Shown piece by piece: positions 1 to 64,000 of a stretch of 64,000 nt of DNA. How positions within the stretch are numbered: position 1 is the first letter of the stretch; each line of letters opens with the position of its first letter. The stretch comes from Falsiruegeria mediterranea M17. Its GTDB lineage: Bacteria; Pseudomonadota; Alphaproteobacteria; Rhodobacterales; Rhodobacteraceae. Under the pieces are notes generated by a model. That model was not told the origin of the DNA, ran no database searches, and worked only from the letters and a program-made list of their open reading frames with translations. The position numbers and the translations under genes are program-made. Location of the stretch: contig NZ_ONZG01000007.1 in NCBI RefSeq assembly GCF_900302455.1, positions 62,001-126,000 on the forward strand. The letters run 5' to 3'.

Positions 1-1659
1 GCCATTCTGAGTCAGTACGCCGACCAACCCGCCGGTATCCGCAATCAGAACACCGGGCCGTTCTGCCTGGGTCCAAAGCGCCAGCGCCGCGGCCGCTGGA
101 ACCACGCCCATCCAACGCAGCCCCCCACGCCACAGCATGAGCCAAAGAAACCCGATCGATAGCAGCGGCAGCGTCAGTTCTGTCGGAGACATGATGCGCC
201 GCTGTGCGCCCTCCATATCCGACACCCAATGTGCGACCCATAGAATCCACCGCAATCCGGCCCCCATCAGCTCCAACCCGATCCATTCCAGCCCCAAGGG
301 CGCAAGGCACGCCGCCAAAACGGCCGCGGGGATGACAAGGATCCCCATCAGTGGCACCGACAACAAGTTGGCGATCAGCCCATAGCTGGCAACGGTGTTG
401 AAATGCGCCGCCCCAAAGGGCGCAGTGGCCAACCCCGCCACGGCAGAACTGATGACAACGCCCAGGATGGGTTTGAGCCAATTGGGCCCCATGGACCATG
501 CCATGTCCCGGATCGTGCCAAACACCGCGATCAACGCTGCGGTTGCAGCAAAAGACATCTGGAACCCGGGCCCCAGCAAGCTTTCGGGACGCAGTACGAG
601 AACGATCATCGCCGCCACAGCAACGGCCCTGAGCGACAGCGCGCGGCGATCCACCAACACAGCACAGAGCATCACGGCGACCATGACAAAGGCGCGCTCG
701 GTTGCGACGTTGCCGCCTGACAGGGCCAGATAGACCGCAGCGGCGGCCAAAGCGCCGAGGGCTGCGATCTTTTTGACAGGCATCCGCAGGGCCAGCGACG
801 GGATCAACGACAACGCTGTGCGCAAAGCTCCAAACACAAAAGCTGTGAGCAAACCCATGTGCAGGCCCGAGATCGCCAACAGATGTGCCAGGTTGCTTGT
901 GCGCAGATCCCGCAACGTCTCTTGGCTTACGGCACTGCGGTCGCCCGTGGTGATGGCGGCAGCGAAGCCCCCAACTTCTCCGGGCAGGATCGATTGGATG
1001 TGGCGCGAGGTCGACAAACGCAGCCGGTAGATCCAGACACCCCAGTCGCCATAGTCCGGCGCTCCGGTCCTTAGGACCGGGGTTCGCGTATATCCGACGG
1101 CGCCAAGCCCCAGAAACCAGGCATGACGCCGGAAATCGAAACCGCCCGGCTCGACCGGGCCTTGTGGTGGCGACAGGTGACCGGTCGCCATGATGACATC
1201 GCCAGGTGTCAGCACAGGTGATGCGCCATGCAAGGACAGGCGAACCTTGTGGGGCACCTCATCTGGCGACACCCGAGTCAGGCGCACATGGTCCAGCGTG
1301 ATCCGCACCGCGTCCGAGGCAGAGCGGTCGATGGCGATGACGCGCCCCTCGACCGGGCCGTAATAGCGCCACTCCAAGACCGGCCCTGAAACACTGTGTG
1401 CCCGAACCCCGGCCAGCACAAAGCCCAAGGAGATCAGAGAGATACAGGCAATCAGCGGGGTCCAGACATCCGGGTATCGCAAGGCCCGAAAGAAACCCGC
1501 TCCGGCAGTGACCGACAAGAGCCCGTAGGCCCACCAATCGGGTTCGGATTTGAGCAGAAAATACAAACCGATCCCGATGCCCAGGCAGACAGGCGACCAG
1601 GGGAACAAATACCCGCGCTGTTCTTGCAGGGCGGCCTCGGTCCGTACCAGAACGCGCAT
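1..1659 (-). CDS. comEC: ComEC/Rec2-family DNA uptake channel (C-terminus cut by window edge)
   Basis: An open minus-strand frame of 553 codons runs from an ATG at 1657-1659 to the first base of the window, so the C-terminus is missing. The protein opens with hydrophobic segments, then a soluble DUF4131-type stretch, then many membrane spans with the ComEC competence-domain signature LLAISGLHMGLL near residue 255. The last visible residues (LIADTGGLVGVL) look like the start of the C-terminal metallo-beta-lactamase domain. ComEC forms the inner-membrane channel that passes single-stranded DNA into the cytoplasm during natural transformation. It is divergent from gltX, with 70 bases between the starts. 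Identification is confident; whether the missing part is intact cannot be seen. Confidence 0.9.
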   Translation of the reverse strand, partial: MRVLVRTEAALQEQRGYLFPWSPVCLGIGIGLYFLLKSEPDWWAYGLLSVTAGAGFFRALRYPDVWTPLIACISLISLGFVLAGVRAHSVSGPVLEWRYYGPVEGRVIAIDRSASDAVRITLDHVRLTRVSPDEVPHKVRLSLHGASPVLTPGDVIMATGHLSPPQGPVEPGGFDFRRHAWFLGLGAVGYTRTPVLRTGAPDYGDWGVWIYRLRLSTSRHIQSILPGEVGGFAAAITTGDRSAVSQETLRDLRTSNLAHLLAISGLHMGLLTAFVFGALRTALSLIPSLALRMPVKKIAALGALAAAAVYLALSGGNVATERAFVMVAVMLCAVLVDRRALSLRAVAVAAMIVLVLRPESLLGPGFQMSFAATAALIAVFGTIRDMAWSMGPNWLKPILGVVISSAVAGLATAPFGAAHFNTVASYGLIANLLSVPLMGILVIPAAVLAACLAPLGLEWIGLELMGAGLRWILWVAHWVSDMEGAQRRIMSPTELTLPLLSIGFLWLMLWRGGLRWMGVVPAAAALALWTQAERPGVLIADTGGLVGVLTQNG

Positions 1660-1690
1660 GCTTGCTCCTATCCGTCCGTCTGGTTAGACA

Positions 1691-1708
1691 GGCGGAAACG
1701 TTACCGCC
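1691..1708. promoter_or_regulatory. Imperfect palindrome between comEC and gltX
   Basis: GGCGG and CCGCC arms flank an AACGTT core with one mismatch per arm, in the middle of the 70-base divergent intergenic space. It could be an operator or a 5' UTR hairpin. It does not match the alphaproteobacterial SOS box. Confidence 0.3.
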
Positions 1709-1729
1709 ACCATAGTTACCAAAAGGTAA

Positions 1730-3154
1730 ATGCCGCATATGTCCGATCAGGTCGTCACCCGTTTCGCCCCGTCCCCCACCGGTTTTCTGCACATCGGCGG
1801 GGCCCGTACGGCCCTGTTCAACTGGCTGTATGCCCGTGGCCGGGGTGGCAAATTCCTGCTGCGGATCGAAGACACCGATCGCGAACGCTCGACCCCCGAA
1901 GCGACCGCAGCCATCCTGCAAGGCATGGAATGGCTCGGCCTGGATCACGATGGCGAGGTTGTGAGCCAGTTCGAAAGCGCTGCGCGTCATGCTGAGGTCG
2001 CCCATCAACTGCTGTCCGAGGGCAAGGCATACAAATGTTTCTCGCCCCAGGAAGAGATCGCCGCCTTCCGCGACGCAGCCCGGGCCGAGGGCAAATCGAC
2101 CCTGTTCCGCAGCCCCTGGCGCGAGGCGGATGCGGCTACCCACCCCGACGCGCCCTTTGTGATCCGCATCAAGGCCCCGCAGGATGGGTCCACCGTAATC
2201 CGCGATCAGGTACAGGGCGACGTGACCATTCGCAACGATCAGCTCGATGATATGATCCTGCTGCGCTCGGACGGGACGCCTGTGTATATGCTGGCCGTGG
2301 TTGTTGACGACCACGACATGGGCGTGACCCATGTGATCCGGGGCGACGACCACCTGAACAACGCCGCCCGCCAAATGATGATCTACGAGGCGATGGGCTG
2401 GGACGTACCGGTCTGGGCGCATATCCCACTGATCCACGGACCCGATGGCAAGAAGCTGTCGAAACGCCACGGCGCGCTTGGGGCGCAAGAATATCAGGCC
2501 ATGGGATATCCGGCGGCTGGCATGCGCAACTATCTGGCCCGTCTGGGATGGAGCCACGGCGATGACGAGTTCTTTACCGACGCCCAAGCCAAAGAGTGGT
2601 TCGATCTGGACGGAATCGGAAAAAGCCCGGCGCGCTTTGACACCAAAAAGCTGGAAAACCTGTGCGGCCAGCACATTGCAATTGCAGAGGATGCCGCACT
2701 GCAGAAAGAGATTCAGGGTTATCTGGCAGCGGCAAATCAGCCTGCTCTCACGGAAACACAATCTGGTGATTTGGAGCGTGCGATGTATTGCCTCAAGGAT
2801 CGGGCGCGCACATTCCCGGAACTCATTGAAAAGGCTCACTTTGCCCTGACGTCCCGCCCAATTGAGCAGGATGCGAAAGCCGAGAAAGCGCTTGCATCGG
2901 TATCCAATGGTATACTGAGTGAATTGACGCCGCATCTGCAAAATGTTAGCTGGACCCGAGACGATCTGGAGGCCTCTCTGAACGGCTTTGCCGAAGCACG
3001 AGAGACAAAGTTCGGAAAACTGGCCGGCCCCTTGCGGGCTGCGTTGGCAGGACGAGCAGTAACACCTTCGGTTTTTGATATGATGCTGGTGTTGGGCAAG
3101 GACGAAAGCCTGGCACGGCTTCAGGACGCAGCGGAGAAAGCCCAGTCTTCATAA
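1730..3154 (+). CDS. gltX: Glutamyl-tRNA synthetase
   Basis: Class I aminoacyl-tRNA synthetase that charges tRNA-Glu with glutamate in the cytoplasm. The N-terminus reads [19 protein letters not shown], with the HIGH-type motif near residue 21, and the KMSKS-type motif appears as KLSKRHG near residue 243. The 474-residue length suits a bacterial GluRS with its C-terminal anticodon-binding region. Two in-frame ATGs lie nine bases apart (1730 and 1739); AAAAGG at 1721-1726 is too close to the first and somewhat far from the second, so MSDQVVTRF from 1739 is equally possible. It is followed 123 bases later by gltA on the same strand. Many alphaproteobacteria carry two gltX genes, and this could be either paralogue. 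Confidence 0.95.
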
Positions 3155-3277
3155 ACGGGTAACGCTGCACAGATACGACGGACCTGCGCGACAGCCGCGC
3201 AGGCGCTGCCCGCACGACTGTGGCGCCGGGATTTGCCCATTGGCGCACGTTGTGCAAGTACAGAGGAAGGGACATCT

Positions 3278-4573
3278 ATGACCGAGAGCAAGAAATCAGC
3301 CACCCTCAGCCTGAATGGCGAATCCTACGAGCTGCCCATTTTTTCTCCGACCACCGGTCCGGACGTCATCGACATTCGCAAGCTTTATGGCACTGCGGGT
3401 GTGTTCACCTATGACCCCGGCTTCACCTCAACCGCAAGCTGCGACAGCACCATCACCTATATCGACGGTGAAAAAGGTGAACTGTTGCACCGCGGCTATC
3501 CGATTGATCAGCTGGCTGGCAAATCGCACTTCCTCGAAGTGTGTTACCTGCTGCTCTATGGTGAACTGCCTGCCGCTGCAGAACTTGAAAAATTCGAAAG
3601 CACCATCACGCGCCACACGATGCTGCATGAACAGATGCACAACTTCTTCCGCGGGTTCCGCCGCGATGCGCATCCTATGGCCATCATGGTGGGCGTGGTT
3701 GGCGCCATGTCAGCGTTCTATCACGATTCGACCGACATCGCCGACCCGCGCCAGCGCGAGATCGCTTCGCATCGCTTGATCGCCAAGATGCCGACCATTG
3801 CGGCCATGGCGTACAAATATTCGATCGGTCAGCCGTTCATCTATCCGCGCAACGATCTGGATTATGCCTCGAACTTCTTGCGCATGTGTTTTGCCGTGCC
3901 GGCCGAAGACTATGAGGTGAACCCGATCCTGAGCCGCGCGATGGACCGCATCTTTACCCTGCATGCGGACCACGAGCAGAACGCCTCGACCTCGACCGTG
4001 CGTCTGGCATCGTCCTCGGGTGCCAATCCGTTTGCCTGCATCGCGGCCGGTATTGCCTGCCTCTGGGGCCCTGCCCACGGCGGCGCCAACCAGGCGTGCC
4101 TGGAGATGCTCAAGGAAATCGGGACCCCGGATCGCATCCCCGAGTTCATCGCCCGCGCCAAGGACAAGAACGATCCGTTCCGCCTGATGGGCTTTGGTCA
4201 CCGCGTCTACAAGAACTTCGACCCGCGTGCGACCGTGATGAAACAGTCGGCGGACGAGGTTCTGGATCTGCTGGGTGTAGAAAACAACCCGCTGCTGCAA
4301 GTTGCCAAAGAGCTGGAGCAAGTCGCGCTGAACGACCCCTACTTCGCTGACAAGAAACTGTTCCCGAATGTCGACTTCTACTCGGGCATCATCCTCGAGG
4401 CGATGGGTTTCCCGACCTCGATGTTCACCCCGATCTTTGCGCTGTCGCGCACCGTGGGCTGGATTTCGCAGTGGAAAGAGATGATCGGCGATCCACAGAA
4501 CAAAATCGGTCGCCCGCGTCAGCTGTATCTGGGTTCGACCGAACGCGACTACGTCGACATCGAAAAACGCTGA
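3278..4573 (+). CDS. gltA: Citrate synthase (type II, hexameric class)
   Basis: Condenses acetyl-CoA and oxaloacetate to citrate, the first step of the TCA cycle. The 431-residue protein has the catalytic features of the family: a His in HADHEQNAS near residue 228, [13 protein letters not shown] near residue 305, and an Asp in NVDFYSG near residue 365. The frame stays open upstream to 3233, but the ATG at 3278 has a good ribosome binding site (GAGGAAGGG) and gives the usual N-terminus [11 protein letters not shown] strong terminator follows at 4603. Confidence 0.97.
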
Positions 4574-4602
4574 TCGGCGGCCCTATTTCACAAGAACGCG
4601 GA

Positions 4603-4636
4603 CCCGGCCTTGCAAAAGGCCGGGTTTTTCTTTTCC
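4603..4636 (+). terminator. Rho-independent terminator after gltA
   Basis: CCCGGCCT (4603-4610) pairs with AGGCCGGG across a TGCAAA loop, followed by the T-rich run TTTTTCTTTT. It starts 30 bases after the gltA stop codon. Confidence 0.9.
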
Positions 4637-5068
4637 GCCTTCGACTTTTTTGCCACCTACTGTTCTCGTTTCGGTGACAATCGACGTGTTTGTATCTGTT
4701 ACTTCGTGTCATAGATCGCCAGATGAATCCACCTATGCGTGTGGATTGAATTGTGCCCAAAGCAACTTCACCATGTCTGGCACAAAATCGATAGTTGTCG
4801 GTAGGTGAGCCTGAAGAACCGCCGCTCTGTCCGTTTGTCGCTGAATTCTGAAATCACAGCCGATCAACGGCGCTCAATCTGATCGGTTCTCGACGTGGGA
4901 ACCGTCATCCCCAGTCAGCCCCGACTTCCCTCGCTTGAGTTCACCCTTTGCGTGTATCCCTTGCATCTTCTTTGTCTTCCGACAGGAAACGACGAAATAT
5001 ACAAACATTGACGCATTTACGCTTTGATATATGTTTTTATTAAGTTTTTTACTTTGGGGGAAGTGATT
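4637..5068. other. Intergenic region without a convincing gene
   Basis: About 430 bases between the gltA terminator and the RTX gene. Short open frames here lack ribosome binding sites and recognisable motifs. A 6-base inverted repeat (CGGTTC...GAACCG, 4884-4904) is present. The last 60 bases are strikingly AT-rich and probably hold the RTX gene promoter. Confidence 0.5.
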
Positions 5069-6286
5069 ATGCTGCCGATTTATCTGATGGGCCTTCTGGG
5101 TGCCCTGGCAATCTATGGCGTCTACGAATGGGGTCGTGAAGACGGCCAGAACGAGACTGTCGATGCGGTAACAGGGGATCCGGATGAGCCGACCCCTCCG
5201 GATGATCCGCTGCAGGGAACGGACGAGTCTCAATCCATCTTGGCCTTTGTTGGAAACGACAGCATCAACGCAGCGGGTGGAGATGACACGGTCGATGGCG
5301 CCGGAGGCGACGACACCATCGATGGCGGCACCGGCAATGATGAGCTGTTGGGAAACGACGGCAATGACAGCCTTTTGGGCGGCGACGGCAATGACACCCT
5401 GAACGGCATGGACGGCGATGACACGCTGTCAGGTGCTTTGGGTGATGACAGCCTGTCGGGCGCCGCTGGAAATGACAGCTTGGACGGCGGAGAAGGAGAT
5501 GACTCTCTGGATGACGGCGAAGGGGATGACATCATCCTCGCGGGCGCGGGCGACGATACGGTCTTCGGCCAAGCGGGGGACGATATCACCTCAGGTGGAG
5601 CTGGGGACGACCTTCTGCGGCACGCAGGCGGAATTGACCTGGTGCAGGCTGGTGAGGGCAACGACGATGTTCTGCCGTTTTCTTTTGATGATCCGAACAG
5701 CACGGTCTGGATCGAAGGGAATGCGGGAAATGACGACATCGAAGGCAGCGGAGGCAACGACACCCTGCTGGGCGGTGACGGCTCTGATACGCTCGCAGGC
5801 GATTCTGGCGACGATCTGTTGTTCTCGGGCGACTACATATCGCGCAGCCTGACCCTGGATGAATTGATCGCAACCCGCGCCACATTGCAGGCTGGCGACC
5901 CGATTGTCTTGCCGGCTGGTGTAGCGCTCGCTGTGAACGACGACGGTGTTGCCGATGTGCTGAATGGCGGTGCAGGTAATGATGACCTCTATCTCGGTGA
6001 CAACGACTCCGGCACCGGTGGAAGTGGTCAGGACGATTTTGTGCTTCTCGATGGCGCACTGGCAGATCTTGCGCAAATTCTCGACTATGACGAGACAGAA
6101 GATTCAATCGTCTACGTCTACGACGAAGGAGAGACCGAGCCCATGATCAGCGTGACGGACAACGGCGATGGCACGCACACCATCCTGGCGGATGGCGCAG
6201 CTGTTGCAATGGTGACCGCATCGTCTTTGTCGGCCAGCAACGTGGTCTTGATTGAACGCGGATCGGACAGCGCATTCGCCGTCTGA
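5069..6286 (+). CDS. Small RTX (haemolysin-type calcium-binding repeat) protein with N-terminal membrane anchor
   Basis: A 405-residue acidic protein. The N-terminus MLPIYLMGLLGALAIYGVYEW is one hydrophobic segment and not a cleavable signal with an Ala-X-Ala site. From about residue 65 there are a dozen or more glycine/aspartate nonapeptides of the GGxGxDxLx type (for example GGDGNDTLNG and GGAGNDDLYLG), which bind calcium and fold as a beta-roll. RTX proteins are usually exported by type I secretion through a C-terminal signal; no T1SS genes are nearby and no catalytic domain is visible. The frame extends to 5024, but the ATG at 5069 has a strong site (GGGGAAG). Likely a surface or periplasmic calcium-binding protein; its role is unknown. 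Confidence 0.85.
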   Translation: MLPIYLMGLLGALAIYGVYEWGREDGQNETVDAVTGDPDEPTPPDDPLQGTDESQSILAFVGNDSINAAGGDDTVDGAGGDDTIDGGTGNDELLGNDGNDSLLGGDGNDTLNGMDGDDTLSGALGDDSLSGAAGNDSLDGGEGDDSLDDGEGDDIILAGAGDDTVFGQAGDDITSGGAGDDLLRHAGGIDLVQAGEGNDDVLPFSFDDPNSTVWIEGNAGNDDIEGSGGNDTLLGGDGSDTLAGDSGDDLLFSGDYISRSLTLDELIATRATLQAGDPIVLPAGVALAVNDDGVADVLNGGAGNDDLYLGDNDSGTGGSGQDDFVLLDGALADLAQILDYDETEDSIVYVYDEGETEPMISVTDNGDGTHTILADGAAVAMVTASSLSASNVVLIERGSDSAFAV

Positions 6287-6293
6287 TCATGCG

Positions 6294-7382
6294 TCAGAAC
6301 AGCGAAAGCTGGTCGCCCGATTGTTTAGGAACGGCAAACAGATCGGTCCTGAGAGGGGCTGTTTTGCTAGCCAGTCCCAACCGTCGGGTGGCACTCTCAA
6401 AGCGCTGCGCAACGATCTCGGCGTAATGCCCTTCGCCCCGCATCCGGTGCCCCCATCGCGGATCGTAGTCCCGCCCGCCGTGCATCTCGCGCAAGCGCGC
6501 CATGACGCGATCGAACCGGGTGGGTTCGTGTTCGGCCAACCACTCCTGCCACAAGGCCGACACCTCACGTGGCAGGCGCAACATGATCCAGCTTGCGGCA
6601 TCGGCGCCAGCGTCGTTGCCGGCCGCCAGCAGTGCCTCGAGCTCGTGATCGGTTAGGCCCGGCACCAAAGGTGAGGTCATGACCCGCACTGGCACCCCTG
6701 CCCCGGTCAACGCCCGAATGACCCGCAAACGCTGGATCGGTCCGGGTGCACGCGGCTCCATCCGCCGAGACAGCCCCGGGTCCAAAGTGGTAAGCGATAT
6801 GCCAACACGCACAAGCCCACGTGCGGCCATTGGTGCCAGAACATCGATGTCCCGCTCGATCAGTGTTCCCTTTGTGACGATGGCAACAGGATGGTTGAAC
6901 TCGGCCAACACCTGCAGGCATTCACGCACGATCCCCCTGTCCCGCTCAATCGGTTGATAGGGATCTGTGTTGGTTCCGATCGCGATCGGAGCGACCTTAT
7001 ATCGACGCGCACTCAGTTCCTTGCGCAAAACTTCGGCCGCATTGGGGCGCGCGATCAGCTTTGTTTCAAAGTCCAACCCAGGCGACAGTCCCAGATAGGC
7101 ATGCGTTGGACGGGCAAAACAGTAGCTGCATCCATGCTCGCACCCCCTGTAGGGGTTGATCGAGCGGTCGAATGGCAGATCCGGGGATCGGTTGTATGTG
7201 ATCAGGCTCCGCGCCACTTCCTCTGACACCTCGGTGCGCAGCGGCGGCAAACCATCGTCCGTGGCCCAGCCGTCGTCGAAACCCGCACGGGTTGTTGCTT
7301 CGTATCGACCCGCCGCATTCGACGCCACGCCGCGCCCGCGCACTTGTCGACCTATCAGCTTTTCTGTGTCCAAACGTTTCAT
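6294..7382 (-). CDS. PA0069-family (SplB-like) radical SAM protein, probably SOS-regulated
   Basis: A 362-residue radical SAM protein whose [4Fe-4S] motif CEHGCSYC (CxxxCxxC) lies near residue 80, in the context NPYRGCEHGCSYCFARPTH. This context is typical of the PA0069 family, which resembles spore photoproduct lyase; the substrate is not established. The frame extends upstream to 7577, but the ATG at 7382 gives MKRLDTEKL and lies just downstream of an SOS-box match at 7395-7409. The stop codon is eight bases from the convergent RTX stop. DNA repair or nucleic acid chemistry is suggested by the family and the SOS box, not shown. Confidence 0.88.
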   Translation of the reverse strand: MKRLDTEKLIGRQVRGRGVASNAAGRYEATTRAGFDDGWATDDGLPPLRTEVSEEVARSLITYNRSPDLPFDRSINPYRGCEHGCSYCFARPTHAYLGLSPGLDFETKLIARPNAAEVLRKELSARRYKVAPIAIGTNTDPYQPIERDRGIVRECLQVLAEFNHPVAIVTKGTLIERDIDVLAPMAARGLVRVGISLTTLDPGLSRRMEPRAPGPIQRLRVIRALTGAGVPVRVMTSPLVPGLTDHELEALLAAGNDAGADAASWIMLRLPREVSALWQEWLAEHEPTRFDRVMARLREMHGGRDYDPRWGHRMRGEGHYAEIVAQRFESATRRLGLASKTAPLRTDLFAVPKQSGDQLSLF

Positions 7383-7394
7383 CGCACCAAATTG

Positions 7395-7409
7395 GAACAA
7401 AATGCGAAC
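7395..7409 (-). promoter_or_regulatory. SOS box (LexA site) upstream of the radical SAM gene
   Basis: Read on the minus strand, the sequence is GTTC-GCATTTT-GTTC, an exact match to the alphaproteobacterial LexA consensus GTTC-N7-GTTC with a T-rich spacer like those of recA and uvrA boxes. It sits 13 to 27 bases upstream of the chosen start codon. Confidence 0.75.
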
Positions 7410-7738
7410 ATTCACAACCCACAATTCTAACAGGCATTCTGCGCCGCAGCAATAACCTGCTGATTCCTTGGGTATTTCACGATCCCGCGTACATGGAGCC
7501 GGAAACAACAGATTCGCGGATTTGGTGTATGCAAAAGCGGTTCCAAGCGCCCGGACATGCATCATTTCAAAGATCATTCTGCGAATTTCTCATTATCAAT
7601 CGCTCAAATTCACCCCTATAGGTCGGTTGCAGAACCGTCTGTGTCGCAACTGACGCAGTCGAAACGCGGCCAAACGGCAAAAACAGAAAAAACGGCCATC
7701 AGTCGGGGCGCGCCCCGCACAGCTTAAGGAATCGCACC
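7410..7738. other. Intergenic region between the radical SAM and corrinoid genes
   Basis: About 330 bases with the promoters of the two divergent genes. I see no convincing gene or riboswitch. Possible upstream codons of the radical SAM frame in this stretch are not supported by conserved residues. Confidence 0.5.
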
Positions 7739-8437
7739 ATGTCGGAAGAAGAAGACATCATCCTGTCGGAACTCGACGACGAAGAACTGGTCCAACAGAT
7801 GTTCGACGACCTCTACGACGGTCTCAAAGAAGAGATCGAAGAAGGCGTCAACATTCTTCTCGAGCGCAAATGGATGCCCTATGACATCCTGACCAAGGCC
7901 CTGGTTGGTGGCATGACCATCGTGGGCGCCGACTTCCGCGACGGTATCCTCTTTGTTCCCGAGGTTCTGCTGGCTGCCAACGCGATGAAGGGTGGCATGC
8001 ACATCCTGAAACCGCTGCTGGCCGAAACCGGTGCGCCGCGCGTTGGCAAGATGGTTATCGGCACCGTCAAGGGCGACATCCACGACATCGGCAAGAACCT
8101 TGTCTCGATGATGATGGAAGGCGCCGGTTTCGAGGTGGTCGATCTGGGCATCAACAACCCGGTGGAAAACTACCTGGAAGCGCTGGAAAACGAAGAGCCC
8201 GACATTCTTGGCATGTCCGCTCTGCTGACCACCACCATGCCGTACATGAAGGTCGTGATCGACACGATGGTCGAACAGGGCATTCGCGACGATTACATCG
8301 TTCTGGTCGGCGGTGCGCCGCTGAACGAAGAGTTCGGCAAGGCGATCGGCGCAGACGCCTATTGCCGCGACGCTGCTGTTGCCGTGGAAACCGCCAAGGA
8401 TTTCGTCGGTCGCAAGCACAACCAACTCAGCGCCTGA
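7739..8437 (+). CDS. Corrinoid (B12-binding) methyltransfer protein
   Basis: A 232-residue protein of the MtbC/MetH-cap class. An N-terminal four-helix cap (about residues 1-90) is followed by a Rossmann-like B12-binding domain with the signature GDIHDIG (DxHxxG, His axial ligand to cobalt) near residue 112, then MSALLTTTMPYM and LVGGAPLN. Such proteins carry a methyl group on cobalamin between a substrate-specific methyltransferase and a methyltetrahydrofolate-linked one. No MttB/MtgB-type methyltransferase is next to it here, so the methyl donor (for example betaine or methylamines) is unknown. The DUF1638 gene follows on the same strand, with a terminator-like hairpin in between. Confidence 0.92.
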   Translation: MSEEEDIILSELDDEELVQQMFDDLYDGLKEEIEEGVNILLERKWMPYDILTKALVGGMTIVGADFRDGILFVPEVLLAANAMKGGMHILKPLLAETGAPRVGKMVIGTVKGDIHDIGKNLVSMMMEGAGFEVVDLGINNPVENYLEALENEEPDILGMSALLTTTMPYMKVVIDTMVEQGIRDDYIVLVGGAPLNEEFGKAIGADAYCRDAAVAVETAKDFVGRKHNQLSA

Positions 8438-8458
8438 GCCGATGGTCAGACGCAGCAG

Positions 8459-8489
8459 AACGGCTCGCCCTGAAAGGCGGGCCGTTTTG
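8459..8489 (+). terminator. Rho-independent terminator after the corrinoid gene
   Basis: An 11-bp stem (AACGGCTCGCC at 8459-8469 with GGCGGGCCGTT at 8476-8486, one G-U pair), a six-base loop and a short T run. It lies just before the DUF1638 gene and argues against an upstream start for that gene. Confidence 0.75.
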
Positions 8490-8507
8490 CGTGCAACGGG
8501 TCGCTCG

Positions 8508-9158
8508 TTGCAGGACCAAAGCCTGACAGACAAGGGGCTGGCCCCGCCCGAGCGCAAGACCGATCGCATCCTGTTGATCGCCTGCGGCGCCTTGGCGCGC
8601 GAAATCCTTGCGGTGAAAGAACGCAACGGCTGGGACCATATGGACCTGACTTGTTTGCCCGCAATCCTGCACGTTCACCCCGAACGCATCACTGACGCGG
8701 TCGAAGACGCCGTGACCCGTCACCGCAAGGTGTATGACCAGATCTTTGTGGTCTACGCCGACTGTGGCACCGGTGGACATCTACAGGCGGCTTGCGAGCG
8801 TTTGGGCGTCGAGATGGTCAAAGGCCCCCACTGTTATTCCTTCTTCGAAGGCAACGATGCATTCGACGCCCGCAAAGAGGATGAGACTACGGCCTTTTAC
8901 CTGACGGATTTCCTGGCCCGGCAGTTTGATGCCTTTATCTGGAAACCCATGGGCTTGGATCGCCACCCCGAGTTGCTGGAAATGTATTTCGGCAATTATA
9001 CCAAAGTCGTCTACCAGGCACAGATCGACGATCCCACGCTGACCGAACGCGCCCGTGAGATTGCAGAACGCATGGGACTGGAATTCGAGCGACGCTTTAC
9101 CGGCTATGGCGATCTGGAGACCACCATGTCGGCCTGGGCCAAACGCCCCCCGACTTAA
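8508..9158 (+). CDS. DUF1638 family protein
   Basis: About 216 residues, beginning MQDQSLTDKGLAPPERKTDRILLIACGALAREIL if the TTG at 8508 is used. The frame also has an ATG at 8442, but that would place the terminator hairpin at 8459-8489 inside the coding region and give an arginine-rich, non-family N-terminus. The conserved body includes ACGALA, VYADCGTGG and CYSFFEGND. DUF1638 proteins commonly sit beside corrinoid methyltransfer genes, as here, so a role in one-carbon transfer or corrinoid activation is plausible; the biochemistry is not known. Its stop codon overlaps the stop of the convergent sufE by two bases. Confidence 0.82.
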   Translation: MQDQSLTDKGLAPPERKTDRILLIACGALAREILAVKERNGWDHMDLTCLPAILHVHPERITDAVEDAVTRHRKVYDQIFVVYADCGTGGHLQAACERLGVEMVKGPHCYSFFEGNDAFDARKEDETTAFYLTDFLARQFDAFIWKPMGLDRHPELLEMYFGNYTKVVYQAQIDDPTLTERAREIAERMGLEFERRFTGYGDLETTMSAWAKRPPT

Positions 9159-9565
9159 GCCGCGGCCAGCGCTACCTCGTTGATCCGCTCGATCATTGAC
9201 CGAACCCCGTTTGACCGCTGCGCCGACAGATGTTCGTTCAAACCCAGGCGCTCCAACTCGGCCCGTGCGTCCACCTGCCCGACCTGAGACACCGGCACAC
9301 CGTTGTACAGGGCGCGCAGAACTGCGATCAGGCCACGCACAATCAGCGCATCGCTGTCACCGTCAAACTGGAACACGCCATTTTCGATGCTGGGTTGCAA
9401 CCAGACCTGGCTGGCGCATCCGTGCACCTTGGTGGCGGGCACCTTGAACGCCTCGTCCAGAGGCTCCATAGCCTTGCCCTGTTCGATCACATGGCGATAG
9501 CGGTCTTCCCAGTCGTCCAGGAATTCAAAATCTTCCACCAACTCTTCGAACGCCGCCGTGGCCAT
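9155..9565 (-). CDS. sufE: SufE-family Fe-S assembly protein
   Basis: A 136-residue protein whose active-site cysteine lies in VPATKVHGCASQVWL. SufE accepts persulfide sulfur from the SufS cysteine desulfurase and passes it to the SUF scaffold. The longer upstream frame is not family-like; the ATG at 9565 gives MATAAFEELVEDFEFLDDWEDRY, the usual SufE N-terminus. No suf operon is adjacent. Confidence 0.93.
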   Translation of the reverse strand: MATAAFEELVEDFEFLDDWEDRYRHVIEQGKAMEPLDEAFKVPATKVHGCASQVWLQPSIENGVFQFDGDSDALIVRGLIAVLRALYNGVPVSQVGQVDARAELERLGLNEHLSAQRSNGVRSMIERINEVALAAA

Positions 9566-9711
9566 GTTCCGTATCCTTCCATCTGTCCAGCTGTGACCTA
9601 AGCCGCCCTGTGGTCTCTGTCCAGACCTGCCATGGCTTTTCAAGCGGTTCCAGATGCGGTAACCGAAGGATACGAAAAGACTTGCAACAAAGACGTCAGT
9701 ACGGGGCCGGT

Positions 9712-10239
9712 ATGATGAACAAACCTCTCGCAGTTCTATTGATCGCGGGGCTGACCCTGTCGGCATGCAACAGCTGGCGCAACTCGCGTGTCAATCCGAC
9801 CAACTGGTTTGGCGGCAGCACCTCGACCCCGGTCGAAACCACAGAGACGGTCAACACCAACCCGCTGGTCCCCGAGTCCCGCCGCGGCATCTTTGCGCGT
9901 CCTGAAGAAGAAGATCGCGGTGTCGCGATCACCAAGGTGACCGAGTTGCAAATCGACCCCACCAACAGCGGTGCAATCATCCAAGTTGTTGGCGTGGCAA
10001 ATCGCCAAGGGGCCTTTAACGCCGAGCTGCGTCTGACCCCGTCCGAAGAAGATGCGGAAAAAGGTGTTTTGACCTACACTTTCTTTGTGACCTACCCCGA
10101 GAACGCAACACCGCAAGGTTCGGAACGCACACGCACCATCCGTCAAGCCATCAGCCTGTCGCGACAGGACCTGCAGAACGTGCGTGTGATCCGTGTGATC
10201 GGTCAGGAAAACGTACGTGAGTCACGGCGGCGCGGCTAA
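9712..10239 (+). CDS. Small lipoprotein of unknown function
   Basis: About 175 residues with a lipoprotein signal (MMNKPLAVLLIAGLTLSAC, lipobox LSAC), then a low-complexity Ser/Thr/Asn-rich linker and a compact domain (VTELQIDPTNSGAIIQVVGVA to the Arg-rich C-terminus). Two adjacent ATGs (9712, 9715) are possible starts. Probably anchored to the outer membrane facing the periplasm. Conserved-looking but not recognised. Convergent with rnd, 15 bases between stops. Confidence 0.8.
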   Translation: MMNKPLAVLLIAGLTLSACNSWRNSRVNPTNWFGGSTSTPVETTETVNTNPLVPESRRGIFARPEEEDRGVAITKVTELQIDPTNSGAIIQVVGVANRQGAFNAELRLTPSEEDAEKGVLTYTFFVTYPENATPQGSERTRTIRQAISLSRQDLQNVRVIRVIGQENVRESRRRG

Positions 10240-10254
10240 CCACGCCGGACCCGT

Positions 10255-11415
10255 TTAGCCCAGTGAAACAACTTTCACGGCCTGACCTTTGGCCGTGAGC
10301 GCTATCTCGCCTTCGCACAGGCGCATCGCATCCTCGCCAAAGACCTCATACCGCCACCCGCTGAGCGCGGGCACATCGCGCATGCCGGCCGCAATCGCAT
10401 CCAGATCCGAACTGGGGGCGATAAGCTTGGCTGCGACGCCTGCGCTTTCTGTCTTGGATTTCAAGAGCACCCGCAGCAAGTCGGCCAACGCCGGGTTAAC
10501 CTGCATCTTGTCACGGCTTTTGTCGATCTTGGGGTGGTCTTCAGGCGGGCAATCGACACCGCGTTTCACCGCCGCCAGGATCCCTTCGGAAATCGCGCCC
10601 TTGCGCGCCTCGCGCAGCAAAAGGCGCGAATTGCCAAGGTCCGAGCCGCTGCGTGGTTTGGTCGACGCCAGTTCAACCAGCGCGTCGTCCTTGAACACCC
10701 GGTTGCGTGGGACGTTGTTGGCCTGGGCATATTCCTCGCGGAATTGCGCCAGTTCCCGGACGACGGCCAGAAACTTGCCCGACGTCGTGCGTGTCTTCAC
10801 GCGCTTCCAGGCATCTTGGGGGCGGATATCATAGGTCGCCGGAGATGTCAGGATGGTGAGCTCTTCGGTGACCCAACGGCTGCGGCCCGACTTTTCCAGC
10901 TCGGCCGCAAGATATTCGTAGATCTTGCGCAGATGGGTGACGTCGGCCAAGGCATAGGTCTGCTGCGCCTTGCTCAGCGGGCGGCGCGACCAATCGGTAA
11001 AGCGCGATGTCTTGTCGAGCCCCTGCTTGCAGATCTTGCGCACCAGCGTCTCGTAGCCCACCTGTTCACCAAAGCCGCAAACCATGGCGGCGACCTGCGT
11101 GTCAAACAGCGGTTCGGGAAACACTTGCGCGTCGATCCAGAAGATTTCCAGATCCTGACGCGCGGCATGGAACACCTTGACCACATCCGTGTTGCGAAAC
11201 AGTTCGTGCAGCGGTTCCAGCGACATCCCTTCGGCCAGCGGATCCACCAGAACGGCATTCTCATCGCCCTCGCCCGGATATGCCAGTTGTACCAAGCATA
11301 ACTTGGAATAATACGTCCGCTCCCGCAGGAACTCGGTATCTACAGTGACATAGGGGTGCTGTGCTGCCGCCGTACAAAAGTCGGCAAGGTCTTGCGTCGT
11401 TGTTAGGGTTTTCAT
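10255..11415 (-). CDS. rnd: Ribonuclease D
   Basis: A 386-residue 3'-5' exoribonuclease of the DEDD superfamily that trims tRNA precursors. The motifs are visible: VDTEF (Exo I), VVKVFHAARQDLEIF (Exo II) and YALADVTHLRKIY (Exo III, DEDDy type), followed by a C-terminal HRDC-like region. It is 123 bases downstream of purN on the same strand, probably with its own promoter. Confidence 0.95.
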   Translation of the reverse strand: MKTLTTTQDLADFCTAAAQHPYVTVDTEFLRERTYYSKLCLVQLAYPGEGDENAVLVDPLAEGMSLEPLHELFRNTDVVKVFHAARQDLEIFWIDAQVFPEPLFDTQVAAMVCGFGEQVGYETLVRKICKQGLDKTSRFTDWSRRPLSKAQQTYALADVTHLRKIYEYLAAELEKSGRSRWVTEELTILTSPATYDIRPQDAWKRVKTRTTSGKFLAVVRELAQFREEYAQANNVPRNRVFKDDALVELASTKPRSGSDLGNSRLLLREARKGAISEGILAAVKRGVDCPPEDHPKIDKSRDKMQVNPALADLLRVLLKSKTESAGVAAKLIAPSSDLDAIAAGMRDVPALSGWRYEVFGEDAMRLCEGEIALTAKGQAVKVVSLG

Positions 11416-11538
11416 CCGGCCAGTATGTTTTTTCTTCTTGTTTCTACGCCTTCACCCCGGCGTTTCAGGGTCATTGTTACAATCTTATGACTATTCACAA
11501 GACTGTGTAAATCCGCTGACCCGAGATTGGTGAAAATC

Positions 11539-12135
11539 TCACCCCAAGTGAACCGGAGTGCTGTTTTTTTCAGCAAAACGGCGCAAAACCGCCGGGTAAA
11601 GGAGGTGTTCTTGCGTCAGAACCCGAGCAGCCAGCGTCTCTGGCGTGTCTTCATCCAGAACTGGCACCCGCGCCTGACCCAGGATTGGGCCATCATCCAA
11701 TGCCGCCGTCACCTCATGCACACTGCATCCGTGCTCGGCATCTCCCGCTTCCAGGGCGCGGGCATGGGTGTTGAGGCCTTTGTATTTCGGCAAAAGTGAG
11801 GGGTGGATGTTCAGCATCCGGCCTTGGAAGTGCGAGACGAAGTCCCCGGTCAGCACCCGCATGAACCCTGCCAGGCAAACAATGTCCGGCTTGGCCTCAA
11901 GAATGGGTTTGATCAGTTCGGCCTCAAACGCGGTCCGATTGCCCTTGAACGGGCGATGGTCGACCCAAGCCGTTGCAACGCCACGCTCGGCCGCCTTTTT
12001 CAAACCACCGGCGTGCTCGTCATTGGACAGCACCAGGCAAGGCCGCGCCGGGTGGTCACCCACCATACTGTCGAGCAGGGCCACCATGTTGGAGCCCCCA
12101 CCCGAGATCAGGATCGCGACGCGTTTGTGGCTCAC
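11539..12135 (-). CDS. purN: Phosphoribosylglycinamide formyltransferase
   Basis: Transfers a formyl group from 10-formyl-THF to GAR in purine synthesis. The 198-residue protein has the ISGGGSNM phosphate loop, the catalytic [10 protein letters not shown] and the distal Asp of DDGPILGQA. The start is a GTG that overlaps the purM stop by four bases (GTGA), so the pair is translationally coupled. Confidence 0.96.
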
Positions 12136-13178
12136 AGCAACTGGCCCGAATAGGCCACGCCCGGAGTGCCCGTGACGGTGCCCAGGCGCGAGACGCTCTC
12201 GCCCGCCTCACCCAGCAATGCGGTCAGCGCATCAGCCTGCTCTGCATCGCAGACAACGATCATGCCAATGCCGCAGTTGAAGGTCTTGAGCATCTCGCTC
12301 TCAACGATACCGCCGGTCTCGGCCATCCATTTGAACACGGGCGGCAGGTCCCAGGCGTTCAGGTCGATCTCGGCACCCATGTCGTCAGGCAGAACACGCG
12401 GCAGGTTTTCGGTCAGACCACCGCCGGTGATATGGGCCAGCGCGTGAACACCGCCTGCGCGGATCGCGTCCAGCACGGATTTCACATAGAGCCGCGTGGG
12501 GGTCAGCAGAACCTCACCCACGGTGCCTTCGCCAAAGGGGCAGTCCGAATCCCATGTCAGGCCCGAAACCTCGACCAGCTTGCGCACCAGCGAATAGCCG
12601 TTGGAGTGCACGCCATCGGACGCCAGCCCCAGCAGCACGTCGCCCTCGGCGACACCAGCAGGCAACGTCGCGCCGCGTTCCATCGCGCCGACCGAAAATC
12701 CAGCGAGGTCAAAATCACCTTCGGGGTACATGCCAGGCATCTCAGCTGTTTCGCCCCCGATCAGCGCACAGTTCGAACGCACGCAGCCCTCGGCAATGCC
12801 TTCGATGATGCGGGCAGCGGTTTCGGTTTCCAGCTTGCCGGTGGCGAAATAATCTAGGAAAAACAGAGGCTCGGCGCCTTGGCAGACCAGGTCATTGACG
12901 CACATGGCCACCAGGTCAATGCCCACACCGTCCACCACGCCGGTGTCGATGGCAATCCGCAGCTTGGTGCCAACACCGTCAGTTGCCCCCACCAGGATCG
13001 GGTCGCTATAGCCTGCATCCTTGAGATCGAACAGGGCGCCAAAACCGCCCAAACCGCTCATCACGCCCGAACGATTGGTACGTTTGGCGGCGGGCTTGAT
13101 CCGGTCGACCAGCGCGTTGCCTGCATCAATATCCACGCCTGCCTCGGCATAGGTCATCCCGTTCTTGCCCGCTGTCAT
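12132..13178 (-). CDS. purM: Phosphoribosylformylglycinamidine cyclo-ligase (AIR synthetase)
   Basis: Forms AIR from FGAM with ATP. The 348-residue length is that of the family, and the glycine-rich segment [12 protein letters not shown] followed by [10 protein letters not shown] is characteristic. The ATG at 13178 gives [21 protein letters not shown]; a longer frame to a GTG at 13283 is not family-like. First gene of the purM-purN operon. Confidence 0.97.
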
Positions 13179-13364
13179 CGGTCCATCCTCGTGAGTTGCT
13201 TGCGCGCGGGTTAGTCGATTGTGGCCTTGCATGCAACGGTCAGGGGTGACCCCGGGGGGAAATAGCCGGTTTTCCGCAACCACGGAGGGCGGAAAATTTT
13301 TGCCGATGGCGCCGCGATAAACCTTGGCGGCGCAAAGACTTTGTTGTAACCACCGCCTGTTCCT

Positions 13365-13438
13365 GGGGGATTAGCTCAATTGGTTAGAGCAGAGCGCTCA
13401 TAACGCTTTGGCTGGGGGTTCAAGTCCCTCATCCCCTA
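13365..13438 (+). tRNA. tRNA with CAU anticodon (tRNA-Ile2 with lysidine, or elongator tRNA-Met)
   Basis: A complete cloverleaf: acceptor GGGGGAT/ATCCCCT (with a G-U first pair), D-stem GCTC/GAGC, anticodon arm GAGCG-CTCATAA-CGCTT, T-arm GGGGG-TTCAAGT-CCCTC, discriminator A. The CCA end is not encoded. The anticodon CAU fits elongator Met or, after TilS modification, Ile2; the anticodon loop and variable region (CUCAUAA, UGG) resemble Ile2, but the call is uncertain. It is not an initiator tRNA, which would have a mismatched 1-72 pair. The Septu-like cassette begins 109 bases downstream. Confidence 0.9.
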
Positions 13439-13490
13439 GGATAATCCCCTCTCCATCACATTGCCTTGCCATCGCTGGGCCCTTTGACCC

Positions 13491-13519
13491 ATGACATTTG
13501 TGGCAAAATCGGCCATAAT
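13491..13519 (+). promoter_or_regulatory. Predicted sigma-70 promoter of the Septu-like cassette
   Basis: ATGACA (13491-13496) and CATAAT (13514-13519) are separated by 17 bases and each matches the consensus at five of six positions. The -10 box ends 27 bases before the hydrolase ATG. Confidence 0.6.
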
Positions 13520-13546
13520 CGCGGCATTTCAGCAAGGCGATTTGAG

Positions 13547-14995
13547 ATGAAGCAGGCGATTGTCATAATACACGGCATGGGCGAACAAATCCCCATGCAG
13601 ACCCTCAACACTTTTGTCGATGCAGTCTGGACCACGGACACATCACTGGTGAATCAAAGCAAACCGGACCCCAATACGGGCGCTGCGCGATCCGAGAATG
13701 CATTCTGGGCCAAACCGGACAACCGCAACACATCGAGCGAGCTGCGCAGGATCACCACCGAACGGGATGACGCGGGCAACTATACCGATTTTTATGAATA
13801 CTATTGGGCGCATCTGATGCATGGCACGACGTGGGAACATGTTCAGAGCTGGATCATGGATCTTTTGCTCCGCAACCCCCTTAAGCGGGTGCCAAGGCGG
13901 GTCTTTCATGCCTGGGTGGTTCTTTGGATCATTGCTGCGGTCACAGTGTATTTCACGCTCAAGGGGATGTTGCCGTCGGACGGCGTGCCCCCCACCGCCA
14001 CGCAGGCAATCCTGTCCGGGATCGCCGGGCTGATCGTGGCCAGTTTTGTGTCGAACGTGCTGATCAAACGGTTCGGCGACGTGGCCCGCTATGTCAAGGC
14101 GCTGCCTCCCAACGTGGACCGACGGCAAGAGATCCGCAAAAACGGGGTGGACCTGCTGCAACGGCTGATCAAGTCCGGGGAATATGACCGGATCGTTGTT
14201 GTCGCGCATTCACTGGGCACGATTGTGGCCTATGACATTCTGTCGATGCTCTTTGCCGAACACAACGAGCTAGAGACCCTGAGCACCATCGCCAAGGGCG
14301 CCCAACCCGAGCGCGAAAAGCTCGAAGACATGATCCGCGATGCCGCTGGGCTGCCCCTGTCGACCGGAGCCGATGGTTCAGGGCGCCCAATGGACGTCGA
14401 CGCCTATCAGGTGCAACAGGCAAAGGCATTGGCCGAGCTCCGGGCGCAAGGTGGCTCTTGGATCATCTCAGACTTCGTCACGCTGGGGTCGCCCCTGACA
14501 CACGCCGAGTTCCTGATGTCCGAAAGCCACGCGGATCTGCGCAAACGGCAGGCGCATCGCCTCATGCCGACCTGCCCGCCGATGCCCGAACATGACGGAA
14601 CAACCAAACTGCGACACGTTTCATACGACCCTGACTACACCTCAAAGCGCACCCCGGCACATCCACGACAACCGCATCACGCGGCGCTGTTTGCCTACAC
14701 GCGCTGGACCAACCTCTATTCGGACGAGCTGCTTTTGCTGACAGGCGATTTGATTTCAGGCCCCGTCGGCCAAGCCTTTGGCGCTGATGTTGATGGCACC
14801 GTTGTCAGCGGCATTCGCGACATCGGCGTTTTGCCTGCACTGACCAAGGACGGCAAAAAAGCGGACAAACACCACCGCACCTTCTTTTCGCACAACAACT
14901 ATTGGAACCCGAAAAAGGGCAGCGACACGGGTCACCCCGACGTGCCCCATCACATCGCCGAGCTGCGCCGCGCACTGGCGATCCTGCAACCCTGA
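13547..14995 (+). CDS. Membrane-associated alpha/beta hydrolase, first gene of a Septu-like cassette
   Basis: A 482-residue protein starting MKQAIVIIHGMGEQ, where HGMG is an oxyanion-hole motif. Two hydrophobic segments (about residues 125-145 and 150-180) suggest a membrane hairpin. A nucleophile elbow AHSLGTIVAYDIL follows near residue 222, and a candidate catalytic His lies in the C-terminal region (GHPDVPHHI). The fold is that of lipases and esterases; the substrate is not known. The ATG at 13547 follows AAGGCGATTTGAG. It ends 15 bases before the ATPase gene, so the three genes probably form an operon. In a defence context it might be a membrane-damaging effector, but this is inference. 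Confidence 0.75.
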   Translation: MKQAIVIIHGMGEQIPMQTLNTFVDAVWTTDTSLVNQSKPDPNTGAARSENAFWAKPDNRNTSSELRRITTERDDAGNYTDFYEYYWAHLMHGTTWEHVQSWIMDLLLRNPLKRVPRRVFHAWVVLWIIAAVTVYFTLKGMLPSDGVPPTATQAILSGIAGLIVASFVSNVLIKRFGDVARYVKALPPNVDRRQEIRKNGVDLLQRLIKSGEYDRIVVVAHSLGTIVAYDILSMLFAEHNELETLSTIAKGAQPEREKLEDMIRDAAGLPLSTGADGSGRPMDVDAYQVQQAKALAELRAQGGSWIISDFVTLGSPLTHAEFLMSESHADLRKRQAHRLMPTCPPMPEHDGTTKLRHVSYDPDYTSKRTPAHPRQPHHAALFAYTRWTNLYSDELLLLTGDLISGPVGQAFGADVDGTVVSGIRDIGVLPALTKDGKKADKHHRTFFSHNNYWNPKKGSDTGHPDVPHHIAELRRALAILQP

Positions 14996-15010
14996 CCCAA
15001 AAGGTGAAAC

Positions 15011-17326
15011 ATGCGCTTTGTCGAACGAGATCGAGTGGCCCCACCCAAATGGTTCGCAATGGAAGAGGCCCGCAACAACCGGTTCATGCTGGTCGACTAT
15101 TTCGGGATGGACGAAAAGAGCCTGAGCCAAACCCGCAGCTTTGAACCCGTCGAGTTTTCCTACACAAAGGACAGCTCGCAACTGGAAGTCGCCGAAGCTC
15201 TTCACTCTCTCTTCGAAGGGTGTTGTGCATTCTGTGAAAGCGAACTCTCCGCCGGGCTAAGCGTGCATCGTTTCCGCCCTTCTTCAAGCGCCACGCCAGT
15301 AATGGATACCAGTTCTGCTCACCTCTATTACGCGTGGCTGGCCGAAGCATGGCAGAACCTTTACCCGATTTGTGAGAATTGCCGCCCCAAAGACCCGTTT
15401 CACTTTCCGGTAACATCGAACCGGCGCGCTCCGTTGCCCCAGCACGAGGATCTGGTGGCCTTTGCCGAGCGAGACGATGGCCGTTGGCCCAGCTTTCCAC
15501 TGGATGAAAACCCGGTGCTGGTCGATCCCTGCTATGACCGCAAGCTGTGGCGGCATTTCAGATTGTTCCCCCACGGACTGCTGGATGGCCGCGACCGGCG
15601 CGGTCGCGAAACGATCGAACACTTCGACCTGAACCGCGCTGACTTGCAGGCCGCGAGAGAGGCAACATTCGAATGGGGCACCGAACGCGTCAAGGAATAC
15701 CTGACGAACGCCAACGCCACGGCACCAACGGCGTTGCTGGACCCCGGCCGACTACCGCATTTCGGCGGTTGGCGGATCGCCCTGCGTGAACTTCTGGGCA
15801 ATGCCCTTGGCCGCGCCCGCCCGTCCGACAACCTTGGGCGTGAGTTGAACCGCCTCAAGGATCTGCCAGACGCCATGGACAGGTTCAACGATGCGATCGG
15901 GCAGCTGTCGGCAGCGGAACACCAGTGGTACGTGGATGATGCGATCAACCCCGAAGAGCAATTGCGCGCAGGCATGGGCATCCGGGACCGAACCTATGAC
16001 TTGCCCAGCAAGGTTGAGATCCACAACTACAAATCCCTGGAAAAGATCGAAGTGTCCCTGCCAGATCCCCCCAAAGACAAGCCGCGCGCGGCCCCGTCCC
16101 TGTTGATCCTGGGCGAAAATGCCGCCGGCAAGAGCACGATCCTCGAAGCGATGGCCCTGGCCCTCATGGATCCGGGCACACGGCGGGCCTTGCGGGGGTT
16201 GGACCCGAACAAGATGGTTCTGGACCCCAAGTATCTGGGTGGCGACGCCGATCCATTGGAACTGGCGCAGGTTCTCGTTTCTTATGGGGATACGGACGAC
16301 AAGACCCTGACCATTCGTCGCGCGCAAGACAACACGCTTGCCGGGTTCCGGGACGATGGGATCAAGAACGCCCTGCCCGTCTTTGCCTATGGGGCGTTCA
16401 GGCAATATCTAACCTCGGAGCGGCGCCATGTACGTCATCGCCATGTGCGTTCCTTGTTTGAGCCGGACGAACTGTTGTCGAACCCGGAAAAATGGCTGGT
16501 GCGGCTGAGCAACGATGATTTCGAAATGGTCGCGCGCGCGCTGCGCGATGTGTTCAGTATCGAGGGCGGGTTCGACGTGCTCGAACGCGACGAAAAGGAG
16601 GTCTATATCGTGGGCGCCATCGGCTCGCAGCCCGATGGACCCAAGACCCGAACACCCTTGTCCTTGGTGTCATCGGGGTTCCGGTCGGTGCTGGCGATGC
16701 TCTGCGATGTGATGCACGGACTGATGAACAAGAAGATCAACCCGTCGTTTCAGACGCTGGACACCGCGCGCGGGCTGGTGCTGATCGACGAGATCGAGGC
16801 GCATCTGCACCCGCGTTGGAAGGTGTCGATCATGTCCGGGTTGCGCAGCGCCCTGCCCGGTGTCTGCTTCATCGCCACCTCGCACGATCCGCTCTGCCTG
16901 CGTGGTATGGGCAAGGACGAGGTTCTGGTGCTGGAACGGGTACGCGAGGTCAGCGAACAGGGGTTGCCGGTGCACACGCAAACATTGGTGAACCTGCCGG
17001 ACAACAAGGATTGGACCATTCAGCAGCTTCTGACGGCAGACTTTTTTCAATTGCAGTCCACCGAAAGCGGCGAGGCCCGCAAGGCGCAGGCCGAGGTCGA
17101 GGACAAGCTGGCCCGAGGGGTGCGCCCCGAGGACGATCAGGCAGTGCGTGACTATCTGTCCGAGATGAGCGCCGCCCTCCCCATCGGCGACACCGAAGTG
17201 CACCGCCTTGTGCAACAGGCCATCGCCGAATTCCTGGCCCGGCGGCGAACGGTCACACAGAACCGGTTGCGTGATCTGCGTGACGAGACCAAGAAGCGCA
17301 TCCTTGCAGCGCTTGAGGGGGTGTGA
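15011..17326 (+). CDS. PtuA-like ABC-type ATPase with N-terminal HNH-like zinc domain
   Basis: A 771-residue protein. Residues 70-125 have CAFC...VHRFRP...CENC, two CxxC pairs around a histidine, as in the TIGR02646/PtuB HNH family. The ATPase follows: Walker A LGENAAGKST near residue 366, a signature-like LVSSGFRSV near 555, Walker B GLVLIDEIEAHLHPRW near 590 and the switch His in ATSHDP. This is the OLD/ABC arrangement of PtuA, the ATPase of Septu systems. It is 15 bases downstream of the hydrolase, and its stop codon overlaps the next start (TGATG). The fusion of an HNH-like domain to the ATPase is unusual. Defence function is inferred from the pairing with a PtuB-like gene. Confidence 0.8.
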   Translation: MRFVERDRVAPPKWFAMEEARNNRFMLVDYFGMDEKSLSQTRSFEPVEFSYTKDSSQLEVAEALHSLFEGCCAFCESELSAGLSVHRFRPSSSATPVMDTSSAHLYYAWLAEAWQNLYPICENCRPKDPFHFPVTSNRRAPLPQHEDLVAFAERDDGRWPSFPLDENPVLVDPCYDRKLWRHFRLFPHGLLDGRDRRGRETIEHFDLNRADLQAAREATFEWGTERVKEYLTNANATAPTALLDPGRLPHFGGWRIALRELLGNALGRARPSDNLGRELNRLKDLPDAMDRFNDAIGQLSAAEHQWYVDDAINPEEQLRAGMGIRDRTYDLPSKVEIHNYKSLEKIEVSLPDPPKDKPRAAPSLLILGENAAGKSTILEAMALALMDPGTRRALRGLDPNKMVLDPKYLGGDADPLELAQVLVSYGDTDDKTLTIRRAQDNTLAGFRDDGIKNALPVFAYGAFRQYLTSERRHVRHRHVRSLFEPDELLSNPEKWLVRLSNDDFEMVARALRDVFSIEGGFDVLERDEKEVYIVGAIGSQPDGPKTRTPLSLVSSGFRSVLAMLCDVMHGLMNKKINPSFQTLDTARGLVLIDEIEAHLHPRWKVSIMSGLRSALPGVCFIATSHDPLCLRGMGKDEVLVLERVREVSEQGLPVHTQTLVNLPDNKDWTIQQLLTADFFQLQSTESGEARKAQAEVEDKLARGVRPEDDQAVRDYLSEMSAALPIGDTEVHRLVQQAIAEFLARRRTVTQNRLRDLRDETKKRILAALEGV

Positions 17327-18357
17327 TGCGATTCGTTCAACGCAGCGATGAGGTGCCTGAGGATTTTGAAGGCCGCGCAAAGGATGAATTTGACGACGTC
17401 CTGGCCCATCGAAATGACCCGACCAAGACCAAGAGCTTTACCTTCAAGACCTACAAGCGGCCCGAGATCAAACAGCTCTTGCAGGACATGTTCCACGGCA
17501 AATGCGCCTATTGCGAGACCTTTTATTCCGCCTCCCAGCCGATGGATGTCGAACACTACCGTCCCAAGGGCGCGGTATCCGAGGATGACGACCATGATGG
17601 CTACTGGTGGCTGGCGATGAAGTGGGACAACCTGCTGCCGTCCTGCATCGACTGTAACCGCAAGCGCAAGCAGATCACCCCTGTGGGGGACGTGCGCCAA
17701 GTGGCGCTGATCCAAAACGGAACACCGGAGTTCAGCCAATCCAAAGTGCTGGCCTCGGGCAAAAAGGACAGCTTTCCGATCACAGAAACCGGCGAGCGGA
17801 TCTTTGACGCTCCGACCGGGGCCAAGGACAACCTGATCGCCCTGTCCAGCCCGGGGTTGCTGAAGGAAGAACCGCTGTTACTGAACCCCTGCAACGACCG
17901 GCCCGCGGCGCATCTGACGCATCATTTCACCTCGGTCACGGACGGCGTGGATGGCGCGCGCCCTGCGCCGGTGTCCTTTATGCTGCCCGCAAAACTGGCT
18001 GACGGCGAAGGGGATATATATCGCGGCGACGACGACCTGAGCCTGAAGGGCGCGGTATCGATCCATGTCTACGGCCTCAATCGCCTGAATCTGGTACAGG
18101 CAAGAACCGAACTGTTGCGGCGGCTGGAGTTCCTGAAATCCGTCATCGTCCAATTGCACGCCCTAGCCGACGAAATTGAAGAGGCCACAACAACTGAGGC
18201 GCATATTTCCACCCTGCTCGCCAAAAGCACGCAAAAGATTCGTGCCTTGGCCGATCAGATCACCGAGGAAATTGCGGTCATGGCCCGGGACGACGCGCCT
18301 TATGCCAGCATGGTCCAAGCCTGGCGCGCGACATTCAAGAGCGAGTTGGCAGGCTAA
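17326..18357 (+). CDS. PtuB-like HNH endonuclease (TIGR02646 family)
   Basis: A 343-residue protein with the HNH signature CAYCETFYSASQPMDVEHYRPKG near residues 60-82 (catalytic His in VEHYRPK) and a second zinc-binding pair CIDCNRKRK near residue 106. This family provides the nuclease of Septu and of the Ec78-type retron. No reverse transcriptase or msr/msd-like RNA is present, so a Septu-type role fits better. The ATG overlaps the ATPase stop, so translation is coupled. Last gene of the cassette; 94 bases separate it from the convergent kinase gene. Confidence 0.85.
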   Translation: MRFVQRSDEVPEDFEGRAKDEFDDVLAHRNDPTKTKSFTFKTYKRPEIKQLLQDMFHGKCAYCETFYSASQPMDVEHYRPKGAVSEDDDHDGYWWLAMKWDNLLPSCIDCNRKRKQITPVGDVRQVALIQNGTPEFSQSKVLASGKKDSFPITETGERIFDAPTGAKDNLIALSSPGLLKEEPLLLNPCNDRPAAHLTHHFTSVTDGVDGARPAPVSFMLPAKLADGEGDIYRGDDDLSLKGAVSIHVYGLNRLNLVQARTELLRRLEFLKSVIVQLHALADEIEEATTTEAHISTLLAKSTQKIRALADQITEEIAVMARDDAPYASMVQAWRATFKSELAG

Positions 18358-18451
18358 GCAGTGCTTGAAAGCGCAGGCGCAAACGTCAGCACATGTGGAC
18401 AGCCTGCACTTGCCTGCGCCAGACAAGTCACGCATTCCTGCCACGGTGGCA

Positions 18452-19771
18452 TCAGCGTCCGATCACGATGTCGGCGCAAAGACCGCCGAGGTCCTCGCTT
18501 TGGCCCAAACGCAACGTGCCGCCATGCGCGCGCGCGATGTCTGCCACAATCGCGAGGCCCAACCCGACGCCCGAGCCCTGGTTCTGATTGCGGGCGGGAT
18601 CCAGGCGCGAAAAGGGTTTGATCGCCTCATACTGCATCTCGACCGGGATGCCCGGCCCGTCATCTTCGACCCTGAGCCTGAGAGATTTCGGGGTCATCAC
18701 GACGCTGACCCGCGCCCGCGTGCCATAGCGGACGGCGTTGCCAATCAAGTTCTCGACAGCACGCCGCATCGCCAGTGGTCGCAACAGGATCTCGCCTTCT
18801 ACTTGGCATTCACCTAGTGAAACATCGCGTCCGGCCCGTTTCGCATCCTCAACGATCCTGCGGATCAGATCAGACGGATCGATCAATTCGGGCGTCGCCT
18901 CGGTCGTGCCCCGTGAGAACTCCAGGAACGCGTCCAGCAGTTGCTGCATTTCATCCACATCCTTGAGCAGCAATTCTGCATCGTCCTCGTCCAGCATCGA
19001 CAACCCCAGCTTGAGCCGGGTCAATGGCGTGCGCAGATCATGGCTGACACCGGAAAGCATCATCGTGCGTTGCTCGATCTGCCGCTCGATTCGGGCACGC
19101 ATGTCCAGAAACGCACTGCCGGCAGCACGAACCTCGATCGCGCCCGAAGGCCAATAAGGCACGTTTCGCCCCCGGCCAAATGCCTGGGCTGCATTGGCCA
19201 ACCGCGTGATCGGACGTAGTTGGTTTCGCATGTAAAGGAACGATATCGTCGTCATCAAAACTCCGAAGAACACCATCGTGACGATCAACTGATGCGGCGC
19301 TGCGGGGGACAAGCGACGGCGGTCGAACGACACTTCGACCGGCCCCAGATCGCTGTCGATGTAGACCTGCGCCAACCGGCTGTTACTGAGCGCAACAGCC
19401 AGTGTCCCTTCTAGCCGGGTATGAAACGTCTGCGTCACGATCCGCCCGGTATAGTCGTACCAACGGCGCGTATCCCTGTCGGGTGCTGCCTCGTCATTGA
19501 GGAACCGAACCTGCATGTGCAACGCTGCCAAAAACGGGCGCATCGCGCTTAGCATCTCGTTTTGGGTTTCGGCGCGCGCGGCCTGATCCCCGATCATCTC
19601 GATCTCTCGCACGATGGTCAGCGTCATCTGCTTGGTCACGTCCTCCAGGTTGCGCTGGATGAACGCGACCGAAACCACCAACTGCAGCACAACAACCGGC
19701 AGAACCAGGATCAGCGCAGCCCGGCCATACAGGCTGCGCGGCATATAGTGTTTGAGCCAACCGAAAGACAT
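18452..19771 (-). CDS. EnvZ-like sensor histidine kinase
   Basis: A 439-residue membrane kinase. Two transmembrane segments (about residues 18-40 and 165-185) flank a periplasmic sensor region, followed by HAMP, an H-box GVSHDLRTPLTRL (phospho-His near residue 243), an N-box LIGNAVRYG and glycine boxes DDGPGIP and GSGVGLGLAIV. It phosphorylates a response regulator. No regulator gene is adjacent: the neighbours are a divergent hydrolase and the Septu-like cassette. The stimulus is unknown. Confidence 0.93.
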   Translation of the reverse strand: MSFGWLKHYMPRSLYGRAALILVLPVVVLQLVVSVAFIQRNLEDVTKQMTLTIVREIEMIGDQAARAETQNEMLSAMRPFLAALHMQVRFLNDEAAPDRDTRRWYDYTGRIVTQTFHTRLEGTLAVALSNSRLAQVYIDSDLGPVEVSFDRRRLSPAAPHQLIVTMVFFGVLMTTISFLYMRNQLRPITRLANAAQAFGRGRNVPYWPSGAIEVRAAGSAFLDMRARIERQIEQRTMMLSGVSHDLRTPLTRLKLGLSMLDEDDAELLLKDVDEMQQLLDAFLEFSRGTTEATPELIDPSDLIRRIVEDAKRAGRDVSLGECQVEGEILLRPLAMRRAVENLIGNAVRYGTRARVSVVMTPKSLRLRVEDDGPGIPVEMQYEAIKPFSRLDPARNQNQGSGVGLGLAIVADIARAHGGTLRLGQSEDLGGLCADIVIGR

Positions 19772-19812
19772 GCGCTAAGCCTAGCGGGCAGCCAAGCCAA
19801 GAGAAAGACCAG

Positions 19813-20727
19813 ATGATTCAAGCACCAGACGATTTTGATCCCCCCGTTGGTCAGCCGATACAACTGGCCCCCGGCGTCCGCCGCATTCTGGCGCCGAACC
19901 CCTCGCCGATGACTTATCGTGGTACCAACACCTACCTCATCGGGGATCGAGAGCTGGCGGTGATCGACCCCGGCCCGACCTCGCAAGAACACCTCGAAGC
20001 GACCTTGGCCGCGCTGGAACCGGGCCAGAGCATCAGCCACATCATCGTGACCCACACCCACGTCGATCATTCCCCCCTCGCCGCCCCTTTGGCTGCACGC
20101 ACCGGTGCCAGGATCTGGGCTTTTGGCGGGGCCGAGGACGGGCGCAGTGCAGTCATGTCCGAACTGGCACAAGCCGGGCTGGCTGGCGGCGGCGAAGGGA
20201 TCGATAAAGGGTTCCACCCTGACGTCACCGTTGCAGATGGCGAGGTGATCGAAGGTGACGGCTGGGAACTTGAGGTGATCCACACGCCGGGCCACTTGGG
20301 CAATCACATCGCTCTGGCCCTCGGGGACGCCTGCTTTACCGCCGATCACGTGATGGGATGGGCCAGTTCACTGGTCTCGCCCCCAGACGGGGACCTGACC
20401 GACTTCATGAACGCCTGCACCCGCCTGCGCGCCCGCTCCTGGTCGGTGTTCCACCCCGGCCACGGCGCCCCCATCGACGATCCTGCGGGACGTTTGGACT
20501 GGCTGATCGAGCACCGCCTGATGCGCGAGGCGCAAATCCTGACCGCACTCGACCAAGGGCCTGCCACGGCACGCGGGTTGGCAGAACACATCTACACGGA
20601 AACGCCGCCCGCCTTGCTGCCCGCGGCCGAGCGGAACGTCTTTGCCCATTTGGTGGATCTGTTCGGAAAATCCCGGGTGAAACCAGCGGGCCAGCTAGCG
20701 GCCACAGCCGAGTTTTCAAAGCTCTGA
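19813..20727 (+). CDS. MBL-fold metallo-hydrolase (LACTB2-like)
   Basis: A 304-residue protein with the metal-binding signature THTHVDHSP (HxHxDH) near residue 80, further ligands in GHLGNH and ADHVMGW, and a HPGHGAP motif. The C-terminal region (HRLMREAQILTAL onward) is a small helical/winged-helix domain as in LACTB2-type ribonucleases. Hydrolase chemistry is clear, the substrate is not. It is divergent from the histidine kinase and is the last core gene before the island. Confidence 0.88.
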   Translation: MIQAPDDFDPPVGQPIQLAPGVRRILAPNPSPMTYRGTNTYLIGDRELAVIDPGPTSQEHLEATLAALEPGQSISHIIVTHTHVDHSPLAAPLAARTGARIWAFGGAEDGRSAVMSELAQAGLAGGGEGIDKGFHPDVTVADGEVIEGDGWELEVIHTPGHLGNHIALALGDACFTADHVMGWASSLVSPPDGDLTDFMNACTRLRARSWSVFHPGHGAPIDDPAGRLDWLIEHRLMREAQILTALDQGPATARGLAEHIYTETPPALLPAAERNVFAHLVDLFGKSRVKPAGQLAATAEFSKL

Positions 20728-20820
20728 TGAGCCTTTCCAAGGGTGCGTAAAAAAAGTTCTCGAATTCGGTGAAAATTTTCTGGACGGTCGAAAGTCCCAT
20801 TGCTATACGGCGCGAACCGT

Positions 20821-20895
20821 TCCGGCGTAGCTCAGCGGTAGAGCAGTTGACTGTTAATCAATTGGTCGTAGGTTCGATCCCTACCGCCGGAGCCA
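20821..20895 (+). tRNA. tRNA-Asn (GUU), integration site of the island
   Basis: Cloverleaf: acceptor TCCGGCG/CGCCGGA, D-arm GCTC/GAGC, anticodon arm GTTGA-CTGTTAA-TCAAT with anticodon GTT, T-arm GTAGG-TTCGATC-CCTAC, discriminator G and an encoded CCA (20893-20895). A tyrosine recombinase gene starts 120 bases downstream, so the 3' end of this tRNA is the likely attL core. Confidence 0.95.
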
Positions 20896-20924
20896 AATCA
20901 CCCGCAAGGGCTTGATTTCAAATA

Positions 20925-20955
20925 AAAAAGCGACCCAACCCGGGTCGCTTTTCTC
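20925..20955 (+). terminator. Terminator after tRNA-Asn
   Basis: AAAAAGCGACCC (20925-20936) pairs with GGGTCGCTTTT (20942-20952), followed by more T-rich sequence. It would end tRNA transcription before the integrase gene. Confidence 0.8.
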
Positions 20956-21015
20956 GTTTCGGGCACATCGAATGGCACTCCGCGTGGCACATGCTGGCAC
21001 AAAGGGAGTCACACC

Positions 21016-23406
21016 ATGCCTCGGAGTCGAAGAATCCCCCACCTCGAATACCGGAAATCCGGTTACGTCTGGCGCCGCCGCCTGCCGCGGAGTCTGACCT
21101 GCCGCGAGGCAGAATCCATCCCCGCGCACCGCGCCGAATCCGTGTCCGAATCCCAGCAGAAATGCCTCTCCGATTCGACGAAAATCCTGTTTCGCAGCTG
21201 TCGCCAAAAAGCATCAGATGTGCCGCAAGAGGCTGGAAATCTGCGGGAAATACTCAATTTCGGCCCTTTTTCAGAGGATTCAAACCTAAGGAAATCGGCC
21301 AATCGCAAATTTCTTTTGCTTTCCCTGAAAACCCATGGCTATGCCGCCGCCCGGGAATTGGCCGAGCGCCTTACCTCCCTCGCATCCCTCGCTTTTCACT
21401 ACGCATCGATCGACATGACCCTGACGGCTTCACAAGTCTCCGACATCCTGACGACGCTCGCCCGCTTCGAAATCGAAGCGACCGATCGCATCCGGGCATT
21501 GGAGGATCAACGCACCCCCGAAGCGGCGGACTTCGTCCTTCGCCGGGAGCGCGCGATCCAGAATACGCTCAGGGAAGCGCTCCTCCTGAGAAATCGGGAG
21601 GTGGCGCGCCTGCCCTTGCAGCATGTCGCGGAGCAACTCGGCATCGAGCTGCCCGAGGATGGAGAGGATTGGAAACTCCTGGCCTACGAGGCCACGCGGG
21701 TTCTTCTCAATCTCAGCGAAGAGCGGGAACGCAGGGAGCGAGGCCTGTTCAACGGACCAAGCCCGTTTTTCACCCAGGCCATCGCGCCGCAACCTGTTGA
21801 AACCATGCACTGTTCCCTGGGCATGGCGTCGGTGGGTGGCATAGCGATGACACCAACCCCATCCACAGTACAGGATCCACATATGACCCTATCCCCAAGC
21901 GCACTCTGGCAAGGCGCGTCCTCCTTCTTCCGTGCAGCCACGTCCGAACACCACGTCCCGGAGCCGAAGCAGGAACCGGCCGCAGAGCCCGAGGCTGTGG
22001 TCGCGAAGCCATCGCCACCTGGCACGCCGAAACTCGAAACCAAGGCCAAGCCCGAAGAAAACGATCCCCTTGCCGTAGCTGCCGAGCGCGTTGTCCTGAA
22101 AAACTGCAAATCCGAGACCATTGCCGCCCTGAAGAAGGGTTCCAACATCACCATCTCCGAGGCATTCGACGCCTACTTTGATCTCAAGTCCCAAGGTTAT
22201 GGCGAAGAGTGGGAGAAGTTCCAAAAGCGCAACCCGGATGCCGGAAAAAGATGGACCAAGTCCACCTTGCCGGGCATGCGAACCGGGAAAAAGATCTGGG
22301 TCGATCTCCAGGCAAACAAACGCTTTTGCAAGGCGCGCAAAGACGACGTGGTAGATTGCATCACGGTGATCCAGGGCATTCCCAAGCTCCATGGCAAATC
22401 CAAGGAGCTTTCTCCATCAGGTGGTTACCGCGACCTCGTAGAGCGTGTCCCGTTCATCGAGCAAAAGAATATGAATGACGCCGAGCTGGACTTGAAACGA
22501 AAGGGCGTGACCGATCAGGCCGCGGTCGAGGCGGCCCGGCGGAAAAAAGCTATTCCTCCCTTGCGGGGTGAAACCTTCTTCAAACATGTTCGGGCGATAA
22601 ACAGGGTTGCCAAGATGTTGATCGGGCTGGGCATCGTCCAGGAAAACCCGTTTTCAAGCTGCACGTTCACCAACGCAGAGGAAAAGAGCTACAAGGCTGG
22701 TGAAGCAAAAATGGCCCGGCAGAGCTGGGATGATAGGGCCGAAAAGCTCTTTGACACTCCCGTTTTCCATGGAGACACCCGCGACGAGGGAGATCCCCTG
22801 TTCTGGTCTCCCCTGCTCGGGTTTCTCCAAGGGCTGCGCGGCGAAGAAGGCCTGCAGCTCGGCCCTGATGATTTCGGGGAGAAGAACGGGATCCACTACA
22901 TGCGCATCCACAACGGCCCGGGGAATTCCGTCAAATCGGAAGCTGGCGAGCGCGTCCTCCCGGTCCACCCGGCCCTGATCGAACTCGGGTTGATAGATCT
23001 CGTCGAATTGCGCCGCAAGCAGGGCAAACGTCGCCTCTTCAGCAACCTCCGGCGCGGTCAGACCAAGGAAACTTTCACCGAGATCTTCACCAAGGAGTTC
23101 ACGCGCTACCGGCAGGCTCACGATGTCTACTGGCACGGTCTGGACCTGCACGCCACGCGGACAACCTTTCACCACGACCTGATGGATCTCAGCACACCTG
23201 GTTACATCCGGCGCAAGCTCATGGGTCACGAGCCGCTCGACGAAGGCGAACGCTCCTACGCCCAGAACGGGATTTCCCTGGCGACCCTCCACGAGACCGT
23301 TTCCCGGATCCGTTTCAACGCTGCGGCCATCCAGAGCCCGATCCGCAAGGGTGCGAAATCCGGGACCCAGAAACGGGCCCAGGAACTCGGTCTTCGGGCC
23401 ATCTGA
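21016..23406 (+). CDS. Large site-specific tyrosine recombinase (island integrase)
   Basis: A 796-residue integrase. The N-terminus (YRKSGYVWRRRLPRSL) resembles the DUF6538-type start of alphaproteobacterial island integrases. The catalytic set is present: Arg in GLRGEEGLQL near residue 609, Lys in NSVKSEAGERVLPV, HxxR in DLHATRTTFHHDL near 711, GH in LMGHEPLDEGE and the nucleophile Tyr in RSYAQNG near 747. It should catalyse integration and excision at the adjacent tRNA-Asn. The ATG at 21016 is preceded by AAGGGAG. The very long N-terminal half has no domain I recognise. Confidence 0.92.
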   Translation: MPRSRRIPHLEYRKSGYVWRRRLPRSLTCREAESIPAHRAESVSESQQKCLSDSTKILFRSCRQKASDVPQEAGNLREILNFGPFSEDSNLRKSANRKFLLLSLKTHGYAAARELAERLTSLASLAFHYASIDMTLTASQVSDILTTLARFEIEATDRIRALEDQRTPEAADFVLRRERAIQNTLREALLLRNREVARLPLQHVAEQLGIELPEDGEDWKLLAYEATRVLLNLSEERERRERGLFNGPSPFFTQAIAPQPVETMHCSLGMASVGGIAMTPTPSTVQDPHMTLSPSALWQGASSFFRAATSEHHVPEPKQEPAAEPEAVVAKPSPPGTPKLETKAKPEENDPLAVAAERVVLKNCKSETIAALKKGSNITISEAFDAYFDLKSQGYGEEWEKFQKRNPDAGKRWTKSTLPGMRTGKKIWVDLQANKRFCKARKDDVVDCITVIQGIPKLHGKSKELSPSGGYRDLVERVPFIEQKNMNDAELDLKRKGVTDQAAVEAARRKKAIPPLRGETFFKHVRAINRVAKMLIGLGIVQENPFSSCTFTNAEEKSYKAGEAKMARQSWDDRAEKLFDTPVFHGDTRDEGDPLFWSPLLGFLQGLRGEEGLQLGPDDFGEKNGIHYMRIHNGPGNSVKSEAGERVLPVHPALIELGLIDLVELRRKQGKRRLFSNLRRGQTKETFTEIFTKEFTRYRQAHDVYWHGLDLHATRTTFHHDLMDLSTPGYIRRKLMGHEPLDEGERSYAQNGISLATLHETVSRIRFNAAAIQSPIRKGAKSGTQKRAQELGLRAI

Positions 23407-23552
23407 CCTTTGGGTGGCCCTGTTTCGGGCAGGGCACCCCAAGCCTCACCACTCAAACACACGACAACCACAAACCTACCGACGTGCGGGTGATCTCTCA
23501 CCACGCAACACTCAGGCCTTTGCCTGGTCAAACCTCAATCCAGGAGATCAAA

Positions 23553-24248
23553 ATGAACGAAATGAAAATCCGTGCAGACGCGAGTGACTGCAAACTCAAG
23601 AATATCTTTGCCGAAGTCATGTTAGACGACGGTGTGCGCTTGAAGCTGGCGCTCTACTACAAGGGTGGGGAAATGACGCTCTCGGTCACCAGGTGCTTCA
23701 AAAGGCCACTCGCTGACTTCCAGACGTTGAAGCTCCCTCTGTTCGAAGACAACAACTTCTTTGACGAATTGCTTCGACTTCAAAATTTTATCGGTCAGTG
23801 TGAAGCGGTTTTGCCGGAGATATTTCTGTTCATGAGATCATCGGCAGAACAACTACAACTGCCAGAAGTTCAACGAGGTGAACTCGTGGCCAACATCAGT
23901 CTCCTGGAAAAGCTTAGCGGCGACGATTTTGCTCTCAAACATCTTCGGCGTGAGCAGAATGTAGCTTGGAGGATCGAGGCTCTTCAGTCAGAAAAGGACA
24001 ACTTTTTGAAATCAGCCATTGGAACAATGACCAGCTTGTTTCTGCTCGACGCCACTAAACTGGACGAGTCTCCGGAAATTCCAGACCTCCGCACCGTCGG
24101 CAGGTTGGTTTTCGACGTACGAAATTTTGAAGCCTTGGTTCACGAGTTGGAGAGACGAAAAAATCTGCCCCCTCAGGACGGAAATGGAGACTCTGCCGGG
24201 TGTCCAACGGGCTTACCGTTCAAGGAAGTTGGAGTTTCATCGATGTAA
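23553..24248 (+). CDS. Hypothetical protein
   Basis: About 231 residues from the ATG at 23553, which has a good site (CAGGAGATCAAA); the frame extends to 23484 without support. The sequence (MNEMKIRADASDCKLKNIF) has no signal peptide, membrane span or motif I recognise; the middle is helical with leucine-rich stretches. It follows the integrase and ends in a terminator. Confidence 0.6.
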   Translation: MNEMKIRADASDCKLKNIFAEVMLDDGVRLKLALYYKGGEMTLSVTRCFKRPLADFQTLKLPLFEDNNFFDELLRLQNFIGQCEAVLPEIFLFMRSSAEQLQLPEVQRGELVANISLLEKLSGDDFALKHLRREQNVAWRIEALQSEKDNFLKSAIGTMTSLFLLDATKLDESPEIPDLRTVGRLVFDVRNFEALVHELERRKNLPPQDGNGDSAGCPTGLPFKEVGVSSM

Positions 24249-24291
24249 CCTCCGCCCTGGCTGCGGCCAAGCACTTCGAGAACATGAACAA

Positions 24292-24330
24292 GGCGCCGGG
24301 AATTTCGGATCTCCGGCGCCATTTTCGTTT
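24292..24330. terminator. Bidirectional terminator between a hypothetical gene and the glycosylase gene
   Basis: GGCGCCGG (24292-24299) and CCGGCGCC (24313-24320) form a perfect 8-bp stem followed by ATTTTCGTTT. It lies between two convergent genes and could serve both. Confidence 0.7.
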
Positions 24331-24344
24331 CGACAAGGGTTCTA

Positions 24345-25061
24345 TCAGGTTTCACCAACTCGTCCGGATATTACCCCTGCACCTTGTTTACAGCGTGCTT
24401 TCACCGGACACTCAAGGCAAGTTGGCTGTCGTGCGCGGCACACGAGGGCCGCGAAATCAAGGACTGCCCAGTTTACTTCGCACGGGTCACCGGCTTGGAC
24501 CAACCACTGACCGGCGGCCTGGAGCCAAGGATCGTGACGAATGTCCGCCAATCGCCGCGGCCGAACAAACCGTTCCAAGACGCGCGCCATGTTGACGTCA
24601 ACAAGAGGACGGGCTTGTCCATGCTGGAACATTAGAATTGCGTTTCCCACGTATTGGCCAACCGCGGGAACACCCCGAAGCTCACTCTCGACCGAAGGAA
24701 ACACCCCGTCGTGTTCAGCAGCATAGGTAGCCAACGACTTAATTGATTGGGCCCGGCGTCGCCAGAGACCCAGCGGTCGAAGGACTTCTTCGAGTTCTGA
24801 AATCTCACTTCCCGCAAGGGAATTCCACGTGGGGTAGCGTTGAAAAAAGCTGGTATAAATCGTTGCTACAACCTCGGCGCGCGTTCTCTGCAGGAGAACC
24901 TCGACACAAATTTTCTCATATTCTTTTGCCGCATCTCGACGCCAAGGAAGATCGCGACCGTGAACCTGGTACCAGCGCACGAGGTCCTTTCGAAGTCGCG
25001 ATATTTTTCTCTTTTGCCCAGTTGTGAGCTGGTCGCGCCTGTTTCCACTCTTCTTGGCCAT
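24345..25061 (-). CDS. HhH-GPD DNA glycosylase, MIG-type T:G mismatch repair enzyme
   Basis: A 238-residue protein of the Nth/MutY superfamily. It has LPWRRD and EVLLQRTRAEVV as in MutY/MIG enzymes, the helix-hairpin-helix LRGVPAVGQYVGNAI near residue 130, the catalytic Asp of VDVNMARVL, and a [4Fe-4S] cluster CRARQPTCLECPVKARC (C-x6-C-x2-C-x5-C) at the C-terminus. In the hairpin the residue that is Lys in Nth and Ser in MutY is Tyr here, as in the M. thermautotrophicus T:G glycosylase MIG. It is divergent from a 5-methylcytosine methyltransferase; it probably removes thymine from T:G pairs arising by deamination of 5-methylcytosine, as Vsr does for Dcm. Confidence 0.85.
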   Translation of the reverse strand: MAKKSGNRRDQLTTGQKRKISRLRKDLVRWYQVHGRDLPWRRDAAKEYEKICVEVLLQRTRAEVVATIYTSFFQRYPTWNSLAGSEISELEEVLRPLGLWRRRAQSIKSLATYAAEHDGVFPSVESELRGVPAVGQYVGNAILMFQHGQARPLVDVNMARVLERFVRPRRLADIRHDPWLQAAGQWLVQAGDPCEVNWAVLDFAALVCRARQPTCLECPVKARCKQGAGVISGRVGET

Positions 25062-25230
25062 AGCGATACCTTAGCCGTCATGACGTAGCGTAGTCGAGGT
25101 AACCTCGCCGATCAGCGGCCTCCAGGATGAATGCCATTCGCCAGAAAATGTCCTTGACACCTTGGCTTAACACTGGCGTTCGAGTATTGCCTGCTTACTG
25201 GCGTAGGACGTCTTGCTTGGAGAAATTTGA

Positions 25231-26688
25231 ATGAACAAGACGCCCGAGAAGTTGCGGAGCGTAGATCTTTTTGCTGGATGCGGCGGTCTATCTCTTGGCT
25301 TAAAGCAAGCGGGCTTCTCGCACGTGCTCGCCGTGGAAAAATCCGAAATGGCCGCGGAAACGTTTTTTCACAATCTCGTAAAGCGATTGGAAACAGAAGA
25401 CGAATGGCCGGGATACGTATCAGATTCTATCGACGACCAATTCGTCAGGGGTTTAGTTGTAGGCGAACTCCAGAAAGTTTTAGACAGCGATAGGATCTTC
25501 GAAAGCCTTCGTGAAAAGGAAATAGACCTTGTTGCTGGTGGTCCACCCTGCCAAGGATTCTCACTTGCTGGGCGAAGAGATCCCTCTGACAAACGGAATG
25601 ACCTTCCCTGGCAATTCCTCGAATTCGTTGAACGTGTACAACCAAAGACGGTCGTCATGGAAAACGTCGCGGGAATGCGGCAGGCCTTTCGAAAACACGG
25701 GAAGGCTTCTCCATTTGAAGAATTGCAACGCGCCCTCGAGGAAACTGGCCGCGGTTACAAAGTACAGCCGATGGCACTTAACGCGAAGCACTTCGGTGTC
25801 GCTCAAAACCGGCCTCGAGTATTCTTGGTTGGCTTGAGAGCGGATCTCGCTACCGACAACATGGTCTTCACTGCCGAAGCCTGGGACTCACATCGTGACT
25901 TGGACCCCGCCAGCGGCGAAGATATGCGACCAACCTTAGCTCCATGGGCAACGCATGGCTTGCCCGAAGGAACAGAGCTTATACCCTCGTGGGACGCGAT
26001 TTCTGATCTGGCGTTTCACAAGAACACGAACTCCGCATTTGTCTCCCCGTATGTCAAGGATTTGAATGGGCGAGTTTTGGTCCCTGCATCCCAAGCCCTC
26101 GCGGGCGCGACGGCCAAGGTGCTTCGTAATCACGTTAGGCGAAAGCACGGGGAAAGGGTTCAGGATCGCTTTCGCCTCTACCACCAGTTCTCGGAATACA
26201 AGATCGACCCCCTGATTTTGACGGTGTCAGCTGACACCGAGATGAGCGCTACGCAGAAACGGGAATTCGTAACGTTGAAAATTTCACAAGCCCAAGAAAA
26301 GTTTGGGTTTGATAAGAAGACCGCGCGAAAGCTGATTGAAGACAGCCTTCGCCTCGGAACCAAGAAGCACAGCCAAAGAGCCCTGAACCCAAAACAGCCA
26401 GCCCCGACAGTTGTTAGCCTTCCAGATGACTTCGTACATCCCTTCGAAGCTCGTACTTTGACCGTGCGAGAACTGGCCAGGTTCCAGTCATTTCCGGATA
26501 CTTTCGAGTTCCGATCAAAAGAAACGACTGGCGGTCCTCGGCGAAAATTCGAGGTTCCTCAATACACGCAGGTTGGAAACGCCGTACCTCCACTCCTCGC
26601 AAAGGCAATTGGCAACCACCTTCGGGCGATCCTGAGCCAAAACCAATGCAACACGGAACAGGACAATCAACTCGCCCAAAGTGCGTGA
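25231..26688 (+). CDS. C5-cytosine DNA methyltransferase
   Basis: A 485-residue enzyme with the ordered motifs of the family: FAGCGGLSLGL (motif I) near residue 12, GGPPCQGFS with the catalytic Cys (motif IV) near 105, VMENVAG (VI) near 143, QNRPRVFLVG (VIII), a variable target-recognition region at about 230-400, and YTQVGNAVPPLLA (X). It methylates cytosine at C5 in an unknown target. The ATG at 25231 follows GGAGAAATTTGA. It ends 13 bases from the stop of the opposing ATPase/nuclease gene, and is divergent from a T:G glycosylase. No type II endonuclease gene is adjacent. Confidence 0.95.
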   Translation: MNKTPEKLRSVDLFAGCGGLSLGLKQAGFSHVLAVEKSEMAAETFFHNLVKRLETEDEWPGYVSDSIDDQFVRGLVVGELQKVLDSDRIFESLREKEIDLVAGGPPCQGFSLAGRRDPSDKRNDLPWQFLEFVERVQPKTVVMENVAGMRQAFRKHGKASPFEELQRALEETGRGYKVQPMALNAKHFGVAQNRPRVFLVGLRADLATDNMVFTAEAWDSHRDLDPASGEDMRPTLAPWATHGLPEGTELIPSWDAISDLAFHKNTNSAFVSPYVKDLNGRVLVPASQALAGATAKVLRNHVRRKHGERVQDRFRLYHQFSEYKIDPLILTVSADTEMSATQKREFVTLKISQAQEKFGFDKKTARKLIEDSLRLGTKKHSQRALNPKQPAPTVVSLPDDFVHPFEARTLTVRELARFQSFPDTFEFRSKETTGGPRRKFEVPQYTQVGNAVPPLLAKAIGNHLRAILSQNQCNTEQDNQLAQSA

Positions 26689-26701
26689 AGCGAGTATCCC
26701 G

Positions 26702-29700
26702 CTAACCTTCTTGCAAGAACTCGAAGAACGGCTTTCCTTTCATCAGCAATCCATCGTTGTATCCGTTGGCACATCGGAAATAGGCCATGTGGGGTTTCAA
26801 GCCAGCTACATCTACGGCCATGCTTGCAAGGTTTCCTCGAAAGCCGATGCGCTCGAACTGCTTGGCAGTTGCGAATCTGACCCCATGGACTACCCAGGTT
26901 GAAAGAGCTTCGGACCAATCGTGCTTTCCAGCGTCAAAATGCGATAGGAACTGAGAAGATAGCACGACCCCCATCCCAAATTCTCGCCCTTCGAGCATAA
27001 GATTCATAAGCACATCGAAATCGCGGTTCATGGCGTGGTGCGCCTCGTCGATCAGCACGAAGGAATCGACCTGTCTCCGGGTGACGCCATCTTCCCCCTT
27101 AAGGAAAGGCGACTTAGGTCGAGTTTTCATGTAATCTGCATAGAGATGATCAAGAAACATAGTGGCCACGATATCGACGATATCCTGACCAGCGTCAGCA
27201 AGGTCACCCAGTGTGAGCACTGTTGTCCGATCAAAAACTTCGACGAAGCTCGCTGTCTTCGAACTATCCTTTTCAAAAACTTCCAAGTCCTTCAACAACG
27301 TTAGGACAGATATCACAGAGTCACTCTTTCCATGAGTGGAATATTGGTTGAAAACGTCATCTATGGTGGGGAAAATGCCCTCTGGGCAGTCATCATAAGC
27401 CTGCATGATCGACGCGTAGAGGTCATTGCGTTGCACGTGGCCAATCTTTGCCACTCGTCTCAGCAGGTCAGCGAAAAAATTCGCACGTCTGACTTTGTCC
27501 CGTGAAACTGAGCGCGCATCCGACAACGCGGGAGGAATGGCAAAGAAATTCACTGGTAAACGGTGAGTATCAAGGATCTTACCTCCGACCGCCTCAATGA
27601 ACCCAGGTTTCTGATAGTCTTCTTTATAATCGAAGATGAAGAATTTTGGGGGCACGTTTCTGTTCGACGCACCTGAATTTGCAATCTGGAAGACAAAAGA
27701 TTGGAGAAACTGGGTTTTCCCCATCCCCAGATCGCCCACCACGCCGACATTGAGTTGGTTCAACCGCGTCTCACTTGGTTTGAACCATACGCTCCCTACT
27801 TTGCTTCCGCGCTCGTCAGAGCCGACGAGCACTTCGATGCCCTGCGAAACTACCTCGCCTCGGCCTGGGAGCTGGGCGCTCGGCACCGCAACACCCTCGG
27901 TCACTGAGCTTGTTTCATCAGAGATTTTAGCACCTTCTGACTCGGCAACTACTTCGTCTTTCGACTCCTCGACTCCCGGTTCCTCCGCAGATTGTCGTTC
28001 TCCCCCTTTTTCTGGTCTTGGATCCTGATTTTCTTTCAGGGTCTTTTCAACCAGCGGCGACAATTCTTGGCACACGGAAGTTTCGATTTCTGTTCTCAGC
28101 GCCGCGAGTTTGTCAGGGTCATCAACAACTATCGGGTTTGCAAAGAATTGGTCCGGGGCACCCGTCGCCCCGCTTCGTACCTCGTAAAGATCCCCTCCTC
28201 CAGCGGATGCGCCCGTTTGGAACCACAACAAGGTGCCCGGAGAAGTGTGCAATACCGCCTGGCCGTTCCCGATTGCCTCCAACGCCTTGACATCCTGTTC
28301 GACGTTTTTAGCCGCGCCCTTAGGTCGCAATGCGAAGGCAACCTCGACGAGGCTGGCGATTGCGGCATTGACCAATTGGAGACCGCCCTCAGTTGCCTCG
28401 TAATTCGTGCAAACCCGCCTCAATACATCGGCTGAGGACGAGAGTTGATCCAACGGATCGCTCAGACTATCTGTCCCCACCCCGGGGAAACTGTTCCCAT
28501 TGTCGCCTCCTCGCATCTTGATTTCCACAGGGTGCAGAAAGACCTGAGTCTTGTCGCCGCCAGATTTCAAAGACAACAGGAGAAGGTCGGCCCTTCTTTG
28601 TTCGTCAGCCTTTTTCGCACCGTGTCCAATTAGGTCCAGCAACGGGTAAACCGCGTCTACGGGAACGACGCATCGGGCCTCGCCTTCCGGCGCATTTTTC
28701 TCCCAGGACATCAACGTCAAGAACGCCAACCAAAATCCCAGGGCGCCTTGGCTTTGCGTGTGTCCCATGGTCAGCAACGACGAAAGCCCGATGCCACGTG
28801 TGCCCAGCGAGGCTACAAGTTGGGCAACCTCGTCTGTTGACCGAGCCATTCCCGCCTTGTCCAGAATTCCACCAACTTCCTCGGCAAGCGCGTGAGACGG
28901 CTTAGCCAAGACCGTGTATGGATGCGTCGAGGAGATCGACGATATCGCACCACTTTGGTTTTCGCGCGATAGGAAAGCTGGCCTCCATTCCCACAGGTAA
29001 AGACCTGCAGCAAGGTTTCGCAGCTGGAGAGATAGAGCTGAGGGGTCAAGATGCCGGTTCCCGGTTATCGTCCAACGCGCAGTGCCAGAAAGAAGGTTAT
29101 CGCCGATAGATACGCCAGCCATGAACCGTGGGTGTCCACCCGTTAGCCCCAAGCTTTCAAAACCGGACAATGCTGAGGCAAACCCCTGAAGTCCAACGAA
29201 CGACTTTTCCCCGAGGGAAACATCAAAACTGGATTGATTGGCGCTTAGCCCCTTGTTGCTCCAAATGCGTTGCCGAGAAATTGGCAAACCTCCACCCGAG
29301 GTTCCAATCGTTTCCCCGTCGTCCATAACCTCGGGCGCAGAAAGCGTGACGATGGAGTCCTCTATGAACTGGACGTCCACTTGTTTGCGCGCCGCTGAGC
29401 CTGGCAAAGAGGTCCATTCGAACGGGACATTTCCACCACGTGATCGAACAGAGAGAGCATCTGGATCAATGCGACCAAGAACAGACGAGGCGGAGGGAGG
29501 GAGCCCCTTTCTCCGGTTATCGTCCAAAATTCTGATCCCACCTGGGAGCGTACTGGTATTTCGAACTAACAGTTGGCTCGCCGCGGCGACGATCGCCTCG
29601 TCTGTCTCAGCATAGCGCTCTCCATTGGCAGGCGCGGTTAGGGAAATTCGAAGCTGCGGAGAGGCGGGGAAAACCCTGAGGAAGTCCCTCAAGGCAGCCT

Positions 29701-32221
29701 CAACGCCCCCTTGGTCCAAACCAGATGGCGTTCCAAAAGGCAGGTCACGACCCACGAGGTGTATCGCGCGCCCTCGGTGGTTTACGTGGAACTCGGTTCC
29801 AACCAGCAGGGACCAACCCGCGAAGAACTCTTGAGGTCCCGCTGCCAAGCCCATCGAGATCCATCGTGTTGCATCGCGAACGGAAGGCCCGATGACAGGT
29901 AACATCTCACCGTCAATGAAACGCAAGAAGGACCCGGAGACCTTTCCATAGATATCGCTTCGAGCGATCTCATCGGTTGCATTCTGGATGCTCCAAAGCC
30001 AAGCAAAACGGAGTGGATGCAAAGGGGAAAGCAACGCTCCCTCTGGGTCACCGCGCCCCCTGTCAAAGAGTATGGCGGAGAACGGGTAGGCATGCATCCT
30101 ACTTGCCGCGGTCCCATCGGATGCGCCAAGAAGATCATCGTATGCTGCAAGGTAGGCTTCGACGCATTCGATCTCGATATTTCTCAAGTCGAGCGCACTC
30201 GGCCACTGGGAAATGTCGGTTGTCCCGCCAATGGCCCCAAGTCCCAGGTTGGCGAATGCACTCCAAAACTTATTGTAATCTGTAACTTGTGGGTACCGGA
30301 CGTTCACGATCCCTGGGAAATCTGCAAAGGCACTTACCTGCTCATTCCAGGCAATCGTGTCTCCATTCTGGGAATTCGAATCCAATACAACTGTGCCAAG
30401 ACACGATTTCACCTGTTCACTTGGCTCCGTGGCGAGAACTTGCTCCTGGTACCAAGCTTCCAGGTATCCCCTCGGATCAAAAAGTAGTTCCCTCCTTAGA
30501 TCATCTCCTGCTGGAACGACACTGTCACCCAGTACCGCAGCGTATACCGGGTTTACTTGGCCATGTTCGATTTGGGGCGCTGAAATCTGGAATACGTCTT
30601 GGTCGATTGAAAGCTCTCGATCGCCCCCGATGTTTCCCAGCCTATACCTGTTTTTCTCCTCGGGAGACGCCACACGCAGCGAAGATCCTTCGCTCCAAGA
30701 GGGAACTGACTTGTTCCCAACAACGATGAGATCGGAATTCGAACGCGGCTCAGTTAGCTGTAGCTTGACCTCGCCAGCTGTTTCTCGATCAATCGTTACA
30801 ACAGACGTGTTTTCGTCAAAATTGAACGGTGTTTCATCGCAGAAAACTGCACTCGGGTTTCCTCGTGCACCTTTTTCTTCGATCGCGATAATGGATACCC
30901 GCCCTGGGTGAGGCACAAAAAGCTTGAGTTGAACTGGTTTCCACTGGCTTGCGTCGGTGGGCTCAACGACGAGGACGATCGGCTTCTCGCGCCATTTTTC
31001 GCCCTGCTTCTTGACGGTTCGATGCAACTCGAACTCGACCTCAATTCCATCCTCGGCTTTAAGTGTTTTAAGCAACTTTGCCTTGGTTTTCGAATGCAGC
31101 TTCGTGCTGACTTTGCAGGGATCCGTAACACCTTCAGGGAAGTTCACCCCCCGAATTTCCAAGACGAAACGACCCAAGGAAACTTGCTTGTCATTGACCT
31201 TCGCGCCGGATTTTCGAGGTAATACGTAATCTATTCCCCGAACGTCCACTTGCTTCATGCGCTGCTTTGCATCTTCTGCGTCCAATTCGTAGAAGACATG
31301 ATCCGGTGTATCAGGAACACTCGCGGAGAAGAACGCTTTTTCCGACGTGCCTTGCCATGCTTTCAACCTTGTTTCATCGTTTCCAAGGAAACACGAGGCC
31401 AACACGGGGTGGCCGAAATTCGCACGAACGCTGGGATATTCTTCGATCGGCAGCTCACAAATTGGATGTCCGTCCGCGCCACCTTCCAATTGGTCGATCA
31501 GGTCGATACTAAGCTCAATTTCATCACGCTTGGTCCAACCATCCCGAATACGCTTACCATATCGCTCTGGGCTATTTTTGTCCGCGTATTTAACATCCCC
31601 ACCATCCGGCCTCGGCAATCCTGCTGCCATGAATACAGCGTTCCGAGCCTTATGAGGGAAACCTTCGGGAATGACCGACAAGGCAGCGGGTAGCGCACTG
31701 CAAAGTCTATCGATGTGGTCCCAGAATGAAGAAGTCCACCTAAGACCGTCGTTCCCAACTTCCTCGTGCGCTTTCGCCAAGAACTTGAAAACAAACTCGA
31801 GCGTCTTGGCCAAACCATTGCTGTCTAACCCTGGGTAGGTGGAACTTGCGATCCTTTCGGCGAGCGCACTTACCGTCACGATCGCGGGTCCTCGGTTTGC
31901 TCCACCTGGAAGCCCATCAGCCAATACGTCACGATAGGCCTCGAGTGATTTTATCTCGCTCACCCGACCTTCCGTCGCGATTAGGACGACAGCCTTATTT
32001 TTCGCGCCGTCATCAACAGTTCGCTTCGCGATCGCTTCCCCAATGGCGGTGGGCCCCGAAACCTCGTCGACGACTACAGGGATCCCGCCAAGCTCCGCCA
32101 AGCTTCCGGCAACTACGCGCTTAAACGCCTCATCAAAAGACACGGGGAGGATAATCCTGTAAAGCCCAGGTGTGCTGGACAACAATGTTCCCAAGGCATG
32201 CGCCAGGATGTTCTCTCTCAT
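26702..32221 (-). CDS. Giant PD-(D/E)XK nuclease-HerA/FtsK-type ATPase (DndH/DptH-like)
   Basis: An 1839-residue protein. The C-terminal third is a HerA/FtsK-type motor: Walker A VGDLGMGKTQFL near residue 1495, Walker B FVLIDEAHHAMN near 1720, and SSQFLSHFD after it. Before it, near residues 1205-1235, ADLLLLSLKSGGDK...HPVEIKMRGG fits a PD-(D/E)XK nuclease (Asp, then E-x-K). The N-terminal 1100 residues hold no domain I recognise. Size, C-terminal motor and position as last gene of a three-gene operon resemble DptH/DndH of phosphorothioate-dependent restriction, but no dndABCDE genes are here. It starts two bases after the stop of the preceding gene and converges on the methyltransferase. Confidence 0.75.
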   Translation of the reverse strand: MRENILAHALGTLLSSTPGLYRIILPVSFDEAFKRVVAGSLAELGGIPVVVDEVSGPTAIGEAIAKRTVDDGAKNKAVVLIATEGRVSEIKSLEAYRDVLADGLPGGANRGPAIVTVSALAERIASSTYPGLDSNGLAKTLEFVFKFLAKAHEEVGNDGLRWTSSFWDHIDRLCSALPAALSVIPEGFPHKARNAVFMAAGLPRPDGGDVKYADKNSPERYGKRIRDGWTKRDEIELSIDLIDQLEGGADGHPICELPIEEYPSVRANFGHPVLASCFLGNDETRLKAWQGTSEKAFFSASVPDTPDHVFYELDAEDAKQRMKQVDVRGIDYVLPRKSGAKVNDKQVSLGRFVLEIRGVNFPEGVTDPCKVSTKLHSKTKAKLLKTLKAEDGIEVEFELHRTVKKQGEKWREKPIVLVVEPTDASQWKPVQLKLFVPHPGRVSIIAIEEKGARGNPSAVFCDETPFNFDENTSVVTIDRETAGEVKLQLTEPRSNSDLIVVGNKSVPSWSEGSSLRVASPEEKNRYRLGNIGGDRELSIDQDVFQISAPQIEHGQVNPVYAAVLGDSVVPAGDDLRRELLFDPRGYLEAWYQEQVLATEPSEQVKSCLGTVVLDSNSQNGDTIAWNEQVSAFADFPGIVNVRYPQVTDYNKFWSAFANLGLGAIGGTTDISQWPSALDLRNIEIECVEAYLAAYDDLLGASDGTAASRMHAYPFSAILFDRGRGDPEGALLSPLHPLRFAWLWSIQNATDEIARSDIYGKVSGSFLRFIDGEMLPVIGPSVRDATRWISMGLAAGPQEFFAGWSLLVGTEFHVNHRGRAIHLVGRDLPFGTPSGLDQGGVEAALRDFLRVFPASPQLRISLTAPANGERYAETDEAIVAAASQLLVRNTSTLPGGIRILDDNRRKGLPPSASSVLGRIDPDALSVRSRGGNVPFEWTSLPGSAARKQVDVQFIEDSIVTLSAPEVMDDGETIGTSGGGLPISRQRIWSNKGLSANQSSFDVSLGEKSFVGLQGFASALSGFESLGLTGGHPRFMAGVSIGDNLLSGTARWTITGNRHLDPSALSLQLRNLAAGLYLWEWRPAFLSRENQSGAISSISSTHPYTVLAKPSHALAEEVGGILDKAGMARSTDEVAQLVASLGTRGIGLSSLLTMGHTQSQGALGFWLAFLTLMSWEKNAPEGEARCVVPVDAVYPLLDLIGHGAKKADEQRRADLLLLSLKSGGDKTQVFLHPVEIKMRGGDNGNSFPGVGTDSLSDPLDQLSSSADVLRRVCTNYEATEGGLQLVNAAIASLVEVAFALRPKGAAKNVEQDVKALEAIGNGQAVLHTSPGTLLWFQTGASAGGGDLYEVRSGATGAPDQFFANPIVVDDPDKLAALRTEIETSVCQELSPLVEKTLKENQDPRPEKGGERQSAEEPGVEESKDEVVAESEGAKISDETSSVTEGVAVPSAQLPGRGEVVSQGIEVLVGSDERGSKVGSVWFKPSETRLNQLNVGVVGDLGMGKTQFLQSFVFQIANSGASNRNVPPKFFIFDYKEDYQKPGFIEAVGGKILDTHRLPVNFFAIPPALSDARSVSRDKVRRANFFADLLRRVAKIGHVQRNDLYASIMQAYDDCPEGIFPTIDDVFNQYSTHGKSDSVISVLTLLKDLEVFEKDSSKTASFVEVFDRTTVLTLGDLADAGQDIVDIVATMFLDHLYADYMKTRPKSPFLKGEDGVTRRQVDSFVLIDEAHHAMNRDFDVLMNLMLEGREFGMGVVLSSQFLSHFDAGKHDWSEALSTWVVHGVRFATAKQFERIGFRGNLASMAVDVAGLKPHMAYFRCANGYNDGLLMKGKPFFEFLQEG

Positions 32222-32223
32222 AC

Positions 32224-33729
32224 TCAGAACCCCGCCCTTATTTCCAAAGCCTCATCCGCATCGTGACTGCTCCTGGTTAGACCAAATCGCTCGAGGCGAG
32301 CCACGAGCGTAGATTGGGCAACTTCCATTCCAAGTGCTCTTAGGGACTTCTGCAGATCCGCCATTCGAGCAATGCGCCCGGGTTTGGACGCGCACATGCT
32401 CGCCACTGCCACCAGCCATTCTTGCCCGGGTTCAACAACCGTGAAACGGCCCGCACCACGTAGTAATGCATACAAGTCAGATTTCTTGTTCTCGCTCCGA
32501 TCAAGAAGAGAATACCGGATCGTTTCCTTTAGGTTTTTGCCCCCCCCGGAGATATCCGCCTCGAGCGCTTCGGCGACATCTTGCGCGATGTTTTGCCCGG
32601 ACTCCTCAATTGCACCACGCGCGGCTCGCAGCCATTCAACGAGACCGTTCTCAACGTCATCAAAATCACAAGGAGGCCTGATTACGGGTGGCTTTTCTAC
32701 CCCGTCTTCGACAGACGGTTTCGCCAGCCTATCCAAGAGCTCCAAGCAAGCAGATCCTTCCGCCACGAGCCTGTTAATAGTTGGGCCAACATCTGCTTCC
32801 GATGTGCCGTGCCTGTCATCCCAGGCCAGGAGGCGATTTCCCTCGTCCATAGCTATGGACACGGTTTTCTCCGGGTTTCGTTCTGCCACCAGACCAGCGA
32901 CCATTCTCCTCGCCAAGTGCATCTCGAAGAGAAAACCAGCCCCGATGGCTGTACGTGCAATACATGAAGCCCAATCCGTCCAACGTCTTCTCGGCATGGC
33001 GTCAATCCACCCGGATGAACAAAGGTTTCCCCAACTCTCGGCAAACCAATGGAACGGTGTGCTTGGGTATTGTTCGAGCCATCTCGGAACCCGAATTCCT
33101 GTTTTGAGTGATTGCGTGCTTTTCTCGACGATCGCTGCTGGCGCGTCTTTCAAGTCTGTGGGCAAGAGCACTTTGATGGCCTCAACAGCCCAGGCCGGAA
33201 TTCCTCCTTGGCCAGCACCATTGACGGCCCCTACCCATTGGGACGCCGCCGATCTCGAACCTCCACCCAGTGCATACATCTGCTCCACGATCCGAGCGAT
33301 ATTTGCAGGGTTGTCTTTGCCCGTTACACCGCGTCTTTCTTGAAGCAACGCGGCTTCTATCATGAGTGGGGTTGCAGTTGTGCGCGCCGAATTTCGGGAA
33401 GTGGGTGCCTCAATATCATCAAGAAGACACCTTACCGCGACATCTCGGTCTTCGGCCTTCCTGATACCCAACTGTTGCTCCAGCACCGAAGCTACTTCCA
33501 AAAACCTTTCATCGCCCATCTTTGGTCGCGTTTGAAAAGGGTCAACTCGGTTCCCTGGCTTGGTTACATTTCGAACAGAATAAACAATTCCTTTTGTTCC
33601 TCCCCCTTCATCCAACTTCGAAGCGCAATGGGGTGGTGCAAGGGACCACGCCAACTCAGACATGAAAAGTTCTCGCGAAGGGATATATTCCGGGCGGTTC
33701 AAACCAAGGAATGAGGTGTCTTTCGCCAT
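32224..33729 (-). CDS. Unknown protein, middle gene of the DndFGH-like operon
   Basis: A 501-residue protein starting MAKDTSFLGLNRPEYIPSRELF. No catalytic motif is recognised. The C-terminal 60 residues (RMADLQKSLRALGMEVAQSTLVARLERFGL) look like a winged helix, hinting at DNA binding. It lies 14 bases after the upstream ATPase gene and two bases before the nuclease/HerA gene, so co-expression is near certain. Position and size resemble DptG, but sequence similarity cannot be judged by eye. Confidence 0.75.
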   Translation of the reverse strand: MAKDTSFLGLNRPEYIPSRELFMSELAWSLAPPHCASKLDEGGGTKGIVYSVRNVTKPGNRVDPFQTRPKMGDERFLEVASVLEQQLGIRKAEDRDVAVRCLLDDIEAPTSRNSARTTATPLMIEAALLQERRGVTGKDNPANIARIVEQMYALGGGSRSAASQWVGAVNGAGQGGIPAWAVEAIKVLLPTDLKDAPAAIVEKSTQSLKTGIRVPRWLEQYPSTPFHWFAESWGNLCSSGWIDAMPRRRWTDWASCIARTAIGAGFLFEMHLARRMVAGLVAERNPEKTVSIAMDEGNRLLAWDDRHGTSEADVGPTINRLVAEGSACLELLDRLAKPSVEDGVEKPPVIRPPCDFDDVENGLVEWLRAARGAIEESGQNIAQDVAEALEADISGGGKNLKETIRYSLLDRSENKKSDLYALLRGAGRFTVVEPGQEWLVAVASMCASKPGRIARMADLQKSLRALGMEVAQSTLVARLERFGLTRSSHDADEALEIRAGF

Positions 33730-33743
33730 GCTAATTCTTTCTA

Positions 33744-35768
33744 CTATCGCGACGAGACTACGTGGCGGCCGCGGATAAACTGGTATCGTCTCGAATTGTC
33801 TCGATCCGCGAGCTGCCCGGCAACAAGACCTGCTCGCATGCGCTCAATTCGTGGTTCGATCAATGACAGAGAATCCGTAAATCCATGCCCACCTTTGCGA
33901 GCAACCGCTTCCCTCAGGAGGTGAAAATCAAGCACTGCTTCGACAACCGGTTTCGGTTCTCTGCCACGCATGGTTTTTTCAAAAGTAAGCTCAATACGGT
34001 CTCCTGCTGTCGATGCTCTCAAGTCAAAATCCCTGCGCGACAATTCAATGTAGGAACCGGCTGCGGCCCCATTGGCAGGTTCAACACGAGGGCCGAGTAT
34101 CGAGAAATATGTTTCACCCCGCTGGCCATCACCTGGCATGACAATCTCAAACAATGCATTCTCGAGAGCCGATGACAGGGACCCTCGTTTGTTAGCGTCA
34201 AGCCAAGATTCTTGCCATTCGGAAATCAAACTGAAATGTGCAGGCCAACCACGCGCGAGACCGACCATCCTGTAGAAGTACCGACCATACCAACCCAGGA
34301 GCCAATTACGTCTTTTCATCGTCGCCTTGTCTCGCCCTGGCTTGGTTTCTTGTAGGACCGCTCGTTCGATTTCTGCATCAAGAGGAGTCCAGATAGCAGC
34401 AAACCTGGGATCCTTCGCCGCGAGCATTTCTCCCGGCTTTCGCCCTTCTTCGATTTCCGAAACAAGTTCTGCGATTTCGCGATAGCCTTCGCCATCGCTT
34501 GGGCCAAAATCACGAAGCGGGTCAGCCAGCGTCATGGCCGCGAGCGCTTCGTTCGAGGTCAATGGCCAATCAAAGTCGTCTACCGGCACAAGATCGTCAT
34601 CGGCATCGCTTGGCTTTCCGGCATCAAAGAGCAACATGTGAGCTCTCAATCGACCGAGCCCCAACAAGGCCGAAAGTCTCTTATCCTTATCTGTTGACCT
34701 CGCTTTACCAATCAAGCGTTCCACATGGCTCGAAAGCTTGGCAAGAGTTTCAGGGGCGGCAGGACCAACGATCGAATGGACATACAGCGCCCACAATTCG
34801 CGATAGGTAAAATGGGTGCCCGAGACAACTTCGGCCCCCCTGGCCACGGCGCACCAGCCCCTGGCCACCAATGAAGACGAAAGAACCTTGGCATTGGCCA
34901 ATATTGGATCGAGCTCATCGTCACCATGGGCATCCAAGAAATTTCCACTTGTCCCAGATACGCACACCCCAAATGCCAGCTTGGTTTCCGTGCCACTTTC
35001 GGCATCGAGAGGCCTTACATCAATCGGGTCTAAACAAACCGGGCCTTGAAGGTTTCCCGCTTTCTCTCGCACTGAGGGCCATTCTTCCAAGAGCGAGGCA
35101 TGGTCCATGAAAACCACGTGGACTTCGGCTACCGTGTCTTGTTCCGTCTTGATAACCCCATAGGAGTAATGGTCCGTTTGTGCCATTTCCTGCACCTCTA
35201 AATGCAATTCACAGCTTTTCTCAAATTCTTGACCAAGCAACCACGCGATGATAGCCCCGGCGGCAGCCTCGTAGCCCTTATACGCGATCGAACTTAGACC
35301 TCTCATTTCATTGATTAGAACGCCCCTGTTGACGCATGCGAGCATGTGATCTCCCCGCTCCATCGAGCGGACCAGATCATTCACCAGCGGGGATGTAGAT
35401 TTGCCTTCGGGCTGAATAGTGGCGTCGTTCAAGACATTGAGGCGCTTTCCACACTCGAGCTCGTATTCGTAAAGTCTCTGAACACCTCCAGCGTGGCCAA
35501 TCAACTTGGCTGTCTCAAGCCTCTGAATGGTGTCGGCGGCCAGTTTAGATTTGCCGTTACCTGCTCCGCCAACCAACAACACTATGGTCGAAACCGAGTC
35601 CGAAGAATCTTTACGAGTTGCACTGAGTACAAGGCGATTACACGCTTCCAAAGCACCGGGTGCCGATGGGCCATCGACCCATCCATCGACCGAGGCTGCC
35701 ACGCCAGGCGCAGCGGCAGTTCCAAGGCCCCCAAATGAACGTTCAAGTATCCAGTCTGAGTATGACAT
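33744..35768 (-). CDS. P-loop ATPase, first gene of the DndFGH-like operon
   Basis: About 674 residues from the ATG at 35768 (MSYSDWILERSFGGLGTAAAPG), with the frame open to 35816. Walker A VGGAGNGKSKLAAD lies near residue 70. The remainder is mixed alpha/beta with a C-terminal region (PVVEAVLDFHLLREAVARKGG) reminiscent of the end of DptF-type ATPases, an uncertain impression. It heads a tight operon with the next two genes. The IS66 insertion lies 171 bases upstream of its start and may have replaced the native promoter. Likely the sensor or regulatory ATPase of the operon. Confidence 0.75.
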   Translation of the reverse strand: MSYSDWILERSFGGLGTAAAPGVAASVDGWVDGPSAPGALEACNRLVLSATRKDSSDSVSTIVLLVGGAGNGKSKLAADTIQRLETAKLIGHAGGVQRLYEYELECGKRLNVLNDATIQPEGKSTSPLVNDLVRSMERGDHMLACVNRGVLINEMRGLSSIAYKGYEAAAGAIIAWLLGQEFEKSCELHLEVQEMAQTDHYSYGVIKTEQDTVAEVHVVFMDHASLLEEWPSVREKAGNLQGPVCLDPIDVRPLDAESGTETKLAFGVCVSGTSGNFLDAHGDDELDPILANAKVLSSSLVARGWCAVARGAEVVSGTHFTYRELWALYVHSIVGPAAPETLAKLSSHVERLIGKARSTDKDKRLSALLGLGRLRAHMLLFDAGKPSDADDDLVPVDDFDWPLTSNEALAAMTLADPLRDFGPSDGEGYREIAELVSEIEEGRKPGEMLAAKDPRFAAIWTPLDAEIERAVLQETKPGRDKATMKRRNWLLGWYGRYFYRMVGLARGWPAHFSLISEWQESWLDANKRGSLSSALENALFEIVMPGDGQRGETYFSILGPRVEPANGAAAGSYIELSRRDFDLRASTAGDRIELTFEKTMRGREPKPVVEAVLDFHLLREAVARKGGHGFTDSLSLIEPRIERMRAGLVAGQLADRDNSRRYQFIRGRHVVSSR

Positions 35769-35931
35769 TAGCCTCAACACAACTCTTGCGAATATTCCAC
35801 GAGATCTTTCTCGCACGGTTTCGGCGGTTATCCAAGCTCGTTGAAGGCATGCTGATAATCCAATTCGCCAAGGCCATGAATACGCCCAGAGCTCCTCGTA
35901 ACTACTTGAAACTCAATTGCTCTCGAGAACA

Positions 35932-35939
35932 GATTAAAG
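35932..35939. repeat. IS66 target-site duplication, left copy
   Basis: GATTAAAG, identical to 38344-38351 on the far side of the IS. Eight bases is the usual IS66 duplication length. Confidence 0.9.
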
Positions 35940-35955
35940 GTAACCGGTGCGCTGG

Positions 35956-37467
35956 TCACACGGGTTTGGGGTAGTTCCAGGGTAGCAACTCGTTGATGTC
36001 CGTTTGTTTGTGACCTTTGGCGATGGCGGTCAGGACACCTGACAGATAGCCATGGGGCTCGAGCCCGTTGAGTTTACAGGTCTCGATCAGGGACGCGATG
36101 ACGGCCCAGTTTTGTGCGCCAGTATCGTGACCGGCGAAGAGCGCGTTTTTGCGGTTCAGGGCGATGGGACGAATGGTGCGCTCGACTGCGTTGTTGTCGA
36201 GCTCGATGCGGCCATCGGCGAGGAACAGGATCAACCCGTCCCAATATTTGGTGATGTATTTCAGGGCTTCTCCGGTTGGCGATTTGACCGAGACGCGGGC
36301 GCGGTTTTGGGCGAGCCAAAGCTCGAAGTCATCGATGATGGGTTTTGAGCGTTCTTGTCGTGCAGCATAGCGTTGGTCGGCGCTCAGGCCTCGCAGGTCT
36401 TTTTCGATGCGGTAGAGCGCCTGGATTTGCGCCAAGCCTTCCTGCGCGATTGGAGCCTCGCTGGACTGGGTGACATCGTGCAATTTACGCCGCGCGTGTG
36501 CCCAGCAATAGGCCAGTGTCACATCCTGCGTAGGGCGTTTGAGCAGGCGGTTGTAACCAGCATACCCATCCACCTGCAGGATGCCGCTGAAGCCGTTCAA
36601 AATCTTGTCCGCATGCTGACCGGATCGCCCCGGCGCATAGGTGAAGGCGACACCGGGCGGGTCCTCGCCGCCCCATGGCCTGTCATCGCGGGCCAAGGCC
36701 CAAAAGTATCCGGTTTTGGTGCGTTTGCGTCCTGGGGCAAGGACTGGGGCAGGCGTTTCATCCATGAAGAGTTTGGTGGAACGCTTCAGATCGACCATCA
36801 GGGCGTCATAGACCGGGGTCAGTTCGAACGCCGATTTGCCGACCCAAGCAGCCAAGGTCGAGCGATCCAGGTCAATGCCCTGGCGGCTGTAAATTTGGGC
36901 CTGCCGATAAAGTGGTAAGTGATCCGCATACTTCGAGACGAGCACATGGGCCAAAGTGGCCTCGGTTGGCATGCCGCCTGCAATGATATGGGCGGGTGCC
37001 GGGGCTTGGGCAATCCCAACCTCGCAGGACCGGCAGGCGTATTTTGGGCGGCGGGTGACAATGACCCGGAACTGGGCGGGGACAATATCCAGCCGTTCAC
37101 TGACATCCTCGCCGATAACATGACGCTCGGCCCCGCAGGGGCAGGAAAGCTCAGGCTCAATGACTACTTCCACCCGCTCCAGATGCCTGGGCAGTGATCC
37201 CCGGTTGGTCTGGCGCGGCTTCGGTGGTCGAACGGGTGCGGTGCGTTCGTCCGCATCAATCTCAGCTTCGACCTGAGCGATGGCCGTCTCGATATCTTCG
37301 AGTTCCAGTTCGTATTGGGCTGGATCTACTTTCTCGGATTTGCTCCCAAAGAGTGCCTTCTTGAAGGAGGCGACCAAGGCCTCAAGCCGCGCATTCTGGT
37401 CCTGTTGCGCACGGATGATCGCCTTCAGTTCGGCAATGTCATCGGGCAATTCGTCAGGCATATTCAT
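35956..37467 (-). CDS. tnpC: IS66 transposase TnpC
   Basis: About 503 residues from the ATG at 37467 (MNMPDELPDDIAEL); the frame extends upstream to 37599 into tnpB. It has the IS66 N-terminal helix-rich region with LFGSKSEK, a zinc-binding region (CPCGAE, CRSCEVG) and DDE catalytic region landmarks FMDETPAPV, VDGYAGYNRL and ELDNNAVERTIRP. It carries out strand transfer with TnpB. Confidence 0.93.
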   Translation of the reverse strand: MNMPDELPDDIAELKAIIRAQQDQNARLEALVASFKKALFGSKSEKVDPAQYELELEDIETAIAQVEAEIDADERTAPVRPPKPRQTNRGSLPRHLERVEVVIEPELSCPCGAERHVIGEDVSERLDIVPAQFRVIVTRRPKYACRSCEVGIAQAPAPAHIIAGGMPTEATLAHVLVSKYADHLPLYRQAQIYSRQGIDLDRSTLAAWVGKSAFELTPVYDALMVDLKRSTKLFMDETPAPVLAPGRKRTKTGYFWALARDDRPWGGEDPPGVAFTYAPGRSGQHADKILNGFSGILQVDGYAGYNRLLKRPTQDVTLAYCWAHARRKLHDVTQSSEAPIAQEGLAQIQALYRIEKDLRGLSADQRYAARQERSKPIIDDFELWLAQNRARVSVKSPTGEALKYITKYWDGLILFLADGRIELDNNAVERTIRPIALNRKNALFAGHDTGAQNWAVIASLIETCKLNGLEPHGYLSGVLTAIAKGHKQTDINELLPWNYPKPV

Positions 37468-37522
37468 GCCCGCTTCCATAACAAAACAAGAGGATAATGA
37501 CCCGCGCAAACACCTCCGTGAG

Positions 37523-37876
37523 TCACTCCGCCGCAGCAGGTTCTGCCACCTCCAAGGGCTGCACCCGCCGCCAATCCAAACCCGCAAAGAGCGCTTCAAA
37601 CTGGGCCGCTTCCAGGCGCATCACCCCGTTCTTGATCGCGGGCCATTTGAAGCTGTTATCCTCAAGCCGCTTGTACGCCATCACCAGCCCGCTGCCGTCC
37701 CAATAGATCAGCTTCAGCCGATCCGCCCGCTTGGCGCGGAACACATAGACGGACCCGTCGAATGGCTTCTGGCGCAGGTGGCTTTGCACCAGAGCGGCCA
37801 GCCCGTCATGGCCCTTGCGGAAATCCACCGGATCGCTGGCCACAAAGATCCGCACCTTATGAGTTGGTGTGATCAC
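37523..37876 (-). CDS. tnpB: IS66 accessory protein TnpB
   Basis: A 117-residue IS66 Orf2 protein with the signature IFVASDPVDFRKGHDGLAALV and YVFRAKRADRLKLIYWDGSGLV. The start is a GTG that overlaps the tnpA stop by four bases. Confidence 0.95.
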   Translation of the reverse strand: MITPTHKVRIFVASDPVDFRKGHDGLAALVQSHLRQKPFDGSVYVFRAKRADRLKLIYWDGSGLVMAYKRLEDNSFKWPAIKNGVMRLEAAQFEALFAGLDWRRVQPLEVAEPAAAE

Positions 37877-38259
37877 GTGGACAGGGCCCTTGCGATCTCG
37901 GCAATCCGTGTCGCGGGTGTTGTGGCATCAAGACGAACGGTGACATTGCCTTTGATCACATCAATCGTCCTGGACGACGTGGTGGGAAAAGGCTCGGCTA
38001 CAGGCGCAGGCGTCTCGATCTCAACAGGAACAAAATCCATCCCCTCCAAATTTGGAAGAACCAGCTTGCCTTGCCGCGCCATCCGTCGCCAATCAGACAC
38101 AGTGCTTGGGATCAGCTCATATCGCTTAGCAACCGCGTTGACCGTCTCGCCCTCAATCAACGTCTCCGCCACGATCCGCGCTTTCAGCTCCGGAGGCCAA
38201 TCTCGCTTACCGTCCGAACGCCGCGGCACCCTTGCCAGAAACTCGCTTGTAGCTCCCAT
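37873..38259 (-). CDS. tnpA: IS66 accessory protein TnpA
   Basis: About 128 residues with a helix-turn-helix (RDWPPELKARIVAETLIEGETVNAVAKRYELIPSTVSDWRR region) as in Orf1 of IS66/IS3-type elements. The ATG at 38259 is preceded by GAGAG; a GTG at 38274 is an alternative start. Overlaps tnpB at its stop. Confidence 0.9.
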   Translation of the reverse strand: MGATSEFLARVPRRSDGKRDWPPELKARIVAETLIEGETVNAVAKRYELIPSTVSDWRRMARQGKLVLPNLEGMDFVPVEIETPAPVAEPFPTTSSRTIDVIKGNVTVRLDATTPATRIAEIARALST

Positions 38260-38343
38260 CGAGAAACTCTCCACAATTCAAAGAAGCCCATGAATCGCAG
38301 ATCAGCCGCTATGCCGTAAGTGTGGGAACACGACACCGGTTAC

Positions 38344-38351
38344 GATTAAAG
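38344..38351. repeat. IS66 target-site duplication, right copy
   Basis: GATTAAAG, identical to 35932-35939. Confidence 0.9.
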
Positions 38352-38442
38352 TGGCTGAAATGCGAAAGTCGATAAGCAACGCCCATCATCTCAGGAGAAC
38401 AAGGAATTCCGTTTGGTTTGTGAATCTCGATGCCGGGATTTG

Positions 38443-40653
38443 TTAGCATTTCACGAGTTCGAATGTTTTCAAGTCACCCCACAGGCGCTCTGCGTCACCC
38501 CTGATGTCACCACTAAGGCGCAACAATAGTGCGCTTTCCCTGCGCGCATGCCGAACATTCCGCCTTAGGGAGGCAAATTGCAGTCGGTCTCCTAAGAATT
38601 TCCCGTTATCACTATCACATGCAAACGAGAACCGAACTTCGTTCCGTTTCAAATATGTGCGAGCAGCCTCCTGTGTCGGGAAAACATTCGGAGCGGCCTT
38701 CGCCAGGCCATCCGGCGACAATCTAACTCCACCTGATCCGAGCAAACCGTCGATAGCCGCAGCTTCAATTCGACGCGGAGATAATTCTTGCCACGAAATC
38801 AAATCATCAACCGGCATTCCCGGGATCGGAATGTTGCATCCAATGATCACCCGTTTTGGATAGGACGATCGGGCCAGACGAAGGCGTTCAATCAACTGAC
38901 GAGTTGAGAATTCGCGCGACTGCAACTGCAAACGGCGGACGCGCTGGTCGGGGTGACAAGGTGCCTGTACCGCCTTGGCTGATCCATTCGTCATTTCGTA
39001 AGGCACCGTGGCGGTAGGCATCCGAAGCATACCGGTCTCATCAGGCTCGATTAGTTCAAGCGGCTTCCCTGGAGTATCTCCCCAAAGCGCCCGTGCCTGA
39101 TCCTCCAGCGCTGTTACCGGCAATTCCTCTCGTCCCATGACGACGACGCTCGAGCAGTCCTTGTACCTGTTCGAACCGAGCGCACGACCTCCAAACCACA
39201 ACCATTGGGCTCCGTGCAACTTTGTCTCGAGCATGAATTCGGAAACCTGTTCTTCGGTCATTCCATCGAAGGAGTGCCCGGCATCCTTGAAGAATGCACG
39301 GACGACCTTGCGTGTCGCGCCGACCAGCACACCACTACCCTGTCCCAACTTGTCGATGAGCACTTCCCGGGCGATGATCTGCCGCCAAGTTTCCCGAATG
39401 CCAGGCTTGGTCAGCAGGCTCCCATTCGTCATGCGACGGTCATGAAGCTGTGTGATTTTTGCATTGGGACGAAGCGCGACTTCGTGCTTTGCCCGTACAT
39501 CACAGCCGAGGGCAGAAAGGATGTCGTCGTCGGCATCCGCATCAAGCACCAGCATCGGTTCGGAATGTAAAAGCTCCTTGCGGCGCAGTATCCGGATGAA
39601 ATGCCTGTCACCATCCGTGCGCAGGCGAAGCCGCTCTGTCTCTGAAAGGCCGGCCTCCTTTGCATCAGCCAAGACAGACCAAATCGCCGAAAACTTGGAG
39701 ACCTGACGAAAGCAAAACTCGGCATGTTTCAGGAGATGGTCTTGAAGAACACCGCTCTGATCAGGGGCCAGATCGGGGTCTGGTGCCTTTCCCTGCCATT
39801 CCAAGGCGGAAAACTTGGAATAATCCTCGGATGTAAACGGAAGAGATAACGGAGACGAGCCGTCAATCAACGCCGCCACGACCTGCTTGGCGGCATCCAG
39901 TAGGCCCGCATGGTCGCTGGCCATTGACCTTGGAAAAAAGGTGCGAGGCTCGATGAAAGCTACAGTCGAAACATCCCTGATCGACAGGAACTGCTGCCAA
40001 AAAGTTTCGTCAACGATCCGCAGATCGCATTTCTCGACCGGATCTGGCAGTGAAAGGTAGTTTGTAGCGAGGAAAGCGTGCTCCGCCTCGGTGCGGAATT
40101 GTTGCAGATATGCGCAATGGGAAAAGTGCAGGCACCGTTGCTCGTTCCCATCCTCATCAACGCGCCTACAAAAACTGTCACGAACACCGATCCCCAAACG
40201 GCTGGCGCGTTCAACAAGATCGACTTTAGCACACATCGTTCCCGAGCCATCTGGGCGCTTAGCGGAACGGCCACGTATTGCTTGCGCCTTCAGGCCAAGA
40301 TCGCGAGCCTCGTTGGCGGCTTCCTCGGCAAGATCCAAGGTTGGCAAGTGGAATGACACGCGGCATTCCTCGTCCCGGCGCGCCTTTTCCGCCATCAATA
40401 GCCTTGCCAGTCGGCTTTTCCCTGCCCCAGGGCTTGCGCGACATACAACGGTGGCAACGCCGCAGGTTGTTTCTGCACAGCTTGCGAGAACCTCATCGGC
40501 ACCTTCCAATGCTTCGCGCAGATCGCCGTCCACCTCCGTAAGTGTGGTGAATTTGGTTTTTGGCGTTGGCAAGTCCGTGTCGAATGCACCCTGCCCAGTA
40601 AACCTTCCAGATCCGTCCCTCAAAACACCAGTCGAGGAGAAATTCATATTCAT
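38443..40653 (-). CDS. P-loop NTPase of unknown function in a recombination module
   Basis: A 736-residue protein with Walker A RASPGAGKSRLARLL near residue 70 and possible acidic motifs LRIVDETFWQQ near 215 and LVLDADADDD near 370. The segment after the P-loop (VSFHLPTLDLAEEAANEA) resembles motif Ia of helicases. A cluster of cysteines (CRRVDEDGNEQRCLHFSHC) near residue 165 may bind zinc or an Fe-S cluster. It could be a helicase or primase-helicase for element maintenance, but no family is recognised. It is divergent from the HTH and recombinase genes, with 268 bases between. Confidence 0.65.
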   Translation of the reverse strand: MNMNFSSTGVLRDGSGRFTGQGAFDTDLPTPKTKFTTLTEVDGDLREALEGADEVLASCAETTCGVATVVCRASPGAGKSRLARLLMAEKARRDEECRVSFHLPTLDLAEEAANEARDLGLKAQAIRGRSAKRPDGSGTMCAKVDLVERASRLGIGVRDSFCRRVDEDGNEQRCLHFSHCAYLQQFRTEAEHAFLATNYLSLPDPVEKCDLRIVDETFWQQFLSIRDVSTVAFIEPRTFFPRSMASDHAGLLDAAKQVVAALIDGSSPLSLPFTSEDYSKFSALEWQGKAPDPDLAPDQSGVLQDHLLKHAEFCFRQVSKFSAIWSVLADAKEAGLSETERLRLRTDGDRHFIRILRRKELLHSEPMLVLDADADDDILSALGCDVRAKHEVALRPNAKITQLHDRRMTNGSLLTKPGIRETWRQIIAREVLIDKLGQGSGVLVGATRKVVRAFFKDAGHSFDGMTEEQVSEFMLETKLHGAQWLWFGGRALGSNRYKDCSSVVVMGREELPVTALEDQARALWGDTPGKPLELIEPDETGMLRMPTATVPYEMTNGSAKAVQAPCHPDQRVRRLQLQSREFSTRQLIERLRLARSSYPKRVIIGCNIPIPGMPVDDLISWQELSPRRIEAAAIDGLLGSGGVRLSPDGLAKAAPNVFPTQEAARTYLKRNEVRFSFACDSDNGKFLGDRLQFASLRRNVRHARRESALLLRLSGDIRGDAERLWGDLKTFELVKC

Positions 40654-40921
40654 CGTCAGTTTTCCGTTTCATTTCAACTGACGGGGAAGTCGGTCTGTTG
40701 CGGAAACCACGGAAACAGCGGTTTGATCCGGAAGATTTGGGGCAGACAGGAAATAGATTTCTTATTACTGGCGTGACCCATTTTTCGGTCACGACAAAGC
40801 TCCGACAAACAAATATCGGCGACCAAGAACACAAACAAAGGACCGCAATTATTATTTCTTAGAAAATTTCCGCTCGGCGCTTCAGGGAACCATTTCCTCT
40901 CCAGAAAAAGGGAGGAAACCA

Positions 40922-41149
40922 ATGAAAACGCCAAAGTACTACTCAACCAACGAAATCGCCGAAATATTCAAGCGCGACCCGCACACGATCCGGGACTGGA
41001 TCAACCACGGCTGCCCGACACCGAACGGGCTGGTCAAGCTGCAGGCAGCAAAACTGGGAAAATCCTGGACAGTCAAAGACGAGTGGCTCGCGGTCTTCGA
41101 GCTTCGAGTCCGGCCTGAGATCGGAAGGCCGGATCTCGACCTCGATTAA
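40922..41149 (+). CDS. Excisionase-like helix-turn-helix protein
   Basis: A 75-residue protein with a MerR/excisionase-type HTH (YYSTNEIAEIFKRDPHTIRDWINHG). AGGGAGGAAACC precedes the ATG. It lies 30 bases upstream of a tyrosine recombinase gene, the usual place for a recombination directionality factor or a module regulator. Confidence 0.75.
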   Translation: MKTPKYYSTNEIAEIFKRDPHTIRDWINHGCPTPNGLVKLQAAKLGKSWTVKDEWLAVFELRVRPEIGRPDLDLD

Positions 41150-41179
41150 CCAATCACCCTTTGAGCTGGAGCAAGCAAG

Positions 41180-43285
41180 ATGACACTTGTGCAAACCCTG
41201 AATGACTATCTCGAAACCAGCGGTGAATCTCGGCGATCGCTCTCGCTACGTGCGGGGCTGAACGCAAAAGCCGTGGCCGACATTCTAAACATCCCCGGGC
41301 TTCAACCCCGCCACACGACTCTCGTTGCCCTATCAGATGCCATAGGCCAGGATCTTTCAAAGCTTGGAGCCGAGCCTCCCCGGACCTATTCGGACCTGAT
41401 CGCGGAAGCCAGGGACGCCGGGAACAAATCACTGAGTTCGCGGTTGGGGTGGCTTTGCCGGAATGCCGACTGGGTGCCTGAGCTGAAGGTTGTCTGCAAG
41501 CAGGACGTGATCGACTTTTTTGACCGCCATACTCCTGCAAGCTTCAATCTTAGCAAGGGAAGCATGTCTACCTACCGTTCCATGTTAGTGGCTGCCGTAG
41601 GAAGCGGGCAGTCTCGGCAACGCAGTCGTAGGATCGACGACATCTGCGGAGTGTACAAAGAGGCCCACGAAGCGATCCGGGAAAGCGATCTGCCTGTATC
41701 CGCTCGACTGATTTCCGGTTCCTTTCTCCTCTTCCTGCATGACGAGGGCATTCAACCCGGCCAGATTTCAGCAGATACATTGGCGGAATACTATCGCCAT
41801 CGGATCGAGGTCTCTGCCAAGGGCGAAGCACAATGTGAAAAACACGTCCGGGAGATTGCAAGCCTGCTGCGCACCATGTCCAAGCACCCCGAATTCTCGA
41901 GGTTCGGATTTACCTCCCCTTCGCACCCTTTCGAAGATGGCCGCGACAAGTTTGGCGTCTGCGTTTCCGAACTCGTATCGTTGCTCGAAGAGTTCGACAA
42001 TCGGGTTGCGCCGTGGGCCACGGGCCAAATGTCCCGAGACGGGCTGTCACGAACCGAATTCATCGCTTCTCTCGATGCAATGGAAAAGCCGGCTTCTGAG
42101 AAGATGGCGCGCCTTAGGGCCGCAAAGAAAAAACGGCATGCCCGCTCTGGAAAACCAAAAGAAATAGGCGCGCCTGAACTCATGGCTTCGAAGGGGTTTT
42201 TGACCGGCAAAAGCCGGTGGGCCGACAAGACTTTGGCTTGCCGCCGGGGCTATGTCATCTCCATGGCAAAGGCCATTGTCGCCGCAACAGACGTTGTCCC
42301 GGAAACAATCGACGAGCTCACAGACCCTGAGTTTCTCGAAGTCGGTGCGGCAACGCTCGCGGACGGTAACAAGAGCGACTATCCGAGCGGCTATGTTTCA
42401 AGTGTCCTGAAGGCAATACGTAAGATTGCGTCAGATTTCATAGGGCGCTCGGCTAAGGATCTGGCAGAGATTTCCGATCTCATCGCGCTTCACAATCCCG
42501 GCTTCAAAGGAATTTCTCCAAGAAATCGGGCAAAACTCCATCAGTTCACCGAGGAAAAGATCTTCCAGACGATGAACCTTACGGACACCGTGATCATGAA
42601 CGTGAACACGGAGATCGACAGGCGCCGGCGTCTGCAAGGAAGGAAGACAGGCACGCTTCCTGCCAAGGTCGATGTCATGGATAGTGACCTGATCCGCGAC
42701 GTGATGGCGGCATTGGCACACGACATCCTGATGAGCCGAGCACCCCGAAGCGACAACGTTTTGCGTGCTCGGCTGGATTGGGTCTCCTGGCAAGGCGACC
42801 GGGCCCGGCTTACCATCCCGGCCATCGAGGTGAAAATGCGCGGTAAAGGCGATGCAGACCTGCCTATTCCGCTGAGTGAGCGAACCAGTCGCCTGTTGAG
42901 GAACTATCTCGAAGTTCTTCGCCCACGCATCCTCCGACCAGAAGACAAGCAAAACCCCTACCTGTTTCCATCTCAAGGCGAGAAAGCGCAGAGCAAACAC
43001 TTCAGCACGCTGCTGAAGCGAGTGACCCGTCTTTTGGAGAGGCATGTCGGGGTGAGCATTCACCCCCATCTTTACCGTCACCTAATCGGATGGATCTGGC
43101 TGAAAGACAGCCCGGATAACCTGCCAAAAGTGCAGCGATTGTTGGGCCATAAAAGCCTGCAAACCACCCTCGACTACTACGCCGAGCTCGATGAAACGCT
43201 CGTTCTGGATGAGTGGCAAGAAAAGCTGAACGTGAATTTCGACGCCACCTCGCCAAGGAGGGGCTCAACAAGGAGCAAAAAATGA
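41180..43285 (+). CDS. Tyrosine recombinase with N-terminal XRE-like HTH
   Basis: A 701-residue recombinase. Residues 10-55 (GESRRSLSLRAGLNAKAVADIL onward) look like a Cro/XRE-type HTH, an unusual fusion. The C-terminal catalytic domain has Arg in SRAPRSDNVLRARLDW near residue 520, Lys in IEVKMRGKGD, HxxR in HPHLYRHLIG near 630, GH in LLGHKSLQTT and the nucleophile Tyr in DYYAELD near 666. Its stop overlaps the start of the second recombinase by four bases (ATGA), so the two are made together. Confidence 0.88.
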   Translation: MTLVQTLNDYLETSGESRRSLSLRAGLNAKAVADILNIPGLQPRHTTLVALSDAIGQDLSKLGAEPPRTYSDLIAEARDAGNKSLSSRLGWLCRNADWVPELKVVCKQDVIDFFDRHTPASFNLSKGSMSTYRSMLVAAVGSGQSRQRSRRIDDICGVYKEAHEAIRESDLPVSARLISGSFLLFLHDEGIQPGQISADTLAEYYRHRIEVSAKGEAQCEKHVREIASLLRTMSKHPEFSRFGFTSPSHPFEDGRDKFGVCVSELVSLLEEFDNRVAPWATGQMSRDGLSRTEFIASLDAMEKPASEKMARLRAAKKKRHARSGKPKEIGAPELMASKGFLTGKSRWADKTLACRRGYVISMAKAIVAATDVVPETIDELTDPEFLEVGAATLADGNKSDYPSGYVSSVLKAIRKIASDFIGRSAKDLAEISDLIALHNPGFKGISPRNRAKLHQFTEEKIFQTMNLTDTVIMNVNTEIDRRRRLQGRKTGTLPAKVDVMDSDLIRDVMAALAHDILMSRAPRSDNVLRARLDWVSWQGDRARLTIPAIEVKMRGKGDADLPIPLSERTSRLLRNYLEVLRPRILRPEDKQNPYLFPSQGEKAQSKHFSTLLKRVTRLLERHVGVSIHPHLYRHLIGWIWLKDSPDNLPKVQRLLGHKSLQTTLDYYAELDETLVLDEWQEKLNVNFDATSPRRGSTRSKK

Positions 43286-44613
43286 CCGACAACCAGCATC
43301 TTCAGCTCATCGAGGACATCCGTTCTGCAACCCTGGAAGATCCAGTCCCCGGGAGGGCCGAACTGTCGGCCCACCTGCAACAGCGCGTTGATGAAGTCGG
43401 CGCAACAGCCCTGGCCGAATTCGCTCATGTTCAACGCTTGGCGAGTGAAAAATGGGGGCCAAGTCCGACCACGCATTTCGGGCAGATCCTGCGCAGCCAT
43501 CGTGTCACGCCGAAACCGACCCCCAAATCTGCATGGGAAAAGGTCGAGGAAGCCATCTGGCACCTACCCGCAACGTGGCGGCAACCCATGGCCGAACACA
43601 TGGTTTTGTCCAGGAAGGGAAAGCGGGTCAAAGGGAGCAAAATCTGGAGCGCCAGCTATTTCATATCGGTCATCTACGCGATGAGGAGATGGAAAGACTT
43701 CTGTTCTCATTCCGGTCTCGACCTGTCGCCTACCGGTGCAAAGCTCGAAGCTTTCGGAAACCGCCTACTCGAAAGCGATGAAACGCGTGGGCAGGCCGCG
43801 ACCATTCGTTCGGTTTCAGACTACATGTTGCGTATCCTGGGTGGCGTTTCACTTGTAGAGCCAAGCTTCTCATCCCCTGCCTGCGAATTCGTTGCCAACG
43901 ACTGGCGCGAGCGTGCAAAAACCGAAGGTCCGAGCACCAAGACGGGTGCGCAACTCGTCGGCGCATCTGCAATCTATGCTCTCGGATTTCATCACATCGA
44001 GGAAGCCAGATCGCGCTCAATGCGGGGTCTGCACGCAGCCCTGCAATTCCGGAACGGTTTGATCCTTGCAACTGGCACGGCGGTGCCACAGCGCGCTCGA
44101 GCCCTATCATGCTTCGAGCTCGACAGCACAATCAGGCTGCTCGACAGCGAGACGATCCAGGTCTGCATCCCCGCTTCGATGCTGAAACTCCCGGAAGACC
44201 GAAAACAAGGTGAACCTTTCATTCGGACATTCCGAAACGCCCAATTGGCAGCGGCGCTCCGGGAGTACCGCCAATCGTTTCGCCCAATCTTCGACGACGG
44301 TTTGGTACTGTTCCCATCCGTCAAATCTCGGAACGCGGCAATCAGCGAAAAGCAAATTGGCAGGCTGACCGGCAACATGACCGAGAAGGCCTTTGGGGTC
44401 AGGATCCCCATTCAGCGCTTGCGAGACAATGCTGCGACCGAAGCCAGCGAAACATTGGCTGGAGGTGGGCGGGCTGCCACGTCTTTGCTCGACCACAAGT
44501 CGGCGGCAACGACGGCCCGCCACTACGACCATTCCGAAGGTATTGGAGCTGCCCAGGAATTCGGTAGCTTCCTCGCATCCTGCCGCGGAACCGGCGTGGA
44601 CCTGGATATCTAA
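43282..44613 (+). CDS. Second tyrosine recombinase, partner of the preceding one
   Basis: A 443-residue protein from the ATG at 43282, coupled to the upstream gene by a four-base overlap. The catalytic region has Arg in VPQRARALSC near residue 271 and LLDHKSAATTARHYDH with the Tyr near 414, but the HxxR box reads IQRLRDNAAT, with Gln in place of the usual His. Paired recombinases of this sort recall Tn554 TnpA/TnpB; that relationship is inference. Confidence 0.83.
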   Translation: MTDNQHLQLIEDIRSATLEDPVPGRAELSAHLQQRVDEVGATALAEFAHVQRLASEKWGPSPTTHFGQILRSHRVTPKPTPKSAWEKVEEAIWHLPATWRQPMAEHMVLSRKGKRVKGSKIWSASYFISVIYAMRRWKDFCSHSGLDLSPTGAKLEAFGNRLLESDETRGQAATIRSVSDYMLRILGGVSLVEPSFSSPACEFVANDWRERAKTEGPSTKTGAQLVGASAIYALGFHHIEEARSRSMRGLHAALQFRNGLILATGTAVPQRARALSCFELDSTIRLLDSETIQVCIPASMLKLPEDRKQGEPFIRTFRNAQLAAALREYRQSFRPIFDDGLVLFPSVKSRNAAISEKQIGRLTGNMTEKAFGVRIPIQRLRDNAATEASETLAGGGRAATSLLDHKSAATTARHYDHSEGIGAAQEFGSFLASCRGTGVDLDI

Positions 44614-45066
44614 CGGCGGTCAGCGGAACCCGTTGGCCTCCACAAACCCCTGTAATTTCTGTATTTTCCGCGTCATGTTGAAAAAGGGGCATCATCACCC
44701 GCACGGGGTGATCAGCGACCGTTTTCAACAAAATCCACCCATCGCCGGAACTTCCTCAACATGCCGCACTAAATCCAGACCCGGCTCAACATCCTAAAAA
44801 CGACCGACGAAATGCCTTTGGGCAACGCGCAATGCGCCTTCGCGAACCGACTGGCGACCGATGAATTCATGGGCAGGATTGAGGGATCTGGAATTTCCCT
44901 GCGTCCCTTCCGTGAGACACAGGGAAATCCCCGAACCTCAACCAGCCTCATCAGGAAAAAGGAGAACCACAGAACACATCAAGTGAAGCGGGCCCAACCA
45001 CTCCAGGAAATCTTGAGTCGTCCATTCCGGGCGGCGCCCACCCCGAAACCACTGGAGGTAATGCCC
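44614..45066. other. Non-coding gap with a small hairpin
   Basis: About 450 bases between the second recombinase and a small gene. It holds a 7-bp inverted repeat ATCACCC/GGGTGAT (44694-44712) and no convincing gene; a frame open from 44812 has its real start at 45067. It may contain the promoter of the next two genes or a recombination site. Confidence 0.4.
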
Positions 45067-45444
45067 ATGAATACCAAACTCTCGCCGGCCACCCGTGCCC
45101 TGTTGGAGTTTCTATTTGCACACGATGAAGCCCTGCAAAACGCAGCGCTCCTGCTCGGCGGTGCTCCCGCGCTCCGACGCGTTCAGTCGCTCCTCGACAG
45201 CCTGTCGAGGGCGCGTCACCTGACGCGCAAGGTCAAGCTCGACCTCGTCGCGCTCTATCAAGTGCTGTCTCTCGAAAACGTCGGTTATCCGGACACGCTC
45301 GAAACCGCGCTTTTCGCGGACCTCGACCCGTCCGAGCCAATGGTCGAAGACATCTGCCTTCTGACCGATGGTCTTCGCGATCGCATGGAATCCATCGACA
45401 AGGAGGCCGTCATCCCGGTCTTCGATTTCGAACTGGCAGCATGA
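45067..45444 (+). CDS. Small hypothetical protein of the recombination module
   Basis: A 125-residue acidic, leucine-rich protein (MNTKLSPATRALLEFLFAHDE). GGAGG at 45053-45057 is placed for the ATG at 45067, not the one at 45061. No motif recognised. It lies 10 bases before the next gene, so the two form an operon. Confidence 0.65.
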   Translation: MNTKLSPATRALLEFLFAHDEALQNAALLLGGAPALRRVQSLLDSLSRARHLTRKVKLDLVALYQVLSLENVGYPDTLETALFADLDPSEPMVEDICLLTDGLRDRMESIDKEAVIPVFDFELAA

Positions 45445-45454
45445 GGAGAACGTC

Positions 45455-45868
45455 ATGACAAGAGACCAGGAAGCTCTGCCCGACCTCGAATTCCTCGCCC
45501 TCCAGGCCATCCAATCCGGCCGGGCGCTCGCCAAGAATTGGCGGGAAATCCTGCCCAAAGTGGACGGGATGACCCATGCCAAGATTGGCGAAACTCTTAT
45601 CCGGTTGGATGAGGGCGAGGTTTTCTCGATCCATGATGAGCACATTTGGCCAAAGATGAAAAAGGCGCTCGTCAAAGATCTCAACGAGCATCGGGACGGA
45701 TACGGGTCCTACGCGCTGGAAACGGATACCAGCTACGACGACCTGTGGGATCGCGAGTTGGAAAAGAAGCGCTGGCTGATGGAATGCTGGAAAGCTTTCA
45801 TGTCGGCACGGCAGATGCTTATCGACAGGCGTCGTGCCGCCCAAATCGCGGCGTTCTTTGCTGGGTAA
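45455..45868 (+). CDS. Small hypothetical protein of the recombination module
   Basis: A 137-residue, Trp-rich helical protein (MTRDQEALPDLEFLALQAIQ). The ATG at 45455 follows GAGGAGAACGTC; the frame is open to 45368 but overlaps the upstream gene. Function unknown; it could be a regulator or an anti-restriction-like protein, without evidence. A strong terminator follows. Confidence 0.65.
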   Translation: MTRDQEALPDLEFLALQAIQSGRALAKNWREILPKVDGMTHAKIGETLIRLDEGEVFSIHDEHIWPKMKKALVKDLNEHRDGYGSYALETDTSYDDLWDRELEKKRWLMECWKAFMSARQMLIDRRRAAQIAAFFAG

Positions 45869-45873
45869 ATCAA

Positions 45874-45911
45874 GAAAGAAGCCGGCATCCTCTCGGGTGC
45901 CGGCTTCTTTC
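45874..45911. terminator. Strong bidirectional terminator
   Basis: GAAAGAAGCCGGCA (45874-45887) pairs perfectly with TGCCGGCTTCTTTC (45898-45911): a 14-bp stem with T-rich 3' sides on both strands, between two convergent genes. Confidence 0.92.
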
Positions 45912-45934
45912 ATTGTTTTAGTCTTCGATCGATG

Positions 45935-46318
45935 TCACGCGACCTTTTCTTGGGCCTCACAAAGCGGCTTCGACTTGAAGGAGGTCAACAACCAGCCCAG
46001 CTCATCGTCCTTGGTGTAGAGCTTCTCAGGCGACAGACGCTCTCGAAGCACATCGTAGACATCGACCATATTGTCTGACGGTTGCGGTACGGTCGTTCTG
46101 GATTCTCCCTCAATCAGAACCACTTCGTCGATTACGGGCATCAACCCCGGACGACCGCGTTCATCTGACCAGTCAGGGCGGCTACACAGAAGCCCGGACA
46201 CCGAGCATTCTTCTGTGAAGAGCCGGAAGCGCACCATCCGCCTCTCCTCTTCGAGAAGCAGATATCCGTTTGAAATGGTCTCAAGCATGAGATCGGACAA
46301 GAAATTCTGGAACGGCAT
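45935..46318 (-). CDS. Hypothetical protein
   Basis: A 127-residue protein (MPFQNFLSDLMLETISNGYLLLEEERR) with no recognised motif. AAAGGAGAACGAA precedes the ATG, a good ribosome binding site. Convergent with the small-gene pair across the 45874 terminator. Confidence 0.6.
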   Translation of the reverse strand: MPFQNFLSDLMLETISNGYLLLEEERRMVRFRLFTEECSVSGLLCSRPDWSDERGRPGLMPVIDEVVLIEGESRTTVPQPSDNMVDVYDVLRERLSPEKLYTKDDELGWLLTSFKSKPLCEAQEKVA

Positions 46319-46696
46319 TTCGTTCTCCTTTGTTCCATTGCTATTGATGGACAGGAGATGTGTTCATTGCGGAATTTGAGAAATCGTTTTGTTTGATCCA
46401 TCGGGTGAACGCCCCGGCCCGCACCCAACAAGTTCGGTTTTTTCCTCTCAGGCTGCCTCGGCCCGTCCCGGTTTGATGCTGCTCATGTTGCTCAGTTAAG
46501 CGACCTTTCTTTCGAAGGCCAAGGATCGAAAGTGTGGTTTGAAGATTCAGCAAGGAGCGCCTTTTGCGGTTGAAAGGCGCTGCGAGGTGCACAAGACCCT
46601 TCCGCGAGCAATGCGACCTCGGCAGCTGCGCGCGCGCCAGGAAATACGCTGACAGCGGATTGATTTCTTTAGGCGGGAATCGACAAAGACGCATTT
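46319..46696. other. Non-coding gap with the left copy of a direct repeat
   Basis: About 380 bases with no convincing gene; it contains the repeat at 46471-46580, which recurs beyond the nuclease gene at 48075. Confidence 0.5.
46471..46580 (+). repeat. Direct repeat, left copy (~110 bp)
   Basis: About 90% identical, with one single-base gap, to 48075-48183, starting GTTTGATGC and ending TTGAAAGGCGC. Shared landmarks are TTCGAAGGCCAAG and GTGGTTTGAAGATTC. The two copies flank the PD-(D/E)XK nuclease gene in the same orientation. Confidence 0.85.
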
Positions 46697-47725
46697 TTAC
46701 CGTTTTGGTGGATCTTGATCGAGCACCTTTGCAAGTCCGGCGCTGTTGGCTTTCATCCAGTCGATCATGTCACGGATCGCGCGCAGAGATTCCTCGACTT
46801 TATGGCGCTCGGTGTGGAAGGGTTTCGTCTCATCAATCCCTGGCGTTATCACCCTGATTGCAAGCGATTTGTTGGCCTTCTCAGCTTTGTACGTCGTTCC
46901 TTCCAGAAGCCCGCTTGCCCGGACAGCCGAAAGGGCATCAGCCCTTCCGGACACCTGGATATTGGCGTATTTCCAAGCTTCCTGCTTTCCAAATTCGTGC
47001 CGGAGTTTGAGCGCCGGGAGGCCGGGCACCTCCAAACCTTCGAATATCCTGGTGGTGGCCTTCTTACTGTTTACTGAAGGCCGCACCCTGAGTTCAGGTA
47101 GAATCCTGCGGGCCATTTCTTCATAGGGCGTCGCAAAATCGCGCTTCTCCTCAATTGTCTCGCCTCCGCTCCATCTGCCCACGGCACGCTTCCCAGAGAG
47201 GGCGTCGAGCAATTCAATCCGCGCCTCCAGCCGCAACGCCAGCTCATTGCCGGGCAAATGCGCGCGCCGCTGTTGGAGAAATTCGGCAATCTCCTCGATC
47301 GAGAGCTCGGCGTCGAACGCTCCATCATGGACAAGGGCCGAGAAACGCGCAGCGGGAGCGACCAGCAAGCCCGCTGCCGCGGTCGCTCCGAGCCGGTCGC
47401 GCGCGGCCTCGATCTCTTGGGCATATGCTTCGGCTTGGCCCGGGGTGAAACCGGAGCCTACCTTGCTCTCGATCAGAACGCAGGCGCGCAATTCGCTCCG
47501 TTCGAACCATCCGATCTGAACGTCGGTCTGACGGCCGTCCGCGCTTGCGCGCAGCGGAGATTTTCTCAGCTTGATTTCACCTTCTCCGGGCGGAATGAAG
47601 GCTCCGTCCAGACGGGACAGCACCCAGTCTCGAAACTCTTTCGACGCGAAAAGCTCCTCGACGAGGAAATTGTCGAGATCGCGCTCACGCACGCTGTCGC
47701 GGTAGACATTATCGATACCGGCCAT
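46697..47725 (-). CDS. PD-(D/E)XK nuclease-family protein
   Basis: A 342-residue protein whose N-terminal third fits a PD-(D/E)XK nuclease: an early Glu/Asp-rich helix (RERDLDNFLVEEL), a core Asp in TDVQIGW, then VLIESKVGSGFTPGQAEAY with the E-x-K motif near residue 85 followed by the conserved Gln-containing helix. Similar proteins occur as solitary genes in defence islands; the target is unknown. The ATG at 47725 gives MAGIDNVYRD (a GTG one codon upstream is possible). Flanked by ~110-bp direct repeats, which suggests cargo exchange. Confidence 0.75.
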   Translation of the reverse strand: MAGIDNVYRDSVRERDLDNFLVEELFASKEFRDWVLSRLDGAFIPPGEGEIKLRKSPLRASADGRQTDVQIGWFERSELRACVLIESKVGSGFTPGQAEAYAQEIEAARDRLGATAAAGLLVAPAARFSALVHDGAFDAELSIEEIAEFLQQRRAHLPGNELALRLEARIELLDALSGKRAVGRWSGGETIEEKRDFATPYEEMARRILPELRVRPSVNSKKATTRIFEGLEVPGLPALKLRHEFGKQEAWKYANIQVSGRADALSAVRASGLLEGTTYKAEKANKSLAIRVITPGIDETKPFHTERHKVEESLRAIRDMIDWMKANSAGLAKVLDQDPPKR

Positions 47726-48074
47726 CACAAATCCAACGCCTTCATGCAGTGAGGTGTCGTGATGCTAAGCGACAATCTTCCCTATGCAAGCAGGAATCCA
47801 ACGGCGCACGTTTTTCCCGAGCAGCCAGCCAACAGGATCAAATTTTTCAACATTTGCCGTCAGGCGTTGGCCAGAGGGTGGCGTTTTTTCTCCAGCGGAG
47901 AAAAAAGGTTAGTGGGTTAACCATTTTAATAAATAACCGCACAGTGGACCTACCGGCATTGTATGACAAACAAAAAAGGAAATGTTGGTGCGATCCGACA
48001 AGCAACTTTGAAATGGCCGGACTTTGTGGCCATGGTAGGGCATGGCAAGAAAACAGGTCGGTGGACCTGTCACG

Positions 48075-48183
48075 GTTTGATGCCGCTCCTGTAGCTCACT
48101 TAAGCGACTTTTCCTTCGAAGGCCAAGAATCGCAATTGTGGTTTGAAGATTCCGCAAGGAGCGCCTTTGTGGTTGAAAGGCGC
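48075..48183 (+). repeat. Direct repeat, right copy (~110 bp)
   Basis: Partner of 46471-46580, same orientation, 1.6 kb away. Substitutions are scattered and not confined to third codon positions, so it may be non-coding. Confidence 0.85.
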
Positions 48184-48200
48184 CCCACCACAACCACCGA

Positions 48201-48255
48201 TTGACTCCCCCTTCCGCACAATTCAATACTCTGTCCGAAACCATTATTTTTCGGA
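48201..48255 (+). promoter_or_regulatory. Predicted promoter and operator of the WYL regulator gene
   Basis: TTGACT (48201-48206) and AATACT (48225-48230), 18 bases apart, form a good sigma-70 promoter. Just downstream, TCCGAAA (48234-48240) and TTTCGGA (48249-48255) are a 7-bp inverted repeat that would overlap the transcription start and ribosome binding region. Autoregulation by the WYL protein is inferred. Confidence 0.55.
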
Positions 48256-48261
48256 AAATCA

Positions 48262-49236
48262 ATGTCCTACTCAAAAGCTATTGATTTGTTGCGTCTTGCG
48301 GATTTCGCTGCAGCCAGGCATCGGGGTGTTACCCTGCAAGAGATCGAAGATGAATTCCAGGTAGCGAGACGTACTGCACAACGCATGACTAACGCCTTGG
48401 AACAAGCCTTTCCCATCGCCGTTGAAATCTTGATTGATCCAGATCGCACAAAACGATGGACCCTTCGCGAATCCCCGCTGGCCCGACTGAAAATGCACGG
48501 AGACGAAGAACTCGAAGCCCTCGACTACTCAATTGAAAGGCTGTCAGAGAACGGAGACCTTCGACAAAGGAATGCGCTTGCCGCGCTCCGGGATCGGTTG
48601 ATGGCAGCGCTGCCCACCCGGGAGGCACGTCGCCTGGAAGCCGATGCTGAGTGGATGCTGGAAGCTTACGGTGTGGCAGCCAGGCCAGGACCCTCAACGC
48701 AAATTTCGAAGGAAATCAGTGAAACCATTTCGGATGCCATCCGAGGTCCCTATCTGCTGCACTTTTCCTACAAAGGCACGGTACGACTGGTTGAACCATA
48801 CGGCGTCCTCCTCGGTGCCCGCCGATACCTGGTCGCGAAAAGCCCGGGCGAACAGACCATGAAACATTTCCGGCTCGATTTGATCGATTCAGCTGAAGTG
48901 ATCGACGAGTTTTTCGACCGCGATCCGAATTTTGATCTCAACGACCACGCAGCCCATGCTTTCGGATCATTTCAGAGCGCCGATGAATATGGCCCGGTTC
49001 TTTGGAGGTTCACTCCAGATGCAGCCCAACGTGCGGCGGAGTGGCATTTCCATCCGGCCCAACAGGCTGAACTCCAAGAAGATGGGTCACTCGACGTTCG
49101 ATTTGCAGCCTCTGGCTGGTTGGAAATGGCGTGGCATCTGTACCAGTGGGGAGACAGCGTAGAAGTCCTCCACCCACCGCAACTGGCCAAATTGGTGAAG
49201 GGATTCCAACGCGGCGATTTCAACGCACTACCCTGA
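48262..49236 (+). CDS. WYL-domain transcriptional regulator (YafY/PafC type)
   Basis: A 324-residue regulator. The N-terminal 70 residues are a winged helix (RGVTLQEIEDEFQVARRTAQRMTNALE), and the WYL-type domain (about 150-230) includes LLHFSYKGTVRLVEPYGVLLGARRYLVAKSPGE. WYL proteins bind nucleic acid or nucleotide ligands and often control defence operons. It is co-directional with the SbcD-like operon, 140 bases upstream of it. Confidence 0.9.
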   Translation: MSYSKAIDLLRLADFAAARHRGVTLQEIEDEFQVARRTAQRMTNALEQAFPIAVEILIDPDRTKRWTLRESPLARLKMHGDEELEALDYSIERLSENGDLRQRNALAALRDRLMAALPTREARRLEADAEWMLEAYGVAARPGPSTQISKEISETISDAIRGPYLLHFSYKGTVRLVEPYGVLLGARRYLVAKSPGEQTMKHFRLDLIDSAEVIDEFFDRDPNFDLNDHAAHAFGSFQSADEYGPVLWRFTPDAAQRAAEWHFHPAQQAELQEDGSLDVRFAASGWLEMAWHLYQWGDSVEVLHPPQLAKLVKGFQRGDFNALP

Positions 49237-49240
49237 ACAT

Positions 49241-49255
49241 GTTCACATTACGTTC
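49241..49255 (+). promoter_or_regulatory. SOS box (LexA site) upstream of the SbcCD-like operon
   Basis: GTTC-ACATTAC-GTTC matches the alphaproteobacterial LexA consensus GTTC-N7-GTTC. It begins five bases after the WYL stop codon and lies 122 bases before the sbcD-like ATG. It overlaps a perfect 12-bp palindrome, TGAACATGTTCA (49234-49245). Confidence 0.6.
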
Positions 49256-49376
49256 CACACCTCAAGAATTTTTCCCATACACCCACCGAAGACCATGACA
49301 GGTTTTGACACCCCCGCATGACATGTTGGCCTCAACACACCCGCTGGGTTTCCATTCGCCACGAAAGGCTTGCACG

Positions 49377-50510
49377 ATGACAGGAATTCGTTTCCTCCAC
49401 ACCTCTGACCTTCATCTGGGCAAAGCCTATGGACGATTTGATGAGGATGTGACCGCAGATCTTCGCCAGGCACATGCCGAGATCATTCCTGCATTGATCA
49501 AGGCCGCGGATGAACACGGTGTTGAACACATCCTTCTTGCCGGCGACACATTCGACCAGGAAACTCCTTCGCCCCGCCTCATTCGGCAAACCATTACGGC
49601 GATGGCAGAGGCGGATCAGCTGAGCTGGTGGATCATTCCGGGCAACCACGACAGCCTGACGGCCGATCTGATCTGGCAGACCTTCGCGGAACATGCCCCT
49701 GAAAACGTGAAGGTGCTGCGCGACAATACGCCAGTCGCCATCACCGAAGGGGCCTATCTTCTGCCCGCCCCCTGCCCGCGCCGAAAATCGGGGTATGATC
49801 TGACCGAGGCCATGATGCATCAAGAAACACCTGATGGGGCTTTGCGCATCGGCCTTGCGCACGGTGGTGTCGTGGATTTCCGCCCAGACGAACCCAGTGC
49901 AGAGACCATCCCGCCCGATCGTGCCGAACGCGCCAACCTGGACTACCTGGCTCTGGGTGATTGGCACGGCGCCCTGGAGATCACGCCGCGCACACATTAT
50001 TCGGGCGCGCCGGAACGGGACCGGTTCAAGCACACTGGGCGCGGCACCTGCCTTTTGGTCTCGCTCGACGCCGCGGGCAATGTTCCGGTGGTCACGGATA
50101 TCCCGATGGGAAAATATGACTGGCAGGAACTGGAGCTGCCGCTGTCGCCCGGGCTTGATGCGGTATCCAATCTCATGGAACTCCTGCCAGACGACAGCAG
50201 CAATTGGCGCAACACGCTCGTCAAGTTGCACCTTCAGGGGTACGTCCACCTTGATCAGAGGATGGCTTTGATGGAGCAGATCCAAAGGATCGCCCCGGAA
50301 TTTTGCCATTTCGAATGGAGCGACCACCAGCTTCACACTGAATACCAACCCGATGATCTGGATCAGATTGCCCGCGGTGGGGCCCTTCGCATCGCTGCTG
50401 AGGCCTTGAAGGAAGAAGCAGATGACGGCGACCTTGCCCGATCAGACAGGGACATCGCCGACGCGGCGCTGACGCGACTCTACAGCCTTGTGAAGGAGGC
50501 CGCGGAATGA
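49377..50510 (+). CDS. SbcD/Mre11-like nuclease (metallophosphoesterase)
   Basis: A 377-residue protein with the Mre11/SbcD motifs in order: HTSDLHLGK, LLAGDTFDQE, IPGNHDSL, GLAHGGVV and ALGDWHG, which bind two metal ions. With an SbcC-like partner this is a DNA end-processing nuclease. The ATG at 49377 gives MTGIRFLHTSDLHLGK. It overlaps the next gene by four bases (ATGA). It is shorter and more divergent than housekeeping SbcD, and its operon partners mark it as a specialised paralogue. Confidence 0.88.
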   Translation: MTGIRFLHTSDLHLGKAYGRFDEDVTADLRQAHAEIIPALIKAADEHGVEHILLAGDTFDQETPSPRLIRQTITAMAEADQLSWWIIPGNHDSLTADLIWQTFAEHAPENVKVLRDNTPVAITEGAYLLPAPCPRRKSGYDLTEAMMHQETPDGALRIGLAHGGVVDFRPDEPSAETIPPDRAERANLDYLALGDWHGALEITPRTHYSGAPERDRFKHTGRGTCLLVSLDAAGNVPVVTDIPMGKYDWQELELPLSPGLDAVSNLMELLPDDSSNWRNTLVKLHLQGYVHLDQRMALMEQIQRIAPEFCHFEWSDHQLHTEYQPDDLDQIARGGALRIAAEALKEEADDGDLARSDRDIADAALTRLYSLVKEAAE

Positions 50511-53131
50511 AACTCCTGTCGATCCGTATGAACAACGTCCGTCGCTTCACGCAACCCGTTGAAATAACTGATATTGGTCCGGGTCTGAATGTGCTCGCAG
50601 CACCGAATGAACAGGGGAAATCGACCCTCTTCGACGCCATGCATGCGCTGTTTTTCTTCGAGGCCAAATCCTGGAAGCAGAAAGAGGCGGCCAGCCTTGC
50701 ACCACATGCAGGTGGCAACCCTGAAATTTCTGCCGACATCGAAGTGGATGGACAATCCTACCGGGTTTCGAAGGTGTTCTCGTCAAAGAAAGGTCAACAG
50801 AGTGTCACGGTTCATCGAGATGGTCACCTGATCAAGCAGGCCGAAGACGCCGAGGAGTGGATCCGCTCCCTGATCAAACCACCCAAGGATGGTGGCCCGG
50901 CCGGCCTGCTTTGGGTGCGTCAGGGGCTGACATCACTCCATTCCGGGAAGGATGACGACACGCTGGCCGCGCGGCGCGATCTGCTGTCCTCCGTGGCAGG
51001 CGAGATCGAAGACATCACCGGTGGCCGCCAGATGGAGAAGATTCGCGCCAGGTTGAAAAGCGATCTTGAGACCTATCTGACCAAGTCAGGCGCCATCAAA
51101 AAACACGGGCCTCTCTGGGAAGCAGAGCAAACCGTCGCAAACTTGGACGACCAGAGGGTGGATTTGCGGAGCAAGGTCGAACAGCTGCGCGCCAAGCTGG
51201 TGGAACGGCGCGCGTTACAGGACGAAAAAACCGCGCTTGTTGATCCCGTTGCCATGAAGGAAAGAGTGGACGCGTTGGAGGCTGCTCGAGCTGCATTGAA
51301 GGCATCTGAGGCCCACCAGGAAAACCAGGCAAAAGCGGACGAAGCCCAGCAAACAGCTCGGCTTGTACTGGAGGCCCATCAGGGCCGGATCAAAACGGCT
51401 GAAGAACAGTTGTCGGAGTTCCGCGACGCGAAGAAAGCACTGGATGAACTCCAGCAGAGCGTTGCCGGGGCCGAGGATCAACTGGACGCGGCAACACAGG
51501 GTTTGGAAAGGGCCAAGATCGCAGAGCAGGAGGCACGAAAAAACCAAATCTCTGCAGAAGAAACCCGTGATGCGGCACAGGCTGCTGAGGCCGACCGAAA
51601 AGGGGCGGACCGTCGGCAGGAGTTGGTAAAGCGCCTGGAAGAGGCCCAAGGCCATTCCTCCGAGGCCGCAGCCGCCAGAAAAACGATCGGCGGGTCCCCT
51701 GATGCCGGCCAGATGGAGCGACTGGAAGAGGCTTGGCAGGAGCTCGACCTTTTGAAGCGTTCCCGCGAAGCCTCGGCCGCTGCCATCACTTGGACGGCAG
51801 ATGCCGGTCAACAGGATCGGGTGTCCTTGGATGGCAATCCTTTGGCCCCCGGGCATCGTGTGGCCCTGCCCGATGGCGGAGACATCGCTGTCGCCGGAGT
51901 TGGGTCCATCCGCGTGCACCCGGCTGAACAACGTGAGGAAGCCGCATTGGATGAGGCGCAGGCAGAATTCGACGCTGCGCTCGAAGCGGCTGGTTGCTCG
52001 ACGCTGCAGGCAGCCCGGCAGTCTGAAAAAGAACGCAAATCTGCTGAAGACACCCTGCGAGATGCGAACGCAAAACTGAGGATTGTGGCACCTGAGGGGA
52101 TGCAGGCCCTGATGGACGAGATCGCCAGCTTGCCCGAAACCGTCGCAGAAGATGCATCCCTTCCCTCTGCCGCAGATGCAGACGCCGCCTTCCGCACCGC
52201 AAGAGATAAGCACAACCAACTCCTGGCTGATTTGGAAGGGGTTCGCACCGATCATGATGCCAAACGCGGGGATGCGCGGGAACTTCGGGCCCGTCGAGAC
52301 GAAGGACAAAACCGGATCGATCGGGCGACAAGCACCATCGGAGATCCGGTAGAAGCAGACCGTGAGTTGGAGGCGCTGCGAGAAAAATCACCTGAGTTTG
52401 AGGGAGCCCTGGAGAAGGCCAAGCAAAATGTTCAGGAGCTTGCGGCAAATGCGCCGGACCTTGCGCTCGCCCAAGCCGGGGCGACCCGCGCGCAGAATGT
52501 GGTCGATCAGGCCGACAAACGCTCGGGTGAGGTCAATATTCAGCTGGCAAAGCTCGAGACCGAAATCTCAATCGAAGCGGATCTGTCTGTCGAGGAAAAA
52601 CTTCGGGAAGTCGAAGGAAAACTGGAAACCGCACGATCCCATGCCGAACAGGTTCAGGCCGAAGTGAAGGTACTTCAACGGCTCGATGCGGCCCTATCCG
52701 AGGCCCAGAAACAGGCGCATGACGCCTACATCGGCCCGATCCGCAATGAACTGCGTCCGCTCCTGAGCATGGTGTTGCCCGGCGCAGAATTGACCCTGGA
52801 CGCCGACAGTGTGCTGCCGACCGGGCTGTCTCGTCCGCAGGGCGAGGATAGCTACGACCAATTGTCCGGCGGCACCCAAGAGCAGATCGCATTGCTGGTT
52901 CGTCTGGCATTTGCGCGTCTTCTGACCAAATCCGGAACCCCTGCCCCGATCATCCTGGATGATGCGATTGTCTATACCGATGACGACCGCATTGAACGCA
53001 TGTTCAACGCCCTGACCCAGCAAGCCGGTGACATGCAGATTATTGTTCTGTCGTGTCGCCAGAAAGTGTTCCGTGGTTTGGGAGGCCAGACGCTGGCGAT
53101 CCGGCAGGCCACAAGAGAGGTCAGCGCATGA
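50507..53131 (+). CDS. SbcC/Rad50-like coiled-coil ATPase
   Basis: An 874-residue SMC-type ATPase. Walker A AAPNEQGKSTLFDAMHALFF lies near residue 35; two long coiled-coil arms rich in Glu, Ala and Lys fill about 190-750; the signature LSGGTQEQIALLVRLAFAR is near 785 and Walker B PAPIILDDAIVYTDDDR near 815. It should tether and open DNA ends for the SbcD-like nuclease. The central hinge lacks an obvious zinc-hook CxxC. Overlaps both neighbours by four bases. Confidence 0.87.
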   Translation: MKLLSIRMNNVRRFTQPVEITDIGPGLNVLAAPNEQGKSTLFDAMHALFFFEAKSWKQKEAASLAPHAGGNPEISADIEVDGQSYRVSKVFSSKKGQQSVTVHRDGHLIKQAEDAEEWIRSLIKPPKDGGPAGLLWVRQGLTSLHSGKDDDTLAARRDLLSSVAGEIEDITGGRQMEKIRARLKSDLETYLTKSGAIKKHGPLWEAEQTVANLDDQRVDLRSKVEQLRAKLVERRALQDEKTALVDPVAMKERVDALEAARAALKASEAHQENQAKADEAQQTARLVLEAHQGRIKTAEEQLSEFRDAKKALDELQQSVAGAEDQLDAATQGLERAKIAEQEARKNQISAEETRDAAQAAEADRKGADRRQELVKRLEEAQGHSSEAAAARKTIGGSPDAGQMERLEEAWQELDLLKRSREASAAAITWTADAGQQDRVSLDGNPLAPGHRVALPDGGDIAVAGVGSIRVHPAEQREEAALDEAQAEFDAALEAAGCSTLQAARQSEKERKSAEDTLRDANAKLRIVAPEGMQALMDEIASLPETVAEDASLPSAADADAAFRTARDKHNQLLADLEGVRTDHDAKRGDARELRARRDEGQNRIDRATSTIGDPVEADRELEALREKSPEFEGALEKAKQNVQELAANAPDLALAQAGATRAQNVVDQADKRSGEVNIQLAKLETEISIEADLSVEEKLREVEGKLETARSHAEQVQAEVKVLQRLDAALSEAQKQAHDAYIGPIRNELRPLLSMVLPGAELTLDADSVLPTGLSRPQGEDSYDQLSGGTQEQIALLVRLAFARLLTKSGTPAPIILDDAIVYTDDDRIERMFNALTQQAGDMQIIVLSCRQKVFRGLGGQTLAIRQATREVSA

Positions 53132-56100
53132 AACGTGACGACGGCGCCCTCCGGCTTTCGGCATCCGATCTGATGCAATTCATGGCGTGTCCACACGCGA
53201 CGAAACTGGATCTGTTGCGCCTGAACGGTATCGGCCCCAAGGACGTCGAGGACAGCGAAGATGCCGCTTTGCTGCAAAAACGCGGCGATGCCCATGAGGC
53301 AGCTTACCTGGCTATTCTGAAGGATCAGGGAAAGTCTGTTATCGGCATCGATACAGACGGTATCCCTTTCGCCCAGTCAGTCACCAAAACCTTGGAAGCG
53401 CTCGCAGAAGGACCCGAGATCGTTTTTCAAGGCGCCCTCGAAGGCGGTATGTGGGGCGGCTATTCCGATTTTCTGGAACGTGTCGAACGCCCGTCAAATC
53501 TCGGCGCCTATTCCTACGAAGTGGCCGATACCAAATTGAAGCGCAAGCCCGCCCCCGGGCATATTCTGCAACTGGTTCTCTACTCCGACCTTTTGGAACA
53601 AATCCAAGGCCTGGCACCTGAACACGCCCATGTCGTGCTGGGGAGCGGCGAACGGTTCACCTTTCGTCTGGCCGAATACGCGGCGTATGCGCGGGGAGCG
53701 CGGGCTCGTCTCGAAGAGTTCGTCTCCGACCCAGCCCAAACGCGCCCGATCCCATGCGCCACCTGTGACCTTTGCCGCTGGCGCGAGCATTGTGCGGAGA
53801 CATGGCGCGACGAAGACAGCCTCTTCGAGGTTGCAGGGATCAGCAAGTCGCAAGTGAGCAAGCTGGAAGCTCATGGGATCACAACCCTCCAAGCCCTTTC
53901 CGAATTCGGAGGCACTGTGCCGCGCATGGCCCCCGAAACACTTGGTAAACTGACGTCACAGGCACGGCTTCAACAAGCCCGCAAATCCGGCCCTCCATCC
54001 CACGAATTGCGCCCACGCCAACCGGGCAAGGGGTTTGACCTTTTGCCGCGTCCTGCCGAAGGAGACCTATTCTACGACATCGAAGGGGATCCGCATTACG
54101 AAGAGGCCGGAGCGGATGGTCTGGAATACCTACACGGACTCTGGGACGGAGAGAATTTCACGGCTTTCTGGTCGCATAATCGTGCCCAGGAAAAGCAGGC
54201 CCTGATAGAACTGTTTGCCTTCTTCGAAGAGCGCATCCGTCGCCACCCGAAAGCCCGCATCTATCACTACGCTCCTTACGAAATCACGGCCCTTCGCCGC
54301 CTGACGACACAGCATGGCATGGGCGAAGCTCAATTGGATGGCTGGCTGAGGGAACACCGGTTTATTGATCTATACAGCGTTGTGCGTGGTGGTGTTGTCG
54401 CCTCGGAACGGTCCTATTCGATCAAATATCTCGAAGCCTTCTATGACGTTGAACGCGAGGGAGAAGTGACCACCGCCGGCGGCTCTGTTGTGGCCTACGA
54501 GAACTGGCGCGAAGCCGGGGGACAGGACATCCTCGACGAGATCGAGGATTACAACCGCATCGACTGTGTTTCGACCGAACTGCTGCGCGACTGGCTGCTG
54601 TCGATCCGGCCCGATGACATGGAAACCTGGCACGACCTCGTCGAGCCCGATTCCGAGAAGGTCCAAGTTCAGGAAGAGGCCGCACAAGAATTGAAAGAAA
54701 TGCTGGAGGCCTCGGACCTGCCCTCCGAACGCCAGCAACTTCTATACGATCTCGGTATATTCCACTGGCGTGAGGGAAAGCCGGCGGCATGGGCCGTATT
54801 TGACGCAGCTCAGAAGTCTTTTGAAGAGCTATGTGACGACTTGGATTGCCTGGCAGGTCTGCGCGCGGTCGGCCCTCAGATGACAGACAAGAAATCTTGG
54901 GCCCGAGACTATACCTACCCCTTGCAGGAGACCAAGCTCCGTGCCGGAAAGTCAGCCGTGCACATTCTTCCAGATGGACAGCCTGTTAACTTGAGTGTTG
55001 GAAGGATTGATCGAGGAAATCATTCGCTAACCTTGCGCATTGGAAAGGCCCAGGGTGTCGATCTTCCCGACCGTCTTAATTTGCTGCCTAACTTCGCCAT
55101 TAAGTCCGACCCGATCCCTGATGCGATCGCAGCAGTAGCGTCCGATCAATGCGGTGCTAAGGCAAACCGCGCCGCGGATGACCTTCTGTCCCGAAATCCC
55201 CCCAGGTTTCAGAACGGCTTCGCGTTGCAAGACGACCCTAACGGGGATCCCGTAGAAACCCTGAAGACCGCGGTAGGCGCCATGGACGAGACCGTTTTGC
55301 CGGTCCAGGGCCCTCCTGGCACCGGTAAGACCTATGTGACAGTCCGGGCCATCCTGGCCCTTGTCAGGGACGGCAAGCGTGTCGGGGTCGCCTCAAACAG
55401 CCATGCTGCGATCCGAAATGTTCTGATGGGCTGTGTCGATGCCTTGGAAGACGATGATTTGGACATCACTCTTGAAGATGTGGAGATTGCGCACAAGGAA
55501 GGTCAGGGTATGGACCCCTTGCCCGATGGGTACGAGAGCATCGCAGCCATCAAGGGCAATCAGGATCAGCGCCTGACAGGCGCGCATGTGGTTGGCGGAA
55601 CCGCCTGGCTCTTTTCCCGCCCGGAATTGGCCGATACTTTCGACTACCTGTTTGTTGATGAGGCAGGCCAAGTGTCTTTGGCAAACCTGATCGGCATGTC
55701 AAACGCCGCACGAAACCTGGTGCTGATCGGCGACCCCCGTCAGCTCCCCCAGGTTGTTCAGGGCTCACATCCCCCACCCGCGGATCTTTCCTGCCTGGAC
55801 TGGATGCTGGGGGAACATGCGATCGTGCCCCCGGACCGAGGAATTTTCTTGTCCACGACACGACGGATGCACCCGGACCTGTGCACCTACATTTCTGAAC
55901 AATTCTATGAAGGCAGGCTTCATTCCCATGAAAGCACCGAGACCCAGCGGGTCGTGGCAACCACCCTCCCGCAAACCGGGGCGTGGATGGTGCCAGTCGA
56001 TCATGACGGATGTGCACAGGAATGCCCGGCAGAAATCGATGCAATCGTTCAAACCGTCGAAACTTTGCTCGAAGGAACATGGCGCGACAAGGAAGGGGTC

Positions 56101-56460
56101 GAGCGAGAGATACGCCCCAACGACATCATCGTTGTTGCCCCCTATAACGCGCAGGTAAACGCCTTGTCCGACGCCCTCCCCGGCATCCGCGTGGGCACCG
56201 TTGATCGCTTCCAGGGACAGGAAGCGCCGGTGGCCCTTGTCTCGATGACGGCATCATCTGCCGAAGAAACGACCCGCGGCCTCGAGTTTCTGCTCTCCAG
56301 GGAGAGGCTGAATGTTGCCGTGTCGCGCGGCAAGGCTCTCAGTTTTGTTTTCGCATCCCCTCGTCTTACGTCAACGCCCTGCGCAACCGTGGATCAAATG
56401 CGATTGGTCAACACACTCTGCGCCCTACCCCACTGGCCCACCGAAGGAACCGCGTCATGA
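53128..56460 (+). CDS. TM0106-type RecB-like nuclease fused to a DNA2/UPF1-type helicase
   Basis: A 1110-residue fusion. The N-terminal part (SDLMQFMACPHATKLDL start) has a RecB/Cas4-like nuclease motif YEVADTKLKRKPAPGHILQL near residue 133 and Cys residues CATCDLCRWREHC near 210 that could bind an Fe-S cluster. Residues 310-480 (FYDIEGDP start) resemble an RNase H-like exonuclease. The C-terminal SF1 helicase has Walker A QGPPGTGKTYVT near 725, DEAGQ near 841, GDPRQLPQ, VDRFQGQE and RLNVAVSRGK. A DNA-degrading helicase-nuclease is likely. Overlaps its neighbours by four bases each side. Confidence 0.87.
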   Translation: MKRDDGALRLSASDLMQFMACPHATKLDLLRLNGIGPKDVEDSEDAALLQKRGDAHEAAYLAILKDQGKSVIGIDTDGIPFAQSVTKTLEALAEGPEIVFQGALEGGMWGGYSDFLERVERPSNLGAYSYEVADTKLKRKPAPGHILQLVLYSDLLEQIQGLAPEHAHVVLGSGERFTFRLAEYAAYARGARARLEEFVSDPAQTRPIPCATCDLCRWREHCAETWRDEDSLFEVAGISKSQVSKLEAHGITTLQALSEFGGTVPRMAPETLGKLTSQARLQQARKSGPPSHELRPRQPGKGFDLLPRPAEGDLFYDIEGDPHYEEAGADGLEYLHGLWDGENFTAFWSHNRAQEKQALIELFAFFEERIRRHPKARIYHYAPYEITALRRLTTQHGMGEAQLDGWLREHRFIDLYSVVRGGVVASERSYSIKYLEAFYDVEREGEVTTAGGSVVAYENWREAGGQDILDEIEDYNRIDCVSTELLRDWLLSIRPDDMETWHDLVEPDSEKVQVQEEAAQELKEMLEASDLPSERQQLLYDLGIFHWREGKPAAWAVFDAAQKSFEELCDDLDCLAGLRAVGPQMTDKKSWARDYTYPLQETKLRAGKSAVHILPDGQPVNLSVGRIDRGNHSLTLRIGKAQGVDLPDRLNLLPNFAIKSDPIPDAIAAVASDQCGAKANRAADDLLSRNPPRFQNGFALQDDPNGDPVETLKTAVGAMDETVLPVQGPPGTGKTYVTVRAILALVRDGKRVGVASNSHAAIRNVLMGCVDALEDDDLDITLEDVEIAHKEGQGMDPLPDGYESIAAIKGNQDQRLTGAHVVGGTAWLFSRPELADTFDYLFVDEAGQVSLANLIGMSNAARNLVLIGDPRQLPQVVQGSHPPPADLSCLDWMLGEHAIVPPDRGIFLSTTRRMHPDLCTYISEQFYEGRLHSHESTETQRVVATTLPQTGAWMVPVDHDGCAQECPAEIDAIVQTVETLLEGTWRDKEGVEREIRPNDIIVVAPYNAQVNALSDALPGIRVGTVDRFQGQEAPVALVSMTASSAEETTRGLEFLLSRERLNVAVSRGKALSFVFASPRLTSTPCATVDQMRLVNTLCALPHWPTEGTAS

Positions 56461-57122
56461 GGAACATGCCCACGGACCTGACCTTTCAGGAGTTGAAGGA
56501 CAAACAACGCGAAATTCGCGATGGGTTCCCGGACGGCTTTGGCCTTCGAATTCACCGGGCCATCAGTTGGGTTGGGCGCGCGGAAAAGGCGGGTGACGAT
56601 CTCGACGCCGCCTTCCTGTTCTATTGGATTTCCTTCAACGCAGCCTATGCGGATGAACGCGATGTGCAGACTGAGCGCGACATGTTCAACTGGTTGTTCA
56701 CCCGCCTGACCGAGCTCGATCCAGAAAACCGCCTCTACACAGCAGTCTGGAACAGGTTCACAGGCCCGATCAGGCTCTTCCTTGAAAACCAGTATGTGTT
56801 TTCGCCATTCTGGTCCCATCACAACGGTCACCCCGGTTTTGAGGACTGGCAGGACCGCTTCGACAGAGCCCGCAGCGCCTTTCATCGAGCTCTCGCGGAA
56901 CAAAGAACTGTCGACATCCTGTCGATGCTGTTCGACCGGCTATATGTCCTGCGCAATCAGTTGATTCATGGCGGCGCGACCTGGAATTCGAGCGTGAACC
57001 GCGATCAGCTTCGGAACGGTGTTGCCATTCTGTCGGTCCAGATGCCGCTCATGATCGACATCATGATGGACAACGCCAATGAGGAATGGGGTAAGCCTTT
57101 CTATCCGGTTGTTGATAGTTGA
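56457..57122 (+). CDS. HEPN-domain protein, putative RNase effector
   Basis: A 221-residue all-helical protein with the HEPN catalytic motif Rx4-6H as RNQLIHGG (Arg near residue 166, His near 171). HEPN proteins of this type are RNases in toxin, CRISPR and abortive-infection systems; an Apea-like or MAE_28990-like subfamily is possible. The ATG overlaps the helicase stop (ATGA), so it belongs to the SbcCD-like operon. A start at 56466 is also possible. RNase activity is inferred from the motif. Confidence 0.8.
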   Translation: MRNMPTDLTFQELKDKQREIRDGFPDGFGLRIHRAISWVGRAEKAGDDLDAAFLFYWISFNAAYADERDVQTERDMFNWLFTRLTELDPENRLYTAVWNRFTGPIRLFLENQYVFSPFWSHHNGHPGFEDWQDRFDRARSAFHRALAEQRTVDILSMLFDRLYVLRNQLIHGGATWNSSVNRDQLRNGVAILSVQMPLMIDIMMDNANEEWGKPFYPVVDS

Positions 57123-57175
57123 GCTTGCTTCAAACAGCCATGATATTGGAAAGCGTAGCCCACCCAACAACTGCC

Positions 57176-57207
57176 AGCAGTGTATTGCAGTCAGAATACA
57201 CGCTGCT
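57176..57207 (+). other. Imperfect hairpin between the HEPN gene and zorA
   Basis: AGCAG-TGTATT (57176-57186) pairs with AATACA-CG-CTGCT (57195-57207) with a two-base bulge. No T-tract follows, so it is not a typical terminator; it may be an operator or leader structure. Confidence 0.4.
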
Positions 57208-57244
57208 AAGGTGGCTGAACATTTGACTTTTTTCGGAGTTTCTC

Positions 57245-59329
57245 TTGGAAAACAACGCACTGAATCAAGCCGGGGATTTGATATCGCACATTGGCTACGA
57301 AGTGGTCGATCTTGTTATTTCCTTTGCAGAGACGCTTACCAAATCTGAGAGTTCACCTGGTATTGTTGCGCTGCTTCTGGCAGCCGCACTGGTCATCACA
57401 AGCGTGACTTACTCCGTTCGGTGCTCTCGGCGTCTCAAGGCGATCCGCGAGATGCAAAGTATTGTAAGAGAATACGAGGGAATATCCGAATTCGCAGAGA
57501 GTTTCGAGAGTTTCAGAAGCAGATTGGATGAGAAGAAGGAAACCAGCAAAACATGGTTTACTCTTTGGCAGTCATGGGATGAATTTCGAGAAACAATTGT
57601 TCCTGACGACCTCGACGGACCAGTCATCCTCAGGAATTCCATTCGCCCGACGTCCTTTTTGAATGTGGAAGACCTTGGCTTTGGGCCGGGGCTTTATCGG
57701 ATACTACCCAATACCTTTGTCTCGCTCGGTCTGTTCCTCACGTTCCTCGGACTGGTTGCCGCCCTAAATCAATTTGCTGGAACGATGGGAAAAGAAGGAA
57801 CTTCAGGAGGGATGGACCAAGCCATGCAGAGCTTCATGATGATTGCGTCTGCCAAATTCATCATGTCCTTGGTCGGTCTTCTTTGTTCAATTTTGTTTAC
57901 AGTACTCCTGAGAAACCGAATTGGGGCGATCGATCGGGAACTCCACCAATTATGTTTGCTCATCGAAAGGCGCTTGGTATTCGTCAGCCTTGAGGATCTT
58001 GGTTTTCGTCAGCTTCGCGCCGCGACAGAGCAAAGAGAACACCTGCGTGAGATCGGTTTTGGCATGGTCGCGGAATTGAAGAAGCCACTTGATGCACTGC
58101 CTGAGCATATCACGAATTCTATCTCGGAGCGCATTGATCCCATCTTTGAAAAAGTTTCATCCATGGGAACCTCCAACATGGAAGGCCTGGTAGGTGACTT
58201 GTCCACGCAACTTTCTCATTCTGTGGGCAACGCCCTCAATCGAGCCAGCGAGTCTCTTGGGGAAGCATCTGATCGCATCGGATTGATGGTAGACAGAATG
58301 AACTCCTCTAATGCGCAAGCGGGTGAAGGACTTCAGAGCGCTTTGGGTGAGATGGCTAAGGCTCTTGGAGACATACGCACGCAAGTAGCCGCAGCCGGAG
58401 AAACTGCTTCTTCGGCAATGACCGAAGGTGCCGAGAAGTTGCTCGGTGTAATGAATGAAACCCTTACAGGCATCCGCGACAACACTTCCCAAGGAGCAGA
58501 CGCAATGCGGGTGGCGGCGGAAGACATGCGAAAGGCTTCGGAAGGTTTCCGCGAACAGCTTTCAGCAGCGACAGCGGAGAGCGTGACTGCCGTAGAGGCC
58601 CGTATGGAAGAAAGTTCTCAGAGTGCTGGAAAAGCGATCGAGGGCGCCGGTCAGGCCTTACTGACGGCTTTTGACGCAACCAGTCAGGACATCGCGCGTC
58701 TTGGCCACGAAATGGGCGAGACCATCGGCGACGACCTTATTGCTCGCATCGGTACGGTTGGGGAGCGACTGGAAAGTATGGCGGCAGCCATCCAGAATGG
58801 TGCGGATGGAGCCCGGAGCGCCGCGACAGGTCTTAAGGATGGTGCGAACGCAATCGCTGGCGCCTCCACAACTTTCAACACCGCAAGTCGAGATCTTATC
58901 GCTGCGTCAGAACCTATTCGATCCTCCCATGATCGAATAGAAGCAGGTCTGCGGAAACTTGGGACAACCGTTGAAAACGTTTCCGACACCTTGATGAAGA
59001 ATTCTTCTCAGATCGCTCAAAATGCCAGCCACGTGCTTGAAACCGCACAATCTGCTCTTGGGAGCGAACGTGAGGGAATTCGGGGATCACTGGAAGCGAC
59101 CCGAGCGGCACTGGCTCAACTTTCCGAAGAGGCCGAAAAGCTCGATCAGATTGACGAGATGCTGGGTAGAGCCCTTCTACAGTACAACACCCAACTCGAG
59201 GCTGCGTTGGGCTCTGCCCAGGACCACGTATCCCAGATGCGTGATACGCTGGCACCCGGCATCGACACCTTGAAGAGCGTGGTCGACCAAGCCGAAAGCT
59301 TTATGCCTGCTCAAACACGGAGAGCCTGA
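57245..59329 (+). CDS. zorA: ZorA, MotA-like channel subunit of a type I Zorya system
   Basis: A 694-residue protein with three to four membrane segments (about 38-58, 150-180, 195-225) of the MotA/TolQ/ExbB kind, for example LPNTFVSLGLFLTFLGLVA, then a long cytoplasmic helical tail with heptad-like Ala/Ser/Glu repeats (residues 260-690). ZorA and ZorB form a proton-driven motor anchored in the inner membrane that triggers the nuclease components on phage infection. The start appears to be TTG at 57245 (after CGGAG); the next ATG would remove the first membrane segment. The stop overlaps zorB (TGATG). Confidence 0.93.
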   Translation: MENNALNQAGDLISHIGYEVVDLVISFAETLTKSESSPGIVALLLAAALVITSVTYSVRCSRRLKAIREMQSIVREYEGISEFAESFESFRSRLDEKKETSKTWFTLWQSWDEFRETIVPDDLDGPVILRNSIRPTSFLNVEDLGFGPGLYRILPNTFVSLGLFLTFLGLVAALNQFAGTMGKEGTSGGMDQAMQSFMMIASAKFIMSLVGLLCSILFTVLLRNRIGAIDRELHQLCLLIERRLVFVSLEDLGFRQLRAATEQREHLREIGFGMVAELKKPLDALPEHITNSISERIDPIFEKVSSMGTSNMEGLVGDLSTQLSHSVGNALNRASESLGEASDRIGLMVDRMNSSNAQAGEGLQSALGEMAKALGDIRTQVAAAGETASSAMTEGAEKLLGVMNETLTGIRDNTSQGADAMRVAAEDMRKASEGFREQLSAATAESVTAVEARMEESSQSAGKAIEGAGQALLTAFDATSQDIARLGHEMGETIGDDLIARIGTVGERLESMAAAIQNGADGARSAATGLKDGANAIAGASTTFNTASRDLIAASEPIRSSHDRIEAGLRKLGTTVENVSDTLMKNSSQIAQNASHVLETAQSALGSEREGIRGSLEATRAALAQLSEEAEKLDQIDEMLGRALLQYNTQLEAALGSAQDHVSQMRDTLAPGIDTLKSVVDQAESFMPAQTRRA

Positions 59330-60426
59330 TGCGCGCGCAAGCAAGACGGGTCTCTCATGAAGAGGAAGAAGAAAGCGCGTTCGTGTCGATGACCGATATG
59401 ACGGTTGGGTTTCTATTTATCATCATGATCTTGCTGGCATTTTTCGCCAGTCAAATGCGAGATTCCGATACTGTTTCTCGATCAGTTTTCGAAAAGGTTT
59501 TGGCCGAGCGTGATATATGGCGTGAACGGGCCGAAACCCGAGCTGAACGAATTTCACAACTTGAAGAACAAGTCTCTCAGCTCGAAAAAGAGCGCGACGA
59601 GTTGAAGCTTCAGCGTGATGATCTTCAAGAAAAGCTGAGGCTCGCACACGAGAAGATTGACGAGCAAGACGCAAAAATCGCGGACCTCAAAGCGCACATA
59701 GCGGAACTTGAACAGCTAATTAAGAAATTGAAGACACAGCTTTCTGAGAAGGAGCAAAAAATCCAAGAACTCCAAAAGCGCTTGGAAGAATTGGAAGCGG
59801 CAGACCCCCTCGAAGTTTACCTGGCCCAAGTAGCTCAAACCCGGCGAGAGGTTCTCGTGCGTCTGAAGGATGCGATCCAATTGGATTTCCCCACTCTGCA
59901 GGTTGAACTAAGCGAAGAGAGTGATGCACTGCGTTTCCAAGGCGAAGGATTATTTGCGTCTGGTCGCTCAGCCTTCACCTCGGACAAGCGTCGCATCGTC
60001 GAAAAACTCGCACAGCGCCTTGACCAGGTGCTGCCCTGTTACACGATCGGGGAAAAGTCCAAATTCAACACCACCTGCAATCCGGGTTTCGTCATGATCG
60101 AAGCTGTGCAGATCGAAGGTCATACCGATATTACTGGCTCGGACAGACGAAACCGCGAACTTTCGACGAACCGTGCAAACAATACCTTCTTTGCCATGAC
60201 CAATGCAGCTCCAACGGTCATGGAACACCGAAACCTCAAGGCACAACCCGTCTTGTCTGTCGCCGCCTATGGGCCTGACCGCCCAGTGGCGACCAATGAA
60301 ACACCAGCCGGAAGGGCCACGAACCGTCGCATCGATTTGCGCTTCATTATGGTAACTCCTCAACGCTTGGAGGGTATTGAGACAATTCGGGCGGCACTTG
60401 AAGGCCTTAGTGGGGACGAACAATGA
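59329..60426 (+). CDS. zorB: ZorB, MotB-like subunit with OmpA peptidoglycan-binding domain
   Basis: A 365-residue protein. A short cytoplasmic start is followed by one membrane helix (MTDMTVGFLFIIMILLAFFA, with the Asp typical of MotB-type proton paths), a coiled coil of about 100 residues (YLAQ.. after KRLEELEAA) and a C-terminal OmpA-like domain (QIEGHTDITGSDRRNRELSTNRA) that binds peptidoglycan. The ATG shares bases with the zorA stop, and its stop overlaps zorC. Confidence 0.94.
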   Translation: MRAQARRVSHEEEEESAFVSMTDMTVGFLFIIMILLAFFASQMRDSDTVSRSVFEKVLAERDIWRERAETRAERISQLEEQVSQLEKERDELKLQRDDLQEKLRLAHEKIDEQDAKIADLKAHIAELEQLIKKLKTQLSEKEQKIQELQKRLEELEAADPLEVYLAQVAQTRREVLVRLKDAIQLDFPTLQVELSEESDALRFQGEGLFASGRSAFTSDKRRIVEKLAQRLDQVLPCYTIGEKSKFNTTCNPGFVMIEAVQIEGHTDITGSDRRNRELSTNRANNTFFAMTNAAPTVMEHRNLKAQPVLSVAAYGPDRPVATNETPAGRATNRRIDLRFIMVTPQRLEGIETIRAALEGLSGDEQ

Positions 60427-61736
60427 AAGGCAGCGACGTTCTGAGTAATCGTCCTGCAATGACCGTGCACGCCATGCCGGCGCTCGACCCAATCCGAAGC
60501 GCAGTTGGACGTGTCCTGAAACGTTGGCCCGACGCGGTCAAAGTTCCTCAAGACCACAACAGAGAGCGCATGGCGATGGAGATGCTAAACCGTGTGCAGC
60601 GCTGGTCCTGGGATGGTGTGAAAACGTCTTTCATCAATTCCGCTGCCGTCGCGGTGTTCGACAGCCAAAGACGCGAGCGGGCCGACCTTGCCCAAGTGCG
60701 AGACTTCTATCTGGCAGAAATTAACGCGCGGCCTGCCGGCGCCTTTCTGAATGCGATGGTCTGGGTATATATCGACAGTTTTTCCCCTAAGGCATCCCAT
60801 ACGCGGGATTTGGCCAAAGCCCTGAACGCCAGGAAAGATTCACTTGGCGCACGAGCACAATCCCTTGTCGGCGAGATCCCAGACTTCTTCTCTCCCTCTC
60901 GCACCGCCAGCGCACTTGGGAAAGTCATGCAGGAATCTTCCGATCCTTTCGTTCACCTAAAAAAAATCGGCTTCCGGACACCCCACGGTACTGGGCTATG
61001 TCAGCATGCACATCAAGATTTCATAGAACGGATTACTCCCAAGCTCCGAGACAAAGACGCTCGGGATCAACTGTACCGATGGCTCATGCCAAACGAGGGA
61101 TCGGTGCTTCAAACCGGTGCGACAAAGGCCGTTGAATCCCTACTCTCGGTTTGGCGAGACAAAATGCCCTCTGACGACGTCAGACACGAAATCAGTGAAG
61201 CCATAATTGGCGCCTACAACGATCCTCGCATCCACCATGGTGGGATCTGGCCAGGCTTCGACCCTGACCTTCGCGAGGTCTTGATGCGCTGGTTGACCAA
61301 GCAGGATATGAAATTCTTCTGCGATACGGTCACGGCCACCCAATCAAGCCACCATTGGCCTCCGAGGCGCGATTTCTGGCTGAACCTTTATGATGATGGA
61401 ATGATAGACGAAGCCTGGGTGGCGTTCGGGTCAAGCGCCAGGCGATACGCCCAGACAAATCTGGTGAAATCAGGGACCACCGATCTGAAACACCGTTTCG
61501 GGCGGCAGTTGGATCGAGGCGGAAGCACATCGCTTCTCATCATGCGCATTGGGAGAAAAATTGTCGTAGATGGGTGCCACAGTTACAAAACCCATATTTT
61601 CGACAAAGACGACCCCAAAGCCCCGAAACTCTATGGTACTTACTACTACTGCGATGACATCATGCGTAGTTCCAGGCGGTCAAAGCCTCACAACTCCATC
61701 CCGAGCTGGAAGAATTGGGTGATGCAATATGTCTGA
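60423..61736 (+). CDS. zorC: ZorC, EH-signature-domain protein
   Basis: A 437-residue soluble protein in the zorC position. The C-terminal half includes GRQLDRGGSTSLLIMRIGRKIVVDGCHSY, which fits the EH_Signature domain that gives ZorC its name and binds DNA. Overlaps zorB by four bases and zorD by eight. The partner of ZorD in type I Zorya. Confidence 0.9.
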   Translation: MKGSDVLSNRPAMTVHAMPALDPIRSAVGRVLKRWPDAVKVPQDHNRERMAMEMLNRVQRWSWDGVKTSFINSAAVAVFDSQRRERADLAQVRDFYLAEINARPAGAFLNAMVWVYIDSFSPKASHTRDLAKALNARKDSLGARAQSLVGEIPDFFSPSRTASALGKVMQESSDPFVHLKKIGFRTPHGTGLCQHAHQDFIERITPKLRDKDARDQLYRWLMPNEGSVLQTGATKAVESLLSVWRDKMPSDDVRHEISEAIIGAYNDPRIHHGGIWPGFDPDLREVLMRWLTKQDMKFFCDTVTATQSSHHWPPRRDFWLNLYDDGMIDEAWVAFGSSARRYAQTNLVKSGTTDLKHRFGRQLDRGGSTSLLIMRIGRKIVVDGCHSYKTHIFDKDDPKAPKLYGTYYYCDDIMRSSRRSKPHNSIPSWKNWVMQYV

Positions 61737-64000
61737 CTCCTGCCCTGTCGCCAAAGTCTCTGAAGACGGTGTTGAGATTAGTTTTCCGAAAGAAAAGCGT
61801 GGCTTCCTGAACCGCTTCTTATCTTCTCGTGATGACACAAATTCCTTCCTACACCTTCCTGATGATCAGCGTGATCTACTCTTCGCCATTGCCGATCTCA
61901 GAAACTGGGGCGACTTGCACGAGAACGAGGTTCAAATTGAAAATGACTTTCTGCGCATTTCACACAATGCTGCGGCCAACCTTTCTTCGAATGCAGCCCA
62001 AACCCTTGGACTACCGGTAGACGTTGACCTAACTCTCAAAACGGACGTAACCGGCGTGTTAGGACACCCTGATTTTCGCCTCCACTACGAGTGGCACAGG
62101 CAAGGACAGCGGGAAATGCCACGACGAACTGGAGCATTTCTCGAAACCGCTCGTGGGATACGCAGGATCCCGCTCTGGATGAAGCGTGCACTGGACCTTG
62201 CGGACGGATTTGATCCCAACCGTCCGCTTGAAGAGCATTGGTCGGCATTGGCAGAATTCCGGCGTGCGCTGGAGCCCGATGAGATCATTCCAGACAGTCT
62301 GCCCGAAAACCAGCGGATGGCCGGGTTGGCCATGACGGCGTTTCTTCGCGGATTGCAGGTTCGCATTGCCAACCGGTTTTCAATTTCACCAGATCGCACT
62401 TTAGGGCACTTTGACATTATCCCCTACTCATCCGACAGCCTTGAGAACAATGCCATTTCCGAAGACGATATCTCCGAAAGCGACGCCGAACTGGAAGGTG
62501 AACCGCTCGCGGCATTTCAGTACAGAGTACAAGCCATCGGGGTTCGCCCAGCCTATCAACTCGGGAACAATTCCTACCTCGTAATTGACCGATCCAGCAC
62601 CCCGGTCCTTGAGGAAATGGTACGCGTACAGAATTCTGATCGAAACGAACGCAAGGCGTTCATCGAGAATCCGCGTACGTTCATCACAGAGGCTGTCAGT
62701 CGGCATCTAAAGGAAAACGGGGCTCTCGACGACCTCGACGAGGCCGAACAGCAGGAAGTGATTGAGGCAACTGCTGGCCCCGCGTTCATCGAAAGCGTTG
62801 AATACTCAGAGCGTGTGACTGGCGTTGTCATTTATGAGAAACCAACAGGCGACCGAGAGGGTAGCGGCACAGCCTGGCTTCCCGAAGTATTCCCGGAACA
62901 CATAGTTGACGCCATTGCCGAAATGCCCACTGCAGATCTCAAAACTCTGCGCGACCGAATGGCTGCAAGCCTCGAGACCAGCAACCAACCCATTGCTGCT
63001 ATTGCGGGCCAAGAGGTAGAGGTGACGGCGGCCAGGCTATCAGCCGTATCTGGCGAGCTAAATCGACGTGAGGCAGAGGATTCCGATCAAGAAATATCTT
63101 CTGATATTGAGGGTGAAGAGGACCTACATCCTGGTCCAATCATTCTCGATACACTGGACAATTTCGAAGAATTGTCGTGGCATGCCAAGCTGCATCCAAG
63201 GCATTCCGCCTTACCGATTTCTATCCCCGAAACCATCACGACTAAGCTTCGTCAGCACCAAATCGAGAGTTTCAACTGGGCAGCACAAGCTTGGTCAAGT
63301 GGACTACCCGGGATACTCAACGCAGATGAACAAGGGCTCGGCAAAACACTACAATCGATAGCTTTCCTGAACTGGCTTCAGGCTCACATGCAATCATCCG
63401 ACGCTGAAGATCGAGGCCCGATCCTGATCGTTGCCCCCACATCTCTACTCCGAAACTGGGAAGAAGAAGTGGAAAGGCACGTGGCACCTCGAAAGTTCGG
63501 CCACCTCGTTCGACTTTATGGCTCGTCTCTCTCCGGACACAAGCAGTCCGGGGCGCAAGGGACCGAAACCGGCAGTGGAATTCCCCTACTGGATTTCGAG
63601 TGGTTAACCGAAGCGATCGAGGAAGCGCGGGCTCACCGTTACTGGTTCCTAACCACCTATACTACGCTGGCAAACTATCAGCACTCTCTCGGTCGCATTC
63701 GCTTCTCAGCGCTTGTCATGGATGAGATCCAGAACATAAAGAATAAGGACACCATTGCCTCAAAAGCCGCTGAGGCAATGAACGCCGATTTTCGGATTGG
63801 TCTTACGGGTACCCCGATCGAAAACTCCGCGATGGACCTATGGACAATCATGGATCGCATTGCCCCCGGAGCGCTCGGTTCGGGGACGGATTTCAAATCA
63901 AGGTACAGAGATCCCGACGAAAGCAACATGGCCGAGTTGCACGACAGAGTTTTCAAGGGGCATGGTGGGCATCCCCCCTTGGGCCTTCGACGCCTGAAGG
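61729..64000 (+). CDS. zorD: ZorD, SNF2-type helicase/nuclease (cut by window end)
   Basis: An open frame from the ATG at 61729 (MSDSCPVAKVSEDGVEI) to the window end, 757 codons visible. After a 500-residue N-terminal region, the SNF2 helicase starts with Walker A NADEQGLGKTLQ near residue 533, then APTSLLRNW, DEIQNIKN (motif II) and LTGTPIENS (motif III). ZorD degrades or translocates on phage DNA in type I Zorya. The remaining helicase core and C-terminus lie outside the window. Confidence 0.93.
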   Translation, partial: MSDSCPVAKVSEDGVEISFPKEKRGFLNRFLSSRDDTNSFLHLPDDQRDLLFAIADLRNWGDLHENEVQIENDFLRISHNAAANLSSNAAQTLGLPVDVDLTLKTDVTGVLGHPDFRLHYEWHRQGQREMPRRTGAFLETARGIRRIPLWMKRALDLADGFDPNRPLEEHWSALAEFRRALEPDEIIPDSLPENQRMAGLAMTAFLRGLQVRIANRFSISPDRTLGHFDIIPYSSDSLENNAISEDDISESDAELEGEPLAAFQYRVQAIGVRPAYQLGNNSYLVIDRSSTPVLEEMVRVQNSDRNERKAFIENPRTFITEAVSRHLKENGALDDLDEAEQQEVIEATAGPAFIESVEYSERVTGVVIYEKPTGDREGSGTAWLPEVFPEHIVDAIAEMPTADLKTLRDRMAASLETSNQPIAAIAGQEVEVTAARLSAVSGELNRREAEDSDQEISSDIEGEEDLHPGPIILDTLDNFEELSWHAKLHPRHSALPISIPETITTKLRQHQIESFNWAAQAWSSGLPGILNADEQGLGKTLQSIAFLNWLQAHMQSSDAEDRGPILIVAPTSLLRNWEEEVERHVAPRKFGHLVRLYGSSLSGHKQSGAQGTETGSGIPLLDFEWLTEAIEEARAHRYWFLTTYTTLANYQHSLGRIRFSALVMDEIQNIKNKDTIASKAAEAMNADFRIGLTGTPIENSAMDLWTIMDRIAPGALGSGTDFKSRYRDPDESNMAELHDRVFKGHGGHPPLGLRRLK

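Follow-up and report, generated by a model that had tools for sequence, protein, structure and literature searches.

The four overlapping genes at positions 49377-57122 of the window (the whole 64,000-nucleotide stretch of Falsiruegeria mediterranea M17 DNA that was analysed) are best seen as one of several combinations of a modular system directed against mobile elements, most likely phages, rather than as a four-gene system. Its putative core pairs a Dna2-like nuclease-helicase of the TM0106 type with a HEPN protein, usually in the company of a WYL regulator, and is joined by swappable modules for DNA recognition; we give this reading as a whole a probability of about 0.6. The operon itself is real and probably has a role in defence; that its core is modular, with exchangeable partners, is likely, and the detailed mechanism proposed below is tentative.

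Gene layout

The features of the operon and its surroundings are collected in Table 1. The junctions SbcD/SbcC, SbcC/TM0106 and TM0106/HEPN are all four-base ATGA overlaps; such overlaps are frequent in operons and thus suggest coupling, not novelty. The WYL stop lies 140 bases ahead of the SbcD ATG, and the HEPN stop 122 bases ahead of the ZorA start. The start of the TM0106 gene was set at an ATG, the mechanical open reading frame beginning at 53053. Coordinates, ATGA junctions and family scans agree with the first-pass annotation in its description of four overlapping genes of these families between a WYL regulator and a Zorya system. The latter is of type I, as ZorA, ZorB and ZorC match the PADLOC type I models; this is a feature of the neighbours, not of the operon.

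Table 1. Genes of the operon and its flanks, in window coordinates.
Feature	Position	Strand	Basis
WYL-domain transcription regulator (WYL + WCX)	48262-49236	+	Pfam WYL and WCX over cut-off; PADLOC WYL 1.2e-26
SbcD/Mre11-like metallophosphoesterase	49377-50510 (ATG at 49377)	+	Pfam PF00149 4.2e-9; phosphoesterase motifs
SbcC/Rad50-like ATPase without zinc hook	50507-53131	+	SMC_N (PF02463), SbcC_Walker_B (PF13558)
TM0106-type RecB-like nuclease + RNase H-like domain + UPF1/DNA2-type SF1 helicase	53128-56460	+	TIGR03491, PF13482, AAA_11/AAA_12
HEPN-type putative RNase	56457-57122	+	RNQLIH motif
ZorA (neighbour, outside core)	57245-59329 (TTG start as listed)	+	PADLOC ZorA1 3e-247
ZorB (neighbour)	59329-60426	+	PADLOC ZorB1 8.4e-116
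ZorC (neighbour)	60423-61736	+	PADLOC ZorC1 3.1e-157
ZorD-position gene (neighbour)	61729-64000, runs beyond the window to 64866	+	Clusters with ZorC-adjacent genes of L116 and L148

Properties of the four proteins

The TM0106-type protein combines, in a single chain, the TIGR03491 nuclease ('TM0106 family RecB-like putative nuclease'; 266.9 bits against an NCBIfam cut-off of 97.45, E 3.6e-79), the RNase H-like domain PF13482 and a UPF1/DNA2-type helicase (AAA_11/AAA_12), as assigned with NCBIfam and Pfam. Invariant in a 12-row alignment are D114, D134-T135-K136, C21, C213, C216, C222, the Walker A motif and D844-E845-A846, and the four cysteines remain at least 90% conserved over 20 rows; by analogy with RecB/Cas4/Dna2-type nucleases, the invariant positions would be the nuclease and Fe-S sites. 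In a Foldseek search of the PDB, the model of the full-length protein (pLDDT 87.2) finds Dna2 at ranks 1-3 (E 1.2e-26 to 2.2e-25), with 1106-1228 aligned columns, but the whole-chain superposition is poor (rmsd 23-25). Judged from its sequence, the protein is Dna2-like in domain make-up.

The SbcD-like protein of the window has all five phosphoesterase motifs (DLH, GDTFD, GNHD, AHGG and GDWH), and D35, D81, N114, H115, H186 and H221, in a numbering that takes the TTG of the long open reading frame as residue 1, are invariant in 33 rows; it scores below the NCBIfam cut-off for SbcD (TIGR00619, 55.3 bits against 77.65). The ABC head of its partner is invariant in 32 rows at Walker A (G37-K38-S39-T40), the signature (S787/G789) and Walker B (D818-D819). 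A search of the middle part of this window-encoded protein found no CxxC zinc hook, and 31 of 32 homologues lack one as well; the protein is therefore called SbcC-like, not SbcC. The first-pass naming of the pair as SbcD-like and SbcC-like holds for the family motifs, which are intact, with the lack of the hook and the low SbcD score as corrections.

The HEPN protein has 221 residues, with RNQLIH at residues 166-171. R166 and H171 are invariant in all 21 aligned relatives, in keeping with the R-x4-6-H that HEPN RNases require, and of 45 hits to the profile all but a fragment and a hybrid have R-x4-H, which makes 43. Its model is all-helical; Foldseek returned no PDB match at E <=0.001, a second look with VIA-align was weak, and the HEPN profile found nothing convincing among PDB sequences, where an ApeA protein ranked first at E 0.83. 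The profile has matches in 9 of 385 genomes of a class-wide set. HEPN was also seen in another helicase-nuclease operon, on a Fuscovulum plasmid, and the two 1113-residue open reading frames that adjoin HEPN in loci L087 and L096 are unrelated. Viral contigs yielded 6 matches to HEPN and 37 relatives of the TM0106-helicase, many of the latter helicase-only; one contig of the viral set has the same size (25,089) as a Roseovarius contig, so that viral origin is doubtful.

The conserved core

In a survey of 147 related genomes, the TM0106-helicase was counted at E 1e-90 or better, which leaves 11 genomes out of 21 with matches at E 0.001 (a fragment in G008, at E 8.7e-37, and weaker hits are out, the truncated copy in G016 is in). 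HEPN is encoded in every one of the 11, although on a separate contig in G017, and in 6 of the remaining 136 (Fisher p 1e-12, uncorrected for relatedness). SbcC homologues are present in 24 of the 147 genomes, 6 of these among the 11, and an SbcDC pair adjoins TM0106-HEPN in three only (G000, G003 and G006).

A scan of genome contigs gave at least 578 TM0106 relatives, the best 80 of which were kept and combined with other loci into a tree of 93 rows from plasmids and genomes; rows under 600 bits were left out, hence the tree lacks L083 and L148. Within this selection, the window falls in a clade of 44 rows (SH-aLRT 100). HEPN lies within 3 kb of TM0106 in 29 of the 44 clade loci, against 1 of the 49 rows outside, and a WYL gene lies near the core in 34 (no more than 3 kb from TM0106 in 30, ahead of the SbcDC pair in 4). 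Clade loci usually have HEPN-WYL transcribed divergently from TM0106, with the module behind the latter. The window's TM0106-HEPN order recurs in L079, L116 and L148; L141 and L172 read WYL-SbcD-SbcC-TM0106 or WYL-SbcC-TM0106 with no HEPN hit, the contig of L172 stopping at the TM0106 gene.

The first-pass annotation had taken the four genes as one unit, and the check that it proposed, a search for the same set in other genomes, goes against it: the four are seldom together. Their exact order is found in 2 of 44 clade loci (the window and G003), and SbcDC, TM0106 and HEPN share a locus in 8, among which L024 and L126 are near-identical; together with the three adjoining cases in the genome survey, this leads us to reject a fixed four-gene system.

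The distances between TM0106 proteins, with the near-duplicates L147, L170, L126 and L172 excluded, correlate with those between their HEPN proteins at a rho of 0.90 (n=26) and with those of WYL at 0.65 (n=30). They bear on whether the core is a unit at all: WYL-HEPN could be a toxin-antitoxin-like or stand-alone abortive module, uncoupled from a separate DNA-degrading system built on TM0106, which would account for its divergence from TM0106 in most HEPN-bearing relatives of the clade, for HEPN without TM0106 in 6 of the 147 genomes and for the HEPN in the Fuscovulum plasmid operon. The correlation of 0.90, the co-occurrence in 11 of 11 genomes, the ATGA overlap that joins TM0106 to HEPN in the window and the order kept in L079, L116 and L148 make two such units unlikely. 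On the genomic evidence, the constant part is TM0106 with HEPN, usually with WYL, and SbcDC appears as one of several exchangeable modules.

Exchange of partner modules

By a 6.5 kb rule, the partner in the 44 clade loci is SbcDC in 10, McrBC in 14 and a sacsin/Tiamat-like protein in 6; no partner is found in 14, of which 5 have less than 3 kb of downstream sequence. The labels of L136, which has McrBC also on the other side, and of L172 were assigned by hand. The modules run in the same direction as TM0106 and mostly abut it. The partner proteins identified are McrB and McrC (AAA_5, McrBC), sacsin-domain giants and TmtA/Tiamat-like proteins, including a TmtA-like protein of 1406 residues (PADLOC 7e-254). 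L116 reads ZorA-B-C-(D-position gene)-TM0106-HEPN-McrB-McrC and has no SbcDC; conversely, positions 40001-64000 of the window hold no match to McrB/McrC profiles made from the relatives and no sacsin/Tiamat-like module.

In a tree of 32 SbcC rows, all of them found with the window protein or with a profile built from such hits, the SbcC proteins linked to TM0106 fall into five pairs, with standalone SbcC between them on starred branches; the 'TM-linked' label requires at least five changes (gains or losses), all forced by these branches. L113, which has a short TM0106-like piece behind SbcC, was labelled standalone. The five changes fit a repeated recruitment of SbcDC. In Thioclava, an SbcDC pair belonging to this family stands alone among transporter and metabolic genes.

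Distances between TM0106 proteins correlate with those of McrC at 0.66 (n=14) and of McrB at 0.49 (n=15); with those of SbcC they show no correlation (0.13, n=8, p 0.26). This last figure, and the presence of SbcDC in only 10 of 44 clade loci, would suit a repair pair that was picked up next to the core and has no part in its mechanism. Such a bystander role seems improbable to us: the SbcC/TM0106 junction of the window is a four-base overlap, and in each of the five separate pairings SbcDC is co-directional with TM0106 and at most 0.5 kb from it, sometimes with one small gene between. Against the overall pattern of these correlations stand the seven loci that have all the genes, where HEPN-SbcC reaches 0.73, HEPN-TM0106 0.61 and TM0106-SbcC 0.35.

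Defence setting and mobility

Defence genes abound near TM0106 loci: 92 of their neighbours match 104 PADLOC families at 1e-25 (DrmD, DpdF, GajB, PsyrT and others), against a single family, mad3, in 9 proteins for 92 neighbours of standalone SbcDC loci, where the figures count families, many of which may be matched by one protein. Both batches are random open reading frames of at least 250 residues, 92 of 145 for the TM0106 loci and, for the control, 100 drawn from 134, of which the first 92 on the list were aligned; the mad3 matches are presumably generic ABC-type ATPases. The expected co-occurrence with defence genes is thus borne out for the loci with TM0106, but hardly at all for SbcDC standing alone. 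Zorya genes adjoin TM0106-HEPN in the window, L116 and L148, and in G003 a distant ZorA homologue (32%) lies about 7 kb from the operon. Systems that share arrays with Zorya have been reported to act in synergy (PMC12458937, in part), which makes this neighbourhood of interest.

The operon is carried on an island of about 50 kb that is bounded by two tRNA-Asn genes in inverted orientation. The congener G002, which lacks the island, is collinear with the contig up to window position 20991 and resumes at about 132885 of the contig (window coordinate about 70885). In G003, 19.5 kb beside the same tRNA contain nothing that matches the island, and the operon is found elsewhere in the genome; G001, whose contig ends, was not used as an empty-site control. 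Conjugative plasmids of Leisingera, Aminobacter and Sphingobium carry relatives with HEPN, TM0106 and a module.

These observations weigh on two further explanations. The operon might serve end resection at chromosomal breaks, in an incidental defence context and with HEPN as an unrelated passenger; Mre11, Rad50 and Dna2 are, after all, an established resection set, and the standalone SbcDC pair of Thioclava sits among transporter and metabolic genes, the neighbours of such pairs matching one PADLOC family. A repair operon is nevertheless very unlikely in view of the scarcity of the TM0106-helicase (11 of 147 relatives, all with HEPN), the lack of the island in the congener, the relatives on conjugative plasmids and the replacement of SbcDC by McrBC in other loci. 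The same plasmids make competition between plasmids plausible, and SMC-like complexes are able to act on plasmids, as Wadjet does, so that the target might be plasmids or conjugation instead of phages. We hold this to be rather improbable, with the anti-phage system Zorya beside the operon in the window, L116 and L148 and its distant homologue some 7 kb away in G003, and with HEPN RNases being typical of abortive phage defence (PMC3710099, in part).

Proposed mechanism

In established end resection, Mre11-Rad50 finds the DNA ends that Dna2 resects; recognition of invading DNA is here proposed for SbcDC and its degradation for the Dna2-like protein. The core would be formed by the Dna2-like nuclease-helicase of the TM0106 type and the HEPN RNase, usually with WYL, and a separate module beside it would recognise DNA: the Mre11-Rad50-like SbcD/SbcC in the window, McrBC or sacsin/Tiamat-like giants in relatives. 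SbcDC would engage free or abnormal ends of the invading DNA and nick or trim them, whereupon the Dna2-like protein would unwind and degrade the DNA from the processed ends. Either the products of this processing or its failure would release or activate the HEPN RNase, which would then cut RNA and bring the infected cell to a stop, as a second line of defence. A comparable role has been proposed for HEPN RNases beside restriction-modification systems, which would act upon failure of defence at the DNA level (Anantharaman et al. 2013, PMC3710099, in part). The WYL protein presumably controls the operon and would set its expression, possibly through bound nucleic acid. WYL proteins are found together with defence systems and include some whose WYL domain binds single-stranded nucleic acid (PMC9122601, in part), so that this one could also sense the products of processing.

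Taken further, and more speculatively, the system could be a resection-like immune machine, in which a Dna2-like hub for processing and killing is coupled to a HEPN RNase and to WYL as a sensor, and front ends are plugged in by repeated independent recruitment. Free DNA ends would be recognised by Mre11-Rad50-like proteins, modified DNA by McrBC and another cue by sacsin/Tiamat-like giants. HEPN would read the progress of resection, serving as one effector for several detectors, and Zorya would sometimes join the array. We regard this extended picture as doubtful. If true, a modular system of this kind would add a Dna2-like hub to the sensor-swapping of bacterial immunity and tie end recognition of the Mre11-Rad50 type to phage defence; it would also explain why SbcDC, McrBC and sacsin/Tiamat-like proteins, which are unrelated, recur beside one nuclease-helicase. 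One hub with different front ends would then be expected to recognise different invaders and to have its HEPN output in common.

Comparison with named systems

None of the four genes is assigned to a named defence system by PADLOC (2023) or NCBIfam (June 2026), where their matches are weak or part-length; the only NCBIfam model over its cut-off among them is TIGR03491, which describes a nuclease domain family. An already-named system is rejected on the basis of these scans, and the view of the operon as a candidate defence system is upheld in the sense that it has no name in either library. In the open-licence PMC literature we found no description of this gene set and no link of TM0106, COG2251 or TIGR03491 to defence.

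These matches are to systems with other partners. The TM0106 protein resembles Mokosh (MkoA/MkoC; MkoA at 2.2e-48 in PADLOC) and the PLuB helicases (81 bits against an NCBIfam cut-off of 999) in the helicase domain, the best stretches lying in the helicase part. The SbcC-like protein shows a weak SMC-type similarity to Lamassu and MADS (LmuB 5e-18, mad3 3e-9), but has an SbcD-like partner here, and PADLOC finds no further component of either system among the four genes. Two other systems are known from the partner position: the McrB-McrC of type IV restriction holds the place behind TM0106 in the 14 McrBC loci of the clade, and Tiamat, a single-gene system listed as TmtA in PADLOC, shares it with the sacsin giants in the six loci mentioned above.

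In its DNA enzymes the operon resembles eukaryotic Dna2 with Mre11-Rad50: a RecB-like nuclease and a UPF1-type SF1 helicase share one chain, and the partners are Mre11/Rad50-like. Here, however, the nuclease-helicase has the additional RNase H-like domain PF13482 and superimposes on Dna2 poorly over the whole chain (rmsd 23-25), the SbcC-like protein has no zinc hook, and HEPN and WYL stand alongside on a mobile island. For the link to an RNase, there are precedents in PrrC and RloC, in which SbcC/Rad50-like ATPases control a HEPN RNase (PMC3710099, in part); as compared with these and with the HEPN RNases linked to restriction-modification, HEPN is a separate protein in our operon and the enzymes at the DNA level are SbcDC and a Dna2-like nuclease-helicase.

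The nearest described parallel that we found is provided by the CoCoNuTs, whose types II and III, according to sections of PMC11090510, combine McrBC with the UPF1-like helicase CnuH and the HEPN protein CnuE. Two of their features are missing from the operon, namely McrB/McrC (CnuB/CnuC), in whose stead it has SbcDC, and the fusion of a wHTH to the effector that makes up CnuE, the HEPN of the operon being a lone all-helical protein of 221 residues; moreover, the helicase here carries a RecB-like nuclease. What the two have in common, as far as those sections describe it, is a UPF1-like SF1 helicase with a HEPN RNase, and in 14 of the 44 relatives McrBC as well.

Partners of the nuclease-helicase, HEPN and SbcDC families in related loci

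In a Rhizobium phaseoli plasmid (locus L026, 1896-11625), a 1993-residue DUF3320 protein that matches the TM0106 profile is followed directly by SbcD-SbcC; it is a different helicase-type partner for the SbcDC family of the window operon. Another, distinct SbcC/SbcD-like pair (protein clusters c14 and c20) adjoins HEPN or TM0106 in loci L020, L090, L147 and L175, and consists in L090 of an AAA_27 ATPase and a phosphoesterase. A further family, cluster c26 (485-554 aa), adjoins TM0106 or HEPN in four loci (L079, L090, L147 and L148); its L090 member has neither a Pfam nor a PADLOC match.

HEPN also occurs away from TM0106. Two loci, L092 (genome G076) and L095 (genome G010), show the order WYL-SbcD-SbcC-HEPN without TM0106, the HEPN of L095 being a fragment. 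In a Fuscovulum plasmid (L023, 11236-26211), a member of the HEPN family lies within a different operon, in the order WYL, ADP-ribosylglycohydrolase, HEPN, PD-(D/E)XK nuclease, UvrD helicase; a Leisingera plasmid carries a similar operon, but HEPN is missing between those genes. The HEPN profile is matched four times in one genome (G173, contigs C17 and C122).

The tRNA-Asn island and its other cargo

Genome comparison shows that the island, of about 50 kb, is missing from the congener G002. Its cargo comprises the methyltransferase, the DndH-like gene, IS66, an integrase-like gene, the SbcDC-TM0106-HEPN operon and Zorya.

Features of the island in window coordinates
Feature	Position	Strand	Remarks
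tRNA-Asn island	20821-20895 to ~70885 (end beyond window)		bounded by two inverted tRNA-Asn genes
HhH-GPD base-excision repair gene	24345-25061	-	adjoins methyltransferase-like gene
DNA cytosine methyltransferase-like gene	25231-26688	+	4.6e-82
DndH-like protein	26702-32221	-	1839 residues; C-terminal part resembles DndH, 8e-59
Protein adjoining DndH-like gene	32224-33729		
Protein adjoining DndH-like gene	33744-35816		

The two proteins adjoining the DndH-like gene have no PADLOC match at 1e-8 and no Pfam match at 1e-3; together with that gene, they possibly form a further defence operon without a name.
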